From: Sphaerisporangium album
GTDB lineage: Bacteria; Actinomycetota; Actinomycetes; Streptosporangiales; Streptosporangiaceae
Length of the DNA stretch: 64,000 bases
Direction: 5' to 3'
Assembly: GCF_003323745.1 (NCBI RefSeq)
Contig: NZ_QOIL01000032.1
Location: forward strand, 1-64,000
In this document: positions 1 to 64,000 of the stretch, one piece after another
Numbering within the stretch: the first letter of the stretch is position 1
How the letters are laid out: every line of letters starts with the position of its first letter
Program-made: the position numbers and the translations under genes
Notes under the pieces: model-generated
What the model was told of the DNA's origin: nothing
Database searches by the model: none
The model's input: only the letters and a program-made list of their open reading frames with translations

Positions 1-1342
1 TGTCGTTGCGGAAGGTGCGGGTACCGCCGGTGCCCTGCACGGTGAGCGTGTACGACGCGGTGTGCGTGGCGGTCTCACCGGTGCCGGTGACGGTGAGGCC
101 GTAGGTCCCGCCCGGGGTGGACGCGGAGGTGGAGATGCTCAGCGTCGAGGAGCCGCCCGAGGTCACCGAGGTCGGGCTGAAGGTCGCGGTGGCGCCGCTC
201 GGCAGGCCGGCCACCGACGAGAACGTCACCGTCTGCGCGGTGCCCGCGGTCGTGGTGGTGCCGATCGTCGTCGAGACGGACTGGCCCGCGGTCACGGTCC
301 CCGAGGAGGGGGTCGCCGAGATCGAGAAGTCCCGGCTGGAGGGGGTGCCGACGGCCTGGGTCCAGATCGCGTACGCCGCCGCGTCGCCGGCCCGGTCCAG
401 GACGGTGTCGTTGATGTTGGCCGTGGTGTCGCAGGACCGGTGGTAGCACGAGTCGTACGCGCGTCCCGACGTGCCGCCCCACTTGCTCGCCTGCGCCGCG
501 GTCTTCACGGCGCTGGCGCCCGCCGCCACGCCGGAGGTGGCGATGCCCGCGTTGCGGAAGGAGGCGTCGTCCGAGCGGTTGGCGCCCTCGGTGTTCTCCT
601 CAGGCTGCAGGCCGAGGTTGGTGTAGAACGCCCGCAGGTCGGCGGCGGCCGTGGTGGTGATGTTGTTGATGAAGTAGCCGCCGTTGGGCGAGCCCACCAT
701 GTCGTAGTTCAGGTACTGCTTGATCTTCGCGCGCTCGGTCGTGCTCAGCGAGTTGACGTAGGCGCGCGACCCGAGCAGGCCCTGCTCCTCGTCGCTCCAC
801 CAGCCGAACCGCACGTGCTTGGTCATCGTCGGGCGCTGCGCCGCCAGGGTCAGCGCGATCTCCAGCAGCATCGACGAACCCGAGCCGTTGTCGTTGATGC
901 CGGGGCCGGCCGAGACGCTGTCCAGGTGGGCGCCGGACATGATGACCTGGTTGGCGTCGCCGCCGGGCCAGTCGGCGATCAGGTTCGGCCCGGCGCCGCT
1001 GGTGCAGCCCGGCGTGCAGGCGACGCGCGCGGTGGTGTACCCGGCGGCCTGCAACTTCTGCTCGACGTAGGCGACCGACGCGGTGTAGCCGCTGGTCGTG
1101 GACCTGCGGGTGCCGCCGTTGGCGTTGGCGATGCTCTGGAACTGGCTCAGATGGGCCTTGATGTTCGTCAGGCTGATGTCGGGCGCCGCCGCGAGTGCCG
1201 TCGTGCGGCCGAGGGGGGCACTGAGGGTTGCGCTGTTCCCGGTGGCACCCGGAGGAGCCTGGGCGATCGCGGGGGTCGCGGACGCCACCAGGCCCGACAG
1301 GGCCAGGGCGGCGGTCACCGCGAGGACGAGCTTGCGCCTCAT
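1..1342 (-). CDS. Secreted M28 zinc aminopeptidase, C-terminus cut by window edge
   Basis: Exported metallo-aminopeptidase that removes N-terminal residues from peptides outside the cell. The start at 1342 gives a Sec signal ([17 protein letters not shown], ending near AIAQA). The zinc site is complete: H139 (SGAHLD), D151 (GINDNGSG), E185/E186 (SDEEQG), D214 (NYDMVG) and H301 (YDSCYHRSC). Every one of these sits 54 residues beyond the remembered Streptomyces griseus aminopeptidase ligands H85, D97, E132, D160 and H247, and the flanking Cys pair 299/304 is also conserved. After the peptidase domain comes an Ig-like Ser/Thr-rich module (from about residue 335), followed by sequence that runs off the window. 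The family is certain; the full length is unknown. Confidence 0.93.
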
Positions 1343-1909
1343 GCGCGAATTCCTTTCTCGGCATCCCGCTGCCGCGTGGTTCGCCGTGTACGCGGGCAGC
1401 GTTCATCGCGCCGTCGTGAATCGGTGGTGAATCGGCGGACGGCGTGATGGGGCGGGACTGGGGGGTGGAGGACTTGTGCGTGACGGTAGGGCCACGGGAA
1501 GGCGCCGTACATCCGTAGCGGCATCCGTATTCATACGGAAAAGCCCCGGAACCGGCCCGGCGAGGCGGCATCACCCCCCGCCACCAGCAGGCGAGTGAAA
1601 GCCGGATGCGGCTTCAACGCCGGCACGCCCGAAATTCCGCACCGCGTACACGAGGCCATAAGAAAGCGCGCGAGTGGAAATGAAATCGGATTTCGACTCG
1701 CTTTGCGGCCCGCGGATTCGCACGGCACGGGCGGGCGTCGCCGGGCGGTCCGGATCAGCGGGGGAGCGCGGATTTGCGGTGGCGTACGGCCGCCGTTCCG
1801 CCGAGTTCACCGAGCGGTTCGGTGAGCGGCGCCGGACGATGTGAAGCCGTTCCTCGCGGTGGCGAGATCACCGTCCGGCGCGCCTGCGGCCGCTACGAGC
1901 CGCTCGTCC
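1343..1909. other. Intergenic region, about 570 bp, no convincing gene
   Basis: Only overlapping short ORFs without consistent coding character occur here. An odd palindrome GAAATCGGATTTC lies at 1682-1694 in a locally AT-richer patch and could be an operator for the aminopeptidase transcribed leftward. A small hairpin near 1807-1825 is listed separately. Confidence 0.5.
1807..1825 (-). terminator. Possible weak terminator hairpin after aldo/keto reductase
   Basis: TCACCGA (1807-1813) and TCGGTGA (1819-1825) form a 7-bp perfect stem with a 5-nt loop, about 85 bp past the stop of the leftward reductase gene. There is no U-tract, so the call is tentative. Confidence 0.35.
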
Positions 1910-2800
1910 CTATGCCCCTTCCGGGGCTGTGAGCAGCGCCATGTCCTCCTCGTCCAGGGCCAGGCGGCCCGCGGCCATGTTCTCCTCCAGGTGGGCGAGG
2001 GACGCGGTGCCGGGGATCTGGACGATCGAGGGCGAGCGGGCCAGGCCCCAGGCGATGGCGACCTGGAAGGGCGTCGCGCCGTGGCGCGCGGCCACCGCGT
2101 CCAGGTTCTCGCCGGACAGCGGGGCGTGGCCGCCGCCGAGCGCGAAGAACGGCATGTACGCGATGCCGAGGTCCGCGCACGCGTCGGCCAGCGCCGCGTC
2201 CCGCTGGTCCAGCACGCCGAAGCGGTTCTGCACCGCGGCGACCGGGGCGATCGCGCGGGCCTCGTCCAGCTGGGCACGCGTCACGTTGCTGACGCCGAGG
2301 TGGCGGATCAGGCCCTCGTCCCGCAGCCCGGCGAGTACGGCGAAACGCTCGCCGATCGGGTCGGCCACATCACTCTGAAGGCGGCCCACCCGCAGGTACA
2401 CCAGGTCCAGCACGTCGACGGCGAGGTCGCGCAGGTTCCGCTCGACCTCGGCGCGCAACTGCCCGGGCGTGGCCTCGGCGTACATGTGGCCGGTCTCGTC
2501 GCGCAGGGGGCCGACCTTGGTGGCGATGGTCACGTCCGCCGGGTACGGGTGCAGGGCCGTGCGCAGGATGTCGTTGGCGCGGCCCGTGGGGGAGAAGTAG
2601 AACGCGGCGGTGTCGATGTGCCGTGCCCCGAGCTCGACGGCGCGGCGCGCGACCGCCACGCTCGTCTCCAGGTCGATCGGCGGCCTGTTCCAGCGCCCTG
2701 GAAGCTGCATGGCGCCGAAGCCCAGCCGGGGGATCGTCAGCGTGCCGCCCAGCTCGTAGTTGTTCGCTGCGGAGTTCGTCGCTCTAGATGTCACTTTCAT
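1910..2800 (-). CDS. Aldo/keto reductase family oxidoreductase
   Basis: NADPH-dependent carbonyl reductase of the AKR TIM-barrel fold, about 296 aa, presumably cytosolic. Seen: the N-terminal beta-hairpin and first strand (IPRLGFGAMQLPG), HIDTAAFYFSPTGRAND with the catalytic Asp and Tyr, the catalytic Lys in IATKVGPL, and a C-terminal NADP-binding part (AIAWGLARSPSIVQIPGTAS, then HLEEN). The usual active-site His position reads LVYLRVGR, so His is replaced, a variant seen in several actinomycete AKRs. Starts at 2800 (ATG) and 2806 (ATG) are both possible; the long upstream extension is arginine-rich out-of-gene sequence. It stands alone, so the substrate cannot be inferred. Confidence 0.88.
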   Translation of the reverse strand: MKVTSRATNSAANNYELGGTLTIPRLGFGAMQLPGRWNRPPIDLETSVAVARRAVELGARHIDTAAFYFSPTGRANDILRTALHPYPADVTIATKVGPLRDETGHMYAEATPGQLRAEVERNLRDLAVDVLDLVYLRVGRLQSDVADPIGERFAVLAGLRDEGLIRHLGVSNVTRAQLDEARAIAPVAAVQNRFGVLDQRDAALADACADLGIAYMPFFALGGGHAPLSGENLDAVAARHGATPFQVAIAWGLARSPSIVQIPGTASLAHLEENMAAGRLALDEEDMALLTAPEGA

Positions 2801-3052
2801 GAGCATGGCGCTCGAAACGGACGTAAGCCAAATCCGCCGCGCGCAATCGACGTGCCGCATCGGTGCGACGGCGCGTCCCCGTAGGCGGGGGTGCTCTGCG
2901 GTGGGCGGCCCTGAGTCACGGGCTCGGCGTCGAGGCCGGTTTCCTCGCGAACCTGGCGGAGTAGCCGGGCAATGATGCCCTCGTCGTGTCCGCAACCTCA
3001 CGGTCGAAGGCCTTCGCCGTGCGGTTCAGGGCGGCAAGGCGTCTTCTACGAT
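2801..3052. other. Divergent intergenic region, nothing recognised
   Basis: This stretch separates the reductase (leftward) from two small rightward ORFs. No operator, repeat or RNA structure stands out. Together with the uncertain ORF downstream, up to 365 bp may be non-coding. Confidence 0.4.
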
Positions 3053-3166
3053 GTGGTCCGTGGCTACGTGGTGCCGCGTGCGAACGGCTACATGGCGACG
3101 GGTGGAAAGATGACCAAGGAGCAATTCGACGCTCGGTGCGAATGGAACAGGGGTGGGAATTGGTGA
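3053..3166 (+). CDS. Possible 37-aa small ORF overlapping the next gene
   Basis: A GTG-initiated frame gives a 37-residue product with plausible composition (VVPRANGYMATGG, MTKEQFDARCEWNRGGNW). Its TGA overlaps the ATG of the following ORF in a TGATG arrangement, which suggests translational coupling. No good ribosome-binding site precedes the GTG; internal ATGs at 3092 and 3110 are alternatives (GGTGG lies just before 3110). No family is recognised. Confidence 0.3.
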   Translation: MVRGYVVPRANGYMATGGKMTKEQFDARCEWNRGGNW

Positions 3167-3378
3167 TGGCCACCCTAAGCCGCGGAGAGGACGCGAAGTA
3201 TCGGTGGGAGATCTCGGATCGGGAGTTGACGCTGGTCATCAGCAGCCTGATCGACTCGTTGACGCGAAACTCCCCGGAGGAGATCAACTATTTCTTCGGC
3301 TGGAATGCCCCCGAGATCACGCGGTTCGTCGAGGACACTAACCGGCAGGTGGCCGAGCTGGAACGAACAGGGGACTGA
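3166..3378 (+). CDS. Small hypothetical protein, about 70 aa
   Basis: Predicted acidic, helical small protein (DAKYRWEISDRELTLVISSLID, then EEINYFFGWNAPEITRFVEDTNRQVAELE). The start at 3166 follows a purine-rich GGGTGGGAA; an in-frame ATG at 3142 would add eight residues. Codon use, amphipathic helices and the TGATG junction with the preceding small ORF favour a real gene. Its function is unknown. A two-gene micro-operon such as a small regulatory or toxin-antitoxin pair is possible but unsupported. Confidence 0.5.
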   Translation: MATLSRGEDAKYRWEISDRELTLVISSLIDSLTRNSPEEINYFFGWNAPEITRFVEDTNRQVAELERTGD

Positions 3379-3519
3379 CCGCGGGCGCCGGGCAGGTGGT
3401 CCGCGGCTCGTCACCTGTCAGCGATATCGGTGACCAGGGAACGTGCCGAACCGGCCGAAAGCGGAACGTGCCGGGCCGTTCATGGGCGCACCCCGACGGT
3501 GGGGGCGGCGGCGTGATGT

Positions 3520-3912
3520 CTACCGGTCGCGCCGCCGCAGGTGGCGCGCGAACAGGATGAGGGCGAGGCCGAGCAGGATCTGGCCGCCGAGGACGATGCG
3601 GTTGACGTCGATCACCGGCTCCCACCGGGCCTCGCCGTCCTTGATGACGTAGGCGCCCACCGGGCGCGCGACCGCGCTTCCGCCGCCGCCCTCGCCGCCG
3701 TCCGTGGCGAAGTCGGTGCTGACCTCCGTGCCGGTTCCTGCTGTGCCGCCGTCCCGCTCATCGGGGCCGGTCCCGCGACGTTCGCCTCGGCCGAAGCCGC
3801 CGGCCGTGCGGACGGTCAGGACGGGGATGACCGTGACGCCGTCCTTCTCGTACGGATCCCCGTACACCCGCCGAGCGCCGGACAGGTGTTCGAAGAACTG
3901 CCGCGCGTCCAT
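3520..3912 (-). CDS. GerW (YtfJ)-family protein with C-terminal membrane anchor
   Basis: 130-aa protein of the GerW/YtfJ family. In Bacillus the family member is needed for spore germination; in actinomycetes its role is unclear. The N-terminus (MDARQFFEHLSGARRVYGDPYEKDGVTVIPVLTVR) is the family signature. A Gly/Asp-rich insertion follows, then the second conserved part (VGAYVIKDGEARWEPVIDVNRI), then one transmembrane helix (LGGQILLGLALILFA) ending in an Arg cluster, which implies an inner-membrane anchor. Start at 3912 is supported by GGAGG five bases upstream. It diverges from the GNAT gene across about 125 bp. Confidence 0.88.
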   Translation of the reverse strand: MDARQFFEHLSGARRVYGDPYEKDGVTVIPVLTVRTAGGFGRGERRGTGPDERDGGTAGTGTEVSTDFATDGGEGGGGSAVARPVGAYVIKDGEARWEPVIDVNRIVLGGQILLGLALILFARHLRRRDR

Positions 3913-4037
3913 ACCGGCCTCCGCGTTTGATGATCCACCCTGATATGGCCATCATGCCGCACGCAATGCCGGGCGCGGTGGCCGGCGCCAAGTCCCCACT
4001 CAGCGTCCGGCAAGTCACCCTGGTTAGAACAACAGGC

Positions 4038-5003
4038 GTGAAAGCACATCAGAACCCGGCCGACGCCGGCGTGAGCGCGTACGACGTCCGCCGCCCCGAC
4101 GCGGCCGACGTGCCGGCGATCCACCGGCTGGTCGCCGCCTGTGACACCGAGGTGCTCGGCCGTCCCGACATGACCCAGGACGACGTGGCCGACGCGCTCG
4201 CCGACCCCGGCCTGGACCCCTCCCGCGACGCCTGGCTGCTGCGCGGGAGCGACGGCGGCGAGGACCCCGTGGGCTGGGGGTACGCCGTGCGGCAGGGGTC
4301 CGGCGGGGGAGTGGAGATCGAGGTCTACGCCCGGGACCCGGAGGCCGGCGCCTGGCTGTGGCGGACGGTGCTCGGGCGCGCCCGGGAGATCGCCGCGGAG
4401 CTCGGCCTTCCCGCGGCCGTCGTGGACATCGGCGTCTACCGGCAGGACGAGGGCAAGCGGGCGTCGGCGCGCGCGCACGGGTTCGCCCCGGCGACGAGCT
4501 TCCACCGGCTCAGGATCGAGCACACCCGGCCCGACCCCGGCGGCATCCCCGGCGTCACCGTCCACCCGGCGTCCGGCCTGGAGGAGCTCATGCGGGCCGC
4601 GCACCGGATCCACCAGGAGGGCTTCGCCGAGCACTTCGGCTTCGTCCCCAAGGAGTACGACCGGTGGAAGGAGGACTTCGAGGCGTCCGCCACCCACGAC
4701 TGGTCGCAGTTGCTGCTGGCAGAGGCGGACGGCCACCCGGCCGGGATGCTGCTCGGCAGCGACATGTTCGCCGCCGACGAGAACCACGGGTACGTCCGCA
4801 TCCTGGCCGTGCTGCCGGAGTTCCGGGGACGGGGCATCGGGCGGCTGCTGCTGAGGCACGCCTTCGCCGCCGACGCGCGCCGGGGCCGCGTGGGCACGTA
4901 TCTGCACGTCGACTCGGGAAACACCTCCCCGGCGCTGGATTTGTACCGGTCCGTCGGGATGCGCCCGGTGCTCGTCATCGACGTGTGGCGTCGCACACTC
5001 TGA
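4038..5003 (+). CDS. Tandem GNAT-domain N-acetyltransferase
   Basis: About 321-aa acyltransferase with two GNAT folds in tandem. The N-terminal half (residues 10-150, starting YDVRRPDAADVPAIHRLV) looks degenerate. The C-terminal half holds the acetyl-CoA pyrophosphate-binding motif FRGRGIGRLLL after ILAVLPE, and an SGNTSPALDLYRSVGM signature. Start: GTG 4038 begins the conserved part; upstream in-frame ATGs (from 3927) would add an unrelated leader and intrude on the promoter region. The substrate is unknown; tandem-GNAT proteins include small-molecule and antibiotic acetyltransferases. Confidence 0.87.
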   Translation: MKAHQNPADAGVSAYDVRRPDAADVPAIHRLVAACDTEVLGRPDMTQDDVADALADPGLDPSRDAWLLRGSDGGEDPVGWGYAVRQGSGGGVEIEVYARDPEAGAWLWRTVLGRAREIAAELGLPAAVVDIGVYRQDEGKRASARAHGFAPATSFHRLRIEHTRPDPGGIPGVTVHPASGLEELMRAAHRIHQEGFAEHFGFVPKEYDRWKEDFEASATHDWSQLLLAEADGHPAGMLLGSDMFAADENHGYVRILAVLPEFRGRGIGRLLLRHAFAADARRGRVGTYLHVDSGNTSPALDLYRSVGMRPVLVIDVWRRTL

Positions 5004-5098
5004 GCCGGTGCCGCTGCGGACGTTTGTCCGGTATGTGATGGTTTACCCGATCGTGACTTGACGGTGGCTGTTTCGGGCATGTTTCATAACGTCATTCC

Positions 5099-5110
5099 GT
5101 AAACGTTTTC
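5099..5110. promoter_or_regulatory. LacI-family operator, upstream copy
   Basis: GTAAACGTTTTC matches the strict palindrome at 5137-5150 with the same CG centre and one weaker arm. It lies 38 bp upstream, about four helical turns, so a tetrameric or doubly bound repressor could use both. Confidence 0.65.
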
Positions 5111-5136
5111 AGTTCCCTGACCGAACCGAGGCGTTC

Positions 5137-5150
5137 TGTAAACGTTTACA
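5137..5150. promoter_or_regulatory. Perfect palindromic LacI-family operator
   Basis: TGTAAACGTTTACA is a perfect 14-bp palindrome with the central CG typical of LacI/GalR operators. It lies about 42 bp before the GTG of the LacI-family gene, so autoregulation and control of the whole downstream operon are expected. Confidence 0.8.
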
Positions 5151-5191
5151 ACGGCGCCCCCCGCGCCGTAAGCCGACGACCGAGGTGACAT

Positions 5192-6220
5192 GTGACCGAG
5201 GAGCCGACCATCACGACGATCGCCCAGCACGCGGGCGTGTCGATCGCCTCCGTCTCACGGGTGCTCAACGGGCTCCCCACCAAGGCGGAGACCGAGCGCA
5301 AGGTGATGAGCGCGGCCCGCGAGCTCGGCTACGTCCCCAACTCGGCCGCCCGCTCGCTGAAGTCCCGGCGCAGCAACCAGATCGGCTTCGCCATGGCCGA
5401 CATCGGCAACCCGGTGTACCTGGCGATGATCCGCGAGATCCAGCCGATCTTCAAGGCGGCGGGGTACCGGCTCGTGCTGCACTCCACCGACGCCGACACC
5501 GCCGACGAGATCGACGTGCTGCGTGGCCTGGGCGAACGTTACATCGACGGGCTGATCATGATCCCGCTGCGCCTGACCGGCGAGCACCTGACGATGTTCG
5601 CCGCCGCCCGCGCGCCCATCGTCGTCATCGGCTCGGTCCCCGAGGACGCGCCCGTCGACAACGTGCGGACCGACTCGCGCGCCGGCGTCCGGCTGGCCGT
5701 CGAGCATCTGCACGGGCTCGGACGTCGGCGCATCGGCTTCGTCAACGGCCCGCTCGACACCGTCCCGGGCGCGGCCCGCTCCGCCGCCTACGCCGAGGCC
5801 CTCGCCGCGCTCGGCCTGCCCTACGACCCCGGCCTGACCCAGGTCGGCGACTTCTACCGCGCGGAGGGCGCCCGCGCGGCGGCACGCCTGCTGGACCGCG
5901 TCCCCGACCTCGACGCGCTGCTGTGCGCCAACGACCTCATCGCCTTCGGCGCCCTGGACGTGCTGCGCCGCGCCGGACGGCGGGTGCCGCAGGACGTCGC
6001 CGTGGCCGGCATGGACGACACCGACCTCGCCACGCTCGCCTGGCCGCCGCTGACCAGCGTCTCGCTGGGCTCGGCCGAACGCGGGCGCGCCGCCGCCGAG
6101 CTCCTGCTCGACAAGCTGGAGAACACCCGGCGCGCGCCCCGCGTGGTCACCGTCGAACCCCGGCTCGTGGTCCGCGCCTCGACGGACCCGTCCCGCATCC
6201 CCGGAGAGGAGGCCCCATGA
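5192..6220 (+). CDS. LacI-family transcriptional regulator of the ARH operon
   Basis: 342-aa repressor. The N-terminal helix-turn-helix (TITTIAQHAGVSIASVSRVLNG, residues 5-26) and hinge helix region (NSAARSLKSRRSNQIGF) precede a sugar-binding-protein-like core (AMADIGNPVYLAMIREIQ; ALLCANDLIAFGALDVLRRAGR; DVAVAGMDDTDLATLAWPPLTSV). Start GTG 5192 has GAGGTGA (5182-5188) at good spacing. It heads the operon, and its TGA overlaps the ATG of the first permease gene. The two CG-centred palindromes upstream are its likely operators. The inducer is unknown, probably the imported sugar or glycoside. Confidence 0.93.
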   Translation: MTEEPTITTIAQHAGVSIASVSRVLNGLPTKAETERKVMSAARELGYVPNSAARSLKSRRSNQIGFAMADIGNPVYLAMIREIQPIFKAAGYRLVLHSTDADTADEIDVLRGLGERYIDGLIMIPLRLTGEHLTMFAAARAPIVVIGSVPEDAPVDNVRTDSRAGVRLAVEHLHGLGRRRIGFVNGPLDTVPGAARSAAYAEALAALGLPYDPGLTQVGDFYRAEGARAAARLLDRVPDLDALLCANDLIAFGALDVLRRAGRRVPQDVAVAGMDDTDLATLAWPPLTSVSLGSAERGRAAAELLLDKLENTRRAPRVVTVEPRLVVRASTDPSRIPGEEAP

Positions 6221-7143
6221 CCCTGACCGCGGAAAGGACCCGGCCGCCCGACGCCCGTCGCCGCGGCCGCCCGACGAGCGGCGGGCGCGAGACGCTCCTG
6301 CTGATGCTGCCCGCGCTCGTCCCCGTGCTGGTCTTCAGCGTCGGGCCGCTGCTCTACGGCATGTACCTCGCCTTCACCGACGCCCGGTCCGGGCGCAACG
6401 CCGAGACGTCCTTCGTGGGCCTGGCCAACTTCGGCGACCTGCTCACCGACGGCGACTTCTGGGCGTCCTTCCGGATCGGCCTGATCTGGGCGGTGTCGGT
6501 GACCGTCCTGCAGTTCACCGCCTCGCTCGGCCTGGCGCTGCTGCTGAACGAGAACCTGCGGTTCCGCGGCTTCGCCCGCGTGCTGGCGCTGGTGCCCTGG
6601 GCCATGCCGCCGGTCGTCATCGGCCTGATGTGGCGGCTCGTCTACCACCCGAACGCCGGCATCCTCAACAGCGTCCTGCAGGACCTCGGGCTGCTCGGCC
6701 ACAACGTCGACTGGCTCAACGACTTCAGCCTGGCGCTGCCCGCCGTGATCGTCGTCGGCGTGTGGACCGGCATGCCGCAGACAACGGTCGTGCTGCTCGC
6801 CGGCCTCCAGGGCATCCCCGGCGAGCTGTACGAGGCCGGGCAGATGGACGGCGCGTCGGCCTGGCGCCGCTTCTGGAACATCACGCTCCCGCAGCTGCGC
6901 CCGGTCATCGTGACGATCACCTCCCTGGACTTCGTGTGGAACATCAACCAGTTCGGCCTGGTGTACGTGCTGACGCAGGGCGGCCCCGGCGGGCAGACGC
7001 GCCTGCCGCTGCTGTTCGCCTACGAGGAGGCGTTCCGGTACGGCTTCTTCGGCTACGCCGCCACGCTCGGCCTCGCGATGGTGATCGTCGTGCTGGCCGT
7101 GCTCGGCCTCTACATCGGACGCCAGATGCGGGAGGCGAGCTGA
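6217..7143 (+). CDS. Carbohydrate ABC transporter permease, MalF type
   Basis: 308-aa integral membrane subunit of a CUT1-type sugar importer. Six hydrophobic helices are visible after a basic N-terminus. The cytoplasmic EAA loop that docks to the ATPase reads EAGQMDGASAWRRFWNITLPQL. ATG 6217 overlaps the LacI stop (ATGA) and has GGAGAGGAGG upstream, so it is translationally coupled. No ATPase gene lies in this operon; actinomycete CUT1 systems commonly share an MsiK-type ATPase encoded elsewhere. Confidence 0.94.
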   Translation: MTLTAERTRPPDARRRGRPTSGGRETLLLMLPALVPVLVFSVGPLLYGMYLAFTDARSGRNAETSFVGLANFGDLLTDGDFWASFRIGLIWAVSVTVLQFTASLGLALLLNENLRFRGFARVLALVPWAMPPVVIGLMWRLVYHPNAGILNSVLQDLGLLGHNVDWLNDFSLALPAVIVVGVWTGMPQTTVVLLAGLQGIPGELYEAGQMDGASAWRRFWNITLPQLRPVIVTITSLDFVWNINQFGLVYVLTQGGPGGQTRLPLLFAYEEAFRYGFFGYAATLGLAMVIVVLAVLGLYIGRQMREAS

Positions 7144-7144
7144 C

Positions 7145-7963
7145 ATGCGCAGGCCCCTTCAGTACCTCGCCCTGCTCGGGTACGTCGTCTTCCTCGGGTT
7201 CCCGCTGGTCTGGCTGCTGTCCACCGCGCTGAAGACGCCGCGGGAGATGGCGAGCCTGCACCCGACGTGGATCCCGCACAACCCCGTGCTGTCCAACTTC
7301 GCCGACGCCTTCGGCGAGCAGGACCTCGTCGGCGGCGCGCTGCGCAGCCTGGTCGTCGCGACGGCCTGCTCGCTGCTGACGGTCGTGCTGGCCCTGCCCG
7401 CGTCCTACGCCATGGCCCGCCACCGCACGGCGCTCAGCAAGCTGGCCGTCGGATGGGTGCTGGTCAGCCAGATCTTCCCGTTCATCCTGATCATCATCCC
7501 GCTGTTCATGGTGCTGCGGAGTCTCGACCTGGTGAACACCCTGCCCGGCCTCACCCTCGTCCACGTCACGTTCGTCATGCCGTTCGCGCTGTGGATGCTC
7601 CAGGGGTACGTGCGGGCGGTGCCGCGCGAGCTGGAGGAGGCCGCGGCCGTCGATGGCGCGGGCCGGGTCGTCGCGCTGGTCAGGGTCGTCGCCCCGCTGC
7701 TCGCCCCCGGAGTGGTGGCCACGCTGCTGTTCGCGTTCATCTCCTCCTGGAACGAGTTCCTGTTCGCCCTGGTGGTCCTGAAGGACCCGGACGTGGCGAC
7801 CCTCCCGCTCACCCTGGTCAAGTTCACCGGCGCGGAGGGCGTCGTCCGCCTCGGACCGCTCGCCGCCGCGTCGCTGCTGGCCACGATCCCGAGCCTGGCC
7901 TTCTTCGCGATCATCCAGCGGCGGCTGAGATCCGGCCTCATGGCCGGCGCCGTCAAGGGATGA
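7145..7963 (+). CDS. Carbohydrate ABC transporter permease, MalG type
   Basis: 272-aa second membrane subunit of the importer. Its EAA loop reads EEAAAVDGAGRVVALVRVVAPLLAPG, and the MalG-typical SSWNEFLFALVVL follows. The start lies one base after the previous stop (TGACATG). Together with the 6217 product it forms the translocation pore that works with the lipoprotein at 8013. Confidence 0.94.
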   Translation: MRRPLQYLALLGYVVFLGFPLVWLLSTALKTPREMASLHPTWIPHNPVLSNFADAFGEQDLVGGALRSLVVATACSLLTVVLALPASYAMARHRTALSKLAVGWVLVSQIFPFILIIIPLFMVLRSLDLVNTLPGLTLVHVTFVMPFALWMLQGYVRAVPRELEEAAAVDGAGRVVALVRVVAPLLAPGVVATLLFAFISSWNEFLFALVVLKDPDVATLPLTLVKFTGAEGVVRLGPLAAASLLATIPSLAFFAIIQRRLRSGLMAGAVKG

Positions 7964-8012
7964 CGCCCGCCCCACACCCCACGGCCTGAAGCACCTTTGT
8001 AAGGAGAAGCAC

Positions 8013-9338
8013 TTGCGTACCAGAACCGCACTCGCGGTCGCGGCGGCCGCGGTCGTCGCGCTGACGGCCGGATGCGCGTCCGGCGGAGACACCGGCGGCA
8101 GCGGCGGCACCGGTGGCGGCACGGCCGCCGAGCCGGTCAGCCTGAAGTTCCTGAGCCTCGCCTGGCAGAAGGAGTCCATCGCCGCGAACAAGGAGATCGT
8201 CGGCGAGTGGAACAAGGCCAACCCCAACATCAAGGTCGAGTACGTCCAGGGAAGCTGGGACAACGTCAACGACCAGCTCGTCACCTCCTTCGAGGCGGGC
8301 GACCCGCCGGACGTCATCCACGACGACTCCCCGGCGCTGGCCGGCTTCGCCTCGCGCGGCTACCTGATGGACCTCACCGGCAAACTGCCCGCCGAGCTCA
8401 CCTCCGACATCCCCAAGGACGCCTGGGACACCGTGACCTTCGGCGACGGCAAGGGCGGCCAGGGCGTGTACGGCGTGCCGTTCCTGCGGGAGTCGCAGGT
8501 CATCATCGCCAACAAGAAGCTGCTGGACGCCGCTAAGGTGCGCGTCCCGACCCCGGACGCCCCCTGGACCTGGGACGAGTTCGCCGACATCAGCAAGAAG
8601 CTCACCAAGGACGGCTCCTACGGCGTGGCCTGGCCGCTGAAGTCCCCGGTCAACCGGGTGCTCAACCTCGGGCTCAACTTCGGCGGCACGTTCTTCCAGA
8701 CCGACGGCACCAAGTCGACGGTCAAGGTCGGCCCCGAGGAGCGCGAGGTGCTCCAGCGCATCCACGACCAGCTCTACAAGGACAAGTCGGCCGACCCGTC
8801 GGCGCTCGGCATGGGCGCCGCCGACCCGTTGCCCGGCTTCTACGCCGGCAAGTACGCGCTGCTGCCCGCCGGTGTCTACCTGCGCCAGCAGGTGGCCGAG
8901 CAGGCCCCGGACGGCTTCGAGTGGGTGACGCTGCCGCCGCTCAAGGGCACCAGCTCCAACCAGGGCGCGCTCTCCCAGACGCTGTCGGTCTCCGCCGACA
9001 GCAAGCACCCGGACGAGGCCGCCAAGTTCATCGCCTACTTCCTCAACAGCGCCAACCAGGCAAAGCTCGCCAAGGGCGACTGGCTGCTGCCCACCAGCGT
9101 CAAGGCGGCGTCCGACCCGTCCATGACCACCAAGGACAACGGCTGGGACGTCGCGACCGCCTCGGCGCAGAACCTCGTCGTCGCGCCGTACCTCAAGGTC
9201 AACGGGTTCGACGAGTGGAAGAGCAAGGTCGCCACTCCCGCGTTGCAGCAGTACTTCGCGAACAAGACGACCCTGGACCAGCTCGCCACGACGCTGGTCG
9301 ACGAAGGCAACAAGGTCCTGGAGCGGTACGGCAAGTGA
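8013..9338 (+). CDS. Sugar ABC transporter substrate-binding lipoprotein
   Basis: 441-aa solute receptor anchored outside the membrane. The signal peptide ends in a lipobox (LTAGC, Cys about residue 22), followed by a Gly/Ser/Thr-rich linker. The family-1 solute-binding core starts at VSLKFLSLAWQKESIAANKEIVGEWNK and contains GDPPDVIHDD. The start is a TTG at 8013 with AAGGAG (8001-8006) upstream. Its TGA overlaps the GTG of the first ADP-ribosylglycohydrolase. The ligand is not evident from sequence; the downstream enzymes suggest a ribosylated or otherwise glycosylated compound. Confidence 0.94.
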   Translation: MRTRTALAVAAAAVVALTAGCASGGDTGGSGGTGGGTAAEPVSLKFLSLAWQKESIAANKEIVGEWNKANPNIKVEYVQGSWDNVNDQLVTSFEAGDPPDVIHDDSPALAGFASRGYLMDLTGKLPAELTSDIPKDAWDTVTFGDGKGGQGVYGVPFLRESQVIIANKKLLDAAKVRVPTPDAPWTWDEFADISKKLTKDGSYGVAWPLKSPVNRVLNLGLNFGGTFFQTDGTKSTVKVGPEEREVLQRIHDQLYKDKSADPSALGMGAADPLPGFYAGKYALLPAGVYLRQQVAEQAPDGFEWVTLPPLKGTSSNQGALSQTLSVSADSKHPDEAAKFIAYFLNSANQAKLAKGDWLLPTSVKAASDPSMTTKDNGWDVATASAQNLVVAPYLKVNGFDEWKSKVATPALQQYFANKTTLDQLATTLVDEGNKVLERYGK

Positions 9339-10354
9339 TCGAGACCCGCGCCCGGGGGTGCCTGCTCGGCCTCGCGGCCGGCGACGCCCTCGGACGGCCC
9401 GCAGAGAACCTCACCCGCGAGGAGATCCGGCGGCGCTGGGGACGGCTCACCGAGATCGAGCCCGGCAAGGGCGGCACGGATGACACCGAGTACACGATCT
9501 TCGCCGCGTCCCTGCTGTGCCGGTACGGATCCGCGCTGACCAGCGCCGACGTCGCCCGCGAGTACCGCCAGCGCGTCGTTCCCCACGCCGCCGGCCCGAT
9601 GCGCGGTGCGGGCTTCTCCGAGCGCGGGGCCGTCCAGGCGCTGCTGCGCGGCGCAGAGCCGCCGATGTCCGGGCTCTGGCACCAGCACGGCTGGTCCGAC
9701 GGCCTGGCCATGCGCGCCGCGCCGTACGGGATCTTCGCCGCGGGCGACCCGGCCGAGGCCGCCCGGCTCGTCGCGGCCGACGGCGTGGTGAGCAACAGCG
9801 GCGAGGGCGTGTACGGAGGGCAGGCGGTCGCGGCGGCGGTCGCCGTGGCCATGACGGGCGCGCCGCCCGCCGAGGTGGTGGAGGCGGGTCTCGCCGCCGT
9901 CCCCGAGGACTCCTGGACCTCGCGGGACCTGCGCGCCGCCGTCGCCGCGGCGGCGTCCGGCTCCGTCGAGGACCTGTACGCCGCCGTGGTCGTCCCGCAC
10001 TACCCGTGGACCGACCTCGCGCCCGAGGCGGTCGCCCTCGCCTTCGCCGGCTACCTGCTCGGCGCGGGGGAGGTCGAGGAGTCCGTGGTGTCCGCGGCCA
10101 ACCTCGGCAGGGACGCCGACACCACCGCGGCCATCGCCGGCGCCCTCGCGGGGGCGGGGCGCGGCGAGGCGGCGGTGCCCGCGCGGTGGGCCCGGCTGAT
10201 CGGCCCGGCCGACGGGCGATGCCTGCCGGACGTCGCCGGGCGTCATGTGCTCGACGTCGCCACCGAGCTCGCCGCGGCGGCCCGCGCGTTCTCCGGCCGC
10301 ACGGCGAGGAGCGGTGAGGGACGCGAACCGGGATCCGCGCTGGGACCCGGCTAG
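9335..10354 (+). CDS. ADP-ribosylglycohydrolase family protein 1 of 4
   Basis: 339-aa DraG/ARH-fold hydrolase, all-helical with a binuclear Mg site; family members cleave N- or O-glycosidic bonds of ADP-ribose adducts. Seen: opening motif RARGCLLGLAAGDALGRP, the metal motif GGTDDTEYT (about residues 46-54), and the C-terminal metal motif NLGRDADTTAAIAGALAGA. Both sites are intact, so it should be active. GTG 9335 overlaps the stop of the binding protein. Position directly behind a sugar importer suggests hydrolysis of an imported glycoside rather than reversal of protein ADP-ribosylation. Confidence 0.9.
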   Translation: MIETRARGCLLGLAAGDALGRPAENLTREEIRRRWGRLTEIEPGKGGTDDTEYTIFAASLLCRYGSALTSADVAREYRQRVVPHAAGPMRGAGFSERGAVQALLRGAEPPMSGLWHQHGWSDGLAMRAAPYGIFAAGDPAEAARLVAADGVVSNSGEGVYGGQAVAAAVAVAMTGAPPAEVVEAGLAAVPEDSWTSRDLRAAVAAAASGSVEDLYAAVVVPHYPWTDLAPEAVALAFAGYLLGAGEVEESVVSAANLGRDADTTAAIAGALAGAGRGEAAVPARWARLIGPADGRCLPDVAGRHVLDVATELAAAARAFSGRTARSGEGREPGSALGPG

Positions 10355-10372
10355 GCAGAGGGAGGGAAGACG

Positions 10373-11344
10373 ATGTCATCGGGGGACAGGATCAGAGGCG
10401 CGTTCGCCGGGCTCGCCATCGGCGACGCGGCCGGATGGCCGTCCGCGCGGCACCGCTCGGCGCTGCTGGCACCCTGGAGCCGCAGGCTCGAACGCGAGCT
10501 GGACGCCTTCGCCGAGGAGCACGCGCTCACGACGCTGCCGGTGCCCTTCGCGCTCAACCAGCCGGTCGGGCCGCTCGCCATCGGGCCGTCCGACGACGCC
10601 GAATGGCTGGCCTGGACGGCGCTCACCGTCCACGAGGACCGCGAGGCGGCCTTCCTGCGGCTCGCCGGACGCTCCGACCTGCGCACCCGCATCTCGGTGC
10701 GCACCGCGCTGGCCAACCTGGCCGCGGGGAAGCGGCCCCCGGCCAGCGGCCACGACAACCCGCACCACTTCGACGACGCGGCCGCCGTACGGGCCGTCGC
10801 GTTCGGGGCCGCGGGTGTCGACCCGCGCGCCGACGCCTCGGTCACCAACGCGCTCGACGGCGTGCTCGCCGCCGCGGCGATGGCGGCGGCCGTCGCCGAA
10901 CTGGTCTCCGGCGCGCCCATGTCGTCCGCCGTCGCCGCGGCGCTGGCCGAGCTGCCCGACGAGACCGCCATCGGCCACGCCACGCGCACCGCCCTCACGG
11001 TGGCGCGCGCCGCCGGGGACCCGTTCGCCGCGGTCCCCGCCCTGGACGCCGCCCTGCTCGACCACGTGTACAGCTACGGCGTCGCCGCCGCGCAGACCGT
11101 CGCGGTGGCCCTCGCCCTGGCCGAGGTGTCCGAGGGAGCGCTCGCCCTGGCCGTGCCCGCCGCCGCGTGCCTGCCCTCGCTCGCCGACTCCGCCCCGGCC
11201 CTGACCGGGGCCCTCACCGGGGCGGCCACCGGATACGACGCCCTGCCGCCCGGCTGGCGCGCCGCCACCCGCACACTCGCCGGCTGCGGTCTGCCCGACC
11301 TGGCCGGCGCCGACATCATCGACATCGCTGGAGGACTGGCATGA
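10373..11344 (+). CDS. ADP-ribosylglycohydrolase family protein 2 of 4, degenerate metal site
   Basis: 323-aa ARH-fold protein, opening IRGAFAGLAIGDAAGWPS. The usual TDDT motif is changed to PSDDAEWLAWTA, and the C-terminal DxD motif is eroded to LPSLADSAPALTGALTGA, losing one Asp. Catalysis is therefore doubtful or uses a modified metal site; it may be a structural partner of a paralogue. The ATG lies after AGGGAGGGAAGA, 18 bp past the previous stop; its own stop overlaps the next start (ATGA). It retains the fold but is clearly the most divergent of the set. Confidence 0.85.
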   Translation: MSSGDRIRGAFAGLAIGDAAGWPSARHRSALLAPWSRRLERELDAFAEEHALTTLPVPFALNQPVGPLAIGPSDDAEWLAWTALTVHEDREAAFLRLAGRSDLRTRISVRTALANLAAGKRPPASGHDNPHHFDDAAAVRAVAFGAAGVDPRADASVTNALDGVLAAAAMAAAVAELVSGAPMSSAVAAALAELPDETAIGHATRTALTVARAAGDPFAAVPALDAALLDHVYSYGVAAAQTVAVALALAEVSEGALALAVPAAACLPSLADSAPALTGALTGAATGYDALPPGWRAATRTLAGCGLPDLAGADIIDIAGGLA

Positions 11345-12582
11345 CGCCGCCCGAAGACCGTCCGACCGCCCCGCCGACGGTCCCGCCGGCCGATCCACGG
11401 ACGGATCTTCCGCGCGACCTTCCGGCGGACCTCGTGACCGACCCGCTGACGGACAAGGCCGTCGGCTGCGTGACCGGCGCGGCGGTCGGCGACGCGCTCG
11501 GCGGCGCCACCGAAGGCTGGACGCCCGAGCAGATCCAGGAACGCTACGGCGGGTACGTCACCGGCATCGTCCCGCCGTGGTTCGAGGACTGGCGCAACGC
11601 CCGCCCCATCGCGCCGTACCACAAGGGCGACGGGCACGTCACCGACGACACCCTCATGACCCACGCGCTCATCCGCGTGTACGAGAAGGCCGGCCGCCAC
11701 CTCGACGCGTACGCCGCCGCAGACCTCCTGGTGCCGGAGATGATGGGCGAGAAGCGCTGGATTCCGGAGCTGGAGGCCGACGCGCTGCCCCTGCAACGCG
11801 TCTTCCTCGCCGAGAAATGGCTGGTCCTGCGCCTGCACTACGGCCACGTCGACCCGCGCGAGGCCGGTGTCGGCAACATCGTCAACTGCGGCGCCGCGAT
11901 GTACGTCGCGCCTGTCGGCGTCGTCAACGCGGCCGACCCCGACGGCGCGTACGCCGAGGCGATCGACCTGGCCGGGGCCCACCAGTCCAGCTACGGGCGG
12001 GAGGCGGCCGGGGTGATGGCCGCCGCCGTCGCCGAGGCCATGCGTCCCGGCGCCACCGCCGACTCGGTCGTGGCCACCTGCCTGCGGCTGGCCAGGGACG
12101 GCACGCGCGCCGCCATCGAGGCCGTGTGCGACCGCGCCCGCGACCTCGGCCACTGGGAGGGGTCGTTCCCGGCGCTGCGCGCGGCCGTCGCGCCGTACGA
12201 CACCGTCGCCGACACCTACCGCGACCAGGGGCTCGGCGCCCGGCGGCCCAGCCGCCTGCACAGCATCGAGGAACTGCCGCTCGCGCTCGCCTTCCTGGTC
12301 ATCGCCAAGGGCGGCTACCGCGACACCGTGCTCGGCGGCGTCAACTACGGGCGCGACGCCGACTCGATCGCCAGCATGGGCGGTGCCATCGCGGGCGCCC
12401 TGGGCGGCGCCGCGGCGGTCCCGCGGGATTGGCTCGGCCCGATCGCCACGGCCAGCAGGCTCGACCTGACGTCCCCCGGCGTCGCGATCGCCGAGGTCGC
12501 GCGCCGCGTCCACACCGCCGACCTCACCCGCCGCCGCACCCACGAATCCGCCTTCGCCGCGCTGACCGGGGAGCGGGCGTGA
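11341..12582 (+). CDS. ADP-ribosylglycohydrolase family protein 3 of 4
   Basis: 413-aa ARH-fold hydrolase. A Pro/Asp-rich leader of about 35 residues precedes the core KAVGCVTGAAVGDALGGATEGW. Metal motifs are intact: HVTDDTLMTHALI and YGRDADSIASMGGAIAGALGG. A middle segment (WFEDWRNARPIAPYHKGDG) is a distinctive insertion compared with copy 1, which implies a different substrate or aglycone. It is translationally coupled on both sides (ATGA upstream, GTGA downstream). Confidence 0.9.
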   Translation: MTPPEDRPTAPPTVPPADPRTDLPRDLPADLVTDPLTDKAVGCVTGAAVGDALGGATEGWTPEQIQERYGGYVTGIVPPWFEDWRNARPIAPYHKGDGHVTDDTLMTHALIRVYEKAGRHLDAYAAADLLVPEMMGEKRWIPELEADALPLQRVFLAEKWLVLRLHYGHVDPREAGVGNIVNCGAAMYVAPVGVVNAADPDGAYAEAIDLAGAHQSSYGREAAGVMAAAVAEAMRPGATADSVVATCLRLARDGTRAAIEAVCDRARDLGHWEGSFPALRAAVAPYDTVADTYRDQGLGARRPSRLHSIEELPLALAFLVIAKGGYRDTVLGGVNYGRDADSIASMGGAIAGALGGAAAVPRDWLGPIATASRLDLTSPGVAIAEVARRVHTADLTRRRTHESAFAALTGERA

Positions 12583-14012
12583 GCGGGGCGATCCATGCCC
12601 CGGCGGACGTCCCGCTCCGGCTCACCTGGGTGCAGCCGGAGGACCTGGTCGGGCACGAGCTGCGGCAGGCGGCCGAGGACGGGCGGGATCCCGGACGGGT
12701 CGCGCGGATCGCCGCCCGCTGGCACGCCGCAGGCGGGCACGACGCGCCGCCCCGCGCCGGCGCCTCACCCCGTCCCGTCGCGCCCGAGCTGCGCGCGCTG
12801 GCGGGGGAACTGCTGGACGAGCTGGCGGCGGTCCCGTCCCCGCTTCCCGAGCCGTCCGGCCTGGAAGAGATCCGGGCGAGCGCCCCGGGCGGGTTCGACG
12901 CCGATCCGGCCGATCCGCACGCCGGCCACCACGGGCTGGACGACCGGATGCTCGGCGCGTGGCTGGGGCGGGCGGCCGGGTGCGTGCTCGGCAAGCCTGT
13001 CGAGAAGATCCCCCGTGAGGGCATCAGGGAGATCGCGGAGGCCACCGGCAACTGGCCGATCCGCGGCTGGTTCACCGCGGTCGGCCTGCCGCCGGAGGTG
13101 GCCGCCCGCTGGCCCTGGAACCGGCGCAGCGCCGCCAACTCGCTGGCCGAGAACATCGCCGGCGTGCCCGAGGACGACGACCTCAACTTCCCGCTGATCG
13201 CCCTGTCCGTGCTGGAGCGCTTCGGGCGCGGCTTCACCACGGCCGACGTCGCCACGACGTGGTTGGACGAGCTCCCCGCCGGCCGGGTCTTCACCGCCGA
13301 GCGCGTCGCGTACCGCAACCTGCTGGCCGGGATCGAACCGCCGGGCACCGCGACCTGGCGCAACCCGTTCCGCGAGTGGATCGGCGCGCTGATCAGGGCC
13401 GACGTGTACGGCTGGGCGAACCCCGGCGACCCGTGGACCGCCGCCGCGCACGCCTGGCGCGACGCCCGGCTCAGCCACACCGCCAACGGCCTCTACGGCG
13501 CGATGATGGTCGCCGCCATGTGCGCGCGCTCCCTGGCCGTCCCTGCGGGCGACCCCGCGCGCGCCGTCCGGGACGTCGTGGACGCTGGCCTGTCGGTCGT
13601 CCCCACAGGGTCGCGGCTGGCCAGGGCCGTCCGGGAGGCCGTCGCCGACGCCGAGGCGGAGTCAGACTTCGAGCGCGTCGTCGACCGCCTGTACGCGCGG
13701 CACGGCGGCCTGCACTGGGTGCACACCGTCAACAACGCGGCGCTGGTCGCGGCGGCGCTGGTCCACGGGCGCGGCGACTTCGGCGCGTCCGTCGCGGGCG
13801 CCGTGGCCGCGGGCTGGGACACCGACTCGGCCGGGGCCACGGTCGGCTCGATCGCCGGCGGCCTGCTCGGAGCCGCGCGCCTGCCCGACCAGTGGATCGC
13901 GGGTGACCGTCTGAGCACCACCCTGAGAGGCTTCGACGGCGTCGGCTTCGACGAGCTCGCCCGCCGCACCCTCGCGGCCGGACCGGGTCCGAAGGGTACG
14001 ACGCGGGTGTGA
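12579..14012 (+). CDS. ADP-ribosylglycohydrolase family protein 4 of 4, long N-terminal extension
   Basis: 477-aa protein. Residues 1-120 form an extension with no recognised domain (LTWVQPEDLVGHELRQAAEDGRDPGRVARI). The ARH core begins at DRMLGAWLGRAAGCVLGKPVEKI. The first metal motif is varied to PEDDDLNFPLIALSVLE, while the C-terminal one is present (GWDTDSAGATVGSIAGGLLG). Since acidic residues are retained at both sites, activity is plausible. GTG 12579 overlaps the preceding stop. The mature operon thus contains four non-identical ARH-type enzymes in a row. Confidence 0.88.
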   Translation: MSGAIHAPADVPLRLTWVQPEDLVGHELRQAAEDGRDPGRVARIAARWHAAGGHDAPPRAGASPRPVAPELRALAGELLDELAAVPSPLPEPSGLEEIRASAPGGFDADPADPHAGHHGLDDRMLGAWLGRAAGCVLGKPVEKIPREGIREIAEATGNWPIRGWFTAVGLPPEVAARWPWNRRSAANSLAENIAGVPEDDDLNFPLIALSVLERFGRGFTTADVATTWLDELPAGRVFTAERVAYRNLLAGIEPPGTATWRNPFREWIGALIRADVYGWANPGDPWTAAAHAWRDARLSHTANGLYGAMMVAAMCARSLAVPAGDPARAVRDVVDAGLSVVPTGSRLARAVREAVADAEAESDFERVVDRLYARHGGLHWVHTVNNAALVAAALVHGRGDFGASVAGAVAAGWDTDSAGATVGSIAGGLLGAARLPDQWIAGDRLSTTLRGFDGVGFDELARRTLAAGPGPKGTTRV

Positions 14013-14031
14013 CGGGCAGAGAGGACGGATC

Positions 14032-14922
14032 ATGATCTCGGTTTTCGGCAGCGCCAACATGGACCTGGTCGCGTACACCGCGACGGCCCCCAAGCGCGGG
14101 GAGACCGTGACCGGCCGGGCTTTCGCCACGATCCCCGGAGGTAAGGGTGCCAACCAGGCGATCGCGGCGGCCCGCGCCGGGGCCGAGGTGGCCTTCATCG
14201 GGGCGGTCGGCGACGACGCCTTCGGGCCGGTCATGCGCGAGACGCTCGCGTCGGCGGGCGTGGACGTCACCCGCCTGCGCGTCGCGCCCGGCTCGTCCGG
14301 GATCGCGCACATCGTCGTGGACGACGCGGGCGGCAACTCGATCATCGTCGTCCCGGGGGCCAACGGCACCGTGACCGGCCCCACCGACGGCGACCTGGAG
14401 GTGATCGACCGCTCCGACGCGCTGCTGCTGCAACTGGAGCTGCCCATGGAGGCCGTGGTGGCCGCCGCGACCCGGGCGCGCGTCCCCGTCGTGCTCACCC
14501 CCGCTCCCGCCGGGGAACTGCCGCCCGAACTGCTCGCCGCCGTCGGCCTGATCATCCCGAACGAGCACGAGGCGGCGGCCATCACCGGCCTCTCCGACCC
14601 CGAGGAGTCGCTCAAGGCCCTGCTCGACCTCGTCCCCGAGGCGGTCGTCACGCTCGGGTCCGAGGGCTCGCTGTACGGCTCGCGCTCCGGGGCGCGGCTG
14701 CGCGTCCCGGCCGTTCCGGTGACCGCCGTCGACACCACGGCGGCGGGCGACACCTTCGCGGGCGCGCTCGCGGTGGCCCGGGCCGAGGGCATGCCGGTCG
14801 AGCGCGCCCTCCGCTTCGCCGCGGCGGCCGCCGCGCTGTCCGTCCAGCGGAAGGGGGCGACCACGTCCATGCCCGCCCGGCCCGAGATCGACGCGGCCCT
14901 GCGAACGACCGTGACCCCGTGA
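14032..14922 (+). CDS. Ribokinase-like PfkB-family sugar kinase
   Basis: 296-aa cytosolic kinase. It carries PfkB signature 1 (FATIPGGKGANQAIAAARAG, about residues 35-54) and signature 2 with the catalytic Asp (VTAVDTTAAGDTFAGALAVA), with the N-terminal NMDLVAY strand typical of ribokinases. Predicted reaction: ATP-dependent 5-phosphorylation of ribose (or another pentose/hexose) released by the upstream hydrolases. It lies 19 bp after ARH copy 4, and its TGA overlaps a GTG, so it is in the same operon. Confidence 0.9.
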   Translation: MISVFGSANMDLVAYTATAPKRGETVTGRAFATIPGGKGANQAIAAARAGAEVAFIGAVGDDAFGPVMRETLASAGVDVTRLRVAPGSSGIAHIVVDDAGGNSIIVVPGANGTVTGPTDGDLEVIDRSDALLLQLELPMEAVVAAATRARVPVVLTPAPAGELPPELLAAVGLIIPNEHEAAAITGLSDPEESLKALLDLVPEAVVTLGSEGSLYGSRSGARLRVPAVPVTAVDTTAAGDTFAGALAVARAEGMPVERALRFAAAAAALSVQRKGATTSMPARPEIDAALRTTVTP

Positions 14923-14981
14923 CCCCTGACCCCGTGACCCCTGAACCCGCAAGGCCTGAGCCCGCGAGCACGAGGAGTGAG

Positions 14982-16154
14982 ATGCAAGCCCTGGAAGGCA
15001 TCCGGGTGCTGGACCTGGCCACGCTGTTCGCCGGGCCGATGGCGGCGATGCTGCTCGGCGACTTCGGCGCCGACGTCGTCAAGGTCGAGCACCCGTCCAA
15101 GCCGGACCCGTCGCGCGGGCACGGGCCCGGGGGCCTGTGGTGGAAGGTACTCGGCCGCAACAAGAGGACGATGACCCTCGACCTGTCGATGCCCGAGGGA
15201 CAGGACGTCCTGCTCGCCCTCGTCCGGGACGCCGACGTGGTGATCGAGAACTTCCGCCCCGGCACGCTGGAGCGCTGGAACCTCTCCTACGACCGGCTCC
15301 GCGCGGCCAACCCGCGCGTGGTCCTCGCCCGCGTCACCGGGTTCGGCCAGTTCGGCCCGTACGCCGCCCGCCCGGGATTCGGCACGCTGGCCGAGGCGAT
15401 GAGCGGGTTCGCCGCGATGACCGGCGAGCCGGACGGGCCGCCGACGCTGCCGCCCTTCGGGCTGGCGGACGGCATCTGCGCCCTCGCGACCGCGTACGCG
15501 GTGATGGCGGCGCTGCGCGCCCGGGACTCCACCGGCGCGGGCCAGGTGGTCGACCTGTCCATCGTCGAGCCGATCCTCACGGTCCTCGGCGCGCAGCCCA
15601 CGATCTACGACCGGCTCGGGATCGTCCCGGCGCGCACCGGCAACCGGTCCGTCAACAACGCGCCCCGCAACACCTACCGCTGCGCGGACGGCACCTGGGT
15701 CGCCGTTTCCACCTCGGCGCAGAACATCGCCGAGCGCGTGATGCGCCTGGTCGGGCGGCCCGAGTACATCGCCGAGCCCTGGTTCGCCACCGGGGCGGGC
15801 CGGGTCGAGCACGCCGACGAGCTGGACGCCGCCGTCGCCGCGTGGATCGGCGCGCGCACCCGCGCCGAGGTGCTGTCCGCGTTCGAGGAGGCGCAGGCCG
15901 CGATCGCCCCGATCTACGACGTCCGCGACGTTCTCGCCGACCCGCAGCTGAAGGCCCTGGACGCCGTCACGACCGTGGAGGACCCCGACCTCGGCCCCCT
16001 GCGCATGCAGAACGTGATGTTCCGCCTCTCGGACACCCCCGGCCGGATCTCCTGGCCCGGCCGCCCCCACAGCGCCGACACCACCGCGATCCTCACCGAG
16101 CTCGGCTTCTCCCCCTCGGACGTCGACAAGCTTCGCGAGAGGGGCGTGGTGTGA
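14982..16154 (+). CDS. CaiB/BaiF-type (family III) CoA-transferase
   Basis: 390-aa enzyme that would move CoA between carboxylic acids. Seen: LEGIRVLDLATLFAGPMAAMLLGDFGADVVKVEHP at the N-terminus, VIENFRPGTLERW, and the likely catalytic Asp in FGLADGICA. I chose ATG 14982 because AGGAG lies four bases upstream and the conserved fold begins at once; a GTG at 14919 overlapping the kinase stop would add a Pro-rich leader of 21 residues. It is paired with the lyase that follows, so the two probably activate and cleave a hydroxy acid released from the imported compound. Confidence 0.88.
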   Translation: MQALEGIRVLDLATLFAGPMAAMLLGDFGADVVKVEHPSKPDPSRGHGPGGLWWKVLGRNKRTMTLDLSMPEGQDVLLALVRDADVVIENFRPGTLERWNLSYDRLRAANPRVVLARVTGFGQFGPYAARPGFGTLAEAMSGFAAMTGEPDGPPTLPPFGLADGICALATAYAVMAALRARDSTGAGQVVDLSIVEPILTVLGAQPTIYDRLGIVPARTGNRSVNNAPRNTYRCADGTWVAVSTSAQNIAERVMRLVGRPEYIAEPWFATGAGRVEHADELDAAVAAWIGARTRAEVLSAFEEAQAAIAPIYDVRDVLADPQLKALDAVTTVEDPDLGPLRMQNVMFRLSDTPGRISWPGRPHSADTTAILTELGFSPSDVDKLRERGVV

Positions 16155-16170
16155 GAATGAAAGGCACGAT

Positions 16171-17040
16171 GTGACGCTCACCTGGCTCTACGCCCCCGCC
16201 GACCGGCCCGACCTGGTGGCCAAGGCACTCGCCGGCCCCGCCGGCGTCGTCATCGTCGATCTGGAGGACGCGGTCGCCCCGGACCGCAAGGAGTACGCCC
16301 GCGCGCAGGTGGTGGCGTTGCTCGCCGGCGGGCCGCAGCCGCGCGTCGAGGTCCGGATCAACGACGTGCGCATGCCGTACGGCCAGGAGGACCTGCGGGC
16401 GATCGGCGCCCTGAGCGCGCGCACGGCGGGGATCCGCGTCCCGAAGGTCGAGTCGGCCCGGGAACTGCGCGAGGTGGCGGCGTCCCTGCCCGGCGGCGTC
16501 GTGCTCCACCCGCTCGTGGAGTCCGCGCTCGGCCTCGAACGCCTCTACGAGATCGCCTCGGCCGACCCGGCGGTGGCGAGCGTCGGGCTGGGGGAGGCGG
16601 ACCTGCGCGCAGACCTGCGCGTCGCGGACGAGGCGGGGCTGGCCTGGGCGCGGTCGCGGATCGTCGTGGCGGCACGCGCCGCCGGGCTGCCCGCCCCCGT
16701 CCAGTCGGTCTACACCGACTTCCGCGACCTCGCGGGCCTGGCCGAGTCGTGCCGCACCGGACGGGCGATGGGCTTCCGCGGCCGCGCCGCCATCCACCCC
16801 GCGCAGCTCCCGGTCATCGAGGCCGCCTACCGCCCGACGGAGCAGGAGGTCACGGCGGCGAGCGAGGTCGTGGCGGCCGCCGGAGCCGGGGCCGTGGCCC
16901 TCCCGGACGGCCGCTTCGTGGACGAGGCCGTCGTCCGCCAGGCCAGGACGGTCCTGGCCGACGCGCGGCACACGCCGGAGCCGGCGACCCGCCGCAGGGA
17001 CGCGCGTCTCCCGGCGCCCCGGTCCGCCGAGCAGGGGTGA
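16171..17040 (+). CDS. CitE/HpcH-like CoA-ester lyase (aldolase family)
   Basis: 289-aa TIM-barrel lyase of the HpcH/HpaI-CitE group. Motifs: WLYAPADRPDLVAKAL, VIVDLEDAVAPDRK (acidic metal ligands), VRINDV, IRVPKVES and GFRGRAAIHPAQLPVIE. The family cleaves citryl-, malyl- or citramalyl-CoA into a keto acid/aldehyde and an acyl-CoA. GTG 16171 has GAAAGG upstream. As the last operon gene, it would finish processing the CoA ester made by the 14982 product. Confidence 0.88.
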   Translation: MTLTWLYAPADRPDLVAKALAGPAGVVIVDLEDAVAPDRKEYARAQVVALLAGGPQPRVEVRINDVRMPYGQEDLRAIGALSARTAGIRVPKVESARELREVAASLPGGVVLHPLVESALGLERLYEIASADPAVASVGLGEADLRADLRVADEAGLAWARSRIVVAARAAGLPAPVQSVYTDFRDLAGLAESCRTGRAMGFRGRAAIHPAQLPVIEAAYRPTEQEVTAASEVVAAAGAGAVALPDGRFVDEAVVRQARTVLADARHTPEPATRRRDARLPAPRSAEQG

Positions 17041-17191
17041 GAGGACGGCGCGCTCCCGTCCCCTCGGGCCTTTCATATCAGGAGACCGTCACCAGTCGGC
17101 CGGCCCGGCACGGGGGCCGGCGGAAGGCGCCGGGTTTCACGGAGGCGTCCACAGAACCCGAAATCCGGCCTTTCTCATGGCGGCACGTGAA

Positions 17192-17222
17192 AGGGGTCGT
17201 CTCCACCGGGGAAACGACCCCT
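17192..17222. terminator. Bidirectional terminator hairpin
   Basis: AGGGGTCGT (17192-17200) pairs with ACGACCCCT (17214-17222), giving a 9-bp perfect stem with a 13-nt loop. It lies between the convergent ARH operon and the His/Gly-rich gene. Confidence 0.65.
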
Positions 17223-17318
17223 CCGGGTGTCATCGGCTTGTCATGACCAGGTGACAGGCCGGCTCCCGCTGACGCGTTCCGGGCGGTCCCGGTCGCGGAC
17301 CGGTGCTACGAAGGCCGG

Positions 17319-17666
17319 TCAGAAACCGAAGCCGGTGCCGAAGCCCCCGCCGGGGAAGAAGGACGTGAAGGCGAAGTCGTCGACCAGCCAGAGGCCGTCG
17401 AGGCCCCAGCCGCCGCCGTGTCCCCCCCACTTGTGGTGATGCCCGTGGTGCCCGCCCCACTTGTGGTACCCGCCGTGGCCACCGTGGCCGCCCCACTTGT
17501 GGCCCCCGCCGTGGCCGCCGTCCTCGCCCCAGCCGTCGCCCCCCGCGACGATGGAGGCGCCGGAGACCGTGGAGGCGCCGGCGCCGGTGGCGCCCGCGGC
17601 GAGCAGGCCCCCGGTCAGCGCGGCCGTAACGGTCAGCATCGCGGCGTACTTGTTGATCTTGGGCAT
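17319..17666 (-). CDS. Secreted His/Gly/Trp-rich small protein
   Basis: 115-aa protein with a clear signal peptide (MPKINKYAAMLTVTAALTGGLLAAG, cleavage near AGA/GAS). The mature part is built on HKWGGH units (three copies about 12-15 residues apart) with extra GHGG and HHGHHH stretches, then an aromatic/Gly C-terminus (FTSFFPGGGFGTGFGF). The His-rich repeats suggest extracellular binding of Zn, Cu or Ni, or a structural role in the cell surface. Start at 17666 is supported by AAGGGGGAAA upstream. No named family is recognised. Confidence 0.8.
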   Translation of the reverse strand: MPKINKYAAMLTVTAALTGGLLAAGATGAGASTVSGASIVAGGDGWGEDGGHGGGHKWGGHGGHGGYHKWGGHHGHHHKWGGHGGGWGLDGLWLVDDFAFTSFFPGGGFGTGFGF

Positions 17667-17937
17667 TGCATTTCCCCCTTGAGGACACTGGGTTTATCCC
17701 AGTAGGCGCATTCACCGGATTGACGCGAATGCCTGGGTGACTCCTGGAGAGTCTGCCCACATGTCTTATTTTCCTGGCATTCGATGCGACAAACGGCGAT
17801 AACCTCCTCTTGGCATGCATTTAGCTCGCTATTATGCTTTTTGATTCGATATTTCCCGCTTTGTCCTGATATAAAGCGCGATCCGATGGGCCGCGGGCGG
17901 CTCCCGTCCCGGCCGTCCGCGGCCTCCCGGCAGTCCT
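17667..17937. promoter_or_regulatory. AT-rich upstream region of the His/Gly-rich gene
   Basis: About 270 bp, with a markedly AT-rich core at 17760-17880 that contrasts with the very GC-rich surroundings. It is the presumed promoter of the leftward secreted-peptide gene. No perfect operator is seen, and no gene of convincing composition is present. Confidence 0.5.
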
Positions 17938-17970
17938 CGGTGCGGCGCATCGCCGGGATGCGCCGCACCG
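17938..17970 (-). terminator. Strong terminator hairpin after the C39-like peptidase
   Basis: CGGTGCGGCGCATC (17938-17951) and GATGCGCCGCACCG (17957-17970) form a perfect 14-bp stem with a 5-nt loop, nine bases beyond the peptidase stop. There is no U-tract, as is common for actinomycete hairpin terminators. Confidence 0.85.
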
Positions 17971-17978
17971 TCAGAACG

Positions 17979-19247
17979 TCACCAGTTGGGCTGTCCCGGC
18001 ACGGGGACCGCCGGCAGGGGACGGTTCGGCGGGTGGATGACGTACACGATGCCGCCGCTGCCGGTGCTGCGCAGCCAGACCTTCTCGAAGTTGGCGCGGG
18101 GGTAGACCCGGCGCACGGCGTCGTTGGACGGCGACGCCGGGTCGTTGGCGATCACGTCGCCCGTGGCGGTGAAGCCGATGATCACCATGAGGTGTCCGTT
18201 CGTGCCGTAGCCCGCGCCGGGCAGCTCCGCCTCCTCGAACGACTGCGAGGTGATCACCGGAATGCCGGCGGCGATCAGGCGCTCCATCTCGGTCAGCGAC
18301 CGCAGCCGGGTGACGAACCCGTCGAGCCCGTACCGGCCGGCGTACGCGGTGTTGAACGGCCAGTTGCCCGCGCCCTGGTAGGCGTGGTCGTAGGTGTACC
18401 GGGCCGCGTAGTCGACCTCGGGGTTGGGGTCGGACGGGTCCACCCAGGAGGTGTCCGCGGCGCTCGGCCACTTGCCCCAGTACCCGAGGACCATGGTGGT
18501 CGAGGTGGGGCTGCACCACGCCTCGCCGCCGCCGTCCCACTCGGGGTAGTGGCCCTGGTGGATGCTCTGCGAACGCCGGGGCACCGGCAGCTCGACCCCC
18601 CACGCGCCGCCGCCGGGGCTGACCGGGACCTCCGTCCGGTCGGGGACGGCCGACGACATCGCGCCGAGCGTCCGCACGACCGGGCGCACGGACGAGCCGG
18701 GCGTGCGGTACAGGGTGAGGCGGAGCTGGTAGGCGGAGATGGCCTTGCCGGACTTCGCGGCGAAGGTGTCGACGTAGACGGTGCCGTCGGCGTCGCCCTG
18801 CCCGGGCAGCGAGGTGCGGCGGATGTCGCCCTCGCCGTACGCCCAGCGGCCCAGCACGTACCACTTGGTCAGGCCGCCGGTGTGCCGCCCGCGCATCTCG
18901 ACCTGCAGCCAGCTCCCGGCCGGGGTGTCGGCCGTCCAGGAGGCGACCAGCTCGGTGGCGGAGAACCCGACGGGACGCTCCCTTCCGGTCCAGCGGGCGT
19001 ACTCCCAGGTCTTGGTGCCGAGCGCGTCGGTGTAGGTCGTCGTCCCGGCGGGGGACCCGAAGGTCAGGCGGTCACCGGCGTACACGCCCTCGGCGGTGCC
19101 CGTGGGGAACGACTCGCGCTTGTAGACGACGTCCACCACCGGAGCGGGACGCGGTTTCCCGCGCGCCGCGACGGCGTCCGCGGCGACGGGAGAGGGGATG
19201 AGGGTGCTCGAAAGTACGGCGAAGAGGAACACGGCCAGCACGCGCAT
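17979..19247 (-). CDS. Secreted C39-like cysteine peptidase
   Basis: 422-aa exported protein. The signal peptide is MRVLAVFLFAVLSSTLIPSPVAA. Residues 40-200 form a beta-rich domain (GTVYVDTFAAKSGKAISAYQLRLTLYR), and residues 218-410 are a papain-like Peptidase_C39_2 domain. The probable catalytic Cys is C245 (EAWCSPTSTTMVLGYW), the His is H352 (GHLMVIIGF), and the third residue is N368/D369 (VIANDPAS). I chose ATG 19247 because AAGGTGGAG lies just upstream and overlaps the alternative GTG at 19256. It is a single-gene unit, and the substrate is unknown. Confidence 0.88.
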   Translation of the reverse strand: MRVLAVFLFAVLSSTLIPSPVAADAVAARGKPRPAPVVDVVYKRESFPTGTAEGVYAGDRLTFGSPAGTTTYTDALGTKTWEYARWTGRERPVGFSATELVASWTADTPAGSWLQVEMRGRHTGGLTKWYVLGRWAYGEGDIRRTSLPGQGDADGTVYVDTFAAKSGKAISAYQLRLTLYRTPGSSVRPVVRTLGAMSSAVPDRTEVPVSPGGGAWGVELPVPRRSQSIHQGHYPEWDGGGEAWCSPTSTTMVLGYWGKWPSAADTSWVDPSDPNPEVDYAARYTYDHAYQGAGNWPFNTAYAGRYGLDGFVTRLRSLTEMERLIAAGIPVITSQSFEEAELPGAGYGTNGHLMVIIGFTATGDVIANDPASPSNDAVRRVYPRANFEKVWLRSTGSGGIVYVIHPPNRPLPAVPVPGQPNW

Positions 19248-19455
19248 GAACTCCACCTTGCCTCGGGGGGCTCTCGACGCCGCCGACCGTAGGCGCTACA
19301 CGCTGTTCCCGCATCGGGAGTTTTACGTATCGCGGTGCCCGCCCGTGCGAACCCTTGTCAGGCGCCGGCCATCGCCGTGGTCTTCAGACCCGCCAGAGCC
19401 CGCCCCGGCCTGGGACACGCCGCTCTCCAGGGCGGACATCCGGTTTCATGGAAAC

Positions 19456-19890
19456 TCATTCGCGCGGCCGCTCGGCGCAGTCGAGAACCAGACGGTCCAG
19501 CCCGTGAAGTGCGAGGCGGTGCACCCAGGGACCGGGGACCGTCACCAGTTCATGGATCTCCGGCAGATGCCGCTCGAAGAGCTGGATCATCACGCGCATG
19601 CTCATGTTGTTGTTACCGAACACCACGTATCGCGCGGCGTTGCGGCACACCGCTTGGCGTTCGAGTGCGTTGCGAAGGATGTTCCGATCCGCGCCGATGA
19701 GGATGCGGCCGTCCGCCGTGGCCTCCGCGATCCATGTCGTGTCGGCGACGCTCTCGGCGGGCTTGACGCCGTATCGGTCGTTGATGGTCTGGACGTCCTT
19801 CACCAACTGCCTGACAGCGTCTGTGAAGCGCCTGCCCTGGGTGCTGCGGTCGAGGAAAAGTCTCAGAGGGGGAAGTGGGGGATGGATCAC
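19456..19890 (-). CDS. VapC45-like PIN-domain toxin
   Basis: 144-aa PIN-like ribonuclease resembling M. tuberculosis VapC45. Acidic residues at the expected places are LFLDRST (D14), ADTTWIAEA and IGADRNILRN. The fold continues through RYVVFGNNNMSMRVMIQLFERHLPEI. Its ATG overlaps the antitoxin stop (ATGA), so it is co-translated with the 19887-20615 gene. Expected action: cleavage of a specific RNA when the antitoxin is degraded. The assignment rests on pair architecture and the PIN motifs. Confidence 0.78.
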   Translation of the reverse strand: MIHPPLPPLRLFLDRSTQGRRFTDAVRQLVKDVQTINDRYGVKPAESVADTTWIAEATADGRILIGADRNILRNALERQAVCRNAARYVVFGNNNMSMRVMIQLFERHLPEIHELVTVPGPWVHRLALHGLDRLVLDCAERPRE

Positions 19891-20615
19891 GCCGCCAGCA
19901 GCCCGTCCCGCTGCGCGACCTCGGTCACCTGGTCTACAGGAAGGCCGAAGTCGCCGGCCACGTCTTCGATGGTCTCGCGAGCCCTGAGCATGTTCTGGAC
20001 CACGTAAAGCGGCGTGCCGGTGGCGGTGAAATAGGGCTTCCCGAAGTTGGTGCGCAGGTCGGCCGCGATCCGCGCGACCTCGTATCCGGGCAGCAGGACG
20101 GACCGGGCATAGTCCTCGTCGTATGTGATCTGTTGCAGATACTGCTCGATGACCTGCCTGAAGACGTACTGCCCGTCCTTCAGCACGATGAGGTCACGCG
20201 CGCCGTGGCGGGCCTCGTCGTCGATCTCACCTCTGGCGCTGACCTCCCACAGGAGCTGGGCGCCCGCCAGGTACAGCTTGCGGGAGGCCAGGGCGTGTTC
20301 GACGCCGATCTTGTCGCGGACGAGTTCGAGCGCCGGACGGATCTGCTGGAGCGGCATGCGTGCCTTGCGGAGCGCGGACAGGAACATGCCTTCGGCGAGG
20401 CCGATGAAGGGGATGGAGGGTCCTCCGCGTTTCTCCGGAGGAAGGTCGGTGATCAGCGGCTCTCCGCGTACCGGTGGCCTGTCGCGGTACTCCTGGTGGT
20501 AACCCTTGACCCATCGCCGCAAAGTGGTGTCGCGCACGTCGAGATAGCGCGCCGCCTCCGCGGTCGTGTAGAGCGGCACGGTGAACCGGGCGTCGTCGGA
20601 TTGGGCGGTCGCCAT
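19887..20615 (-). CDS. VapB45-like antitoxin with HTH and DUF433-type region
   Basis: 242-aa DNA-binding antitoxin, much larger than a typical VapB. It has a MerR/excisionase-like N-terminal HTH (YTTAEAARYLDVRDTTLRRWVKGY, residues 15-38), a central helical part, and a DUF433-like C-terminal HTH (GTPLYVVQNMLRARETIEDVAGDFGLPVDQVTEVA). The organisation matches the M. tuberculosis VapB45/VapC45 pair. I chose ATG 20615; the longer in-frame extension to 20798 is Arg/Pro-rich and lies in the divergent promoter. It should repress its own operon. Confidence 0.8.
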   Translation of the reverse strand: MATAQSDDARFTVPLYTTAEAARYLDVRDTTLRRWVKGYHQEYRDRPPVRGEPLITDLPPEKRGGPSIPFIGLAEGMFLSALRKARMPLQQIRPALELVRDKIGVEHALASRKLYLAGAQLLWEVSARGEIDDEARHGARDLIVLKDGQYVFRQVIEQYLQQITYDEDYARSVLLPGYEVARIAADLRTNFGKPYFTATGTPLYVVQNMLRARETIEDVAGDFGLPVDQVTEVAQRDGLLAA

Positions 20616-20884
20616 GCGCTCAGCGTAGTGGAGCCGCCCCGCGTCACCCGGCGGAACGGTCACCGGCTGCGGCGGGGGTTCTGATCTGGGCCGCCGGAAG
20701 CATGTGTACGCCCTCGTGGATGGCGGGTCGCGCCTGTTCGCGGGCCGGGATGCGGGCCGGGCGCTTCGGTGGGGCCGGGTAATAAGCGATTCTGTCACCT
20801 TTGGGCAACCTTGCGCTCAGCGGGTGGATCATCACGGTTGGGAGGATCTGTGGCGTCCTGCTCCGCTGACCGGAAGAGAACCCC

Positions 20885-22975
20885 ATGACTGACGGACCCT
20901 CTCGCCGCAGGTTCCTGGCGCTCGGCGCCGGAGCCGTGGGCGGCGCCGCCGTGGCGTCGCTGCTGCCGCCCTCCGTCCACGCCGCGATGGCCATGCCCGC
21001 TCCCCGGGGCGGCCTGTCCGCCGTCAAGCACGTGGTCTTCCTCATGCAGGAGAACCGGTCGTTCGACCACTACTTCGGCACGCTGCGCGGCGTGCGCGGG
21101 TTCGGGGACAGGAACGCGGTGGACCTGCGCGGCGGAGGGACGGTGTTCGAGCAGCCGGGTGGCCCGGCGGGGCACGTGCTGCCGTTCCCGGTGAAGGACG
21201 CCGCCGACCTCGTCGGCAAGGACCTGCAGTGGATCAACGCACTGCCGCACGGCTGGACCGACGGCCAGCGGGCCGCCGCCGCGGGCTGGCACGACGGGTG
21301 GATCGCCGCCAAGACGCCGGCCACCATGGCGTACTACCAGCGGCAGGACATCCCGCTTCAGTACGAGCTGGCCGACACCTTCACGATCTGCGACCAGTAC
21401 CACTGCTCGGTGCTGTCCTCCACGAGCCCGAACCGCAACTACCACGTCAGCGGCCACACCGGCTACGAGCCCGGCACGACCAGGCGGGCCATCGACAACG
21501 CGGCCTACAACGAGGACACCCACGCCGGATACGACTGGTCCAACGCCGGGGAGATCCTGGAGGCCGCCGGGCACTCCTGGAAGGTCTACCAGGAGATGGA
21601 CAACTACGAGGACAACAACCTGGAGTTCTTCGCCCGCTTCCGGCGGATCGCGCGCGCCGCGCTCCAGGGCGACTACCAGAGCCTCGACTCGTTCTACTCC
21701 GCCCTCGGACGGGCGTCCTCGCCGGAGGAGCAGCAGCGGATGCTGGCCCGGCTGGAGGAGGGCGTGGCCAAGCTGAGCCCCGCCGACCGGTCGCTGTACG
21801 AGAAGGCCCTGCGGCGCGGCCTGCCGGGCACGCTGGCCCAGAGCTTCCGCGCCGACGTCGAGGCCGGGCGGCTGCCCAAGGTGAGCTACATCGTGCCCTC
21901 GGCGGCCGACTCCGAGCACCCGAGCGCGTCCTCGCCCGCGCAGAGCGCCGTGATCACCTACGACATCCTCGACGCCATCGCCTCCAACCCGGACGTCTGG
22001 CGCTCGACCGTGCTGTTCCTCACCTTCGACGAGAACGACGGCTTCTACGACCACGTCCCGCCGCCGCTGCCGCCCGCCGACCGGGTCGAGGACTTCTACG
22101 ACGGCCACCCGATCGGCCTCGGCATGCGCGTGCCGATGACGATCGTCTCGCCGTGGACGGTCGGCGGTTACGTCTGCTCGCAGACCTTCGACCACAGCTC
22201 GACGGTGCGGTTCCTTGAGACCTGGCTGGGCGTCCGCTTCCCCGACATCACCCCGTGGCGCCGTACCGTGGCCGGCGACCTGACCTCGGCCTTCGACTTC
22301 GGAGCCGGCGGTCACCGGCCCGATCTCACCGCCCCCGGCCCGGTGCCGCCCTTCACCGGCCGCTGGCGGCCCGCGCCTCCCGCCGGGCAGAAGATGCCGG
22401 TCCAGGAGGCGGGCACGCGCCCCGCCCGCTCGCTGCCGTACCAGCCGGACGCCTGGGGCCGCGTGGTGGACGGGAAGGTGAGGCTGCGGCTGGCCAACTC
22501 CGGCGAGCGGAGCGTCCACATGACGCTGTTCCCGTACGCGGGGGAGTTCGACCTGCCCGTCCACGTGGACGTGCTCGGCTCGGCCGAGCTGGACGTGCCC
22601 GTGAGGAACGGCTCCTACGACTTCACGCTGACCGGCCCGAACGGGTTCCGCCGCGAGTTCACCGGCTCGCCGGCGGGCGCGGCGTCCGGCCTCGTCGTCG
22701 AGCCGGAGATCCGCGGGAAGCAGCGCAGCCTGACGCTGACCGTCACCAACACCGGCGCGGCGAAGGTGGACGTGGGGATCGCCCCGCTGGCGTACGGCGA
22801 CCGGCGGGACGAGCGGGCCTTCACCCTCAAGCCCGGCCAGGACAAGCACGTGACCTGGCACTGCGACGACCACGAGGGCTGGTACGACCTGCGCGTCACC
22901 TGCGCGCAGGACGCCTCCTACGGCCGCCGCCTCATGGGCCACATCGAGAACGGCCGCGCCAGCGTCACAGGCTGA
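20885..22975 (+). CDS. Tat-exported phosphocholine-type phospholipase C
   Basis: 696-aa secreted phosphoesterase of the bacterial PLC/acid-phosphatase family. The Tat signal is SRRRFLALGAGAVGGAAVASLL. Catalytic-region motifs are ENRSFDHYFGTLRGVRGF, SPNRNYHVSG, FLTFDENDGFYDHV and MTIVSPWTVGG. The C-terminus has two DUF756-type domains (about residues 500-590 and 595-690; LPVHVDVLGSAELDVP and YGDRRDERAFTLKPGQDKHV). The start has GGAAGAGA upstream. It hydrolyses phospholipid headgroups outside the cell, for phosphate scavenging or membrane attack. It diverges from the antitoxin across 269 bp. Confidence 0.93.
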   Translation: MTDGPSRRRFLALGAGAVGGAAVASLLPPSVHAAMAMPAPRGGLSAVKHVVFLMQENRSFDHYFGTLRGVRGFGDRNAVDLRGGGTVFEQPGGPAGHVLPFPVKDAADLVGKDLQWINALPHGWTDGQRAAAAGWHDGWIAAKTPATMAYYQRQDIPLQYELADTFTICDQYHCSVLSSTSPNRNYHVSGHTGYEPGTTRRAIDNAAYNEDTHAGYDWSNAGEILEAAGHSWKVYQEMDNYEDNNLEFFARFRRIARAALQGDYQSLDSFYSALGRASSPEEQQRMLARLEEGVAKLSPADRSLYEKALRRGLPGTLAQSFRADVEAGRLPKVSYIVPSAADSEHPSASSPAQSAVITYDILDAIASNPDVWRSTVLFLTFDENDGFYDHVPPPLPPADRVEDFYDGHPIGLGMRVPMTIVSPWTVGGYVCSQTFDHSSTVRFLETWLGVRFPDITPWRRTVAGDLTSAFDFGAGGHRPDLTAPGPVPPFTGRWRPAPPAGQKMPVQEAGTRPARSLPYQPDAWGRVVDGKVRLRLANSGERSVHMTLFPYAGEFDLPVHVDVLGSAELDVPVRNGSYDFTLTGPNGFRREFTGSPAGAASGLVVEPEIRGKQRSLTLTVTNTGAAKVDVGIAPLAYGDRRDERAFTLKPGQDKHVTWHCDDHEGWYDLRVTCAQDASYGRRLMGHIENGRASVTG

Positions 22976-22986
22976 GCGGAGACACG

Positions 22987-23019
22987 AGGGTGCGCCGTCC
23001 GGGGCGGACGGCGCACCCT
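22987..23019. terminator. Strong bidirectional terminator hairpin
   Basis: AGGGTGCGCCGTCC (22987-23000) and GGACGGCGCACCCT (23006-23019) give a perfect 14-bp stem with a 5-nt loop between the convergent phospholipase and permease genes. Confidence 0.88.
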
Positions 23020-23034
23020 GCCCGGACGCGGGGA

Positions 23035-24558
23035 TCAGTCGCGCTCGACGGTCTCCTCCAGGACGATCCTGCCGATGATGTCGTACTTCGCCGGGTTCCT
23101 CGTCTTCAGGTAGAGGGCCAGGCCGACGCCGAGCACGGCGAAGGCGAGCACGATCCACGGGATCAGCCGGAAGAGCAGGGCGTCGGACGCGGCGCCCGCG
23201 GCGGCCTCCTGGTTCTGGAAGAGCAGGAACACGACGTACAGCATCGCGATCCCTCCGGCGAGCGGCGCGACCAGCGTGCGCCACACGTTGGCCGTCTCCG
23301 GATGCTTCTTCTTGACGTGGAAGTAGCCGATGACCGCGAACGAGCACAGCGACTGCACGATCAGGATCGCCAGCGTGCCGAGGACGGCCAGCAGCGTGTA
23401 CATGTGGACGTAGGGGTCCATGCCGGTGAAGAAGAACGCCAGGACCAGCACGACCGAGATCGCCGTCTGCACGAACCCGGCGATGTGCGGCGAGCCGTGA
23501 CTGGGGTGGGTGCGCCCGAGGGTGCGGGCGGTGCCGGGCACCAGGTTCTCGCGGCCGAGCGCGTACAGGTAGCGCGAGGCGCAGTTGTGGAAAGCCATCG
23601 AGCAGGCGAACGACCCCGTCAGGATGAGGATCTTGAACAGGTCGACCGCCCACGCGCCCACGAGCTCGCCGGTGGGGTTGAAGAACACCCCGGCGAACTC
23701 CTTGGCCGCGATGGCGGGCGCGCCGGCGCCGTTGGCGGCGACGGTCATCCAGGAGACGAAGACGTAGAACAGGCCGATGCCGACCACGGAGACCAGCGTC
23801 GCGCGGGGGACGATGCGCTTGGGGTCGCGCGACTCCTCGCCGTACATCGCGGTGGACTCGAAGCCGACCCACGACCAGAAGCACATGAACAGCCCCAGCC
23901 CGACCGCGCCGCCCACCAGGCCGTTGGTGCTGAAGGCGCCGGCCGGGTTCAGCGTGTCCGCCATCAGCCCGTCGGGACCGCCGCCGTGGAACAGCGTCAC
24001 CACCGAGGTGAGGCCCAGCATGAGGATCTCGGTCACCAGGAACACGCCGAGGACCTTGGCGGTCAGGTTGATGTCGAAGTACGTGAGCACCGCGTTCAGC
24101 GCGAGGCCGAAGAAGGCGAACCACAGCCAGTGGATGTCCACGTGGGCCAGCGACTTGAAGGTGTCGTTGGCCGAGTAGGCGAAGAAGCCGATGATGGACG
24201 CCTCGAACACGACGTACGCCATCGTCGCCAGCAGGCCGGCCACCATGCCGGCGATCTGGCCGAGGCCGTGCGAGATGTAGCCGTAGAACGCGCCGGCGGC
24301 GGTGATGTGCTTGGCCATCGCCACGTAGCCCACCGAGAACACGGTGAGCACGATGGTCGCGACGAGATAGCCGGCTGGGACGCCGATGCCGTTGCCGAAG
24401 CCGAGGGCCATCGGGACGTTGCCGGTCATGGCCGTGATCGGGGCGGCGGTGGCGACCGCCATGAAGATGACCCCGAGCAGGCCGACGGCGTTCTTGCGCA
24501 GGCGTTGGACCTCTACCGCCGGACGTGTCGTCGCCGCGGGCTGTTCAGTGGTGCTCAC
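23035..24558 (-). CDS. APC-family amino acid/amine permease of the microcompartment locus
   Basis: 507-aa permease with about 12 transmembrane helices. The opening LRKNAVGLLGVIFMAVATAAPITAMTGNVP has the substrate-gating glycine/alanine pattern of APC carriers, and FWSWVGFESTAMYGEESRDPKR is the family's TM6-loop signature. Start GTG 24558 has GGAAGG upstream. It is transcribed away from the BMC operon and shares its regulatory region. In related RMM loci such a permease is thought to bring in 1-amino-2-propanol or aminoacetone; that role here is inference. Confidence 0.88.
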   Translation of the reverse strand: MSTTEQPAATTRPAVEVQRLRKNAVGLLGVIFMAVATAAPITAMTGNVPMALGFGNGIGVPAGYLVATIVLTVFSVGYVAMAKHITAAGAFYGYISHGLGQIAGMVAGLLATMAYVVFEASIIGFFAYSANDTFKSLAHVDIHWLWFAFFGLALNAVLTYFDINLTAKVLGVFLVTEILMLGLTSVVTLFHGGGPDGLMADTLNPAGAFSTNGLVGGAVGLGLFMCFWSWVGFESTAMYGEESRDPKRIVPRATLVSVVGIGLFYVFVSWMTVAANGAGAPAIAAKEFAGVFFNPTGELVGAWAVDLFKILILTGSFACSMAFHNCASRYLYALGRENLVPGTARTLGRTHPSHGSPHIAGFVQTAISVVLVLAFFFTGMDPYVHMYTLLAVLGTLAILIVQSLCSFAVIGYFHVKKKHPETANVWRTLVAPLAGGIAMLYVVFLLFQNQEAAAGAASDALLFRLIPWIVLAFAVLGVGLALYLKTRNPAKYDIIGRIVLEETVERD

Positions 24559-24958
24559 AACCGTGCCCTTCCGGGGAAACAGCGTCGTACGGACATCATG
24601 CGGACGCCGTACGGAGTCGTACAGGGATAGCGGGGCGCGCCGGGTCGGCGGCGGCCGTGAACGAACCAGGAGCGGACCGAATCGGCCTGGACCCGATCGC
24701 CTTTGATCCGATCCATTCGATCCCAGGGCGCTACGGCGGTGGTCTCCCATCGGCGATGCGCACCGTAGGCCTCCTGCGTGGGACGCCCTCGGCGTGGGCC
24801 GAGACACGTCGAGGTGCGCAAATGCTGCCATTTAAGGCCTGATCCAAGCAATACCCTTCATGTTTACGAATCCTCACAAGTTGGACCATTGACGCTTACG
24901 GTCTGTGTGGGTGAGTATTCGGTCCTACCGATTAGTAGACCGAACCGATGGGACCGGG
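24559..24958. promoter_or_regulatory. Divergent control region of the BMC locus
   Basis: This 400-bp spacer separates the permease from the BMC operon. Seen: a possible -35 TTGACG (24889-24894) and -10 GAGTAT (24913-24918) for the operon, an imperfect inverted repeat just after it, CCGATC repeats at 24693, 24708 and 24717 on the permease side, and a 29-bp segment (24732-24760) that recurs at 35832-35860. No gene is apparent. Confidence 0.55.
24921..24941. promoter_or_regulatory. Candidate GntR/HutC-type operator of the BMC operon
   Basis: GGTCCTAC (24921-24928) and GTAGACC (24935-24941) form an inverted repeat with one unpaired base. It is immediately downstream of the proposed -10 and 18 bp before the first ATG. 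This resembles the GTxTAxAC-type sites of HutC-family regulators; the GntR gene at 32342 is the natural partner. Confidence 0.5.
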
Positions 24959-26224
24959 ATGCTGGACTACGGCTTGTTCGCCTACGCGTCCAAGGACGAG
25001 GTTCTCGAGAAGTCCTCCACGTACTGGAACCCGGGGAAGACCCGGTTCTGGGTCGACTCCGGGGTGCCGCTGGTCATCGACCGCAGGGAGGGCTACTACC
25101 TGTACGACGTCTCGGGCAAGCGCCTGATCGACGTCCACCTCAACGGCGGCACCTACAACGTCGGCCACCGCAACCCCGAGGTCATGGACGCCCTGCGCCA
25201 GGCCATGGACCGCTTCGACATCGGCAACCACCACTTCCCGTCCCTGGCCCGCACCGCCCTGGCCGAGGCGCTGATCACCACCGGCCCCGAGGGGCTGAGC
25301 AAGGTCATCTACGCCAGCGGCGGCGGCGAGGCCATCGACATCGCGCTCAAGACCGCCCGCCACACCACCGGCAAGCGCAAGATCGTGTCGATCGTGAAGG
25401 CGTACCACGGGCACACCGGGCTCGCGGTGGGCACCGGCGACGACCGGTTCTCCAAGCTCTTCCTCGCCGACCGGCCCGAGGAGTTCGTCCACGTGCCGTT
25501 CAACGACCTCGTGGCCATGGAGGACGCGCTGCGCGACCGGGACGTCGCCGCGGTCATCATGGAGACCATCCCCGCGACGTACGGCTTCCCGCTGCCCGCG
25601 CCCGGCTACCTGGAGGCCGTCAAACGGCTGTGCGAGACCCACGACGCGCTGTACATCGCCGACGAGGTGCAGACCGGGCTGATGCGCACCGGCGAGCTGT
25701 GGGCGATCACCAAGCACGGCATCCGCCCCGACATCCTCGTCACCGGCAAGGGCATCTCCGGCGGCCTCTACCCGATCGCGGCCGTGCTGGTCAGCGAGCG
25801 CTGCGCCGGGTGGCTGACCGAGGACGGCTTCGCGCACATGGCGTCCTTCGGCGGCGCCGAGCTCGGCTGCGTCGCCGCGATGAAGACGCTGGAGATCTGC
25901 GACCGGCCCGAGACGCGCTCGATCGTCCACTACGTCAGCGACCTCATCGGGCGGGGCCTAGAGGACATCAGGGCCGACAACCCCGGCTGGTTCACCGGCA
26001 TCCGGCAGAACGGGCTGGTCATCGGCCTGGAGTTCGACCACCCCGAGGGCGCGAAGTACGTCATGAGACACCTGTACGAGAACGGCGTCTGGGCGATCTT
26101 CTCGACCCTCGACCCCCGGGTGTTGCAGTACAAACCCGGCATTCTGCTCGACCCGTCGCTGGCCGAGGAACTACTGGATCGGACGGCCGTCGCCATCGCG
26201 CGGGCCGCTAGGGAGGCCAAATGA
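24959..26224 (+). CDS. Class III aminotransferase-fold PLP enzyme, probable aminopropanol-phosphate phospho-lyase
   Basis: 421-aa PLP enzyme of the class III aminotransferase (AGXT2-like) fold. Seen: YASGGGEAIDIALKTARHTTGKRKI (phosphate-binding), AYHGHTGLAVGTGDDRF, D235 in YIADEVQTG, and the PLP Schiff-base K264 in VTGKGISGGLYP. In RMM microcompartment loci the equivalent enzyme is proposed to eliminate phosphate and ammonia from aminopropanol phosphate to give propionaldehyde, as the related ethanolamine-phosphate phospho-lyase does for its substrate. A true transaminase remains possible. Start ATG 24959 follows GGGACCGGG. Its stop overlaps the AldDH start. Confidence 0.85.
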   Translation: MLDYGLFAYASKDEVLEKSSTYWNPGKTRFWVDSGVPLVIDRREGYYLYDVSGKRLIDVHLNGGTYNVGHRNPEVMDALRQAMDRFDIGNHHFPSLARTALAEALITTGPEGLSKVIYASGGGEAIDIALKTARHTTGKRKIVSIVKAYHGHTGLAVGTGDDRFSKLFLADRPEEFVHVPFNDLVAMEDALRDRDVAAVIMETIPATYGFPLPAPGYLEAVKRLCETHDALYIADEVQTGLMRTGELWAITKHGIRPDILVTGKGISGGLYPIAAVLVSERCAGWLTEDGFAHMASFGGAELGCVAAMKTLEICDRPETRSIVHYVSDLIGRGLEDIRADNPGWFTGIRQNGLVIGLEFDHPEGAKYVMRHLYENGVWAIFSTLDPRVLQYKPGILLDPSLAEELLDRTAVAIARAAREAK

Positions 26225-27795
26225 GCCCGGCGAACGGCCAGGCCGAGACGACGGCGACCGGCCGGGCGGGATGGGGCCGGTCCGACCGGGGGCCGGTCAT
26301 GCTGGAACGCGCCCGCTGGGCCGCGCGGGCGTTCGCCCGCTACGACAAGGCGTCCGTGGACCGCGTCGTCGCCGCGGTCGCCCGCGTGGCGGCGGACAAC
26401 GCCGAGCGGTACGCCGAGTGGGCCGTGCGCGAGACCGGGTTCGGCGTCGCCGAGCACAAGACCGTCAAGAACCTCGCCTGCTCGACCGGGCTGGCCGACG
26501 CCTACGCCGCCCACGACTACGTGTCCCCGCGCGCCGACGCCGACGAGAAGCTCCTGTCGATCCCGCGCCCCGCAGGGGTGGTCTTCGCCCTGACCCCGTC
26601 CACCAACCCGGTCGCCACCGTCTACTTCAAGATCCTCCTGGCCCTGATGACGCGCAACGCGATCGTCATCAGCCCCCACCCGATGGCCCGGCAGTGCTGC
26701 GCCGACGCCGCCCGCACCCTCGCGGACGCCGCCGTCGCCGCGGGCGCGCCCGACGGCGTCGTCCAGGTGGTGGAGGAGCCGACGCTGCCGCTCGTCGAGG
26801 CCATGATGGCCGACCCCCGCGTGGGCGTCATCGTCGCCACGGGAGGCACCCCGGTCGTCCGCGCCGCCTACCGCTCGGGCAACCCCGCGCTCGGCGTCGG
26901 CCCCGGCAACGTCCCCGTCCTGGTCGACCGCACCGCCGACCTGGAGTCCGCCGCGCGCCTGATCGTCGAGAGCAAGAGCTTCGACAACTCGATCCTGTGC
27001 ACCAACGAGTCCGTCCTCATCGCCGAGGACGCCGTCGCCGACCGGCTCGTCTCGCTCATGCGCGGCGCCCACCCGCTGTCCGGCGAGGAGCGCGACCGCG
27101 TCCGCGCCGCGCTGTTCCCCGGCGGCGCGTTCGACACGCGCTTCGTCGGCAAGGACGCCGCCTGGATCGCCCGCGAGGCCGGCGTCCGCGTGCCCGCCGG
27201 CACCAAGGTGCTGCTCGCGCCCTTCGACCTCGCCGTCCCGGAGGAGCCGCTCGCCCACGAGAAGCTGTGCCCGGTGCTCGGCTTCACGCGCGTCGACTCC
27301 GCCCGGCGCGGCATCGACGCCGCCCGCGCCGTTCTGCGCATCACCGGCGCCGGGCACTCCGCCGCGATCCACAGCACCGACCCCGCGACCATCATGGAGT
27401 ACGGCGCGAGCGTGCCCGTCCTGCGCGTCTCGGTCAACGCGGGCAACAGCACCGGAAGCTCGGGAATCCATACGAACCTCCCGATATCCATGACCATCGG
27501 CACGGGCTTCGTCGGCGGCTCCTCGGCCGGGCACAACCTGCGGCCGGACGACCTGGTCAACTGGACGCGGGTCGCCTACCACGTGGACGCCCCGTTCGGC
27601 GACTTCGACCGGCTCGACCCGTGGTCGGCCCCCGCCGGCCCGGTCCCGCGCTACCCCGAGGCCTCCAACGCCCGCACGCCCGCCGCGCCCCCCGCCGTCC
27701 CCCGGGACGACCGCTCCGGCGCGCCCCCGGCCGAGCTGCGTGACGAGATCAGACGGCTCATCCTCGAAGAGCTCGCGTCGCTGGTGAGGTCCTGA
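26221..27795 (+). CDS. BMC CoA-acylating aldehyde dehydrogenase with C-terminal encapsulation helix
   Basis: 524-aa enzyme of the PduP/EutE type, converting propionaldehyde to propionyl-CoA with NAD and CoA inside the compartment. Seen: FALTPSTNPVATVYFK, the catalytic C260 in FDNSILCTNES, GPGNVPVLVD, and AHEKLCPVLGF. After a Pro/Ala-rich linker (about 470-500) the last 20 residues form an amphipathic helix (ELRDEIRRLILEEL...), the pattern of a BMC encapsulation peptide. ATG overlaps the preceding stop (ATGA). In RMM loci the encapsulated AldDH is the signature enzyme. Confidence 0.92.
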   Translation: MSPANGQAETTATGRAGWGRSDRGPVMLERARWAARAFARYDKASVDRVVAAVARVAADNAERYAEWAVRETGFGVAEHKTVKNLACSTGLADAYAAHDYVSPRADADEKLLSIPRPAGVVFALTPSTNPVATVYFKILLALMTRNAIVISPHPMARQCCADAARTLADAAVAAGAPDGVVQVVEEPTLPLVEAMMADPRVGVIVATGGTPVVRAAYRSGNPALGVGPGNVPVLVDRTADLESAARLIVESKSFDNSILCTNESVLIAEDAVADRLVSLMRGAHPLSGEERDRVRAALFPGGAFDTRFVGKDAAWIAREAGVRVPAGTKVLLAPFDLAVPEEPLAHEKLCPVLGFTRVDSARRGIDAARAVLRITGAGHSAAIHSTDPATIMEYGASVPVLRVSVNAGNSTGSSGIHTNLPISMTIGTGFVGGSSAGHNLRPDDLVNWTRVAYHVDAPFGDFDRLDPWSAPAGPVPRYPEASNARTPAAPPAVPRDDRSGAPPAELRDEIRRLILEELASLVRS

Positions 27796-27797
27796 CC

Positions 27798-28421
27798 ATG
27801 GCAGAGCTGCGCTCCTTCATCTTCATCGACCAGCTCCAGCCGCAGACCATGTGCTACCTCGGCACGTGGATGCGCGGCGCGCTGCCCCGCCTCAACCAGG
27901 CCGCCCAGATCATCGAGATCGCCCCGGGCCTCGACATCGAACCGCTCACCGACGTCGCGCTCAAGCACGCCGACGTGAAGGCCGGCGTCCTGGTCGTGGA
28001 GCGGCAGTTCGGGTACCTGGAGTTCCACGGCGCGATCGGCGAGGTCCGCGCCGCCGCGGGCGCGGTGCTGGACGAACTGGGCGCGACCGCCGCCGACGCG
28101 GTGCCGCCGCGCATCCTGGCCTCGGAGATCGTGTCCAGCCTGGATGGCCAGCACGCCTTCCTCATCAACAGGAACCGGGTCGGCTCGCTCGCCCTGCCCG
28201 GCGAGTCGCTGTTCGTCCTGGAGTGCCAGCCCGCCTCGTACGCGATCCTCGCCGTCAACGAGGCGGAGAAGGCGGCCGAGATCAAGGTCGTGGACTACCG
28301 CATGATGGGCGCCACCGGCCGGGTCTACCTCACCGGCCGGGAGTCGGACGTCCGCCAGGCCGCCGACGCCGCCCGCCAGGCGCTGGAGTCGTCGGCCGCC
28401 ACCCCGGGCAGGCGGTCGTGA
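27798..28421 (+). CDS. BMC-T (tandem-domain trimeric) shell protein 1
   Basis: 207-aa shell protein with two BMC domains. Domain 1 (residues about 5-105) contains MAELRSFIFIDQLQPQTMCYLG and VLVVERQFGYLEFHG. Domain 2 (about 110-200) contains RILASEIVSSLDGQHAFLINRNR, LPGESLFVLECQPASYAILAVNEAEKAA and a final RVYLTGRESDVRQAADAARQAL. Trimers of this kind form pseudohexameric tiles, often with a large gated pore for cofactors. It begins two bases after the AldDH stop and overlaps the next gene (GTGA). Confidence 0.9.
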   Translation: MAELRSFIFIDQLQPQTMCYLGTWMRGALPRLNQAAQIIEIAPGLDIEPLTDVALKHADVKAGVLVVERQFGYLEFHGAIGEVRAAAGAVLDELGATAADAVPPRILASEIVSSLDGQHAFLINRNRVGSLALPGESLFVLECQPASYAILAVNEAEKAAEIKVVDYRMMGATGRVYLTGRESDVRQAADAARQALESSAATPGRRS

Positions 28422-28921
28422 GCGCGCCGATCCAGGCCTCCGAGCTGCGCGCCCTGGTCCGCGAGGTGCTGCGCGACCTGCTCCCGGCCGGTGGCCCGGC
28501 GGCAGGACCGGCTCCGGCCGAACCGGCCGCCGCGTCCACGTCCGCGTCCACATCGGCGTCCACCTCTGTGGCCGCCCCCCGGCCGCCGGCCGTGCCCGCC
28601 GTCGAGCCCGTCGCGATGCGGAACGACGACGACCTCAACGCCTTCGCCCTGCGGGTCCTGGAGCTGGCCTCCGACGTCCGCCGGGCCGCCGCGCTGCGCG
28701 AGGGACGGCTGCGCTTCCGCCTCGAAACCGCGCCGGGCGTCCCTCAGGCCGCCGGCGCGCCACCCGCGCACCGGCACGAGAAGGGCGCGGTCACCGAACG
28801 GCACGTCGCGGCGGCGGCCTCGGCGGGCGCCCGGCTGGTGCTCGGCCGCCGCGCCGTCCTCACCCCGCTCGCCAAGGAACGCGCCCGCGCCACCGGCGTG
28901 GTCGTGGAGAGGGAGGGCTGA
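28418..28921 (+). CDS. BMC-associated protein with N-terminal encapsulation-like helix
   Basis: 167-aa protein of unknown activity. Residues 7-20 (ASELRALVREVLRDLL) form an amphipathic helix very like the AldDH C-terminal helix. A low-complexity Ala/Pro/Thr/Ser linker (about 22-62) follows, then a helical part (LNAFALRVLELASDVRRAAALREGRLRF) and a C-terminal segment AAASAGARLVLGRRAVLTPLAKERARATGV, a pattern that also ends other BMC-associated proteins. Helix-linker-domain layout strongly suggests a lumen cargo. ATGA/GTGA overlaps on both sides fix it in the operon. A comparable unassigned gene lies between shell genes of the mycobacterial RMM locus, as I recall it. Confidence 0.8.
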   Translation: MSAPIQASELRALVREVLRDLLPAGGPAAGPAPAEPAAASTSASTSASTSVAAPRPPAVPAVEPVAMRNDDDLNAFALRVLELASDVRRAAALREGRLRFRLETAPGVPQAAGAPPAHRHEKGAVTERHVAAAASAGARLVLGRRAVLTPLAKERARATGVVVEREG

Positions 28922-29169
28922 TGGTCCGCGGCACCGTCACCGCCAGCGTCTGGGCCACCCGGCGCGTCGAGGGCATCCCCGGCGGCGCCTTCCTGGAGGT
29001 CGAGCTCGACGGCGGCTCGCACCTGATCGCCTTCGACGTGCTCGGCAGCGGCATCGGCGAGCGCGTGCTGATCGTCCAGGGGTCGGTGGCCGCCTCCTGG
29101 TTCCCCGCCGGCAAATCCCCGCCGATCGACGCACTGATCATCGGCTCCATCGACGACGTGCCCCACTGA
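28921..29169 (+). CDS. BMC-P (EutN/CcmL-type) vertex shell protein
   Basis: 82-aa pentameric vertex protein that caps the corners of the polyhedral shell. It opens [29 protein letters not shown] and carries the family features [18 protein letters not shown] and [13 protein letters not shown]. The length is normal for the family. ATG 28921 overlaps the stop of the preceding gene. A single BMC-P gene is sufficient for shell closure. Confidence 0.9.
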
Positions 29170-29239
29170 GCAGCAGTACCCCGACGACCACCACCCCGGC
29201 GTGACCCCCACGATCCGGCACAGCGACACAGGAGTACCA

Positions 29240-29524
29240 ATGGCCAACAACGCGATCGGCCTCATCGAGACCAAGGGCTACGTCGCGGCGCTCGCCGCCG
29301 CCGACGCCATGGTCAAGGCCGCCAACGTCACCATCGTCGGACGCGAGCAGGTCGGCGCCGGCCTGGTGGCCGTCACCGTCATCGGCGACGTCGGCGCGGT
29401 CAAGGCCGCCACCGAGGCCGGGGCCGAGACCGCCTCCAACGTCGGCGAGCTCGTCTCCGTCCACGTCATCCCGCGCCCGCACGCCGACCTGGCCCGCGGC
29501 TTCAACGTCTCCACCGGTGAGTAG
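29240..29524 (+). CDS. BMC-H (hexameric) major shell protein
   Basis: 94-aa single-domain BMC protein. Seen: [58 protein letters not shown], with the canonical edge Lys (ETKG) used in hexamer-hexamer contacts, and [15 protein letters not shown]. It probably forms most of the facets. Start ATG 29240 has GGAG six bases upstream; the in-frame start at 29201 lacks this support. The next gene starts inside its last codons. Confidence 0.93.
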
Positions 29525-30233
29525 CACCCCGGCGCCTCGTGCCCGCTCCCGCGCCAAGCCCGCCGCCGCGCCCTCCCCGGACGCGGCCCCCGAGGCGCGG
29601 CGCGGGGCGGAGCTGCGGGTCTACCTGCTCGTCGAGAACCTGCGGCGCCAGTTCACCGCGGCGATGGCCGCGCCGACCCGCGCCCGCGGCTACCCCCCGT
29701 ACGAGGGCCAGCACGCCCTCATCGTGGAGGTCGCCCCGGGCCTCGCCATCGAGCGGGTGATCGACCTCGCGCTGCGCGCGGTGCCCTCCGTCGAGCCCGG
29801 CATCCTGTTCGTCGAGCGGCAGTTCGGCGTGCTGGAGGTGCACGGGTCGTCGCTGGAGGACGTGCGCCGCGCGGGCCAGGCGATCCTCGACGGGATCGGC
29901 GCGTCCCCGGCCGACCAGCTCAAGCCGCGCATCCTGTACACCGACGTCATCGAGGACATCACCGACCAGCACGCGGTGCTGATCAACCGCAACCGGCAGG
30001 CGTCCATGGTGCTGCCGGGGGAGACGCTGCTGGTCTGCGAGATGACCCCCGCCCTGTTCGCGACCGTCGCGGCGAACGAGGCGGAGAAGGCCGCGCCGGA
30101 CACCACGCTCGTCGACGTGCAGATGATCGGCTCGGCCGGGCGGCTCTACATCAGCGGGCGGGCGGAGTCGGTGCGCGCCGCGCGCGACGCCATCGTCGGC
30201 GTCCTGTCCGCGGTGGAGGGCCGCGACCACTGA
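29517..30233 (+). CDS. BMC-T (tandem-domain trimeric) shell protein 2
   Basis: 238-aa paralogue of the first BMC-T. A basic Ala/Pro-rich leader of about 30 residues comes first (unusual, possibly disordered on one shell face). Then come two BMC domains: [46 protein letters not shown], then [55 protein letters not shown]. The paired first and second BMC-T proteins share VERQFG, HA(F/V)LINRNR and NEAEKAA. GTG 29517 overlaps the BMC-H end. Confidence 0.9.
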
Positions 30234-30260
30234 CGCGACCGCGGACACGACCACCGACGT

Positions 30261-30312
30261 GACGACCGGCGCGATCATCCACGAGCACGGACGCGACGAC
30301 CGGCGCGATCAT
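30261..30312 (+). repeat. Two 18-bp direct repeats between BMC-T2 and the kinase
   Basis: GACGACCGGCGCGATCAT occurs at 30261-30278 and again at 30295-30312, 34 bp apart, within a 225-bp spacer (30234-30458) without a gene. It may be a leftover duplication or a regulator site ahead of the kinase gene. Confidence 0.6.
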
Positions 30313-30458
30313 TGACGCGGGCCACGGGCGGCCGCCGGCGCGACCGCTGTGCGGCGACCCTCTGGATGCGCGGCGTCGTAACCGTGAGCATGGGAGCCGT
30401 GACCGCGAGGCCGACCAAGCGAGCCGCGCGAGAGAGCCGCGAGCATGAGGAGGGGCTG

Positions 30459-31460
30459 ATGGAGGTCCACGATCTGTCAGGGGGCGGCGAGGTGCTGTCC
30501 CGCGTCGGGCTGGTGGCCCGGCGGGCGCTGCCGAGCTACGGCCTGTCGCCCGAGGCGACGGTCACGCTCCTCAACGTGTCCGAGAACGCGACGTTTCTCG
30601 TGGACGACGCGGGCACGCGCACGGTGCTGCGCGTCCACAGGCTCGCCTACCACTCGCCCCAGGCGATCCTCTCCGAGCTGGACTGGCAGTCGGCCCTGCG
30701 CGACGAGGCCGGCGTGCGCACCCCCGCGGTGCTGCCCGCCCTGGACGGCTCGCGCGTGGTGACCGTCGAGGACCCGGGCGCGGCGCCCCGCAACTGCGTC
30801 ATGTTCGAATGGGTGCCCGGCGCGGAGCCGCCAGAGGAGCGCCTGGTCGAGCACTTCGAGCCGCTCGGCGCCATCACCGCGCGCATGCACCTGCACGCCC
30901 GCCGCTGGCGGAGGCCGGACGCGTTCACCCGCTTCCGCTGGGACGAGGACGCCGCGTTCGGCCCGGCGCCGCGCTGGGGCAGGTGGCAGGACGGGGCGGG
31001 CGTCGACGGCGAGGCGCACCAGGTGCTGGCCCGGCTGGAGTCGGCCCTGCGCGACCGGCTCGCCCGGTACGGCAAGGGGCCCGAGCGGTTCGGGCTCATC
31101 CACGCCGACCTGCGCCTGGCCAACCTCCTGGTCGACGGCGCCGCCGGCACCACCGTCATCGACTTCGACGACTGCGGCCTCGGCTGGTACATGTACGACC
31201 TCGGCGCCGCCGTCAGCTTCATCGAGCACCACCCCAAGGTCCCCGAGATGATCGACGCCTGGGTCCGCGGCTACCGGGCCGTCCACGCTCTCCCCGAGGA
31301 GGACGCGCGCGAGATCTGGACCTTCGTCATGTTCCGCCGGCTCCTGCTCGTCGCCTGGATCGGCTCGCACTCGGCGGTCGACGTCGCCCGCGAGCTCGGC
31401 ACCGGCTACACGCTGGGCAGTTGCGAGCTGGCCGAGCGCTATCTGAGCGGTTCCCTCTAG
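30459..31460 (+). CDS. APH-fold kinase, probable 1-amino-2-propanol kinase
   Basis: 333-aa kinase of the aminoglycoside phosphotransferase/choline-kinase fold. Seen: N-lobe [25 protein letters not shown] with the ATP-contacting Lys/Arg region, catalytic loop [15 protein letters not shown] (Brenner motif HxDxxxxN), and [17 protein letters not shown] (metal-binding Asp). In M. smegmatis the equivalent RMM enzyme was characterised as (S)-1-amino-2-propanol kinase. The location after the shell genes fits this role: making the phosphate ester used by the 24959 product. Start ATG 30459 follows GAGGAGGGG; upstream starts read into Arg-rich spacer. Confidence 0.87.
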
Positions 31461-31497
31461 ATCCCTGCCGAGCAGGGCAGAGCACCAAGGAGTACCC

Positions 31498-32262
31498 ATG
31501 TTCACCTCAGTGGCCGGACGGTCCGTCGTCGTCACCGGCGGCAGCAAGGGCATCGGCAAGGGCATCGCGCGGGTGTTCGCGGCGGCCGGAGCCAACGTGC
31601 TGATCGTCGGCAGGGACGAGGACGCCGCGAGGGCGGCGGCCCGCGAGCTCGGCGTGTCCCACCTCGCCGCCGACGTCGCCAAAGCCGAGGAGTGCGCGCG
31701 CATCGCCGCGACGGCGGCCGAGCGCCACGGCGGCGTGGACGTGCTGTGCGCCAACGCCGGCGTCTTCCCCGACAAGCCGCTCGCCGAGATGACCGAGGCC
31801 GACATCGACCACGTCCTCGGCGTCAACCTCAAGGGCACCATTCTGTGCGTCCAGGCGTGCCTGCCCGCGCTGGAGGCATCCGGGCGGGGCCGGGTGATCC
31901 TGACCTCCTCGATCACCGGCCCGGTCACCGGCTACCCCGGGTGGTCGCACTACGGCGCCAGCAAGGCCGGCCAGCTCGGCTTCATGCGCACCGCCGCCAT
32001 GGAGCTGGCGCCGAAGGGCATCACCGTCAACGCGGTCCTTCCCGGCAACATCCTCACCGAGGGACTGGTCGGCAACGGGGAGGACTACCTGCGTGGCATG
32101 GAGGCCGCGATCCCCATGCGCCGCCTCGGCGCGCCCGAGGACATCGGCAACGCCTGCCTGTTCCTCGCCACCGACGAGGCGTCCTACATCACCGGCCACT
32201 CCCTGGTCGTGGACGGCGGGCAGATCCTCCCCGAATCCCAGGAGGCGCTGGCGCTCATGTGA
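31498..32262 (+). CDS. SDR oxidoreductase, probable aminopropanol/aminoacetone dehydrogenase
   Basis: 254-aa short-chain dehydrogenase. Seen: nucleotide-binding [18 protein letters not shown] (TGxxxGxG), CANAGVF, the catalytic Ser in LTSSITG, YxxxK as SHYGASKAG, and the C-terminal [13 protein letters not shown]. In RMM loci an SDR interconverts aminoacetone and 1-amino-2-propanol. AAGGAG precedes the ATG. It lies 37 bp after the kinase gene and is followed by the regulator. Confidence 0.87.
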
Positions 32263-32341
32263 TCTAATCGGGCGATCCCTCGGATTCTGCCCTGGTTCGA
32301 CCCCATGGCGCGATGCGGCGCCGAGGCGAGAAAGGAACCAC

Positions 32342-33196
32342 GTGTCACGCGACCAGGGAGACGAGACCGCGGTGGACGCCGCCCGGCGGGCGATCCTCGC
32401 GCTCATCTCGACCGGCGAGCTGGAGCCGGGGCGCCGGCTCGGGTCGGAGCGGGAGCTGTCCGCCCGGCTCGGGGTGAGCCGGGCCACCCTGCGCCAGGCG
32501 CTCGGCGCGCTCGCCGACCTCGGCGCCGTCCGCAGGGTCCCCGGGCGCGGCGGCGGCACCTTCGTCAGCAAGCCGAAGGTCGAGCGTGACCTGTCCAGCG
32601 TGGTGGGCGTGCCCGCGCTGCTGCGCGAGCAGGGGTTCACCGCCGGGTCGCGGGTGGTCGGCGCCGGCATGGTCGCCGCGGACGAGCCCACCGCCGCCGC
32701 CCTGGCCGTGGAGCCGGGCGACCTCGTCACCGAGATCGTGCGCATCCGCCTGGCCGACGGTGAGCCGTTGTCGCTGGAGAACGCGCGCTTTCCCTCGCTG
32801 CGCTTCCCCAACCTGCTGGAGTTCCCGCTCGGCGGCTCCATCTACGACCTGCTCGCCGAGCGGTACGGGGTGCGGCCGGTGGAGGCGATCGAGAGCATCG
32901 AGGCCGTCCCCGCCGGGCCGCACGAGGCGGCGGTGCTGGACGTGGCGCTCGGCATCCCGCTGCTCGCCATCGCCAGGACGACCTTCGACGCCTCCGGCCG
33001 GCCCTTCGAGTTCTCCCACGACCTTTTCCGTGCCGACCGCACCCGCATCCTGGTCCGCACCCAGGGCGCGGCGGGCACGGCCGACTCGGCGCGGGCGCGC
33101 GGACGGCTGATCGATCTGAACCACATGCCCCGACGGGCTTCGGGCGGCGTCCCCGTTCCTCCGGTGATGCCCGGCGTATCGGATATGTCAGGCTGA
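32342..33196 (+). CDS. GntR/HutC-family regulator with UTRA domain
   Basis: 284-aa regulator. The N-terminal winged HTH (residues 8-70: AARRAILALISTGELEPGRRLGSERELSARLGVSRATLRQALGAL) is followed by a UTRA effector domain (about 85-240: FTAGSRVVGAGMVAADEPTAAALAV; DGEPLSLENARFPSLRFPNLLEFPLGGSIYDLL; FSHDLFRADRTRI). Start GTG 32342 has AAAGGAA upstream. It lies at the end of the BMC operon and is the likely controller of the divergent promoter at 24559-24958. The effector may be an aminoalcohol or its phosphate. Confidence 0.9.
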   Translation: MSRDQGDETAVDAARRAILALISTGELEPGRRLGSERELSARLGVSRATLRQALGALADLGAVRRVPGRGGGTFVSKPKVERDLSSVVGVPALLREQGFTAGSRVVGAGMVAADEPTAAALAVEPGDLVTEIVRIRLADGEPLSLENARFPSLRFPNLLEFPLGGSIYDLLAERYGVRPVEAIESIEAVPAGPHEAAVLDVALGIPLLAIARTTFDASGRPFEFSHDLFRADRTRILVRTQGAAGTADSARARGRLIDLNHMPRRASGGVPVPPVMPGVSDMSG

Positions 33197-33202
33197 CCGG
33201 CC

Positions 33203-33856
33203 TCACGGCCCGGCGACGTCGCCGGGGCTCGCCTGGACGCCGCCGCGACACGACGAGGCGGAGGGCTCGGCCGGAGCCGGCGGGGCGGACGGCCTGAGGG
33301 GAACCGAGGCGGCGGGGGAGGGCCGTCGGGACGCGGAGGGCTTCGGGGAGGGCGTCGGAACGGGCGCCGTCGTGGCCGCCGGCAAGGGACAGGTGACCAG
33401 GCCGTCCGGCGCCACCATCCTGACCCGCACCGTGGGCGGCACGCTCAACGTGTAGACGGCCCCGCACGCGGGCCCGTCCGGGCCGGGCCGGCAGGCCAGC
33501 CGGACGCGCAGCGTCGTGCCGCCGCCCCACGACTCGCTGAACTCGCGGTCGGTCTCGCGCCAGGTCACCTCCCGCCGGATCGTGAGCCTGCCTTCGGCGC
33601 CCCGGGCGACCCTCACCTCCACCGGCCCGTCCGCGTCGACCACGATCAGCGGGGCCGTGATCGCGTAGGCGACCGTCGAGATCTCGGTCGTCACGCGGCC
33701 GAGGTCCGCCGAGTCGTACGACCGCGCGCCCAGCCCGTACGCGCCGGGCAGGCGGAGGTCGTTCCAGATCGCGAAGGCGATGCCGAACACCGCGAGGGCG
33801 GAAAGCGCCCCTCCCACGATGATCCAGCCGGTGCGGACGGCGCTGCGCATGGCCAC
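33203..33856 (-). CDS. Membrane-anchored protein with Pro/Ser-rich tail, unknown function
   Basis: 217-aa hypothetical protein. A single N-terminal transmembrane helix (WIIVGGALSALAVFGIAFAIW) is followed by a beta-rich extracellular domain (about 45-155: VTTEISTVAYAITAPLIVVDADGPVEVRVARG; WGGGTTLRVRLACRPGPDGPACGAVYTLSVP) with three Cys, and a Pro/Ser/Thr-rich C-terminal tail. It converges on the GntR gene with only six bases between the stops and is downstream of the two-component genes, so it may be a target or accessory of that system. Confidence 0.75.
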   Translation of the reverse strand: MAMRSAVRTGWIIVGGALSALAVFGIAFAIWNDLRLPGAYGLGARSYDSADLGRVTTEISTVAYAITAPLIVVDADGPVEVRVARGAEGRLTIRREVTWRETDREFSESWGGGTTLRVRLACRPGPDGPACGAVYTLSVPPTVRVRMVAPDGLVTCPLPAATTAPVPTPSPKPSASRRPSPAASVPLRPSAPPAPAEPSASSCRGGVQASPGDVAGP

Positions 33857-33871
33857 GTCTTCCAGAGCCCC

Positions 33872-34513
33872 TCAGATCTTCAGGAAGCGCAGGACGGCGA
33901 GCACCCGCCGGTGGTCCTTGTCCGCGCCGGACAGGTCGAGCTTGGCGAAGATGTTGTTGATGTGCTTGCCGACCGCGCCCTCCGAGATCACGAGGGCCTC
34001 GGCGATGCCGGTGTTCGACCGGCCCTCGGCGATCAGCGCCAGCACCTCGTACTCACGGCGGGTGAGCCGGTCCAGCGGGTCGCTGTGCCGGCGGACGAGC
34101 AGCTGGGCCACCACCTCCGGGTCCAGGGCGGTGCCGCCCGCCGCCACCCGGCGCAGCGCGTCCAGGAACTGCTCGACGTCGGCGACGCGGTCCTTCAGCA
34201 GGTAGCCGATGCCGCTCGTCTCCGTCGACAGCAACTGGGTCGCGTAGCGCTCCTCGACGTACTGCGACAGGACGACGATGGGAAGCCCCGCCCAGCGGCG
34301 GCGCAGCACCAGCGCCGCGCGCAGCCCCTCGTCGGAGTGGCCCGGCGGCATGCGAACGTCGGTGACGACCAGGTCGGGCACGTTCTCCTCGCAGGCGCGC
34401 AGCAGCGCCTCGGCGTCGCCCACGGCGGCCGTGACCTCCATGCCGGCCGAGCCGAGCATCCAGACCAGGCCCTCCCTGAGCAGGACGGAATCTTCGGCGA
34501 GCACTACGCGCAC
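33872..34513 (-). CDS. NarL/LuxR-family response regulator
   Basis: 213-aa regulator. The receiver domain (VRVVLAEDSVLLREG; phospho-acceptor D52 in VVTDVRMP; the conserved Lys in LLKDR) is followed by a LuxR HTH (LTRREYEVLALIAEGRSNTGIAEALVISEGAVGKHINNIFAKL). GTG 34513 lies inside the last codons of the kinase gene (10-nt overlap), so the pair is co-translated. The target genes are not evident; the adjacent membrane-protein genes are candidates. Confidence 0.92.
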   Translation of the reverse strand: MRVVLAEDSVLLREGLVWMLGSAGMEVTAAVGDAEALLRACEENVPDLVVTDVRMPPGHSDEGLRAALVLRRRWAGLPIVVLSQYVEERYATQLLSTETSGIGYLLKDRVADVEQFLDALRRVAAGGTALDPEVVAQLLVRRHSDPLDRLTRREYEVLALIAEGRSNTGIAEALVISEGAVGKHINNIFAKLDLSGADKDHRRVLAVLRFLKI

Positions 34514-35742
34514 GGCATCTCCACGCTGATCGTCGTCGGCCCGCCCTGCGGGCTGTCGAGCCTCAGTGTGCCGTCCACCGAGCCGACGCGCTGCGCCAGC
34601 CCGCGCAGCCCCGTGCCCGCATCCGGGTCCGCGCCGCCCCGGCCGTCGTCGAACACCACCACGCGAAGGAACTCCCCTTCCCGCAGCACGGTCACTTCGG
34701 CGGCGGACGCCCCGGCGTGCTTGGCGACGTTGGCCAGCGCCTCGGACACCACGAAGAACGCCACCGCCTCGATCGTGGGGGAGACCCGCTCGGGCACCTC
34801 CACGCGCAGCCGGACGGGCAGCGAGGCGCGTGCGGCGAGCCCGGAGAGCGCCGCGTCCAGGCCCTCGTCGCTCAGGACGGCCGGATGCAGGCCCCGCACC
34901 AGGTCGCGCAGCTCCTTCAGCGCGTGCTTGGCCTCCTCGTGCGCCTGCGCGATCATGTCCCGGGCCGCCTGCGGCAGGTCGCCCGACGTCGCGCGCGCCA
35001 TGCCGAGCTTCATCGCCAGCGACACCAGCCGCTGCTGCGCCCCGTCGTGCAGGTCGCGCTCGATGCGGCGGCGCTCCGCGTCCGCGGCGTCGATCACCTC
35101 GGCCCGGCTCTCGCGCAGCGACTCCACGCGCGCGGCGAGCTGGTCGCTGATGCTCGGCCCGAGCAGCGCCTCGGCGGCGATCACGTCCAGCGAGGTCACG
35201 CCCTGCGCCAGCCACGGCCCGGCCACGGCCAGCGCCCCGGCGACCAGGGTGAACAGCGCGGCGAGCCAGCGGTCCCCGAGCCCCCAGAAATGCACGGCGA
35301 CCGCGCCCATCACCAGGCCTCCCGACCAGGTCGCGATGACCCCGGCGAACCCGACCCCGCTGATCAGCGGGGACAGCAGGTGGTAGGCGACCTGACGCCA
35401 CAGCGTGGCCGAGCGGGCGCGGCGCAGCAGCCGCATAGCGATGTTGCCCTCCCAGCGGCGCCGGGGCAGCGGAGGGATCTCGACGCCGAGGTAGGCGGCG
35501 AACCTCAGGCGTTGCAGGCGGGTGAGCAGCGGCAGGACCCACATCAGCAGCAGCGAGCCCGCCACCGGCACCCCCAGCGTCCACACGAAGATCACCGACA
35601 CCGCGCCGACGCCCAAGATGAGCGACAGGGCGAGCACTCCCAGGGGGACGCCCGCCACCAGGTGGAACATGCGCAGCCAGGACCGCGCCGACCAGTGGGC
35701 GCGTACCCGGTCCCAGGGGGTGGTCACCTCGGCGACGCTCAT
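34504..35742 (-). CDS. NarL-system sensor histidine kinase (HisKA_3)
   Basis: 412-aa membrane kinase. Four hydrophobic segments lie in the first 185 residues (for example PLGVLALSLILGVGAVSVIFVW; AGSLLLMWVLPLL; FAGVIATWSGGLVMGAVAV; LAALFTLVAGALAVAGP). The dimerisation/phosphorylation helix with H232 (ERRRIERDLHDGAQQRL) and a HATPase domain (EALANVAKHAGASAAEVTV; VVVFDDGRGG; GTGLRGLAQRV) follow. There is no extracellular sensor domain, so it may sense membrane state. It diverges from the DUF4239 gene across 240 bp. Confidence 0.92.
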   Translation of the reverse strand: MSVAEVTTPWDRVRAHWSARSWLRMFHLVAGVPLGVLALSLILGVGAVSVIFVWTLGVPVAGSLLLMWVLPLLTRLQRLRFAAYLGVEIPPLPRRRWEGNIAMRLLRRARSATLWRQVAYHLLSPLISGVGFAGVIATWSGGLVMGAVAVHFWGLGDRWLAALFTLVAGALAVAGPWLAQGVTSLDVIAAEALLGPSISDQLAARVESLRESRAEVIDAADAERRRIERDLHDGAQQRLVSLAMKLGMARATSGDLPQAARDMIAQAHEEAKHALKELRDLVRGLHPAVLSDEGLDAALSGLAARASLPVRLRVEVPERVSPTIEAVAFFVVSEALANVAKHAGASAAEVTVLREGEFLRVVVFDDGRGGADPDAGTGLRGLAQRVGSVDGTLRLDSPQGGPTTISVEMPCA

Positions 35743-35916
35743 GTCCTCACCGTAGAGACACCCGCCCCGATGCCGACATGGCCCACGCCTCCCCGATCAC
35801 GGTGGTGCCAGCCTCCCCTCGGCCCGTCCACTATGGCGGATCGCTTCCCTCGGCGATGCGGTGGGCCGGGGCACAGGGCACGAGTTATGCACATCTGCGC
35901 GATCGGCGTCCGAAGT

Positions 35917-35928
35917 CATTACGTAATG
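35917..35928. promoter_or_regulatory. 12-bp palindrome in the DUF4239 promoter
   Basis: CATTACGTAATG is a perfect palindrome about 60 bp upstream of the DUF4239 start, in an AT-richer patch of the divergent region. It is a good operator candidate; the binding protein is unknown. Confidence 0.5.
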
Positions 35929-35989
35929 TGATACCTATGTCACGGCATGCGATCAGCAACGGGCGCAGCGTCCCTGGCAGAAAGTGGCT

Positions 35990-36769
35990 ATGCAGATGGT
36001 GATCCTGGTCAGCGTACTCGCGATCCTCGCGGCCGTCGGCGTGGTGGCCGTGGCCGCGTTTCTGTTCCGGCGGTTCGGCGGCGGCGCCGACGACCTCGAC
36101 CCGAACGGCCCCTCGGCCGGACACTCCGGGTCGATGCTGTCCTCGCTGTTCCTGCTGGTGTTCGCCATCGCGATCGTCGTGCCGTGGGCCACGGCCGACT
36201 CCGCGCGCCAGAACACCTACGCCGAGAGCCAGGCGGCCGTCGAGTCCTACTGGTCCGCCGCCCGTCTTCCCGCGCCCGCCGGGCCCCAGGTGCGGCAGCA
36301 GGTGCGCGACTACCTGGACTTCGTGGTGCGCCGCGAGTGGCCGCTCATGGCGTCCGGCAAGCTGAGCGAGGAGGGCACCACGCGGCTGGAGGCGCTGCGC
36401 ACACAGGTGAACGGCCTGGTGCTGAGCGACGACGACGCCAAGGCCGCCCGCGGCGAGCTGCTCGACGAGATGCGCGACCTGTCCGCGGCCCGCCGCCAGC
36501 GAGCGGCCGACGCCGCGGCCAAACCCCCCGCGGGCGTGCTTCCCCTCGCCGTCCTGACCGGCCTCATCGTCATCGTCTTCCCCTTCCTCGCGGGCGCACG
36601 GCCTCGGGGCAGGACGCTGGTGCCGCTCATGGTGATGTCCGGGCTGCTCGGCCTCGGCGTGTTCCTCGCCTGGCAGATCTCGCACACCTTCGCCAGCGGC
36701 CTCGCGGTCGGCCCCGACGCGTTCGAGGCCGCGCTGTCCGAGGTGCGGCGACTGCCCTGGAGCGGGTGA
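35990..36769 (+). CDS. DUF4239 (bestrophin-like) membrane protein
   Basis: 259-aa integral membrane protein. Two helices frame the N-terminal half (VILVSVLAILAAVGVVAVAAF; LSSLFLLVFAIAIVVPWA). A soluble helical middle (AESQAAVESYWSAARL; VRQQVRDYLDFVVRREWPLM) precedes two C-terminal helices (VLPLAVLTGLIVIVFPFLAGA; LVPLMVMSGLLGLGVFLAW). This is the DUF4239/bestrophin-like pattern; ion transport has been suggested for the family but is not shown. ATG 35990 is chosen; GTG 35984 in frame is an alternative. Its stop overlaps the next GTG. Confidence 0.78.
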   Translation: MQMVILVSVLAILAAVGVVAVAAFLFRRFGGGADDLDPNGPSAGHSGSMLSSLFLLVFAIAIVVPWATADSARQNTYAESQAAVESYWSAARLPAPAGPQVRQQVRDYLDFVVRREWPLMASGKLSEEGTTRLEALRTQVNGLVLSDDDAKAARGELLDEMRDLSAARRQRAADAAAKPPAGVLPLAVLTGLIVIVFPFLAGARPRGRTLVPLMVMSGLLGLGVFLAWQISHTFASGLAVGPDAFEAALSEVRRLPWSG

Positions 36770-37509
36770 CCGTGCCGGCCCTCCGCGCCACCGCGCTGCT
36801 CACCGCCCTCTCCCTCTCCCCTCTGGCCCCGATCTCCGCCTCCGCTCCGGAGCCCTCGATTCCCTCCCAGGCCGAGGACGCCCGGCGGGTGGCCGACGTC
36901 GAGGTCGGCGTGGGGGACGGGGACGGGCTGATCACCGTCTGCCTGGACGTCGACGTGGTGGTGAGCCTGCGGGTCGGGCTCAGCGTCGGCGGCCCGCCCC
37001 TCTGCCATCGTCCGCCGCCGGAACCGGCCCCGCCGCCCGAGCCCCCGCCGTCCTCCCCGCCCACCCCGGAGCCGACGCTCGCCCCCACCCCCGAGCCGTC
37101 CCGGCCGCCCAGGCCGACCCCGCCCGCCCCGGCACCCTCCGCCCCGGCTCCGACCGCTTCGGCCCCGCGACCGACCTCCACGCCGCGTCCCGCGCCCACG
37201 GTCACGCCCACGCGCGGCCCGGCGCCGCCGGTGGTCCCGTCGCCGAGGCCGCCAGTCCGGCCGCCGCTGGCGCTGCCGCGGGTCGTGCCGCCGCCGGTGC
37301 GGCAGGCCCCCGAGCCCACGCCCGCGCCGTCCCTGCCGTCCGCCGCGCCGACGCCCTCGCCGGCCACGTCCTCGGGGCAGGTCCGCGCGGCGCGGGCGCA
37401 CGGCCGGATGCCGCGCCGCCACGAGCCGCTGGGCACGATCATGGTCGTCATCGTGCTGTCACTGATCATCGCGCTGGTCGCGGGCGCCGCGTTCGCGGCG
37501 ATCCGGTAG
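36766..37509 (+). CDS. Pro-rich exported protein with C-terminal membrane helix
   Basis: 247-aa protein coupled to the DUF4239 gene (GTGA overlap). It has a signal-like start (VTVPALRATALLTALSLSPLAPISASA), a short beta-rich section (VADVEVGVGDGDGLITVCLDVDVVVSL) with two Cys, a long Pro/Thr/Ala-rich stalk of about 120 residues, a basic patch (RAARAHGRMPRRH) and a C-terminal transmembrane helix (TIMVVIVLSLIIALVAGAAF). It looks like a wall-spanning stalk protein. No family is recognised. Confidence 0.72.
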   Translation: MTVPALRATALLTALSLSPLAPISASAPEPSIPSQAEDARRVADVEVGVGDGDGLITVCLDVDVVVSLRVGLSVGGPPLCHRPPPEPAPPPEPPPSSPPTPEPTLAPTPEPSRPPRPTPPAPAPSAPAPTASAPRPTSTPRPAPTVTPTRGPAPPVVPSPRPPVRPPLALPRVVPPPVRQAPEPTPAPSLPSAAPTPSPATSSGQVRAARAHGRMPRRHEPLGTIMVVIVLSLIIALVAGAAFAAIR

Positions 37510-37575
37510 CGCGCCCGGCGGGCTCGTGACGGGCCGCGAGACGGACCCTGAGGGAGGTGGCGAGGGGAGGGATCC

Positions 37576-37584
37576 GAAAGTTTC
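37576..37584. promoter_or_regulatory. GAAAGTTTC candidate operator
   Basis: GAAAGTTTC within CGAAAGTTTCA resembles the CGAAAnTTTCG motif reported near xylanase genes in actinomycetes. It lies about 190 bp upstream of the esterase gene. Confidence 0.45.
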
Positions 37585-37663
37585 ATCGTCCTGAGCCCGG
37601 GGAGTCGTCCCGGGCCAGGTCATGGTATGGCCCTCGCAGAGATGATGGAGGTCGTCTTGTTCT

Positions 37664-37698
37664 CCGAAACATTCCGGCCCATACTCCGAATGTTTCGG
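37664..37698. promoter_or_regulatory. Inverted repeat upstream of the CBM2 esterase
   Basis: CCGAAACATTC (37664-37674) and GAATGTTTCGG (37688-37698) form a perfect 11-bp inverted repeat with a 13-bp spacer, 73 bp before the esterase ATG. Its CCGAAAC/GTTTCGG arms echo the GAAAGTTTC site upstream. Confidence 0.6.
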
Positions 37699-37771
37699 CC
37701 CGAGCTTCGACGCACCCGGAGTCGCAGGACCGAACAGCGGGTCGATTTCCTCCCACGCTGAAGGACCAACC

Positions 37772-39097
37772 ATGAGGATCAGAACCAGGCTGCTGAGCGC
37801 CCTCGCGGCCGCCGCGGCGCTCGTCGTCGCGGGGTTGACGCTGGCGCCTCCGGCCGCGCCGGCGTCGCTGACCGAGGTGACCGGCTTCGGTACCAACCCG
37901 ACCAACCTGCGCATGCACCTGTACGTGCCGAACAACGTGGCGGCACGGCCGCCGATCCTGGTGGCCGTGCACTACTGCACCGGCTCCGGCCCCGCCTTCT
38001 ACTCGGGCACGGAGTTCGCCTCCCTGGCCGACCGCTACGGGTTCATCGTCATCTACCCCTCGGCGACCAGGAGCGGGAGCTGCTTCGACGTGTCCTCGCC
38101 CCAGGCGCTGCGGCACGACGGCGGCAGCGACCCGGTGGGCATCGTCTCGATGGTCAGGTACGTCCAGCAGCGCTACAACGCCGACACGGCACGGACGTAC
38201 GTCACCGGAGCCTCGTCGGGCGGAATGATGACGAACGTCCTGCTCGGCGACTATCCGGACGTGTTCAAGGCCGGCGCCGCCTTCATGGGCGTTCCGTTCG
38301 CCTGCTTCGCCACCACCGACGGGTCGAGCTGGAACAGCGCCTGCGCCAACGGCCAGGTCACCAAGACCCCGCAGCAGTGGGGCGACCTGGTCCGCGGCGC
38401 GTACCCGGGCTACACCGGAGCCCGTCCGCGCATGCAGATCTGGCACGGCACCGAGGACACGACGCTGCGCTACCCGAACTTCCAGGAGTCGATCAAGCAG
38501 TGGACCAACGTCCACGGCGTGAGCCAGACCCCCGTGTTCACCGACCAGCCGCAGGCGAACTGGACGCGCACCCGCTACGGTGACGCGGGCGGCCAGGCGC
38601 CGGTCGAGGCGGTCAGCATCCAGGGCGTCGGGCACAGCCTGCCGCTGAGCGGCATGGCCGCCGAGGCGATCCGCTTCTTCGGCCTGAACGGCACGACGCC
38701 GACCCCGACCGTCACCCCGACTCCGACCGTCACACCGACCGTCACGCCGACGCCGACGGTCACCCCGACGGCCCCGGCCGGCGCCTGCCGCGTCACCTAC
38801 ACGATGCAGACCTGGAACACCGGCTTCACCGCCTCGGTGACGATCGCCAACACCGGTTCGAGCGCGGTCAACGGCTGGACGCTGGCGTTCACCCTGCCGA
38901 GCGGGCAGACCGTCACCTCGGCCTGGAACGCGACCATCTCGCCCGCCGGCGGGCAGGTCACCGCCAGGAACGTGAACTACAACGGCGCCATCGCGCCGGG
39001 GTCCTCGGTCAACTTCGGCTTCCAGGCCGGCCACACCGGCGACACCGGCAAGCCCTCCGCGTTCACTTTGAACGGGACCAACTGCTCGGTGGCATGA
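37772..39097 (+). CDS. Secreted CE1-type (PHB-depolymerase family) esterase with CBM2
   Basis: 441-aa secreted polysaccharide esterase, likely acetylxylan or feruloyl esterase. Signal peptide (1-31), then an alpha/beta-hydrolase domain (about 33-305) with VHYCTGSGPAFYSG, nucleophile S148 in TGASSGGMM and the catalytic His in GVGHSLPL. A Thr/Pro linker made of VTPTPT repeats (about 309-335) joins a CBM2 cellulose/xylan-binding domain with terminal Cys pair (CRVTYTMQTWNTGFTASVTI ... TNCSVA) and the conserved surface Trp. AGGACC precedes the ATG. The operators upstream fit induction on plant-wall sugars. Confidence 0.92.
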   Translation: MRIRTRLLSALAAAAALVVAGLTLAPPAAPASLTEVTGFGTNPTNLRMHLYVPNNVAARPPILVAVHYCTGSGPAFYSGTEFASLADRYGFIVIYPSATRSGSCFDVSSPQALRHDGGSDPVGIVSMVRYVQQRYNADTARTYVTGASSGGMMTNVLLGDYPDVFKAGAAFMGVPFACFATTDGSSWNSACANGQVTKTPQQWGDLVRGAYPGYTGARPRMQIWHGTEDTTLRYPNFQESIKQWTNVHGVSQTPVFTDQPQANWTRTRYGDAGGQAPVEAVSIQGVGHSLPLSGMAAEAIRFFGLNGTTPTPTVTPTPTVTPTVTPTPTVTPTAPAGACRVTYTMQTWNTGFTASVTIANTGSSAVNGWTLAFTLPSGQTVTSAWNATISPAGGQVTARNVNYNGAIAPGSSVNFGFQAGHTGDTGKPSAFTLNGTNCSVA

Positions 39098-39100
39098 CGC

Positions 39101-39131
39101 ACCGGCCGGCCGGTCCTCCGGGCCGGCCGGT
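39101..39131 (+). terminator. GC-rich hairpin after the esterase
   Basis: ACCGGCCGGCC (39101-39111) pairs with GGCCGGCCGGT (39121-39131) around a 9-nt loop, right after the stop. The segment also contains a 17-bp tandem repeat (39104-39137). Confidence 0.65.
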
Positions 39132-39205
39132 CCTCCGGGGCCTGCGGGCGCCCGGCGTGGTGGGCGGACTCCCGGCCGAGGGGGCCGGGACGTCCGAACG
39201 ACCGA

Positions 39206-39242
39206 AAGCCGGCTGCGGGGCGCGCCACCCCGCAGCCGACTT
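39206..39242. terminator. Bidirectional terminator between convergent genes
   Basis: CGGCTGCGGGG (39210-39220) and CCCCGCAGCCG (39228-39238) form an 11-bp stem with a 7-nt loop, extendable to 15 bp with one mismatch (39206-39242). It lies between the esterase and the TIGR03118 gene. Confidence 0.8.
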
Positions 39243-39348
39243 CCGCTCATTCGGGCGGGTCGTGCCGTACTTCGAGAGCTGTGATGGTGTTTCCTCAGGT
39301 CACGGGAGCCCTGGTGTCAGCGGCTCGGTGGTCGCCCACCTCCTTTCG

Positions 39349-40539
39349 TCAGTAGGAGTTGGAGTTGGAGGTCGGTGAGGCTGACGCGCTGGGCGAGGCC
39401 GACGGCGTCGCCGTGGTGTTCGCCGCGTCGGACGGCATGATCAGGCCGACCAGGCCGTGCTGGGCCTTCTGGATCCCGGCGGAGAACCACAGGGCGTTCT
39501 CGCCGCCGCTCTCCGCGGTGCCCGGCTCCAGGTCCCACAGGCCCTCGATCGCGATGGCCCTGCCGTCGGACTTGCGCAGCGCGCCGATGTAGCGGCCGTT
39601 GCGGTAGGCGTTGATCCAGCCGTCGCCGAAGTTGCCGACGAGCAGCGCGCCGGCGTAGGCGCCGAAGCCCTGCGGGGCCTTGATCATGGCCCACGGCGCG
39701 TTGAGCGCGCCCCGGGCGGCGACGCGGCCGAGGAAGCGGCCCGTGGCCGAGAAGCGGCTGACGAAGCCGAAGCCCTTGCCGGCGATGGACTTGCCGGTCT
39801 CGGCGTCCCGCTTGGCGAAGGCGACGTAGACGGCGTTCCCCACGATCTCCACGTTGAACGCCGAGTAGGAGGACGGCAGGCCGCGGTCCTTGAACGCCCA
39901 CCTCGACGTGCGCACCCGGCGGAAGTCGCCGTCGAAGACGTCGACCCGGTTGTGGGCGAAGTCGGCGGCGAGCAGGAAGTTGCCCCGGTTGGTGGGCATC
40001 ATGGCCAGGCCCTTGTAGTCCGCGTTCCTGGTGAAGGCCGCGATGATCGCGCTACCGGGGTTGACCTCGGCGTTCCAGCCGGTGATGGCGCCGCTCGGGC
40101 TCGCGAAGATGAACGTGGCGGGCCCGCTCACGCCCTTACTGGAGATCTCGAAGTCCTCGCTGCCGTTGAAGATCTGCCCGGTCGGCGTGCCGCCGGGGAT
40201 CGCGACCTCGGTCTTCTCCTTGGTGAGCTGGCTCGCGCCGCCCGAGTAGACGGTGGCCGAGCCGGTGCCGGCGTTGGAGACCCACAGCGTCTTGCCCATG
40301 GCCAGGCCCCAGGGGTTGACGAGCTTGGGGTCGGTCACGTCGGCCTTGCCCGCGACGTCCGAGATCAGCGGCAGTTCGGTGAACCGCGTGCCCGCGTGTG
40401 TGGTGGTGGTCTTGGCGGTCTCCTTGGAGCGGGACTTCGAGGTCTGGGAAGACTCCGAGGTGGCGTGCGCGGGGATCGTGCCGGTGGACAGGCCCAGGAC
40501 GAGTGCCGCAGCGCAGAATGTGACGATGCGTGGCCGCAT
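39349..40539 (-). CDS. TIGR03118-family secreted protein
   Basis: 396-aa secreted protein of the TIGR03118 family (function unknown; NHL/beta-propeller-like). The signal peptide is MRPRIVTFCAAALVLGLSTGTIPAHA. The core (about 50-365) contains family phrases VDPKLVNPWGLA-like (VTDPKLVNPWGLAMG), LWVSNAGTGSATVYSG, GNFLLAADFAHNRVDVFDGDF and GALLVGNFGDGWINAY. The C-terminal tail is Ser/Pro/Ala-rich. Start ATG 40539 follows AGGAGG by six bases; the adjacent TTG at 40542 is in frame but unnecessary. It is a single gene after the operator-poor 108-bp spacer. Confidence 0.9.
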   Translation of the reverse strand: MRPRIVTFCAAALVLGLSTGTIPAHATSESSQTSKSRSKETAKTTTTHAGTRFTELPLISDVAGKADVTDPKLVNPWGLAMGKTLWVSNAGTGSATVYSGGASQLTKEKTEVAIPGGTPTGQIFNGSEDFEISSKGVSGPATFIFASPSGAITGWNAEVNPGSAIIAAFTRNADYKGLAMMPTNRGNFLLAADFAHNRVDVFDGDFRRVRTSRWAFKDRGLPSSYSAFNVEIVGNAVYVAFAKRDAETGKSIAGKGFGFVSRFSATGRFLGRVAARGALNAPWAMIKAPQGFGAYAGALLVGNFGDGWINAYRNGRYIGALRKSDGRAIAIEGLWDLEPGTAESGGENALWFSAGIQKAQHGLVGLIMPSDAANTTATPSASPSASASPTSNSNSY

Positions 40540-40650
40540 CAAGGCCTCCTATGTCGTCTGCATGTGCGTACGGACGGAGGTACGCGGCCCTTTCGGAAGC
40601 GGTTCAAACGAATTCGCGGTGACTTCGTCCGCGCGGGCTGCCCGTGGGGC

Positions 40651-41502
40651 TCACTCCGGGGTGACCTCCTTCACCTGGGCGACGATCTGCGTCGGGTTGA
40701 CGAACATGAGGGCGAGCACGAGCAGGGCCGAGGAGAGCAGGGTGTAGACGACGGCCATCGCGTCGATCGCCTGCGCGGCGCGGATTCCTGGGGTGAAGGC
40801 CGCGCTGTACAGGGCGACGATCAGCGTCTGGCTGTCGGGGCCGGAGACCAGGAAGGTCAGCTCGAACATCGCGACCGTGCGGACGAGCACGAGGATCCCC
40901 GCGGCGAGGATGCCCGGGACGACCAGCGGGACGAGGACGCGCGTGAACACCTGGCGCGTGCCGGCGCCGCACATGCGGGCCGCCGACTCGAGGTTGGTGT
41001 CGATCTGCTCGATAAACGGCGTCAGCACCAACACGACGAACGGCAGCGCGGGCACCAGGTTGGCCGCGATCACCCCGGACATCGAGCCGGCGAGGTGGAA
41101 CTTGTACAGGACGGTGGCCAGCGGGATGCCGTAGGTGATGGGCGGCAGCAGCACGGGCAGCAGGAGCAGCAGCATGACGGGCCGCTTGCCCGCGAAGTCG
41201 CGCCGCGCCAGCGCGTACGCCGCCGGCACGCCGAGCAGTAGCGCGAGCCCGACCACGGCGAGGGCGACGAGCAGGGTCACCGTCAGCACCTGGGCCAGCC
41301 CGAACTCCCGCCAGGCGTCGGTGTACCAGGCGGTGGTGAACGCCGAGGGCAGCCAGGAGCCGAACCAGGTCACCGCGAACGAGTTCACGACGACGGAGAG
41401 GATCAGCGCCGCCAGGTTGAGCAGGAAGAACGCCACGCCGCCCCAGACGATCCACGCGTAGGGGCCACGCCATCCGGCGCGGCGGGGGGTGGGTACCGTC
41501 AC
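40651..41502 (-). CDS. ABC transporter permease (PotC-like)
   Basis: 283-aa inner-membrane subunit of a PotABCD/Fe-type importer. It has six helices, and the EAA loop reads ESAARMCGAGTRQVFTRVLVPLVVPG. GTG 41502 overlaps the stop of the partner permease (GTGA). It is the last gene of the leftward transport operon 44773-40651. The operon neighbours (sugar-acid enzymes to the right) suggest an acid or polyol substrate rather than a polyamine. Confidence 0.92.
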   Translation of the reverse strand: MTVPTPRRAGWRGPYAWIVWGGVAFFLLNLAALILSVVVNSFAVTWFGSWLPSAFTTAWYTDAWREFGLAQVLTVTLLVALAVVGLALLLGVPAAYALARRDFAGKRPVMLLLLLPVLLPPITYGIPLATVLYKFHLAGSMSGVIAANLVPALPFVVLVLTPFIEQIDTNLESAARMCGAGTRQVFTRVLVPLVVPGILAAGILVLVRTVAMFELTFLVSGPDSQTLIVALYSAAFTPGIRAAQAIDAMAVVYTLLSSALLVLALMFVNPTQIVAQVKEVTPE

Positions 41503-42398
41503 GCGCCCTTGCCTCCCGTCGAACCGGTGTAGAGACGCCCGCACCACAGCAGCACGAGGACGATCACGAGGAGCTCGAAGACGCCCATGAGGACGGCGAT
41601 CGTCGCGGCCATCGAGTAGTCGTACTTCTCGAACGCCGCCTGGTAGGCCGCGATGGCCATCACGCGCGTCTCGTTCGCGGGCTCGCCGACGAGGTTGGCG
41701 GACGGGAACACCGAGAAGGCCAGCACGAACGCCAGGATGAACGTCGTCGCGAGTCCGGGCGTGAGCAGCGGCAGCGTGATGTGCCTGACCCGCTGCCAGG
41801 GGCCCGCGCCGAGCGTGGCGGCCGCGCGCTCCAGCGTCGGGTCTATGCCCGACATGTACGAGAGGACGAGCAGGAACGCGAACGGGAAGCCGGTGATGAG
41901 CAGCGAGAACAGCACGCCCCAGTAGTTGTAGATCAACCGGATGGGCTCGTGGACGAGGCCGATGTCCAGCAGCACCCGGTTGAACCAGCCCTTGGGGCCG
42001 AGGTAGCGCAGCAGGCCGTCGGCCACCAGGACGGTGCCGAGCGTGACCGGCAGCACCAGGATCGCGGTGAGCGGCCGCCGCCCCCGGAAGCGGCCGCGCA
42101 GCCGGTAGGCGATCGGCACCGACGCGCCCACGTTGACGAGCGCGGCGGGCAGCGCGAGCCGCATCGTCTTCCACACGGTGGAGCTCTGGTAGGAGTCGCG
42201 GAAGAACGCCTGGTAGTTGGCGAGCACCCCGCCCCCGGCGCGCGGCTGGAGCGACAGGCCGACGCCGTAGAGCATGGGGTAGAGGAACAGCAGCACGAGG
42301 ACCAGCACGGCGGGCACCAGCAGCAGGAGCACCCGGTCGATGCCGCGCTCGGCCAGCCGGTGCCGCAGCACGACCCGCGCGGCCCCGGTGGCGGCCAT
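41499..42398 (-). CDS. ABC transporter permease (PotB-like)
   Basis: 299-aa inner-membrane subunit. It begins MAATGAARVVLRHRLAERG, followed by helices such as VLLLLVPAVLVLVLLFLYPML, and its EAA loop is ERAAATLGAGPWQRVRHITLPLLTPG. I chose ATG 42398 because it forms TGATG with the stop of the ATPase's second reading frame; GTG 42401 in frame is also possible. That junction is evidence that the ATPase was meant to end here. Confidence 0.92.
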   Translation of the reverse strand: MAATGAARVVLRHRLAERGIDRVLLLLVPAVLVLVLLFLYPMLYGVGLSLQPRAGGGVLANYQAFFRDSYQSSTVWKTMRLALPAALVNVGASVPIAYRLRGRFRGRRPLTAILVLPVTLGTVLVADGLLRYLGPKGWFNRVLLDIGLVHEPIRLIYNYWGVLFSLLITGFPFAFLLVLSYMSGIDPTLERAAATLGAGPWQRVRHITLPLLTPGLATTFILAFVLAFSVFPSANLVGEPANETRVMAIAAYQAAFEKYDYSMAATIAVLMGVFELLVIVLVLLWCGRLYTGSTGGKGA

Positions 42399-43506
42399 CA
42401 CGCGACCGCCTCCGGGGCGTCATCGGCGCCGAAGACGAGGACGCGGTCGGCCGCGACGCTCAGCTCGATCTTCTCGCCCGGCCGCACCCGGTCGGGGACG
42501 CGGAAGTGGACCACCCTGCCCGACTCGGTCACCCCTCCACGGCCATCTCGCGGCCGTGGAACTCGGCGACCTCGACCGTGACGCGGATCGCGTTGGCCTG
42601 ACCCGCGCCGACGCGGAAGTCGTCCGGGCGGATGGCTGCGACCGCCGTGGGCCCGCCGAAGGGCTCCTGCGCCACGCCGATCAGCCGCAGCCCCGGTTCG
42701 GCAAGGATCACGCGGCCGCCCTCGTGGGCGATCACCGGCAGCTCCAGCAGGTTGCGGTAGCCCATGAAGCCCGCGACGTAGGTGTTGACGGGGTACGTGT
42801 AGACCTGCTCGGGCGAGCCGATCTGCTCGACCAGGCCGTGGCGCAGCACGACGACGCGGTCCGCCAGCGCGAGCGCCTCCTCCTGGTCGTGGGTGACGTA
42901 CACCGTGGTGAGGCCGAGCGACTGGTGGAGCCTGCGGATCTCGGTGCGCATCTGCAGGCGCAGCTTGGCGTCGAGGTTCGACAGCGGCTCGTCCATGAGC
43001 ACTAGGCGCGGGCGGATCACGATGGCCCGGGCGATGGCGACCCGCTGCTGCTGGCCGCCGGAGAGCCGGCCGGGCAGCTTGTCCGCCTGGTCGGAGAGCT
43101 CGACGAGCGCGAGGGCCTCGTCCACGCGCCTGGCCATCTCGGGCTTGGGGATCCCCCGGACGGCGAGCCCGAACCCGACGTTCCCGCGCACCGGCAGGTG
43201 GGGGAAGAGCGCGTAGTTCTGGAAGACCATGCCGAACCCGCGCTTCTCCGGAGGGAGCGGGTCGATGCGCTCGTCGTCCAGCCAGATGCTGCCTCCGGTC
43301 AGGGGGAGGAGCCCGGCGAGGCAGTTCAGGGCGGTCGACTTGCCGCAGCCGGACGGGCCGAGGAGGGCGATGAACTCGCCGCCCTCGATCGTGAGGTCCA
43401 GCCGGTCCAGAGCCGTCGTGGATCCGAACCGCCGGGACACCCCGTCCATCCGCAGGGCACGGAAGCCGCCGCGTATCTTTCCGGGGAGTACGGATTGGTG
43501 TGTCAC
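42398..43506 (-). pseudogene. ABC transporter ATPase (PotA/FbpC-like) split by a frameshift in its TOBE domain
   Basis: The ATPase domain is intact in the first frame (43506-42529, 325 aa): Walker A GPSGCGKST, Q-loop, signature LSGGQQQR, Walker B VLMDEP, and the switch His in THDQEE. The frame stops right after EFHGREMAVEG, where TOBE domains normally continue. The continuation (VTESGRVVHFRVPDRV..., then ELSVAADRVLVFG, 44 residues) is present in the next frame at 42532-42398 and ends at the permease start. One base is missing at a C run on the plus strand (42532-42535). The core may still hydrolyse ATP. A sequencing error, real truncation or programmed frameshift are all possible. Confidence 0.82.
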
Positions 43507-43558
43507 GCGTTCCTCGCAGCGCTGCCGTGGGTGCGGTATGAGGGGCGGGGACCGGGGG

Positions 43559-44773
43559 TCACGACTTCTTCACCTTGTCGCCGCCGATCTCCTTGTCCCA
43601 CTTGTCGAAGGCAGCCACCAGCGCCTTGGCGTCGAGCGGCACGGCCTTGGGGTTCTGCTCGATCAGCCGGTCGTACTCGGGCCGGCCGAAGTCCTTGATC
43701 GCCTGCCGGCTCTCCGGCGGCGCCATGGCGAGGGTCACGCCCTTCACCGCCGGGCCCGGGTAGAAGTACCCCTTGTCGTAGGTGACGGCCTGCTGCTGCG
43801 GTGTGAGCGCGAACTTCATCAGGTCCAGCACGACGGCCAGCTTCTCGCCGGTGATGCCCTTCGGGACGACCATGTAGTGCGCGTCGGTGACCCAGGTGAA
43901 GCCCTCCAGCGTCTGGGTCCTGAAGTCCTTGGGCACCTGGCCGAGCACGCGCGGGTTGATGTCCCAGCCGGTGGTCGACAGGATGATGTCGCGGGTGCCC
44001 TCGCCGAGCTCCTTCATGGTCTGGGAGGTGCCGGTCGGGTAGTACTCGATGTACCGCCCGAGGTCCTTGAGGTACTTCCAGGTGTTGGCCCAGCCTGCGA
44101 CCGGGTCCTTCGGGTCGCTGTCCTTCAGGATGTACGGCAGGCCCATGAGGAACGTGCGGCCGGGCCCTGAGTTGGCCGGGCGCGCGTACTCCAGCTTCTT
44201 CGGGTGCTCCTTGGCCCAGGCGAGCAGGTCGGCGGCCGTCCTCGGCGGGTCCGGGACGGTGGCGGGGTTGTACTCGATCAGCGGCCCCGACGGGTAGTAC
44301 GTGACGATGAGGCCCCGGCCCCGCGCGAGCTCCAGCATCTTCGCCGCGGGGTCGAGATAGCCGCCGGTGCCCGGCAGCTTGTCCTTGTACTTGCCCGCCA
44401 GGTCGACCCACAGGTTCTGCTCCAGGCCGGAGGCCAGGCCGTCGGTGCCGGTGAGCACGAGGTCGATGTCCAGGCGTCCGGCGTCCTGCTGGGCCTTGAC
44501 CTTGCCGGCCAGCTCGGGGGCGGTCACCTTCGTGTACGTGATCTTGCTGACGGTCTTGGGGTGCGCGGCCTTGTAGTTGTCGAAGATCTGCTGGGTGAGC
44601 TGCAGGTTGCCCGCGACGTCCACGATGTTGAGCGTCACCGCGTCGCCCGGCATCTTCACGTCCCCGGCGGCGGGTTCGGGGACGAAGCCCGCGCCGGCGT
44701 CCGGCGCCCCGCAGGCGCCGAGGACCGTCAGTGCGAGAAGACCCGCCAGGGCGGACGATCGGGGAGATCTCAT
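43559..44773 (-). CDS. ABC transporter solute-binding lipoprotein
   Basis: 404-aa receptor of the leftward transport operon. The lipobox is LTVLGAC (Cys about residue 21). The core shows the type-2 solute-binding fold (VTLNIVDVAGNLQLTQQIFDNYKAAHP; LVTYYPSGPLIEYNP-like IVTYYPSGPLIEYNP; GTRDIILSTTGWDINPRVLG). The operon order is receptor, ATPase, permease, permease. It lies divergent from the DHDPS-family gene across a 230-bp region with a GATATA operator, which suggests import of the compound that the enzymes use. Confidence 0.9.
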   Translation of the reverse strand: MRSPRSSALAGLLALTVLGACGAPDAGAGFVPEPAAGDVKMPGDAVTLNIVDVAGNLQLTQQIFDNYKAAHPKTVSKITYTKVTAPELAGKVKAQQDAGRLDIDLVLTGTDGLASGLEQNLWVDLAGKYKDKLPGTGGYLDPAAKMLELARGRGLIVTYYPSGPLIEYNPATVPDPPRTAADLLAWAKEHPKKLEYARPANSGPGRTFLMGLPYILKDSDPKDPVAGWANTWKYLKDLGRYIEYYPTGTSQTMKELGEGTRDIILSTTGWDINPRVLGQVPKDFRTQTLEGFTWVTDAHYMVVPKGITGEKLAVVLDLMKFALTPQQQAVTYDKGYFYPGPAVKGVTLAMAPPESRQAIKDFGRPEYDRLIEQNPKAVPLDAKALVAAFDKWDKEIGGDKVKKS

Positions 44774-44958
44774 GGGGGGTGAACCTCCTTCGGCGCGCCG
44801 CGAGGCGCTGCGAGCACAGGATCAGCCCGGGGGTCGCCGTCCTGCCGGGAACGAGCGGCCGGGCGGCCCGGTCCGGCTGGTGACCGAGCCGCTCGGCTGT
44901 GCGCACCCCAGAATGAAAACGATTGTGAGAGATGTCAATAGGTCGGCATGACGATGTA

Positions 44959-44970
44959 CTGATATACCAG
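44959..44970. promoter_or_regulatory. GATATA-core operator at the transporter/DHDPS divergent promoter
   Basis: CTGATATACCAG is a near-palindrome. Similar sites are found at 51347-51358 and 47423-47433, all at promoters of the same presumed sugar-acid regulon. It lies 34 bp before the DHDPS ATG. Confidence 0.65.
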
Positions 44971-45003
44971 ATCTCAGCAGCCACCCACGAAGGGGAGATC
45001 AGG

Positions 45004-45918
45004 ATGCTGGATGACGTCAGGCGGGCGCTCGGCTCGGTGGTGTCCGTGCCGGTCACGCCGTTCGACGAGCGGGGCGCGATCGACGAGCCCGCCTTCGCCG
45101 CCGTGGTGACCCGCATGGTCGCGGCGGGCATCGGGACGGTCACGCCCAACGGCAACACCGGCGAGTTCTACTCGCTGTCGGTCCCCGAGTTGCGCCGCGT
45201 GGTCGCGATGACGGTCGCGGCGGCGGGGGAGGCCACGGTGATCGCGGGCGTCGGCCACGACACCGCGCGGGCCGTCGAGCTCGCCACCGAGGCGGCGGGC
45301 CTCGGGGCGCACGGGGTCATGGTGCACCAGCCCGTGCATCCCTACCAGACCGAGACCGGCTGGGTCGACTACCACCGGGCCGTCGCCGAGGCCGTCCCGG
45401 GGCTCGGCGTGGTCTGCTACGTGCGCTCGCCGCTGGTGACCGCGAGGGCGCTGAAGGCCCTCGTGTCCGCCTGCCCTAATGTGGTCGGCGTGAAGTACGC
45501 CGTTCCCGATCCGGTGCGGTTCGCCGAGAACGCCGCGGAGCTCCCCGAGGTGGCGTGGGTGTGCGGGCTGGCCGAGAGCTGGGCGCCGTTCTACTGGACG
45601 GGCGGCGCGCGCGGCTTCACCTCCGGCCTGGCCGTCATCGCCCCCGAGCGGTCCCTGGAACTGCTGGCCCGTCTCCAGGACGGCGACCAGGAGGGGGCGA
45701 TGGAGCTGTGGGCGCGGCTCAAGCCGATCGAGGACCTGCGCGCCCGGCACGGCAACGGTAACAACGTCTCGGTCCTGAAGGAGGGGCTGGCCCAGCTCGG
45801 CGTCTGCCGCAGGGACGTGCGCCCGCCGATCTCCCCGCTCACCGACGCCGAGCGCGACGAGGTCACGGCGATCCTGAAGTCCCTCGACCTGGAAGTGCGG
45901 AAGGGAAGGGCCGCGTGA
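45004..45918 (+). CDS. DHDPS-family aldolase/dehydratase (2-keto-3-deoxy sugar acid type)
   Basis: 304-aa class I (Schiff-base) TIM barrel. Seen: SVPVTPFDERGAIDE, the TPNGNTGEFYSLSVPE phosphate/carboxylate loop, Y139 and the Schiff-base lysine K164 in NVVGVKYAV. Family members in sugar-acid clusters are KDG/KDA aldolases or dehydratases (for example 2-keto-3-deoxyarabonate dehydratase) rather than true dihydrodipicolinate synthase. ATG 45004 follows GGGGAGATCAGG; the longer frame to 44932 crosses the operator. The stop overlaps the next start (GTGA). Confidence 0.87.
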   Translation: MLDDVRRALGSVVSVPVTPFDERGAIDEPAFAAVVTRMVAAGIGTVTPNGNTGEFYSLSVPELRRVVAMTVAAAGEATVIAGVGHDTARAVELATEAAGLGAHGVMVHQPVHPYQTETGWVDYHRAVAEAVPGLGVVCYVRSPLVTARALKALVSACPNVVGVKYAVPDPVRFAENAAELPEVAWVCGLAESWAPFYWTGGARGFTSGLAVIAPERSLELLARLQDGDQEGAMELWARLKPIEDLRARHGNGNNVSVLKEGLAQLGVCRRDVRPPISPLTDAERDEVTAILKSLDLEVRKGRAA

Positions 45919-46649
45919 GCGAGCTGCGGGAACCCCTGGACGCGGACGTGCTGGACGCGCTGCGCCGGGTGTCGACGGCGACGGTCACCACACAGTTGTT
46001 CGCCCGGGGGCTGCGCAACACCTTCATGCAAGGGCTTCGCCCGCTCAATCCCGGCCACACCCGCATGGTGGGGGAGGCCTTCACGCTGCGGCACATTCCC
46101 GCGCGCGAGGACCTCGACGTGCTGGCGGTCTTCAAGGACTACGATCACCCGCAGCGGCTCGCCGTCGAGTCGGTGGGGCCGGGTCAGGTGCTCGTCATGG
46201 ACTGCAGGGGGCAGACCCGGGCGGCCTCGATCGGCGGCATCCTGGCCACGCGCCTGCTGCGGCGCGGCGTCGCGGGCCTGGTCACCGACGGCGCGGTGCG
46301 CGACTCGCCGTTCTTCGCCGAGCTGCCGCTGCCGGCCTTCGCCGCCGGGGTGTGCGCGACCACCAACCTGGCCCGCCACCACGCCGTCGACCTGCAGGTG
46401 CCGATCGGCTGCGCTGAGGTGCCCGTCTACCCGGGCGACGTCATCGTCGCGGACGCCGAGGGCGTGGTCTGCGTCCCCCGCCACCTGGCGGCGGAGATCG
46501 CGCGCGACGCGTCGGCGCAGGAACGGCTGGAGGAGTTCATCCAGTCGGAGGTGGACGCGGGCGCCCCCCTGCGCGGCACCTACCCCCCGGACGAGGTCAC
46601 CCTCCGCCGCTACGAGGCCAGGCTCCAGGACCCGGACGCCTCTCGCTGA
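45915..46649 (+). CDS. RraA-like protein (aldolase/decarboxylase family)
   Basis: 244-aa member of the RraA-like/HMG aldolase family. The signature GGILATRLLRRGVAGLVTDGAVRDSP holds the metal- and substrate-binding Arg-Asp pair, and VYPGDVIVADAEGVVCVPRHLA is typical of the C-terminal half. Such proteins act as divalent-metal keto-acid aldolases (pyruvate-forming) or decarboxylases. GTG 45915 is coupled to the DHDPS gene, which suggests consecutive steps on a 2-keto acid. Confidence 0.87.
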   Translation: MSELREPLDADVLDALRRVSTATVTTQLFARGLRNTFMQGLRPLNPGHTRMVGEAFTLRHIPAREDLDVLAVFKDYDHPQRLAVESVGPGQVLVMDCRGQTRAASIGGILATRLLRRGVAGLVTDGAVRDSPFFAELPLPAFAAGVCATTNLARHHAVDLQVPIGCAEVPVYPGDVIVADAEGVVCVPRHLAAEIARDASAQERLEEFIQSEVDAGAPLRGTYPPDEVTLRRYEARLQDPDASR

Positions 46650-46704
46650 CCCGGGCGCCCCTTCCCGCGGAGCCGGCACCGGACGGCGCCGCGGGACGGA
46701 TCGC

Positions 46705-46727
46705 CGTGGCCGGGATGGCCGGCCACG
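46705..46727. terminator. Bidirectional terminator hairpin
   Basis: CGTGGCCGG (46705-46713) pairs with CCGGCCACG (46719-46727), 9 bp with a 5-nt loop, between the convergent RraA-like and GntR genes. Confidence 0.75.
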
Positions 46728-46739
46728 CGCGCCGGCCTG

Positions 46740-47414
46740 TCAGCTCGCCGGCGTACGGGACAGGTGGGTGACGGAGCGCTTGATGTGCGCCCTGGTCAGG
46801 CGTTCGGCCAGGGGCGCGTCGCCCCGCTCGACGGCGGCCAGGATGTTCTCGTGCTCGGTGAACTCCTCGCGCCACGTCGGCCAGTGCCGCCACAGCACCG
46901 TCACCGTGCCGAGGGCGGCGAGGTTCTGCAGGTCGTCCAGCTGGGCGGTGACCAGCTCGTTGTCACAGGCGTGGTACAGCGCGTGGTGGAACCGCCGGTT
47001 GGCCAGGCTGAGCGCCGTCGGGTCGTCGCCCGACAGCAGCCCGCCCGCCTCCGCGAGCGCCTCGCGCGCCTCCCGCACGGTCGCCGGGTTCGCGAGCCGG
47101 GTGGACGCCGCGACGGCCCACGGTTCGAGCAGCAGCCGCACCTCGTTCGCCTTGCGCAGGTCGGCGGCGTCCAGCACGCGCACGCTGACCCCGCGGTTCG
47201 GGCTGATGACGACGAGCCCGGTCGAGGCGAGGCTGATCAGCGCCTCGCGCACCGGGGTCTTGGACACCCCGAGCTGCTCGGCGAGCCTGCGTTCGACCAG
47301 CGTCTCGCCGGGCTTGATGCGGCCGGACAGGATGGCGGCCCGGATCGAGTCGGCGACGAGGTCGGTGCGCGTGGTCGACCGCGCCACCGGCCGCAGCGCC
47401 GGCTCCTCTGACAT
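46740..47414 (-). CDS. GntR-family regulator with FCD domain
   Basis: About 224-aa regulator. The winged HTH (RTDLVADSIRAAILSGRIKPGETLVERRLAEQLGVSKTPVREALISL) is followed by an all-helical FCD domain (LRKANEVRLLLEPWAVAASTRLA; NRRFHHALYHACDNELV; with metal-ligand-like Asp/His residues in HENILAAVERGDAPLAERLTRAHIKRSV). ATG 47414 is chosen because the putative operator/-10 (CGATATACCCG, 47433-47423) lies just before it; GTG 47441 would put that site inside the coding sequence. It probably represses the transporter, DHDPS and IlvD promoters. Confidence 0.87.
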   Translation of the reverse strand: MSEEPALRPVARSTTRTDLVADSIRAAILSGRIKPGETLVERRLAEQLGVSKTPVREALISLASTGLVVISPNRGVSVRVLDAADLRKANEVRLLLEPWAVAASTRLANPATVREAREALAEAGGLLSGDDPTALSLANRRFHHALYHACDNELVTAQLDDLQNLAALGTVTVLWRHWPTWREEFTEHENILAAVERGDAPLAERLTRAHIKRSVTHLSRTPAS

Positions 47415-47422
47415 GTCGTACA

Positions 47423-47433
47423 CGGGTATATCG
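47423..47433. promoter_or_regulatory. GATATA-core operator at the FCD regulator gene
   Basis: On the minus strand it reads CGATATACCCG, matching GATATACC of the site at 44959-44970. It lies 9-19 bp before the chosen start, where it would block transcription and produce autoregulation. Confidence 0.5.
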
Positions 47434-47468
47434 TCGCGCACCCGGAGCCCGGGTGCGGCCTGGCGGTG

Positions 47469-47921
47469 TCAGGCGTCCGCGTGGGCCTCGGACTCCAGGG
47501 CGGCGCGGGCGTCGTAGGCTGCGCGGGCGGCCGCGATCTCGGTCTGGTGGGCCTCGGTCCAGGTGACCAGGGCCTTGATGGTCTCGTGCAGCGTGGCGCC
47601 GAGGGGTGTGAGCGCGTAGTCGACGCGGGGCGGCACGGTGGCGTGCACGGTGCGGGTCACCAGGCCGTCGCGTTCGAGATGGCGCAGGGTGCGGGTCAGC
47701 ATGCGCTGGCTGACGCCGTCGATCCTGCGGCGCAGCTCGGTGAAGCGGAGGCTGCGCTGGTCGAGCAGCGCGATCACGAGCAGTGACCACTTGTCGGCGA
47801 TCCGGTCCAGGATCTGCCGGACCTCGCAGTCCTCGCGGGTGTCCCACTGAAGGACGTCGAAGTCGTCGCCGGTATCACAGCAGTGACCGAGGGACTTGGA
47901 AGTGCCGTCTTCCATGGTCAT
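47469..47921 (-). CDS. HxlR-family transcriptional regulator
   Basis: 150-aa winged-helix regulator. The HxlR core is CEVRQILDRIADKWSLLVIALLDQRSLRFTELRRRIDGVSQRMLTRTLRHLERDGLVTRTVHATVPPRVDYALTPLG. Three Cys lie ahead of the core (C14, C15 and one in REDCEV), which could sense redox or electrophiles. It diverges from the MFS transporter gene across 121 bp, so it most likely controls that pump. Confidence 0.92.
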   Translation of the reverse strand: MTMEDGTSKSLGHCCDTGDDFDVLQWDTREDCEVRQILDRIADKWSLLVIALLDQRSLRFTELRRRIDGVSQRMLTRTLRHLERDGLVTRTVHATVPPRVDYALTPLGATLHETIKALVTWTEAHQTEIAAARAAYDARAALESEAHADA

Positions 47922-47960
47922 CGATGGTGCCTGATGATGCTGCCAGTTACAAGAGGGAAC

Positions 47961-47984
47961 CGACGGTCGTTTCGGTAACCGTCG
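47961..47984. promoter_or_regulatory. Inverted repeat in the HxlR/MFS divergent promoter
   Basis: CGACGGT (47961-47967) and ACCGTCG (47978-47984) flank a centre that includes CGGTAACCG. A GTTAC (47946-47950)/GTAAC (47975-47979) pair overlaps. One of these is probably the HxlR operator. Confidence 0.5.
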
Positions 47985-48042
47985 TCGGTCCGGTGCTTGG
48001 AACGGTTTCGTCGTTTCGCGTCACAGGGAGAGGAGTCGGCTC

Positions 48043-49509
48043 ATGTCCACATTCGGGGGCCATCCGGACGGCGGCAGAGACCTCGGTACGGACGGCCGTA
48101 TGGGCGCGCGTGCCTGGGGGGTGTTGTACGTGCTGTGCGGTGCGATCTTCCTGGAGGGCATCGACGTGGCGATGCTGAACGTGGCGCTGCCGTCGATCCG
48201 GGCCGACCTCGGCCTGTCGACCGGGATGCTCAGCGGCGTGGTCAGCGCCTACGTGCTCGGCTACGGCGGCTTCATGCTGCTGGGAGGCCGCGCCGCCGAC
48301 CTGCTGGGCCGCCGCCGCATGTTCCTGCTCTGGCTGACGGTCTTCCTGGTCTTCTCGGGCCTCGGCGGGCTGGCCACCGAGGGGTGGATGCTGCTGGTCG
48401 CCCGGTTCGTCACCGGGGTCGCGGCGGCCTTCATGGCCCCCGCCGGGTTGTCGCTGGTCACCGCCCACTTCCCCGAGGGACCGCGGCGCACCAAGGCCCT
48501 CGGCGTCTACGCCGGGACGGCCGCGGGCGGGTTCTCGCTCGGCCTGGTCGCCGGCGGGCTGCTGGCCTCGCTGGGCTGGCGGTGGGTGTTCTTCGCGCCG
48601 GTCATCCTGTCGGCGCTGATCCTCGCCGCCGCCGTGCCGCTCATCGGGCGCGAGGACGCCCCGCCGCGCCCGGCGGGCGGGTTCGACCTGGCGGGGGCGC
48701 TGGTCGTCACCGGCGCGATGCTGCTGCTGGTGTACGGAGTGGTCCGCCTGGAGCACCCCGGCAACGACTGGGCCGGCACGGCGGGCGCGTTCGCGGGCGG
48801 GCTCGCGGCGCTGGGCGCGTTCGCCGCGATCGAGCGCCGCTCGGCCGCCCCGCTGGTCCGGCTCGGCATCCTGCGCTCGGGTTCGCTCGTCCGTACCAAC
48901 GCCGGGGCGCTGCTGTTCATCGGCTCCTTCGCCGGGTTCCAGTTCCTGGTCACCCTGTATCTGCAGGAGCTGCGCGGGTGGAGCGCCCTGCAGACGGGCC
49001 TGGCGATGCTGGTCGTCGGCGTCGACACCGTGCTCGCCCCCACGCTGACGCCCCGGCTGGTGGCCCGCTTCGGCAACCTGCGCGTGCTGTTCGGCGGGCT
49101 GGTGCTCGCGGCCGTGGCCTACGCGCTGTTCCTGCCGGTCGGCCCGGACTGGGCCTACGCCGCCATGCTGCCCACGATGGCGCTGCTCGGCCTGGCCTTC
49201 TCCCTGGCCTACGGCCCGCTCACCATGGCCGCCACCGACGGCGTCGCCGAGCACGAGCAGGGCCTGGCCGGTGGCCTGCTCTACACCGCGATGCAGTTCG
49301 GCACCGCGCTCGGCCTGTCGGCGGTGACGGCCGTGAACGTCGGGGCGCTCGCGGGCGGCTCGCCGCAGGACGCGCTCGGGGCGCTGCGGGCCGCGCTGGT
49401 CGTCCCGGTGACGGCAGCGGTCGTCGCGGCGGTCGTCACCGCGTTCGGCCTGCGCACGCGCGGTTCCGTCCCCGCGCCGGAACCCGCGCCCGCGGAGAGC
49501 CTGACCTGA
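48043..49509 (+). CDS. DHA2-type (14-TM) MFS multidrug efflux transporter
   Basis: 488-aa drug:H+ antiporter-like protein. Seen: DxxxxNVALP-type start (FLEGIDVAMLNVALPSIRADLG), motif A GGRAADLLGRRRMF, motif C region GVYAGTAAGGFSLGLVAGGLLASLGWRWVFF, and about 14 hydrophobic helices. It is the probable target of the divergent HxlR regulator. The substrate is unknown; quinones and antibiotics are common for HxlR-linked pumps. Confidence 0.92.
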   Translation: MSTFGGHPDGGRDLGTDGRMGARAWGVLYVLCGAIFLEGIDVAMLNVALPSIRADLGLSTGMLSGVVSAYVLGYGGFMLLGGRAADLLGRRRMFLLWLTVFLVFSGLGGLATEGWMLLVARFVTGVAAAFMAPAGLSLVTAHFPEGPRRTKALGVYAGTAAGGFSLGLVAGGLLASLGWRWVFFAPVILSALILAAAVPLIGREDAPPRPAGGFDLAGALVVTGAMLLLVYGVVRLEHPGNDWAGTAGAFAGGLAALGAFAAIERRSAAPLVRLGILRSGSLVRTNAGALLFIGSFAGFQFLVTLYLQELRGWSALQTGLAMLVVGVDTVLAPTLTPRLVARFGNLRVLFGGLVLAAVAYALFLPVGPDWAYAAMLPTMALLGLAFSLAYGPLTMAATDGVAEHEQGLAGGLLYTAMQFGTALGLSAVTAVNVGALAGGSPQDALGALRAALVVPVTAAVVAAVVTAFGLRTRGSVPAPEPAPAESLT

Positions 49510-49606
49510 CCCGCGAGAGGGCCTGACCCGACCCGCGAGACCGCCTGGACCGGGGCGCGGGTTGGCCAGACCTCACGCGCGGGAGGACACCGGCGCCGGG
49601 CGCGGG

Positions 49607-51331
49607 TCACTCGGTGTCGGGTTCGGGGGCGCCTCCCGCGCCGAGCAGGAAGTCGAAGTCGCAGCCCTCGTCCGCCTGCAGGATGTGCCGGTCGAACAGC
49701 GTGCCGTACCCGCGCCGGTAGACCGTCTCCGGCGGCGTCCAGGCGGCGCGGCGGCGGGCCAGCTCCTCCTCCGGGACGTCCAGGGAGAGGCGCCGGGCCT
49801 CGACGTCGAGCGTGACGGGGTCGCCGTCCCGGACGAGGGCCAGCGGGCCGCCCACGTGGGACTCGGGCGCGACGTGCAGCACGCAGGCGCCGTAGCTCGT
49901 GCCGCTCATCCGCGCGTCGGAGATGCGCAGCATGTCGCGGACGCCCGCCTTGAGCAGGCGTTCGGGGATGGGCATCATGCCGTGCTCGGGCATCCCGGGG
50001 CCGCCGCGCGGCCCCGCGCCGCGCAGGACGAGGACCGAGTCGGCGGTGATGGGCAGGCTCTCGTCGTCGAGGCGCCGCATCAGGTCCCGGTGACCGTCGA
50101 AGACGACGGCGGGGCCGGTGTGCCTCAGCAGCCGCGGGTCGGCGGCGACGTGCTTGATCACGGCCCCGGACGGCGCCAGGTTGCCGCGCAGGACGGCGAG
50201 CCCGCCCTCGGCCGACAGCGGGTCGTCCCGCGTCCGGATCACCTTGTCGTCGTAGACCTCCGCGCGGGCGAGCTCCTCGCGCAGGGGCCGGCCGGTCACC
50301 GTGGGCCGGTCGAGGTGGAGCAGGTCGGCGATGCGCGACAGCAGCCCCGGCAGGCCGCCGGCCAGGTAGAAGTCCTCCATGACGTAGGTGCCGCTCGGGC
50401 GCAGGTCGGCCAGGACGGGCACGCGGCGCGAGGCCTCGTCGAAGTGGTCCAGCGTGAGCGGCACGCCGCTGCGGCGGGCCATGGCGATCAGGTGGATCAC
50501 CGCGTTGGTCGACCCGCCGAGGGCGAGGACGGCCGTCACGGCGTCGGCGTACGCCTGCTCGCCGAGGATCGCGGAGGGGCGCAGGTCCTCCCAGGCCAGG
50601 TCGACGGCGCGCCTGCCGCTCGCGGCGGCCATGCGGCTGTGGGCGGAGGCCACCGCGGGGATCGAGGCGGCGCCGGGGAGCGTCATGCCGAGCACCTCGG
50701 CCACCGAGGTCATGGTGGAGGCGGTGCCCATCGTCATGCAGTGGCCGGGGGAGCGGGCGATGCCCTCCTCGACCCCGCTCATGACCTCGTCGCCGACCAG
50801 CCCGGCCCGCTTGTCGGCCCAGTACCGCCACATGTCGCTGCCGCTGCCGAGCACCTGGCCCCGGAAGCTGCCGGGGATCATCGGCCCCGCCGGCACGTAG
50901 ATCACCGGAAGGTCCATGCTGATGGCCCCCATGAGCAGGGCCGGGGTGGTCTTGTCGCACCCGCCCATGAGCACGGCGGCGTCCACGGGGTGCGAGCGCA
51001 GGAGCTCCTCGGTCTCCATGGCCAGCAGGTTGCGGTAGAGCATGGTCGTCGGCTTCTGGAACGTCTCCGAGAGCGACATGACCGGCAGCTCCACCGGGTA
51101 GCCGCCCGCCTGCCACACCCCGCGCTTCACGTCCTGCGCGCGCTCGCGCAGGTGGAGGTGGCAGGGGTTGAGCTCGCTCCAGGTGTTCAGGATGCCGATG
51201 ACGGGCTTGCCCAGGTGCTCCTCGGCGGACAGGCCGAGCTGGCGGGTCCTCGCGCGGTGGCTGAAGGACCGGAGACTTTCGGTGCCGTACCACCGGTGGC
51301 TTCTCAACTGCTCAGGGGTCAGACGCTGCAT
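49607..51331 (-). CDS. IlvD/Edd-family dehydratase, probable aldonate (L-arabonate-type) dehydratase
   Basis: 574-aa Fe-S enzyme that removes water from a sugar acid to give a 2-keto-3-deoxy acid. Cluster cysteines are C57 (NPCH), C125 (GGCDKTTP) and C198 (SPGHCMTMGTAST); Mg ligands are E89 (SLSETF) and D126/K127; the catalytic Ser lies in ARMSGTSYG. These sit two residues before the remembered Rhizobium L-arabinonate dehydratase positions (59, 127, 200), favouring the aldonate branch over branched-chain IlvD. The GATATATC operator is 16 bp upstream of ATG 51331. Its keto acid product would feed the 45004 enzyme. Confidence 0.92.
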   Translation of the reverse strand: MQRLTPEQLRSHRWYGTESLRSFSHRARTRQLGLSAEEHLGKPVIGILNTWSELNPCHLHLRERAQDVKRGVWQAGGYPVELPVMSLSETFQKPTTMLYRNLLAMETEELLRSHPVDAAVLMGGCDKTTPALLMGAISMDLPVIYVPAGPMIPGSFRGQVLGSGSDMWRYWADKRAGLVGDEVMSGVEEGIARSPGHCMTMGTASTMTSVAEVLGMTLPGAASIPAVASAHSRMAAASGRRAVDLAWEDLRPSAILGEQAYADAVTAVLALGGSTNAVIHLIAMARRSGVPLTLDHFDEASRRVPVLADLRPSGTYVMEDFYLAGGLPGLLSRIADLLHLDRPTVTGRPLREELARAEVYDDKVIRTRDDPLSAEGGLAVLRGNLAPSGAVIKHVAADPRLLRHTGPAVVFDGHRDLMRRLDDESLPITADSVLVLRGAGPRGGPGMPEHGMMPIPERLLKAGVRDMLRISDARMSGTSYGACVLHVAPESHVGGPLALVRDGDPVTLDVEARRLSLDVPEEELARRRAAWTPPETVYRRGYGTLFDRHILQADEGCDFDFLLGAGGAPEPDTE

Positions 51332-51346
51332 TGGTCACCTCGTATC

Positions 51347-51358
51347 CTGATATATCAC
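51347..51358. promoter_or_regulatory. GATATA-core operator at the aldonate dehydratase gene
   Basis: CTGATATATCAC contains the perfect palindrome TGATATATCA (51348-51357), 17 bp upstream of the dehydratase ATG. It shares its core with the sites at 44959 and 47423. Confidence 0.7.
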
Positions 51359-51459
51359 GGGTGACCGTCCGGCCGGCGTCGTGGGTGGGACCGTGGTGGC
51401 CGTGCGCCTTTCCGATCCGTGCGCCTTCTCCGGCTCTGTACGCTCCTTCGCGTCCTTCC

Positions 51460-52578
51460 CTAGCCGTTCGCCGCCCGCACGGCGTCGGCGAGCATGCCGT
51501 GACGGGCCGGGCCCGCCAGGCCCGCGTGGTACAGGTGGATCTCCTGGGCGCCCGCCTCGGCGAGCCGCCGCACGTGCGGGCCGATGTCCTCGTGGCGCAC
51601 CGGCGGCAGCACGGTGACGTACGCGCCCACCGCGACCTCGGCCGGGACCGCGTGGCGCGCGAGCCGCACCCGCTCGGTGGCCTCGGCCGTGACCGGCCAG
51701 GCCTGCACGACGACCGTCTCGGCGTCCTTGCCGGCGTCCGGCGTGAGTCCGGGGTTCGCGCCGGTGGCCCACGGGTCCGGGTTGCCGTGCAGGCTGACGC
51801 GCAGTCCGGGCAGCGCGGCGATCACCTGACGGCGCAGCGCGTCGGCCGCCTCGTGGCGTACGGCCAGCAGCGCGGCGGCGGTGCCGGGGTCCAGGTCGTG
51901 CTCGTGCGAGCGGACGGCGGCGCGCAGCTCGCGCGTGGCGCGCTCGGGGTCGACGCCGCGCGCCGCCCAGCCGGCCTGGCAGGCCGCGCAGCAGCAGACC
52001 GACAGCATGCGGCGCGCCCGCGGGTCGTACGCGCCGTCGGTCTTCTCGTGGTGGCCGCCGTGGTCGGTGCCGAGCTGGCCGCACGCCTCCAGCAGCACGC
52101 CCGCCAGGGGCAGGTCGCGGACGGTCTCGGCCGCGAGCGTGGCCGCGTACTCGCGCACCTCGGCATGGGAGGGGCACAGGGCCCACGGGTAGTGCTGCCC
52201 GAAGCAGTTGACGACGCTCACGTCCGGCGCGGCCTCGCCGACGCGCGAGCTGTGGGTCAGGACGATCCACGCGGTGACCGGCACCCCGGCGGCGGCCAGG
52301 ACGCGCGCGGCCGTGCCGAAGGAGTCGCGGTCGTCCATCCAGCCCGCGCCGTCCGGCACCAGGCGCCGTCCGGCCCAGGCCTCCTCGCGCACCGGCCGGT
52401 ACAGCGCGGCGTGCCTCGCGTCCACGTAGGCGTGTTCCGGATGCCAGGGGGTCGCCGCCCTCACCGTGTGATAGGCGCCGGCGAGGTTGACCCCGTCGAC
52501 GCCGAGTGCTTGTACCCGTCCGACGAACAGGGGATCGCCGACCACGTCCCACGGGTAGGCGTGTACGAGCACGCGCAT
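51460..52578 (-). CDS. Uncharacterised TIM-barrel-like protein with CCxAC motif
   Basis: 372-aa protein with no recognised family. The alternating beta/alpha pattern (MRVLVHAYPWDVVGDPLFVGRVQALGVDGVNLAGAYHTVR; VPVTAWIVLTHSSR; LAGVLLEACGQLG; VSLHGNPDPWATG; VVVQAWPV; EIHLYHAGL) resembles a TIM barrel of the glycoside hydrolase kind. A Cys cluster SVCCCAACQAGW near residue 195 could bind zinc or Fe. ATG 52578 follows GGAGGCGG; a longer frame to 52614 lacks such a site. It is codirectional with the dehydratase gene, with a 128-bp gap. Confidence 0.8.
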   Translation of the reverse strand: MRVLVHAYPWDVVGDPLFVGRVQALGVDGVNLAGAYHTVRAATPWHPEHAYVDARHAALYRPVREEAWAGRRLVPDGAGWMDDRDSFGTAARVLAAAGVPVTAWIVLTHSSRVGEAAPDVSVVNCFGQHYPWALCPSHAEVREYAATLAAETVRDLPLAGVLLEACGQLGTDHGGHHEKTDGAYDPRARRMLSVCCCAACQAGWAARGVDPERATRELRAAVRSHEHDLDPGTAAALLAVRHEAADALRRQVIAALPGLRVSLHGNPDPWATGANPGLTPDAGKDAETVVVQAWPVTAEATERVRLARHAVPAEVAVGAYVTVLPPVRHEDIGPHVRRLAEAGAQEIHLYHAGLAGPARHGMLADAVRAANG

Positions 52579-52678
52579 AGCCACCGCCTCCCCACCAGGG
52601 CCCTCACCCAACACAATGGCGCTGTTCAGGCATACCGACTGGACGGTGCGGCGTCAATGGGTTCGCGTGATCTCGTTG

Positions 52679-52718
52679 CGCGGCCCCCGGCAGACCCGTC
52701 CGGGTCGTGGGGGCCGCG
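52679..52718. other. Large two-tier hairpin in a divergent promoter region
   Basis: The outer stem CGCGGCCCCC (52679-52688)/GGGGGCCGCG (52709-52718) encloses an inner stem GACCCG (52693-52698)/CGGGTC (52701-52706). It lies 5' of both flanking genes, so it is not an ordinary terminator; it could act in a 5' leader. Confidence 0.6.
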
Positions 52719-52825
52719 TACGTAGAGTCAAGGGTGGGGCTCCATCTCGGGTGTGAGGCATGAAACCCACCTGCCCGGACAGTTAGGGGGGCGACCGCCG
52801 ACCGTCACTTGTGGGGGACGAAACG

Positions 52826-54340
52826 ATGGGACAGCAGGTAGCCAAGGAGCGGTTCTCCGAGGCCGAGTACGCGCGCTTCGGCCGCCGCCTCGAGGACTCC
52901 CTGGTCGCGCTGCGCGAGCTGCTCGCCAGGCCCGGGTTCGGCGCCGGGCCGGCGAGCGTCGGAGCCGAGCTGGAGTTCTTCCTGATCGGCGAGAACGGGC
53001 GGCCGCTGCGGCGCAACAAGGAGGTGCGCGACGCGGCGGGCGACGAGCGGGTCGTCCTGGAGCTCGGCAGCTTCAACCTGGAGGTCAACCTGACCCCGCT
53101 GCCCCTGGCCGGGCGGCCGTTCACGGCGATGGAGGACGAGGCGCGGCGGATGACGCTGCTGGTGGACGACGCCGCGCGCACGGTGGGCGGACGCGTCGTG
53201 CCCATCGGCATCCTGCCGACGCTCAACGAGTTCGACTTCACCCGGGACGCCATGAGCGACGAGGTGCGCTACCGCGCGCTCAGCCGGGGCATGCGCCGGG
53301 TGCGCGCGGAGCCGTTCCGCGTGCGCATCGACGGGGCCGAGCGGCTGGAGCTGGAGGTCGAGGACGTGATCCTCGAAAGCGCGAACACCTCCTGGCAGAT
53401 CCACCTGCGCACGCCGCCCGGCGACTTCGCCCGCGTCTACAACGCCGCGCAGCTCGCCATCGGCCCGGTGCTCGCGGTCAGCGGCAACTCCCCGTCCTTC
53501 CTCGGCCGCGACCTGTGGGAGGAGACGCGGATCGCGTTGTTCGAGGCGTCGGCCGACGACCGCGACATGGAGCGGCCCTGGCGCGTGGACGGCCGGGTCA
53601 GCTTCGGCTCCGGCTGGTTGCAGGGCGGCGCCGAGGAGCTGTTCGAGCAGAGCGTCCGCGAGTACGAGCCGGTCATGCCCGTGATGGACGAGGAGGACCC
53701 GCTGGAGGCCGTCCGCGCCGGCGGCCTGCCCCGGCTGGCCGAGCTACGGCTCCACCAGGGGACGGTGTGGCAGTGGAACCGGCCCGTCTACGACCCGGCG
53801 GACGGCGGGCACCTGCGCGTCGAGCTGCGGGCCCTGCCCGCGGGACCGACCTGCGCCGACATGGTGGCCAACGCGGCGTTCCTGCTCGGGCTGGTGGCGG
53901 CGTCGGCGGCCGCGCCCGGCTGGATCGACGGCTTCCCCTTCGCCGACGCCTACCGCAACTTCTACCGGGCCGCGCGCGCCGGGCTCTCGGCCGAGCTGGC
54001 CTGGCCGGGGCGCGCCGAGCCCGTGCCGGCCGCCGAGCTGGTCCTGGACCTGCTGCCGGTGGCCCGCGAGGGACTCGTCGCGGCGGGGGTGGACGGCGGC
54101 GAGGCGGACGAGCGCCTGGCGGTCGTCCGCGAGCGGGTGCGGACGGGGCGTACCGGGGCGGCCTGGCAGCGCCGCGCGCTGGCGGCGCTGGGGGACGAGC
54201 CGGGCGCCCGTGCCGCCATGCTGGCGCGCTACCAGGAGCTCGCCTTCACCGAGGAGCCCGTGCACACGTGGCCGGACGTGACGCCGGGCCTGCCGGAGGG
54301 CGAGAAGCGGGACGAGGCGGCGGACGTGACGGTGGCGTGA
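52826..54340 (+). CDS. Glutamate-cysteine ligase-like (GCS2) family enzyme
   Basis: 504-aa ATP-dependent carboxylate-amine ligase-like protein. Seen: VGAELEFFLIGENGRPLRRNKEV, ELGSFNLEVNLTPLPLAG, LPTLNEFDFT, SWQIHLRTPPGDFARVYNAAQLAIGPVLAVSGNSPSFLGRDLWEETRIALFE and HLRVELRALPAGPTCADMVANAAFL, all typical of the GCS2 family. Actinomycetes often carry several; this one is not next to mycothiol or ergothioneine genes, so the exact ligation is unknown. ATG 52826 with GGGGGA upstream is preferred to GTG 52811. Confidence 0.88.
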   Translation: MGQQVAKERFSEAEYARFGRRLEDSLVALRELLARPGFGAGPASVGAELEFFLIGENGRPLRRNKEVRDAAGDERVVLELGSFNLEVNLTPLPLAGRPFTAMEDEARRMTLLVDDAARTVGGRVVPIGILPTLNEFDFTRDAMSDEVRYRALSRGMRRVRAEPFRVRIDGAERLELEVEDVILESANTSWQIHLRTPPGDFARVYNAAQLAIGPVLAVSGNSPSFLGRDLWEETRIALFEASADDRDMERPWRVDGRVSFGSGWLQGGAEELFEQSVREYEPVMPVMDEEDPLEAVRAGGLPRLAELRLHQGTVWQWNRPVYDPADGGHLRVELRALPAGPTCADMVANAAFLLGLVAASAAAPGWIDGFPFADAYRNFYRAARAGLSAELAWPGRAEPVPAAELVLDLLPVAREGLVAAGVDGGEADERLAVVRERVRTGRTGAAWQRRALAALGDEPGARAAMLARYQELAFTEEPVHTWPDVTPGLPEGEKRDEAADVTVA

Positions 54341-54361
54341 CGGGGGAGCGGGGCCGCGTGG

Positions 54362-54411
54362 ACCGGGGCGCGGGTACGGCGGCGGCCGGGGTGCCCGCCG
54401 CGAGCCCCGGT
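54362..54411. terminator. Composite GC-rich hairpin between convergent genes
   Basis: ACCGGGGC (54362-54369)/GCCCCGGT (54404-54411) encloses an inner GCGGCGG (54379-54385)/CCGCCGC (54395-54401) stem. It is just past the ligase stop and ahead of the leftward CbiX-like stop. Confidence 0.5.
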
Positions 54412-54434
54412 GCGAGGACGTCCCCTCCGGTCGC

Positions 54435-55280
54435 CTAGGGCTGGTCGGGTTCGACGCCGGTGAGCGAGCTTCCGTAGCTGAGCGCGACGAGCTGGGCGAC
54501 CGCGCTGTGCGCGCCGATGGGCTCGGAGCATCCGGCGCCCACCGACTCGGCGGCTTTCGTGATCTTCAGCGGGTCGATCTCCGGCCCGATCAGGAAGGGA
54601 GCGAGCGCCAGGCGGGAGGCGCCGATGTTGCGCAGTCGCTGCGCCGCGTCCCCGACGCCGGGCGAGGCGTCCAGCGATGCGGCGACCACGGGCAGGGTGA
54701 GCCGCGCGGCCAGCAGGACGACCGTCGCGTCCGCCGCGCGCACGGCCTCCTGGCCGCCGACCGTCGCCACGATGATCCCGTCCACCGGGGCGGCGATGTT
54801 GAACAGGCGCATGCGGTCGGCGCGGGCGAGCCCGCCCTCGGCGAGCTTGACGTGCAGCGCCTCGGCCAGCATCGGATGCGGCCCGAGAGGGTCGGCGATG
54901 GTGGTCATGACGTCGCTTTCGGCGACGGCCTCGCGGATGGCCCGGTACACCTGCTGGTGAGGGCCGGTGACCAGGGGGACGACGATGGCGGCTGGCGATC
55001 CGGCGGGCCGTTTGGCGGCGCATTCGGTGAGCGTCTCGGCCAGGCTTGTCTTGGTGTCGCCCAGATGGATCAGGCGCACGTCGAGCTGCGGGTGGTCGAC
55101 GCTGACGATGGTCTTGACGGCCGCCGGGACGTCGCCGCCGGCGCCGGGCGCGGCCAGCACGAGCGCGGGCGCGTCCGGAGGCAGATGCGCGGGCACCGGG
55201 CGCCGGTGCCTGCCGGAGCTGGTCCGGAACGAGCGCTCGCGGACCGGAAGCTCCTGTGGGACGTGGTGACCATCGTTCAC
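54435..55280 (-). CDS. CbiX/sirohydrochlorin chelatase-like protein, catalytic His motif lost
   Basis: 281-aa two-lobed protein of the CbiX family (siroheme/cobalamin metal insertion). Preserved features are IHLGDTKTSLAETL, VVPLVTGPHQQVYRAI (second-lobe His retained) and LAPFLIGPEIDPL. The N-terminal His of the usual AHGSR motif is missing: the segment reads LVLAAPGAGGD (residues 41-50). It may thus be a non-chelating paralogue or bind a different ligand. GTG 55280 is preferred; the frame extends to 55526 through promoter-like sequence. No other siroheme gene is nearby. Confidence 0.78.
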   Translation of the reverse strand: MNDGHHVPQELPVRERSFRTSSGRHRRPVPAHLPPDAPALVLAAPGAGGDVPAAVKTIVSVDHPQLDVRLIHLGDTKTSLAETLTECAAKRPAGSPAAIVVPLVTGPHQQVYRAIREAVAESDVMTTIADPLGPHPMLAEALHVKLAEGGLARADRMRLFNIAAPVDGIIVATVGGQEAVRAADATVVLLAARLTLPVVAASLDASPGVGDAAQRLRNIGASRLALAPFLIGPEIDPLKITKAAESVGAGCSEPIGAHSAVAQLVALSYGSSLTGVEPDQP

Positions 55281-55540
55281 ATCGGCGGATTTTACGGGGT
55301 ATGAGGCAAAAGTTAAGTCTGATTCGTGCCGACGCGCGGGCGGCAATCGATCTTTCTCCCACGAGATCACTGACATATTGGGGCTCGATCGTCCAGACGG
55401 TACCAACGGACCGTAATCATTCGAGATCATCGCAGGGGCGGTGAGCCCGCCCCGCGTGGCGCGGCGCGCCGTACCGCTGACAGTGCCTCGTGTGGCCGAC
55501 GGGAAAGTTTTTGCCCCGCCGGCCACGCCGCGTGGCGTCG

Positions 55541-56017
55541 TCAGTGCACGGGATGAGCCGCCCTGAGGAGCTGGAGCAACTCAAGCCCCGCGACGAGCAG
55601 CACCGAGAGGCCGGCCAGCGCGTAGAGCACCGGATGCCTCGGAGGGACGAGGGAGCGCCGCGTGGCCGCCGCGGGAGGAACCGCGGGCGGCTCGGGCGCC
55701 GCCATGATCGGCTCACCGCCCGCCACGGGCTCCGGGAGGGGCAGCGTGGCACGCGTGGAGGTGAGGCGGATCTCCGGATGTCGGGAGAGATAGCCGCGGG
55801 GGAAGATCTTGACGTCGATGTCGCCGCAGCCGGGGCACCACGTGCCCGACCAGGGTGGCTGGACCAGCACCCCGGCGAGGGACCAGACCTCCACCGCGTT
55901 GCCGTGGCGGTCGGTGAGATGCCGGACGGTGTAATCCTCTTCCCAGACCATGAGGCAACGCGGGCACTCGAAGGGCCAGGTTTCGCGAGTGCTGTAGCCA
56001 TCGTGCACGAGGACCAC
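55541..56017 (-). CDS. Zinc-ribbon membrane protein, unknown function
   Basis: 158-aa protein. The N-terminal domain has two CxxC knuckles (FECPRC and WCPGCG, about 45 residues apart) for a structural zinc. An Ala/Pro-rich linker and one C-terminal transmembrane helix (PVLYALAGLSVLLVAGLELLQLL) follow. Domain 1 faces the cytosol if the helix is a tail anchor. The start is GTG 56017. A 260-bp region without a gene (55281-55540) separates it from the CbiX-like gene downstream on the same strand. Confidence 0.75.
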   Translation of the reverse strand: MVLVHDGYSTRETWPFECPRCLMVWEEDYTVRHLTDRHGNAVEVWSLAGVLVQPPWSGTWCPGCGDIDVKIFPRGYLSRHPEIRLTSTRATLPLPEPVAGGEPIMAAPEPPAVPPAAATRRSLVPPRHPVLYALAGLSVLLVAGLELLQLLRAAHPVH

Positions 56018-56063
56018 CCCCAGAACGCGCCGTGAGTAGGCTCGCCCGCTTCGAGTGTGTGCG

Positions 56064-57329
56064 TCACCGGGGTTGATCGCAAGACCCGATACCGATACGT
56101 CCGGTATCGAGGCGTTCGCGCCTTGTCACGTCCAAGGTCGTCCGCATCGTCGCCACGACGAAGAGCGCCACCAGGGCGCAGACCGTCATCACCAGCGCCA
56201 TGGCCGTCGCCGCGCGGTCGCCGCCGATCCCCGCCAGCGGCGCGGTGATCGCCCCCGCCGTGAACTGCGCGGCGGCCAGGAACACCGCGGCGGTCCCCGC
56301 GGCCCGGGGCGCCCGCCCGAGGGCCAGCGCGCACGCGTTGCCGAGCACCAGCCCGAGGGACGCCGCCGCGGCCAGCAGCGACAGCAGGCAGGCGACGAGC
56401 GTGAGCGCGCCGGTCAGCGCGAGCCCGCACAGGATGGCCGAGGCCGCGAGCAGCACGGTCAGGCCGGCCTCCAGCAGCCGGTGGGGCGTGTGGCGGTACA
56501 CCAGATGGGCGTTGGCCGTGGCGACCAGCGCGAGCGCCAGCGCGTAGACGGCGAGGACCAGCGAGAACGCCTCGGTCGACAGGCCGAACAGGGTGCGCAG
56601 CACGAAGGGCGACGCGGCCAGGTACGCCGTCAGCGCGCCGAAGGCCAGGGCGAAGGCCAGCGCGTACGCGAGGAACGGACGGTCCAGCAGGAGGCCGCGC
56701 ACCGACGCGCCGGGCTCCCGCACCGGCCGGCGCCGCCCGGGCGGCGTCTCGGGAACGGCCACGAGCGCGGCCGCGAGCATCAGCAGGGTCAGCGCCGCCA
56801 GCGCCCAGAAGACGGCGCGCCAGCCCGCGGTGGCGGCCACGATGCCGCCCACGAGCGGCGCCACGACGGGCGCGACGCCGAGGACGGTCATCATGAGGCC
56901 GAAGACGCGGGCCGCCTCCCGGCCCTCGGCGGCGTCGGAGACGACGGCGCGGGCGATCACGAGGCACGCCGCGCCGGTGATGCCCTGGACGAACCGCGCG
57001 CCGATCAGCGTGCCGAGGTCCGGGGCGAGGGCGCAGGCCGCGCCGGACGCCGCGCACAGGGCCAGGCAGGGGACCAGCGTGGCACGGCGGCCGTACCGGT
57101 CCGACAGCGCGCCGGTCACGAACAGGCCCGCGGCCATCCCGAGCAGCAGCGCGGTGATCGTGAGCTGCACGCCGGCGGGAGTGGTGCGCAGGTCGCGGGC
57201 GATGGCCGGGAGGCCCGGCAGGTACATGTCGGCGGCGAACGGCGGGAACGCCGACAGCAGGCCGAGCGCGGCCACCGGCAGCGGGGCCAGGGCCGCCCGC
57301 CTGAGCGGGGTGACGGTCGTTGCGGACAT
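56064..57329 (-). CDS. Bcr/CflA-family MFS efflux transporter
   Basis: 421-aa, about 12 transmembrane helices. Seen: LLSAFPPFAADMYLPGLPAIARDL, motif A GALSDRYGRRATLVPCLAL, ARFVQGITGAACLVIARAVVSD (motif C) and FWALAALTLLMLAAALVAVPETP. The family exports drugs such as bicyclomycin or chloramphenicol. ATG 57329 follows GGAGTC; an in-frame start at 57350 is weaker. No regulator is adjacent. Confidence 0.9.
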   Translation of the reverse strand: MSATTVTPLRRAALAPLPVAALGLLSAFPPFAADMYLPGLPAIARDLRTTPAGVQLTITALLLGMAAGLFVTGALSDRYGRRATLVPCLALCAASGAACALAPDLGTLIGARFVQGITGAACLVIARAVVSDAAEGREAARVFGLMMTVLGVAPVVAPLVGGIVAATAGWRAVFWALAALTLLMLAAALVAVPETPPGRRRPVREPGASVRGLLLDRPFLAYALAFALAFGALTAYLAASPFVLRTLFGLSTEAFSLVLAVYALALALVATANAHLVYRHTPHRLLEAGLTVLLAASAILCGLALTGALTLVACLLSLLAAAASLGLVLGNACALALGRAPRAAGTAAVFLAAAQFTAGAITAPLAGIGGDRAATAMALVMTVCALVALFVVATMRTTLDVTRRERLDTGRIGIGSCDQPR

Positions 57330-57476
57330 GGCGACTCCATCGGGCGGCACGGCGCGCGCCGCCGGACGGCACCGGCAGGGCCCCTCGCGGTGTCCCTGAC
57401 CAGGGTCGATGCCGTTATGCGCCCACAGTACGCCTTCGGCCGGGCCGCGGCGGAGCCCGGGATCGCCGGGACCGCC

Positions 57477-58358
57477 TCAGGCGGCCGGCCCGGGCGCCGA
57501 TGGGCCCGCCGGATCGGCCTCGGGCGTCCGCGCGGCCACCCGGCCGAGACCGCCGACCGACCACACCCCGCCGCCATCGCCTTCCGCCTTCGGCGTGCCG
57601 GGCCGCCAGTCCACGATGTAGACCACCCCGGGCTCGATGAGCGACAGGCCGTCGAACAACTGCTCGACCTCCGCCTTGGTGCGCAACTGGTCGCGGCGCG
57701 GGCCGCCGGAGACCATGCCGTCGTCCTGGAAGAGGGCCGCGAGCTTGGCGGTGGTCTCGGGGCACAGGTCCGAGACGCTGTGGGCGATGGCGAGGTAGCT
57801 GCCCGGGGCGACGGCCTCGCGGAACTCGCGGACGATGGCGCGCGCCGCCGCGTCGTCGGGGATCACGACCAGCGTGAACAGGATCAGGATCGCGACCGGC
57901 TGGTCGAGGTCGATCAGCTCGGTGAGGCGGGGGTGCTTCAGGAGTGCGCGGGGGTCGCGCATGTCGGCCTCGATGACGGCCGTGCACGAGTCGTCGCCCG
58001 TCAGCAGGGCCTGGGCGTGCTGGACGACCATCGGGTCGTTGTCGACGTACACCACCCGGGATCCGGGGGCCACCGCCCTGGCGATCTCGTGCACGTTGCC
58101 CTGGGCGGGAAGGCCGCAGCCGACGTCGATGAACTGCCGGATCCCGGCCGCGGCGAGGTGGCGCACCACGCGTTCCAGGAACCTGCGTCCCTCACGGCAC
58201 ATCAGGGGCAGCTCGGGCGCGATCTTCAGGGCGAGCCGCGCGACCCGCCTGTCGGCGGCGAAGTTGTCCTTGCCGCCCATGTAGTAGTCGTAGACGCGGG
58301 CCTCGTTGGGGATCGTCGGATCGAACCCCAGAGGCTTGTGCCCCGCGTGCGCCGTCAT
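57477..58358 (-). CDS. DUF574-type SAM-dependent methyltransferase
   Basis: 293-aa protein of the actinomycete methyltransferase family formerly DUF574. Seen: PNEARVYDYYMGGKDNFAADR, the SAM-binding FIDVGCGLPAQGNVHEIARA, VVYVDNDPMVVQHAQALL and LILFTLVVIPDDAAA. Substrates of this abundant family are unknown. ATG 58358 has GGAGGTGGG upstream. The C-terminal tail of about 25 residues is Ala/Gly/Pro-rich. Confidence 0.92.
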   Translation of the reverse strand: MTAHAGHKPLGFDPTIPNEARVYDYYMGGKDNFAADRRVARLALKIAPELPLMCREGRRFLERVVRHLAAAGIRQFIDVGCGLPAQGNVHEIARAVAPGSRVVYVDNDPMVVQHAQALLTGDDSCTAVIEADMRDPRALLKHPRLTELIDLDQPVAILILFTLVVIPDDAAARAIVREFREAVAPGSYLAIAHSVSDLCPETTAKLAALFQDDGMVSGGPRRDQLRTKAEVEQLFDGLSLIEPGVVYIVDWRPGTPKAEGDGGGVWSVGGLGRVAARTPEADPAGPSAPGPAA

Positions 58359-58492
58359 GTTCCCACCTCCACCGGGAATGCCGATGTTAACGCTGGTGGG
58401 GGGAGGTCGAGGCCGTTCTTTCCTCAAATGAGATGAGATGGGACGAAGAAGGTTTTCTCCGGCGTATGCCCGGTGCGATGGCCCACCTGGGT

Positions 58493-59074
58493 TTACTGGC
58501 ATATCTCCAGGTGACGGCCGCCGGGGGCGGATCGGTCGCCGAGGCCGAAGGCGGCCCACACGGCCTTGCCTGGGGAGCGGAGCGGCGCCCATCCCCATCG
58601 GTCGCTGATGGCCTCGACCACCTGGAGGCCGCGCCCTCCCTCGTCGCCGAATTCCGGCTCGCGCGGGGTCGGGATGTCCTCGCCCTGGTCGATCACCGCG
58701 CACACCAGCGAGGCTTCGGTCAGGACGAGGATGACGCGCACGGCGTGACCCGACGGAACGGCCGGGCGGCCCCGCACCCCGTGCCGCAGCGCGTTGATCA
58801 CGAGTTCCCCGATGACCAGCTCGGCGTCGTCGAGCAGGTCGGTGAGCCCCCATCCGCGCACGGTCTCCGTGGTGAAGGTGCGGGCGGTGCGGGCGGCGTA
58901 GGGGTCCTGGTGCAGTTCGCAGAGGGCGAGCCTGAGCCGGTCGGTGCTCGCCTCGTCGTCGGAGGCCCAGGGGCCGGCGGGCGACAGGACACGGTCGAGA
59001 GCGGCCAGCCAGTCTTCCCACTCGTGGTCTGGCACCCGAGCGGGTTTCGTCCGTTGTGTCCTGTACCCAGTCAT
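58493..59074 (-). CDS. ATP-binding anti-sigma-like protein (RsbW/SpoIIAB-type HATPase)
   Basis: 193-aa GHKL ATPase. The N-box is LVIGELVINALRHGVRG, with VCAVIDQGEDIPTPREPEFGDEGGRGLQVVEAISDRWGW as the G1/G2 region. Such small HATPases regulate sigma factors or bind anti-anti-sigma partners. ATG 59074 follows AAGG; the longer frame to 59194 is Cys/Ser-rich leader sequence. It diverges from the DUF397 gene, a pairing that recurs in actinomycetes with XRE/DUF397 modules. Confidence 0.87.
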   Translation of the reverse strand: MTGYRTQRTKPARVPDHEWEDWLAALDRVLSPAGPWASDDEASTDRLRLALCELHQDPYAARTARTFTTETVRGWGLTDLLDDAELVIGELVINALRHGVRGRPAVPSGHAVRVILVLTEASLVCAVIDQGEDIPTPREPEFGDEGGRGLQVVEAISDRWGWAPLRSPGKAVWAAFGLGDRSAPGGRHLEICQ

Positions 59075-59145
59075 AAGCGAGCCTTGGGGGGTTAGGTCGG
59101 GATCGGCAGGGTGATTAGCGCTTAGCCATATTGCTCCTCCTGATG

Positions 59146-59174
59146 TGCATGTGCAAGTACCGATGCACGTGCAA
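59146..59174. promoter_or_regulatory. Paired TGCAxGTGCAA sites in a divergent promoter
   Basis: TGCATGTGCAA (59146-59156) and TGCACGTGCAA (59164-59174) are direct copies 18 bp apart. The second contains the perfect palindrome TGCACGTGCA. They lie between the anti-sigma-like and DUF397 genes and may be a binding site for the XRE protein. Confidence 0.55.
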
Positions 59175-59296
59175 ACGCACAGAGGTATGCTCACGCTTGA
59201 GGGGTGAACCGCCTATATGGGGCTCCCGTGGCATAGAGGGGCTTACGAGACGGATGTCAGGTTCGTCTGGGTTCCCGGGGGATGTGAAGAGGCAAG

Positions 59297-59551
59297 ATGG
59301 ACGGAATCTCCAATGGCATGCCCGCGTCCGAACTGACCGCACGCTTCGAGCAAGCCGGGGTGCGGTGGCGCAAGAGCGCGTACAGTAACCCGAGCGGCAA
59401 CTGCGTCGAGCTGGCCCCGCTGCCGGACGGCCGTGTCGCGGTACGGAACTCCCGGCATCCGGGTGGCCCCGCCCTGATTTACAGCCGGGGCGAAATGGCG
59501 GCTTTCATCCAGGGCGCGAAGTGCGGGGACTTCGATGACCTGGCCCTTTGA
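59297..59551 (+). CDS. DUF397 protein
   Basis: 84-aa DUF397 protein with the typical core WRKSAYSNPSGNCVELAPLPDGRVAVRNSRHPGGPALIYSRGEMAAFIQGAKCGDFD. DUF397 genes usually accompany XRE-DUF5753 regulators (as in the BldB-linked systems of Streptomyces) and are thought to be their partner or antagonist. Here it precedes the regulator by 142 bp; more often it follows. GAGG precedes the ATG. Confidence 0.93.
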   Translation: MDGISNGMPASELTARFEQAGVRWRKSAYSNPSGNCVELAPLPDGRVAVRNSRHPGGPALIYSRGEMAAFIQGAKCGDFDDLAL

Positions 59552-59552
59552 C

Positions 59553-59577
59553 CGTTCAGGCGATTACTGAACGTTCA
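59553..59577. promoter_or_regulatory. Inverted repeat upstream of the XRE regulator
   Basis: CGTTCAG (59553-59559) and CTGAACG (59567-59573) form a 7-bp stem with a 7-nt spacer right after the DUF397 stop. The second arm is part of the perfect palindrome TGAACGTTCA (59568-59577). It may be an operator for the XRE gene or a weak terminator. Confidence 0.5.
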
Positions 59578-59693
59578 AAACCGTGGCCTAAGGGTGATGT
59601 TGGGGTATATCCGGATTGGGACGTGAGAGGTATCGTGAACTTCTCTATGCCCGTGAGTAGTGAGTCATCGACCTGCCGTTCTAAGGAAGAGAT

Positions 59694-60599
59694 ATGATCA
59701 CAGCCCGAGCCGAAGGGGATGAGACCCCGCTCAACATGATGGCTCGGGAACGCGGCAGCTCGACGGTGTTGCGCATTCTTCTGGGGTCGCAGCTCCGTAG
59801 GCGCCGCGAGAGCCGGAACATCACCCTGGAGGCCGCCGGGCACTCGATCCGCGCCTCCCACTCCAAGATCAGCCGCATGGAGCTCGGGCGCGTCAGCTTC
59901 CGGATGCGCGACGTCGCCGACCTGCTCACTCTCTACGGTGTCACCGACGAGAGCGAGCGCGAGGCGCTCCTGTCCCTGGTCGCCCAGGCCAACCGCCCCG
60001 GCTGGTGGCACAACTTCGACGACGTGCTGCCGAACTGGTTCGAGGCGTACGTCGGCCTGGAGGAAGCCGCCACCCGCATCCGCAGCTACGAGGTCCAGTT
60101 CGTCCCCGGCCTGCTGCAGACCGAGGGCTACGCCCGCGCCGTCGTCATGCTCGGTCACCCCGACGGCCCGGAGGACGAGATCCAGCGGCGGGTCGACCTG
60201 CGCATGGCCCGCCAGAAGCTGCTCGAACGCGACAACCCACCCCACCTGTGGGCCGTGATCGACGAGGCGGCGCTGCGGCGGCCGCTCGGCGGCCCCGACG
60301 TGATGCGCGGCCAGATCAAGCACCTGCTGGAGGCCATCGCGTCTCCCACCGTCACCGTGCAGGTGATGCCGTTCAGCGCCGGTGGCCACGCCGCGGCCGG
60401 CGGCCCGTTCAGCATCCTGCGCTTCGCCGAGCGCGACCTGCCCGACGTGGTCTACCTGGAACAGCTCACCAGCGCGATCTACCTCGACAAGCGTGAGGAC
60501 CTCGACCGCTACCAGGCGGTCATGGAACGCCTCTGCCTCGACGCGATCCCGGTGTCCGACACCAGGAAGGCCCTGACCCGCATCCTCGACGAGCTCTGA
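59694..60599 (+). CDS. XRE-family regulator with DUF5753
   Basis: 301-aa regulator. The HTH (residues 25-82: LRILLGSQLRRRRESRNITLEAAGHSIRASHSKISRMELGR) is followed by the DUF5753 effector domain (VQFVPGLLQTEGYARAVV; LWAVIDEAALRRPLGGPDVMRGQIKHLLE; VQVMPFSAGGHAAAGGPFSILRF; DVVYLEQLTSAIYLDKREDLDRYQAVMERL). It acts with the DUF397 protein upstream. Family members in Streptomyces affect development or secondary metabolism. Confidence 0.93.
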   Translation: MITARAEGDETPLNMMARERGSSTVLRILLGSQLRRRRESRNITLEAAGHSIRASHSKISRMELGRVSFRMRDVADLLTLYGVTDESEREALLSLVAQANRPGWWHNFDDVLPNWFEAYVGLEEAATRIRSYEVQFVPGLLQTEGYARAVVMLGHPDGPEDEIQRRVDLRMARQKLLERDNPPHLWAVIDEAALRRPLGGPDVMRGQIKHLLEAIASPTVTVQVMPFSAGGHAAAGGPFSILRFAERDLPDVVYLEQLTSAIYLDKREDLDRYQAVMERLCLDAIPVSDTRKALTRILDEL

Positions 60600-60611
60600 T
60601 CGGACCGGGGG

Positions 60612-60639
60612 CGGAGGCGACGGGCCGCCGTCGCCTCCG
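60612..60639. terminator. Bidirectional terminator hairpin
   Basis: CGGAGGCGAC (60612-60621) pairs with GTCGCCTCCG (60630-60639), 10 bp with an 8-nt loop, between the convergent XRE and M1 peptidase genes. Confidence 0.8.
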
Positions 60640-60707
60640 GGCCGGGTCGGCGAAGCTTCGAAGGCCGGATCGTCACGCTGTACCGTACTGCCGGCTGTTC
60701 GCGCACT

Positions 60708-62225
60708 TCACCGCTTGGACTTCCAGTCCGGGTGGCCCGGCATCGGCGGGGTGTCGGCGTCGTAGATCCAGCTGTTGATGTATCCGGTCAGATCCTTGCC
60801 GCTCACCCGGTTCGCGACGTTGATGTAGTCCCGGGTGTCGGCCGCGCGGCCGCGGAACTCGTCGAAGAAGGTCTTCTCGATCTTTCGGAAGGTGTCCTCG
60901 CCGACGATCTCCCGCAAGCCGAAAAGCATCAGCAAGCCTGCCTGGTTCGTGCCGACCAGCACGTCCCGCGCGTGCTTCATCTTCCCCGGGGGGCCCGACT
61001 CGGCCCGCTTGTCACCGTCGAACACGTAGCGGGCACGCAGACCGCGCTCGGCGTCGTCGAGGTCGCGATAGCCCATCTCCACGGCATACAGAAGCTGGTA
61101 GAACTCGGCGTGGCCCTCGCTGATCCACATCTGGTTCCAGTCGCGCACCGAGACGGCGTCACCGAAGTACTGATGGGCCAGCTCGTGCATCATGGTGATC
61201 GCGTCGTGCTGCATGTCCTCCTTGGTCACGCGGCCTTTCAGGTCGGTGCCGGTGAGGTTTTCGACGGCGTAGGTGGAGATGGTCGCGGTCTCGAGTGCGA
61301 CACCGTTGTAGTCCTCGGGCACTCCGAGCACGCCGTAGGTCTCGAAAGGATAGGGGCCGAGCCGCTTCTCCAGCCAGGCAATCTGGTCGGGTATGCCGCT
61401 GACGAGCTTGCGTGTCTTGGTGGCCTGGTCGGTGGCGACGTAACTGCGCAGCGGCAGACCGCGGGGCCCCTTGTCCTTGATCAGCGTGAACCGGCCGACG
61501 GCCGCCTGTACGACGTGGGTCGGGATGGGGTCGCGAGTGGAGAACGTGTAGGTGACGCGGCCCGCCTTCTGCTCACGTGAGCGGAGCGTGCCGATCGCGA
61601 CCGCCTGGAGACCCTTGGGGGTGGTGATGCGGAAGGTGAGCTTCGCCTTGTCGCTGGGGTGGTCGTTGCTGGGGAAGTACAGGTGGGCTCGGTCCGGCTG
61701 GCCCATGACCGCGAAACCGTCCTTCTTTTCGACCCAGGCCGTGCGGTGCGGCTCTTCGTCCCTGGGAAAGGCCGGCGACTGCGGGTTGGCGCTGCGGTCC
61801 ACCCGGAAGGAGACGTCCACATGGAACGGCCGTCCCTTGGGCAAGATCTGCTCCGGTGTGATCAGCAGCTTCTCACCGGCGACGCGGAAGTCGGCCGGAT
61901 GCCCTGCCACGGCGACCTTCGTGATCTTTTCCATCCCGGCGTCCAGGCTGAAACCGGACAACGCCTGTGTCGCGGTGGCCGTGATCTTCACCGAACCGTC
62001 CATCTTCGTGGTGCCGCTTCGGTAGTCGTAGCGAACGTCGTACGAGTCGACGTCATAGCCGCCGTTACCCAGGTAGGCGAAGAGCGGGTCGTCGGCGGTC
62101 TGCGCACCGGGCTTGGCGGCCTCGGACGGCGCGGCCGCCGCGGTCGAGCCGCATCCGGTCGCCGCCGCCAGAATCATGGTCATCGACAGTGCGGCCAGCG
62201 CACCGGGGGTTCGAGGAGTGAACAT
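60708..62225 (-). CDS. M1-family zinc metallopeptidase lipoprotein
   Basis: 505-aa membrane-anchored gluzincin. The signal ends at a lipobox (LAAATGC). An M1-like N-terminal beta domain (YDVDSYDVRYDYRSGTTKMDGSVKITATAT) is followed by the catalytic thermolysin-like part: HELAHQYFGDAV (zinc motif HExxH) with the third ligand Glu in WISEGHAEF 18-20 residues later. A GAMEN-like loop is present in changed form (GVALETATISTYAVEN). ATG 62225 is chosen; ATG 62234 and GTG 62258 are upstream in frame. It is likely to trim peptides at the cell surface. Confidence 0.9.
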   Translation of the reverse strand: MFTPRTPGALAALSMTMILAAATGCGSTAAAAPSEAAKPGAQTADDPLFAYLGNGGYDVDSYDVRYDYRSGTTKMDGSVKITATATQALSGFSLDAGMEKITKVAVAGHPADFRVAGEKLLITPEQILPKGRPFHVDVSFRVDRSANPQSPAFPRDEEPHRTAWVEKKDGFAVMGQPDRAHLYFPSNDHPSDKAKLTFRITTPKGLQAVAIGTLRSREQKAGRVTYTFSTRDPIPTHVVQAAVGRFTLIKDKGPRGLPLRSYVATDQATKTRKLVSGIPDQIAWLEKRLGPYPFETYGVLGVPEDYNGVALETATISTYAVENLTGTDLKGRVTKEDMQHDAITMMHELAHQYFGDAVSVRDWNQMWISEGHAEFYQLLYAVEMGYRDLDDAERGLRARYVFDGDKRAESGPPGKMKHARDVLVGTNQAGLLMLFGLREIVGEDTFRKIEKTFFDEFRGRAADTRDYINVANRVSGKDLTGYINSWIYDADTPPMPGHPDWKSKR

Positions 62226-62363
62226 GACCGCCATCCTGTGCGACCCGGGTATCCACACCGTCCAAGCCGCGTATCCGCCGGCACTCGGCCGTGTATCACG
62301 TGTGCATCACGAGACCGGACGGACCGGCCTCGCCTTCGTCCTGGAGTACTGACCGGCCAGGTG

Positions 62364-63293
62364 TCACCGGGAGGCCAGTTCCTTCCGCACAGCGGTGATC
62401 AGCCTGTCGCCGGCGTCCAGCGCGGCGTACTTGCCCGCCGTCGGGTTGGTGCCCGGTCTCTGGGCCAGGACGACGCCGAGCACCAGGCGAGTCCTGCCGT
62501 TCACCTTGGCCTTGACGGCCCACATCAGGTTGCCGCCCGCCGCGGTGCCCGACCCGGTCTTGATGCCGATCACACCGGGCTTGTCCAGCAGGGTGTTGGT
62601 GTTGCGGTGCACGCTCGGGTCGCCCGGCACCGTCGTCTCGGTCATGGCGACGACCTGACGGAACACCTCGTCCTTCATCACCTGCCGGGCCAGCTTCAAC
62701 TGGTCGACCGCCGTGCTGACCGTGGAATCCTCGTTGCCGCTGGCGCCGGTGTAGACGGTGTCGGCCATGCCGAGGCCGGCGGCGGCGGCGTTCATCTTCA
62801 CGACGAATGCCTCCTGCGATCCGGCGTCCCAGCGGGCCAGCAGCCGGGCGACGTTGTTGCCGGACGGGATCAACATCAGCTCCAGCAACCGGCGCAGCGA
62901 CAGCCGCTGCCCTTCCCGTACGGGCGCGGTGGACTCCTGCCCGGACAACGACTCGGTGGCGGCGGTCCTGTCGACCTCGATGAGCGGACCCGCCTCGCCG
63001 TCCTTGAGCGGGTGATCCTTGAGGATCACATGGGCCGTCATCACCTTGGTCACGCTGGCGATCGGCACCGGCCTCATCTGGCCGCTCGTACCGAGGCCGC
63101 CCACGCCGACCACCTCGATACCGGCCTGCCCTTCGCTCGGCCACGGCAGTGACAGGTCGATGACAGGCCGGGGCGGTGCGGCCCGGATGTCACCGCGGGC
63201 CGAGCCGGCGCAGCCGGACACGCCGGCGACCATCAGGGCGAGGACGCAGGCCCACAGCACGGAGCGGCCGACGTTGTGACGGGCGGAACACAT
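62364..63293 (-). CDS. D-alanyl-D-alanine carboxypeptidase (S11) lipoprotein
   Basis: 309-aa penicillin-binding-type carboxypeptidase that removes the terminal D-Ala of peptidoglycan stems. A lipobox (VSGC, Cys about residue 28) anchors it outside the membrane. The active site is complete: S80-V-T-K83, S145-G-N147 and K246-T-G. It is about 150 bp from the histidine kinase on the same strand, so cell-wall stress control is possible. The C-terminal membrane-binding domain of larger PBP5-type enzymes is absent. Confidence 0.92.
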   Translation of the reverse strand: MCSARHNVGRSVLWACVLALMVAGVSGCAGSARGDIRAAPPRPVIDLSLPWPSEGQAGIEVVGVGGLGTSGQMRPVPIASVTKVMTAHVILKDHPLKDGEAGPLIEVDRTAATESLSGQESTAPVREGQRLSLRRLLELMLIPSGNNVARLLARWDAGSQEAFVVKMNAAAAGLGMADTVYTGASGNEDSTVSTAVDQLKLARQVMKDEVFRQVVAMTETTVPGDPSVHRNTNTLLDKPGVIGIKTGSGTAAGGNLMWAVKAKVNGRTRLVLGVVLAQRPGTNPTAGKYAALDAGDRLITAVRKELASR

Positions 63294-63446
63294 GGCGGGA
63301 CCTCCACGAGCGGTCGGTTCACGCCTTGATCGGGCGCTTACCGGCCACGTTCGGCCGCGGAGGTCTCGACCTTGCGGAAGCGGCTCATCAGCCGCCGCTC
63401 AGGTGCGTATCGGGTGTGTATCGGCGCCGGAGGTCGGACGCGTATG

Positions 63447-64000
63447 TCAGCCCGGGAGGCGGAGCGTGACGATCGCGCCGCCGTCCGGGGCGTTGGCGAA
63501 GACGAGCTCGGCGCCGATCACCTGGGCCTGGCCGAGAGCGATGGTCAGGCCCAGACCGTGGCCCTGGCCGCGTTCGGCTCTGCCGGTGCGGAAGCGTTGC
63601 GGCCCCTCGGCCGCCAGGTCATCGGGAAAGCCCGGCCCGTGATCGCGGATCACGATCGTCCGGCCGCTCACGCCGACCTCCACCGGAGGCCGGCCATGCC
63701 GGTGCGCGTTGGCGACGAGGTTGGCGATGATCCGGTCCAGGCGGCGCGGGTCGGTGTCGGCCACGGGGTCGCCCTCCACCGTCAATCGGGCGGTGAGATC
63801 GAGGCGGCGCAGCGACTCGGCGGCGAGGCCACCGAGCGGCACGGGGTAGCGCTCGGCCTGCTCGGCCCCCGCGTCCAGGCGGGAGATCTCCAGCAGGTCC
63901 TCCACCAGCGACCGCAGGACGCCGACCCGGTCGCGAACCAGGTCGGTCGCCTCGCCGCCGGGCAGCAGCTCGGTCGCGGTGAGAAGCCCCATCAGCGGGG
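63447..64000 (-). CDS. Sensor histidine kinase, C-terminal part (cut by window edge)
   Basis: Only the C-terminal ~184 residues are inside the window: the end of the HisKA helix (PLMGLLTATELLPGG, preceded off-window by the phospho-His), LLEISRLDAG, the N-box RIIANLVANAHRHG, G1 IRDHGPGFPDD, and G2 GQGHGLGLTIALGQAQV. It is an OmpR-type (HisKA/HATPase_c) kinase. It lies upstream of the carboxypeptidase gene on the same strand, so the pair may share a transcript. The sensor domain is not visible. Confidence 0.9.
   Translation of the reverse strand, partial: PLMGLLTATELLPGGEATDLVRDRVGVLRSLVEDLLEISRLDAGAEQAERYPVPLGGLAAESLRRLDLTARLTVEGDPVADTDPRRLDRIIANLVANAHRHGRPPVEVGVSGRTIVIRDHGPGFPDDLAAEGPQRFRTGRAERGQGHGLGLTIALGQAQVIGAELVFANAPDGGAIVTLRLPG

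What the first reader, a model, noticed from the sequence alone, without database searches (positions are those of the whole stretch)
9335..17040. Operon with four consecutive ADP-ribosylglycohydrolase paralogues, ribokinase, CoA-transferase and CitE-like lyase behind a sugar importer
Four non-identical ARH/DraG-fold proteins are fused by ATGA/GTGA overlaps or short gaps, preceded by a LacI regulator and a CUT1 importer and followed by a PfkB kinase, a CaiB-type CoA-transferase and a CitE/HpcH lyase. ARH enzymes are known for reversing ADP-ribosylation, yet this layout is that of a catabolic pathway. Inference: the importer takes up a ribosylated (or otherwise glycosylated) molecule, the ARH set cleaves its glycosidic bond(s), ribose is phosphorylated, and the aglycone or an acid derived from it is converted to a CoA ester and split. 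I do not recognise a described pathway with this composition.
Basis: partly seen in the sequence, partly recalled or inferred. Interest (0 to 1): 0.8.

Follow-up and report, generated by a model that had tools for sequence, protein, structure and literature searches.

The report
Sugar-uptake operon built on ADP-ribosylglycohydrolases
A group of soil bacteria share a gene set, apparently for taking up and breaking down an unknown sugar conjugate, in which four relatives of enzymes known for removing ADP-ribose from proteins seem to work as ordinary digestive enzymes.

Summary
In detail: LacI, CUT1 permeases, binding protein, four ARH-fold proteins, RbsK, CaiB and CitE occupy 5192-17040 on one strand. 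It is not strain-specific: in 80 named loci gene order never deviates; ARH3 and ARH4 are in 80, ARH1 in 74, ARH2 in 77. A palindrome, TGTAAACGTTTACA, lies twice before lacI. In 18 operon-bearing genomes, 22 of 23 near-perfect copies lie at the operon. A perfect copy precedes a feruloyl-esterase-like gene in 5 of 5 genomes found to hold it. 33 of 37 Streptomyces loci lack LacI and 34 the importer; the rest probably corresponds to SCO2028-SCO2033, whose ARHs are listed in print as ADP-ribosylation hydrolases. Purified SCO2028 and SCO2030 were inactive on U-ADPr. ARH2 is degenerate; ARH1, 3 and 4 keep the metal ligands. Best reading: a sugar-regulated catabolic operon whose ARHs are metal-dependent (ribo)furanosidases. 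Substrate and aglycone are unknown; the CaiB-CitE step is separable (absent at the 17 Nonomuraea loci, one of them cut short). Nine searches of open-licence papers found no description.

The parts
5098..5111 (.). LacI operator copy 1 (CGTAAACGTTTTCA, 2 mismatches to the palindrome)
5137..5150 (.). LacI operator copy 2 (perfect TGTAAACGTTTACA)
   Evidence: one of two perfect sites in the genome
5192..6220 (+). LacI-family repressor (LacI)
   Evidence: PF00356 and PF13377; best NCBIfam neighbours RbsR/CcpA, below cut-off
6217..7143 (+). CUT1 permease (PermA)
   Evidence: PF00528; MalF/UgpA-like, below cut-off
7145..7963 (+). CUT1 permease (PermB); not scanned against Pfam
   Evidence: weak BLAST match to PermA; conserved position
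8013..9338 (+). Solute-binding lipoprotein (SBP)
   Evidence: PF01547; nearest solved structure Lmo0181 (5f7v), third an arabino-oligosaccharide-binding protein (6rjy)
9335..10354 (+). ARH1: complete ARH metal site (Glu, TDDT, GRDADT)
   Evidence: PF03747 198 bits; motifs in the alignment of 94
10373..11344 (+). ARH2: degenerate ARH (no Glu flap, first Asp of DxD lost, invariant ADS.P)
   Evidence: PF03747 79 bits; motifs in the alignment of 92; same DxD loss in paralogues
11341..12582 (+). ARH3: complete ARH metal site; most conserved of the four
   Evidence: PF03747 158 bits; motifs in the alignment of 105; present in 80 of 80 loci
12579..14012 (+). ARH4: ARH core plus a conserved N-terminal extension; Glu, EDD, DTDS
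14032..14922 (+). Ribokinase-like kinase (RbsK)
   Evidence: TIGR02152 295.6 bits (cut-off 299.65); 4x8f E 4.9e-65; motifs
14919..16154 (+). Family III CoA-transferase (CaiB)
   Evidence: PF02515 415 bits; Asp of GLAD aligned with the Asp of solved family III transferases, invariant in 71 of 71
16171..17040 (+). CitE/RipC-like acyl-CoA lyase (CitE)
   Evidence: PF03328; RipC-like 3qll E 1.9e-36; conserved motifs

Best explanation
A conserved, locally regulated catabolic operon. LacI represses it through two palindromic operators and is relieved by a sugar-type inducer (inferred). A feruloyl-esterase-like enzyme, probably secreted and present in some genomes, trims the substrate outside (inferred from the shared operator). 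The CUT1 importer brings in a small glycoside; its ATPase is not in the operon. ARH1, ARH3 and ARH4 act as binuclear-metal hydrolases on furanosidic bonds, most likely ribofuranosides, because known ARHs hold the cis-2,3-diol of ribose on two metals (family, metal ligands and the fold of ARH4 shown; activity inferred). ARH2, degenerate wherever examined and beside an intact ARH1, is a non-catalytic or altered partner (inferred). RbsK phosphorylates the released ribose (specificity inferred). Where present, CaiB loads a released hydroxy-acid onto CoA and CitE splits it to an acyl-CoA plus an oxo-acid (chemistry known for the families, substrate unknown). It is a metabolic, not an ADP-ribosylation-signalling, module.
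For: Gene order without deviation in 80 named loci. Operator palindrome within 3 mismatches in 53 of 57 upstream regions, 39 of 43 from named loci, 0 of 57 in each of 20 shuffles; the four without it are Jiangellaceae. In 18 genomes 22 of 23 copies with at most 1 mismatch lie at the operon, reversed-pattern control 0. A perfect copy precedes the esterase in 5 of 5 genomes found to hold it; its nearest solved structure is a ferulic acid esterase (7xrt, 5.5e-26). Metal ligands are invariant in ARH1 and ARH3 and, with T to E in one, kept in ARH4. The ARH4 model has the ARH fold. RbsK is close to solved ribokinases with nearly invariant motifs. Of 12 paralogous ARH loci, 10 have a LacI-like and/or CUT1-type permease match nearby (not independent, some are near-copies); one has an inosine-uridine nucleoside hydrolase. 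No ADP-ribosyltransferase among the 10 operon proteins and 9 window ORFs scanned. SCO2028 and SCO2030, probable orthologues of ARH1 and ARH3, had no detectable activity on U-alpha-ADPr (PMC13036486, passages).
Against: No substrate is known. 34 of 37 Streptomyces loci lack the importer at the locus and 33 lack LacI (3 are cut by a contig end). In 150 Streptomyces genomes an importer homologue and ARH3 co-occur only weakly (78 both, 20 importer only, 32 ARH3 only, 20 neither; Fisher p 0.02, not corrected for kinship), so the ARH set must work without this importer in many. RbsK is in 54 of 80 and CaiB-CitE in 55 of 80 loci. RbsK misses NCBI's ribokinase cut-off by 4 bits. The esterase was found in only 5 of 28 operon-bearing genomes examined (threshold E 1e-60), and another LacI protein, or in the own genome the divergent neighbouring gene, could own its operator. 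A negative on one ADP-ribose substrate does not exclude others, and other S. coelicolor ARHs in that panel were negative too although SCO5809 acts on a different ADP-ribosylated RNA (PMC11833690).
Confidence: 0.52

Rival explanations
1. Same kind of operon, but the cleaved sugar is not ribose. The ARHs act on another furanoside (arabinofuranosyl, apiosyl or similar) from feruloylated plant material, and RbsK handles a minor or different sugar.
For: Feruloyl-esterase-like gene behind the same operator; SBP resembles oligosaccharide-binding proteins including an arabino-oligosaccharide one; RbsK missing in 26 of 80 loci.
Against: RbsK is a strong ribokinase match with its motifs conserved. Known ARHs need the cis-2'',3''-hydroxyls of the distal ribose (PMC7050489, passages), which arabinose lacks (recalled); apiose has such a diol (recalled).
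Confidence: 0.2
2. The substrate is endogenous: the ARH set salvages or repairs an intracellular ribosylated metabolite. The importer and LacI are an elaboration in some lineages.
For: Streptomyces keep ARH1-4 with CaiB-CitE at a fixed place beside genes that I read as gltB and lgt/trp, mostly without LacI and importer; 32 of 110 ARH3-bearing Streptomyces have no importer homologue at E 1e-90.
Against: Outside Streptomyces 40 of 43 loci have LacI and 41 of 43 the importer, and the gaps (L058, L067, L134) are at contig ends; there is a dedicated operator. L095, L123 and L135 are Streptomyces with LacI and importer in place, so loss is the simpler reading.
Confidence: 0.18
3. The ARHs are ADP-ribosylation erasers (protein, nucleic acid or NAD-derived adducts) that merely share an operon with sugar genes; this is how the S. 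coelicolor homologues are listed in print.
For: PF03747 family and fold; SCO2028-2030 (PMC5087735) and SCO2028-2031 (PMC9411070) listed as DraG/ARH hydrolases (passages); SCO5809, another S. coelicolor ARH, removes ADP-ribose from RNA phosphate ends (PMC11833690, passages).
Against: No transferase among the genes scanned; equivalog models for DraG (66.6 of 337 bits) and Tri1 (45 of 490 bits) not met; conserved coupling to a sugar importer, sugar-type repressor and kinase; SCO2028 and SCO2030 inactive on U-ADPr (PMC13036486).
Confidence: 0.08

Closest known systems
DraG / ARH1 / ARH3 ADP-ribosylhydrolases (PF03747)
   Same: Family for all four, metal ligands in ARH1, ARH3 and ARH4, fold of ARH4
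   Different: Sits in a LacI-CUT1-RbsK operon; no transferase among the genes scanned; below DraG and Tri1 equivalog cut-offs; ARH4 has a conserved N-terminal extension and EDD for TDD; ARH2 degenerate
LacI-CUT1 glycoside utilisation operons of actinobacteria
   Same: Local LacI with palindromic operators, two permeases, binding lipoprotein, cytoplasmic hydrolases, sugar kinase
   Different: The hydrolases are ARH-fold proteins instead of CAZy-type glycosidases (recalled comparison)
Itaconate/citramalate-type dissimilation (RipC, CaiB-type transferases)
   Same: Family III CoA-transferase next to a CitE/RipC-like lyase
   Different: No hydratase among the operon proteins; equivalog cut-offs not met; the CoA pair is lost or kept independently of the rest
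Vertebrate ARH2, suspected inactive
   Same: An ARH paralogue suspected to be inactive beside active ones (PMC7050489, passage)
   Different: Here the degenerate member is tandem with an intact ARH1 and the DxD loss extends to paralogous operons

Membership tests
ADP-ribosylglycohydrolase family (PF03747) | Match above the curated Pfam score | tested here: met
   198, 79, 158 and 153 bits against 26.2
ADP-ribosylglycohydrolase family (PF03747) | Binuclear metal ligands (Glu flap, T-D-D, D-x-D-T/S) in ARH1, ARH3 and ARH4 | tested here: met
   ARH1 and ARH3 complete; ARH4 has Glu, E-D-D (E for T), D-T-D-S
ADP-ribosylglycohydrolase family (PF03747) | Same ligands in ARH2 | tested here: not met
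   Glu at the flap in 0 of 77 and first Asp of DxD in 0 of 92 rows with a letter there
ADP-ribosylglycohydrolase family (PF03747) | ARH fold of ARH4 | tested here: met
DraG (TIGR02662) or Tri1 (NF041672) equivalogs | Curated equivalog score | tested here: not met
   Best 66.6 of 337 and 45.2 of 490 bits
ADP-ribosylation signalling module | ADP-ribosyltransferase gene nearby | tested here: not met
   None among 10 of 11 operon proteins and 9 further window ORFs scanned; flanks in relatives not scanned for it
ADP-ribosylation signalling module | Removal of ADP-ribose from a target | not testable with these tools
   Only U-alpha-ADPr is reported in what I saw for probable orthologues, negative (PMC13036486, passages)
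LacI-CUT1 sugar operon | LacI repressor, two CUT1 permeases, binding protein, dedicated operator | tested here: met
   PermB by weak BLAST match only
Ribokinase (TIGR02152) | Curated equivalog score | tested here: not met
   295.6 of 299.65 bits; solved ribokinases match at 4.9e-65
Family III CoA-transferase | PF02515 and the catalytic Asp (identity of that Asp recalled) | tested here: met
   415 bits; Asp invariant in 71 of 71
RipC citramalyl-CoA lyase (NF038242) | Curated equivalog score | tested here: not met
   177.3 of 375 bits

The most novel reading that the evidence does not exclude
An undescribed catabolic pathway in which ARH-fold proteins are dedicated glycosidases: an active/degenerate ARH1-ARH2 pair plus ARH3 and ARH4 dismantle a ribofuranoside conjugate (ester-trimmed outside in some species), giving ribose-5-phosphate and a beta-hydroxy acid that CaiB-CitE splits. 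Half of the eight ARH homologues listed for Streptomyces coelicolor (SCO2028-2031) would then be metabolic enzymes.
Probability: 0.28. Interest if true: 0.75.

Novelty: new variant of a known kind. Interest (0 to 1): 0.56.

Why it matters
ARH-fold proteins are read, in the literature that I saw, as erasers of ADP-ribosylation. If a whole conserved operon uses them as catabolic glycosidases, genome-based counts of 'ADP-ribosylation metabolism' in actinobacteria are inflated: four of the eight ARH homologues that PMC9411070 lists for S. coelicolor would belong here (my synteny inference). The operon, its operator, an unlinked esterase gene behind the same operator and a conserved degenerate partner make the question testable with ordinary induction, binding and enzyme assays.

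Tried and rejected
Rejected: that CaiB lacks its catalytic Asp. I first took GFG (against GYD) as the lost residue; the alignment to solved transferases puts the Asp in GLAD, kept in 71 of 71.

Rejected: recent tandem duplication of the ARHs. Pairwise identity is 27-32% where aligned, and in the tree each forms its own group with orthologues from other genera (the joins of ARH3 with the genome's fifth ARH and of a long-branched ARH4 relative are flagged there as unsure).

Led nowhere: the extra gene c17 (about 640-690 aa, FGE-sulfatase domain at its C-terminus), found in 5 of 80 named loci, was folded from 5 sequences and gave pLDDT 48.5, so I did not search with it. Its N-terminal part has no Pfam match at E up to 10 in three members.

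Weak result: unlinked importer and ARH3 in 150 Streptomyces, 78/20/32/20, p 0.02 uncorrected.

Rows dropped: the 12 paralogous loci are part of the further ARH places seen; at least four listed (in G038, G059, G085, G121) were not fetched, and L143 and L144 were fetched but my gene caller, trained on GC-rich codons, found one or no gene there. The gene caller also misses genes, so the counts rest on tblastn instead (at least 38% identity, same strand).

Could not decide: the aglycone. CaiB and CitE fall below every equivalog cut-off shown. In nine genomes whose CitE matches lie away from the ARH operon, a diverged CaiB-CitE pair (CaiB 62-67%, CitE 47-52%) sits beside a GntR-like gene (9 of 9), a TetR-like gene (8 of 9) and, at 6 of 9, a three-gene transporter set of which the binding protein is Peripla_BP_4 (regulator names read by eye). 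This suggests that the acid module is a free-standing unit.

Not done: the N-terminal extension of ARH4 was not folded alone. No S. coelicolor genome was read: the SCO2028-2033 assignment rests on synteny arithmetic from trpX = SCO2038 (start of the abstract of PMC5036795) and the gene order in Streptomyces loci; names of the flanking genes (gltB, lgt, trp) are my reading of the translations. The nine paper searches found no description of the operon; subscription journals and preprints are not held.
Full report
What is there. On the + strand, 5192-17040 hold LacI, two CUT1 permeases, a binding lipoprotein, four ARH-fold proteins, a ribokinase-like kinase, a family III CoA-transferase and a CitE-like lyase (the second permease was not scanned against Pfam). 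Junctions are overlaps or short gaps: GTGA or ATGA at 9335, 11341, 12579 and 14919. The genome has five PF03747 matches in all, four of them here.

Conservation. ARH4 was searched in 297 genomes of the order: 107 match at E<=1e-10, a figure that includes the own genome and paralogue-only hits. By tblastn in these 80: LacI 44, PermA 44, PermB 44, SBP 44, ARH1 74, ARH2 77, ARH3 80, ARH4 80, RbsK 54, CaiB 55, CitE 55, extra gene c17 5; gene order deviates in none. All 80 have ARH4 by selection. Four of the six ARH1 absences are at contig ends (L058, L067, L108, L113); L098 and L134 truly lack ARH1 and ARH2.

Lineage patterns. Nonomuraea, 17 loci: LacI, importer and ARH1 in 16, ARH2-4 and RbsK in 17, CaiB-CitE in 0 (L066 ends 683 bases after RbsK). 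Streptomyces, 37 loci: ARH3, ARH4, CaiB and CitE in 37, RbsK in 17, LacI in 4, importer in 3 (L108, L110 and L113 are cut on that side). The 26 others: LacI 24, importer 25, RbsK 20, CaiB-CitE 18. In 36 of the 37 Streptomyces loci, all but L123, the set is followed by a gene that I read as lgt and then trp genes, with a gltB-like gene on the other side where the contig reaches. L095 and L135 keep LacI and importer at that same place, which points to loss in the rest.

Link to the literature. PMC5087735 lists seven DraG-like proteins of S. coelicolor, SCO2028-SCO2030 among them; PMC9411070 lists eight, with SCO2031 added (passages). Counting back from trpX = SCO2038 (start of the abstract of PMC5036795) along the conserved Streptomyces order gives SCO2028-2031 = ARH1-4, SCO2032 = CaiB and SCO2033 = CitE: an inference, as S. 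coelicolor itself was not read. PMC13036486 reports purified SCO2028 and SCO2030 with no detectable activity on U-alpha-ADPr; the other ARH-like proteins of that panel were negative too (passages). PMC11833690 reports another ARH, SCO5809, active on RNA phosphate-end ADP-ribose (passages). Nine paper searches found no description of the operon.

Regulation. The palindrome TGTAAACGTTTACA is the best conserved element upstream of lacI: 53 of 57 regions within 3 mismatches of the 16-mer CTGTAAACGTTTACAA; 43 of the 57 are from named loci, of which 39 pass; the four misses are the Jiangellaceae loci L090, L091, L092 and L112; 20 shuffles of the 57 regions gave 0 each time. The 57 include the window and several genomes twice. 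At most 2 mismatches in the own genome: four places, two at the operon, one perfect at C45 and one at C60; reversed-pattern control, one. At most 1 mismatch in 18 operon-bearing genomes: 23 sites, 22 on the operon contig near ARH4, control 0; G035 and G105 have none at that stringency but carry two-mismatch copies at the operon, as does G087. The off-operon perfect sites in G000 and G087 precede the same PF00756 esterase, with a signal-like N-terminus by eye. In 37 genomes (28 with ARH4, 9 without) the esterase was found in 5 at E 1e-60, all with the operon, and all 5 have a perfect operator upstream. Its nearest solved structure is a ferulic acid esterase. That the same LacI acts there is an inference; in the own genome the site also lies upstream of a divergent gene.

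Other parts. RbsK matches solved ribokinases at 4.9e-65 and keeps its motifs almost without exception, but is 4 bits under NCBI's ribokinase cut-off. CaiB keeps the Asp aligned with that of solved transferases in 71 of 71. CitE keeps D-L-E-D, R, E and G-E-x-D in 69 of 69. The nearest binding proteins to the SBP include oligosaccharide-type ones (ligand of Lmo0181 recalled). No transporter ATPase is among the operon proteins scanned; a shared one is usual in actinobacteria (recalled).

Paralogous operons. Of 12 loci taken because their ARH resembled ARH4 in sequence (L049, L052-L054, L145-L152; not all such places were fetched), 10 have a LacI-like and/or CUT1 permease match nearby; L145 and L146 do not. 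They are not independent: L147 and L148 are near-copies, as are L150 and L152. L147 has ARH4-like, importer, PF01156 nucleoside hydrolase, ThuA and GFO/IDH/MocA genes. L052 has ARH1-like, ARH2-like, RbsK-like, UPF0261, PF09370 and others.

Against a single linear pathway. CaiB-CitE and RbsK are lost independently. In 10 non-window genomes searched for CitE all matches lie away from the ARH operon; nine of these places were fetched and all nine have a diverged CaiB beside CitE. In 150 Streptomyces, importer and ARH3: 78 both, 20 importer only, 32 ARH3 only, 20 neither. The set can evidently serve without this importer, so an endogenous substrate remains possible.

Verdict. The catabolic, non-signalling reading is well supported (my estimate 0.85, inference). 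The full ribose-plus-acid pathway is plausible but unproven.

Noticed in passing
L090:12210-14126, L045, L047-L051, L091, L098, L112, L134: Extra operon gene c17 with a C-terminal FGE-sulfatase domain and an N-terminal part of about 430 aa without a Pfam match in the three members scanned, between ARH4/RbsK and CaiB where that is present.
   Followed up: partly
L217-L225: Diverged CaiB-CitE pair away from the ARH operon in nine genomes, next to GntR-like (9) and TetR-like (8) genes and, in six, a transporter set with a Peripla_BP_4-type binding protein.
   Followed up: partly
L147:7031-7933 and neighbours: ARH4-like gene in a CUT1 operon with a nucleoside hydrolase, ThuA, GFO/IDH/MocA, PhyH and AP_endonuc_2 genes.
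   Followed up: partly
L052:1467-8565: ARH1-like, ARH2-like and RbsK-like genes beside UPF0261 and PEP-hydrolase-like (PF09370) genes.
   Followed up: no
L161:9306 (own genome C60): Two-mismatch operator just upstream of what looks by eye like an arabinose operon with a CUT2-type importer; two mismatches is at the level of the control.
   Followed up: no
L213-L216: Streptomyces copies of the importer (4 of 9 genomes) without a LacI match nearby, at a shared place beside an APH-like kinase gene (read by eye).
   Followed up: partly
window 20936-22975: Phospholipase C type phosphoesterase (PF04185 and PF05506).
   Followed up: no
window 24905-27795: Class III aminotransferase next to an aldehyde dehydrogenase, after an amino acid permease at 23035-24558 on the other strand.
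   Followed up: no
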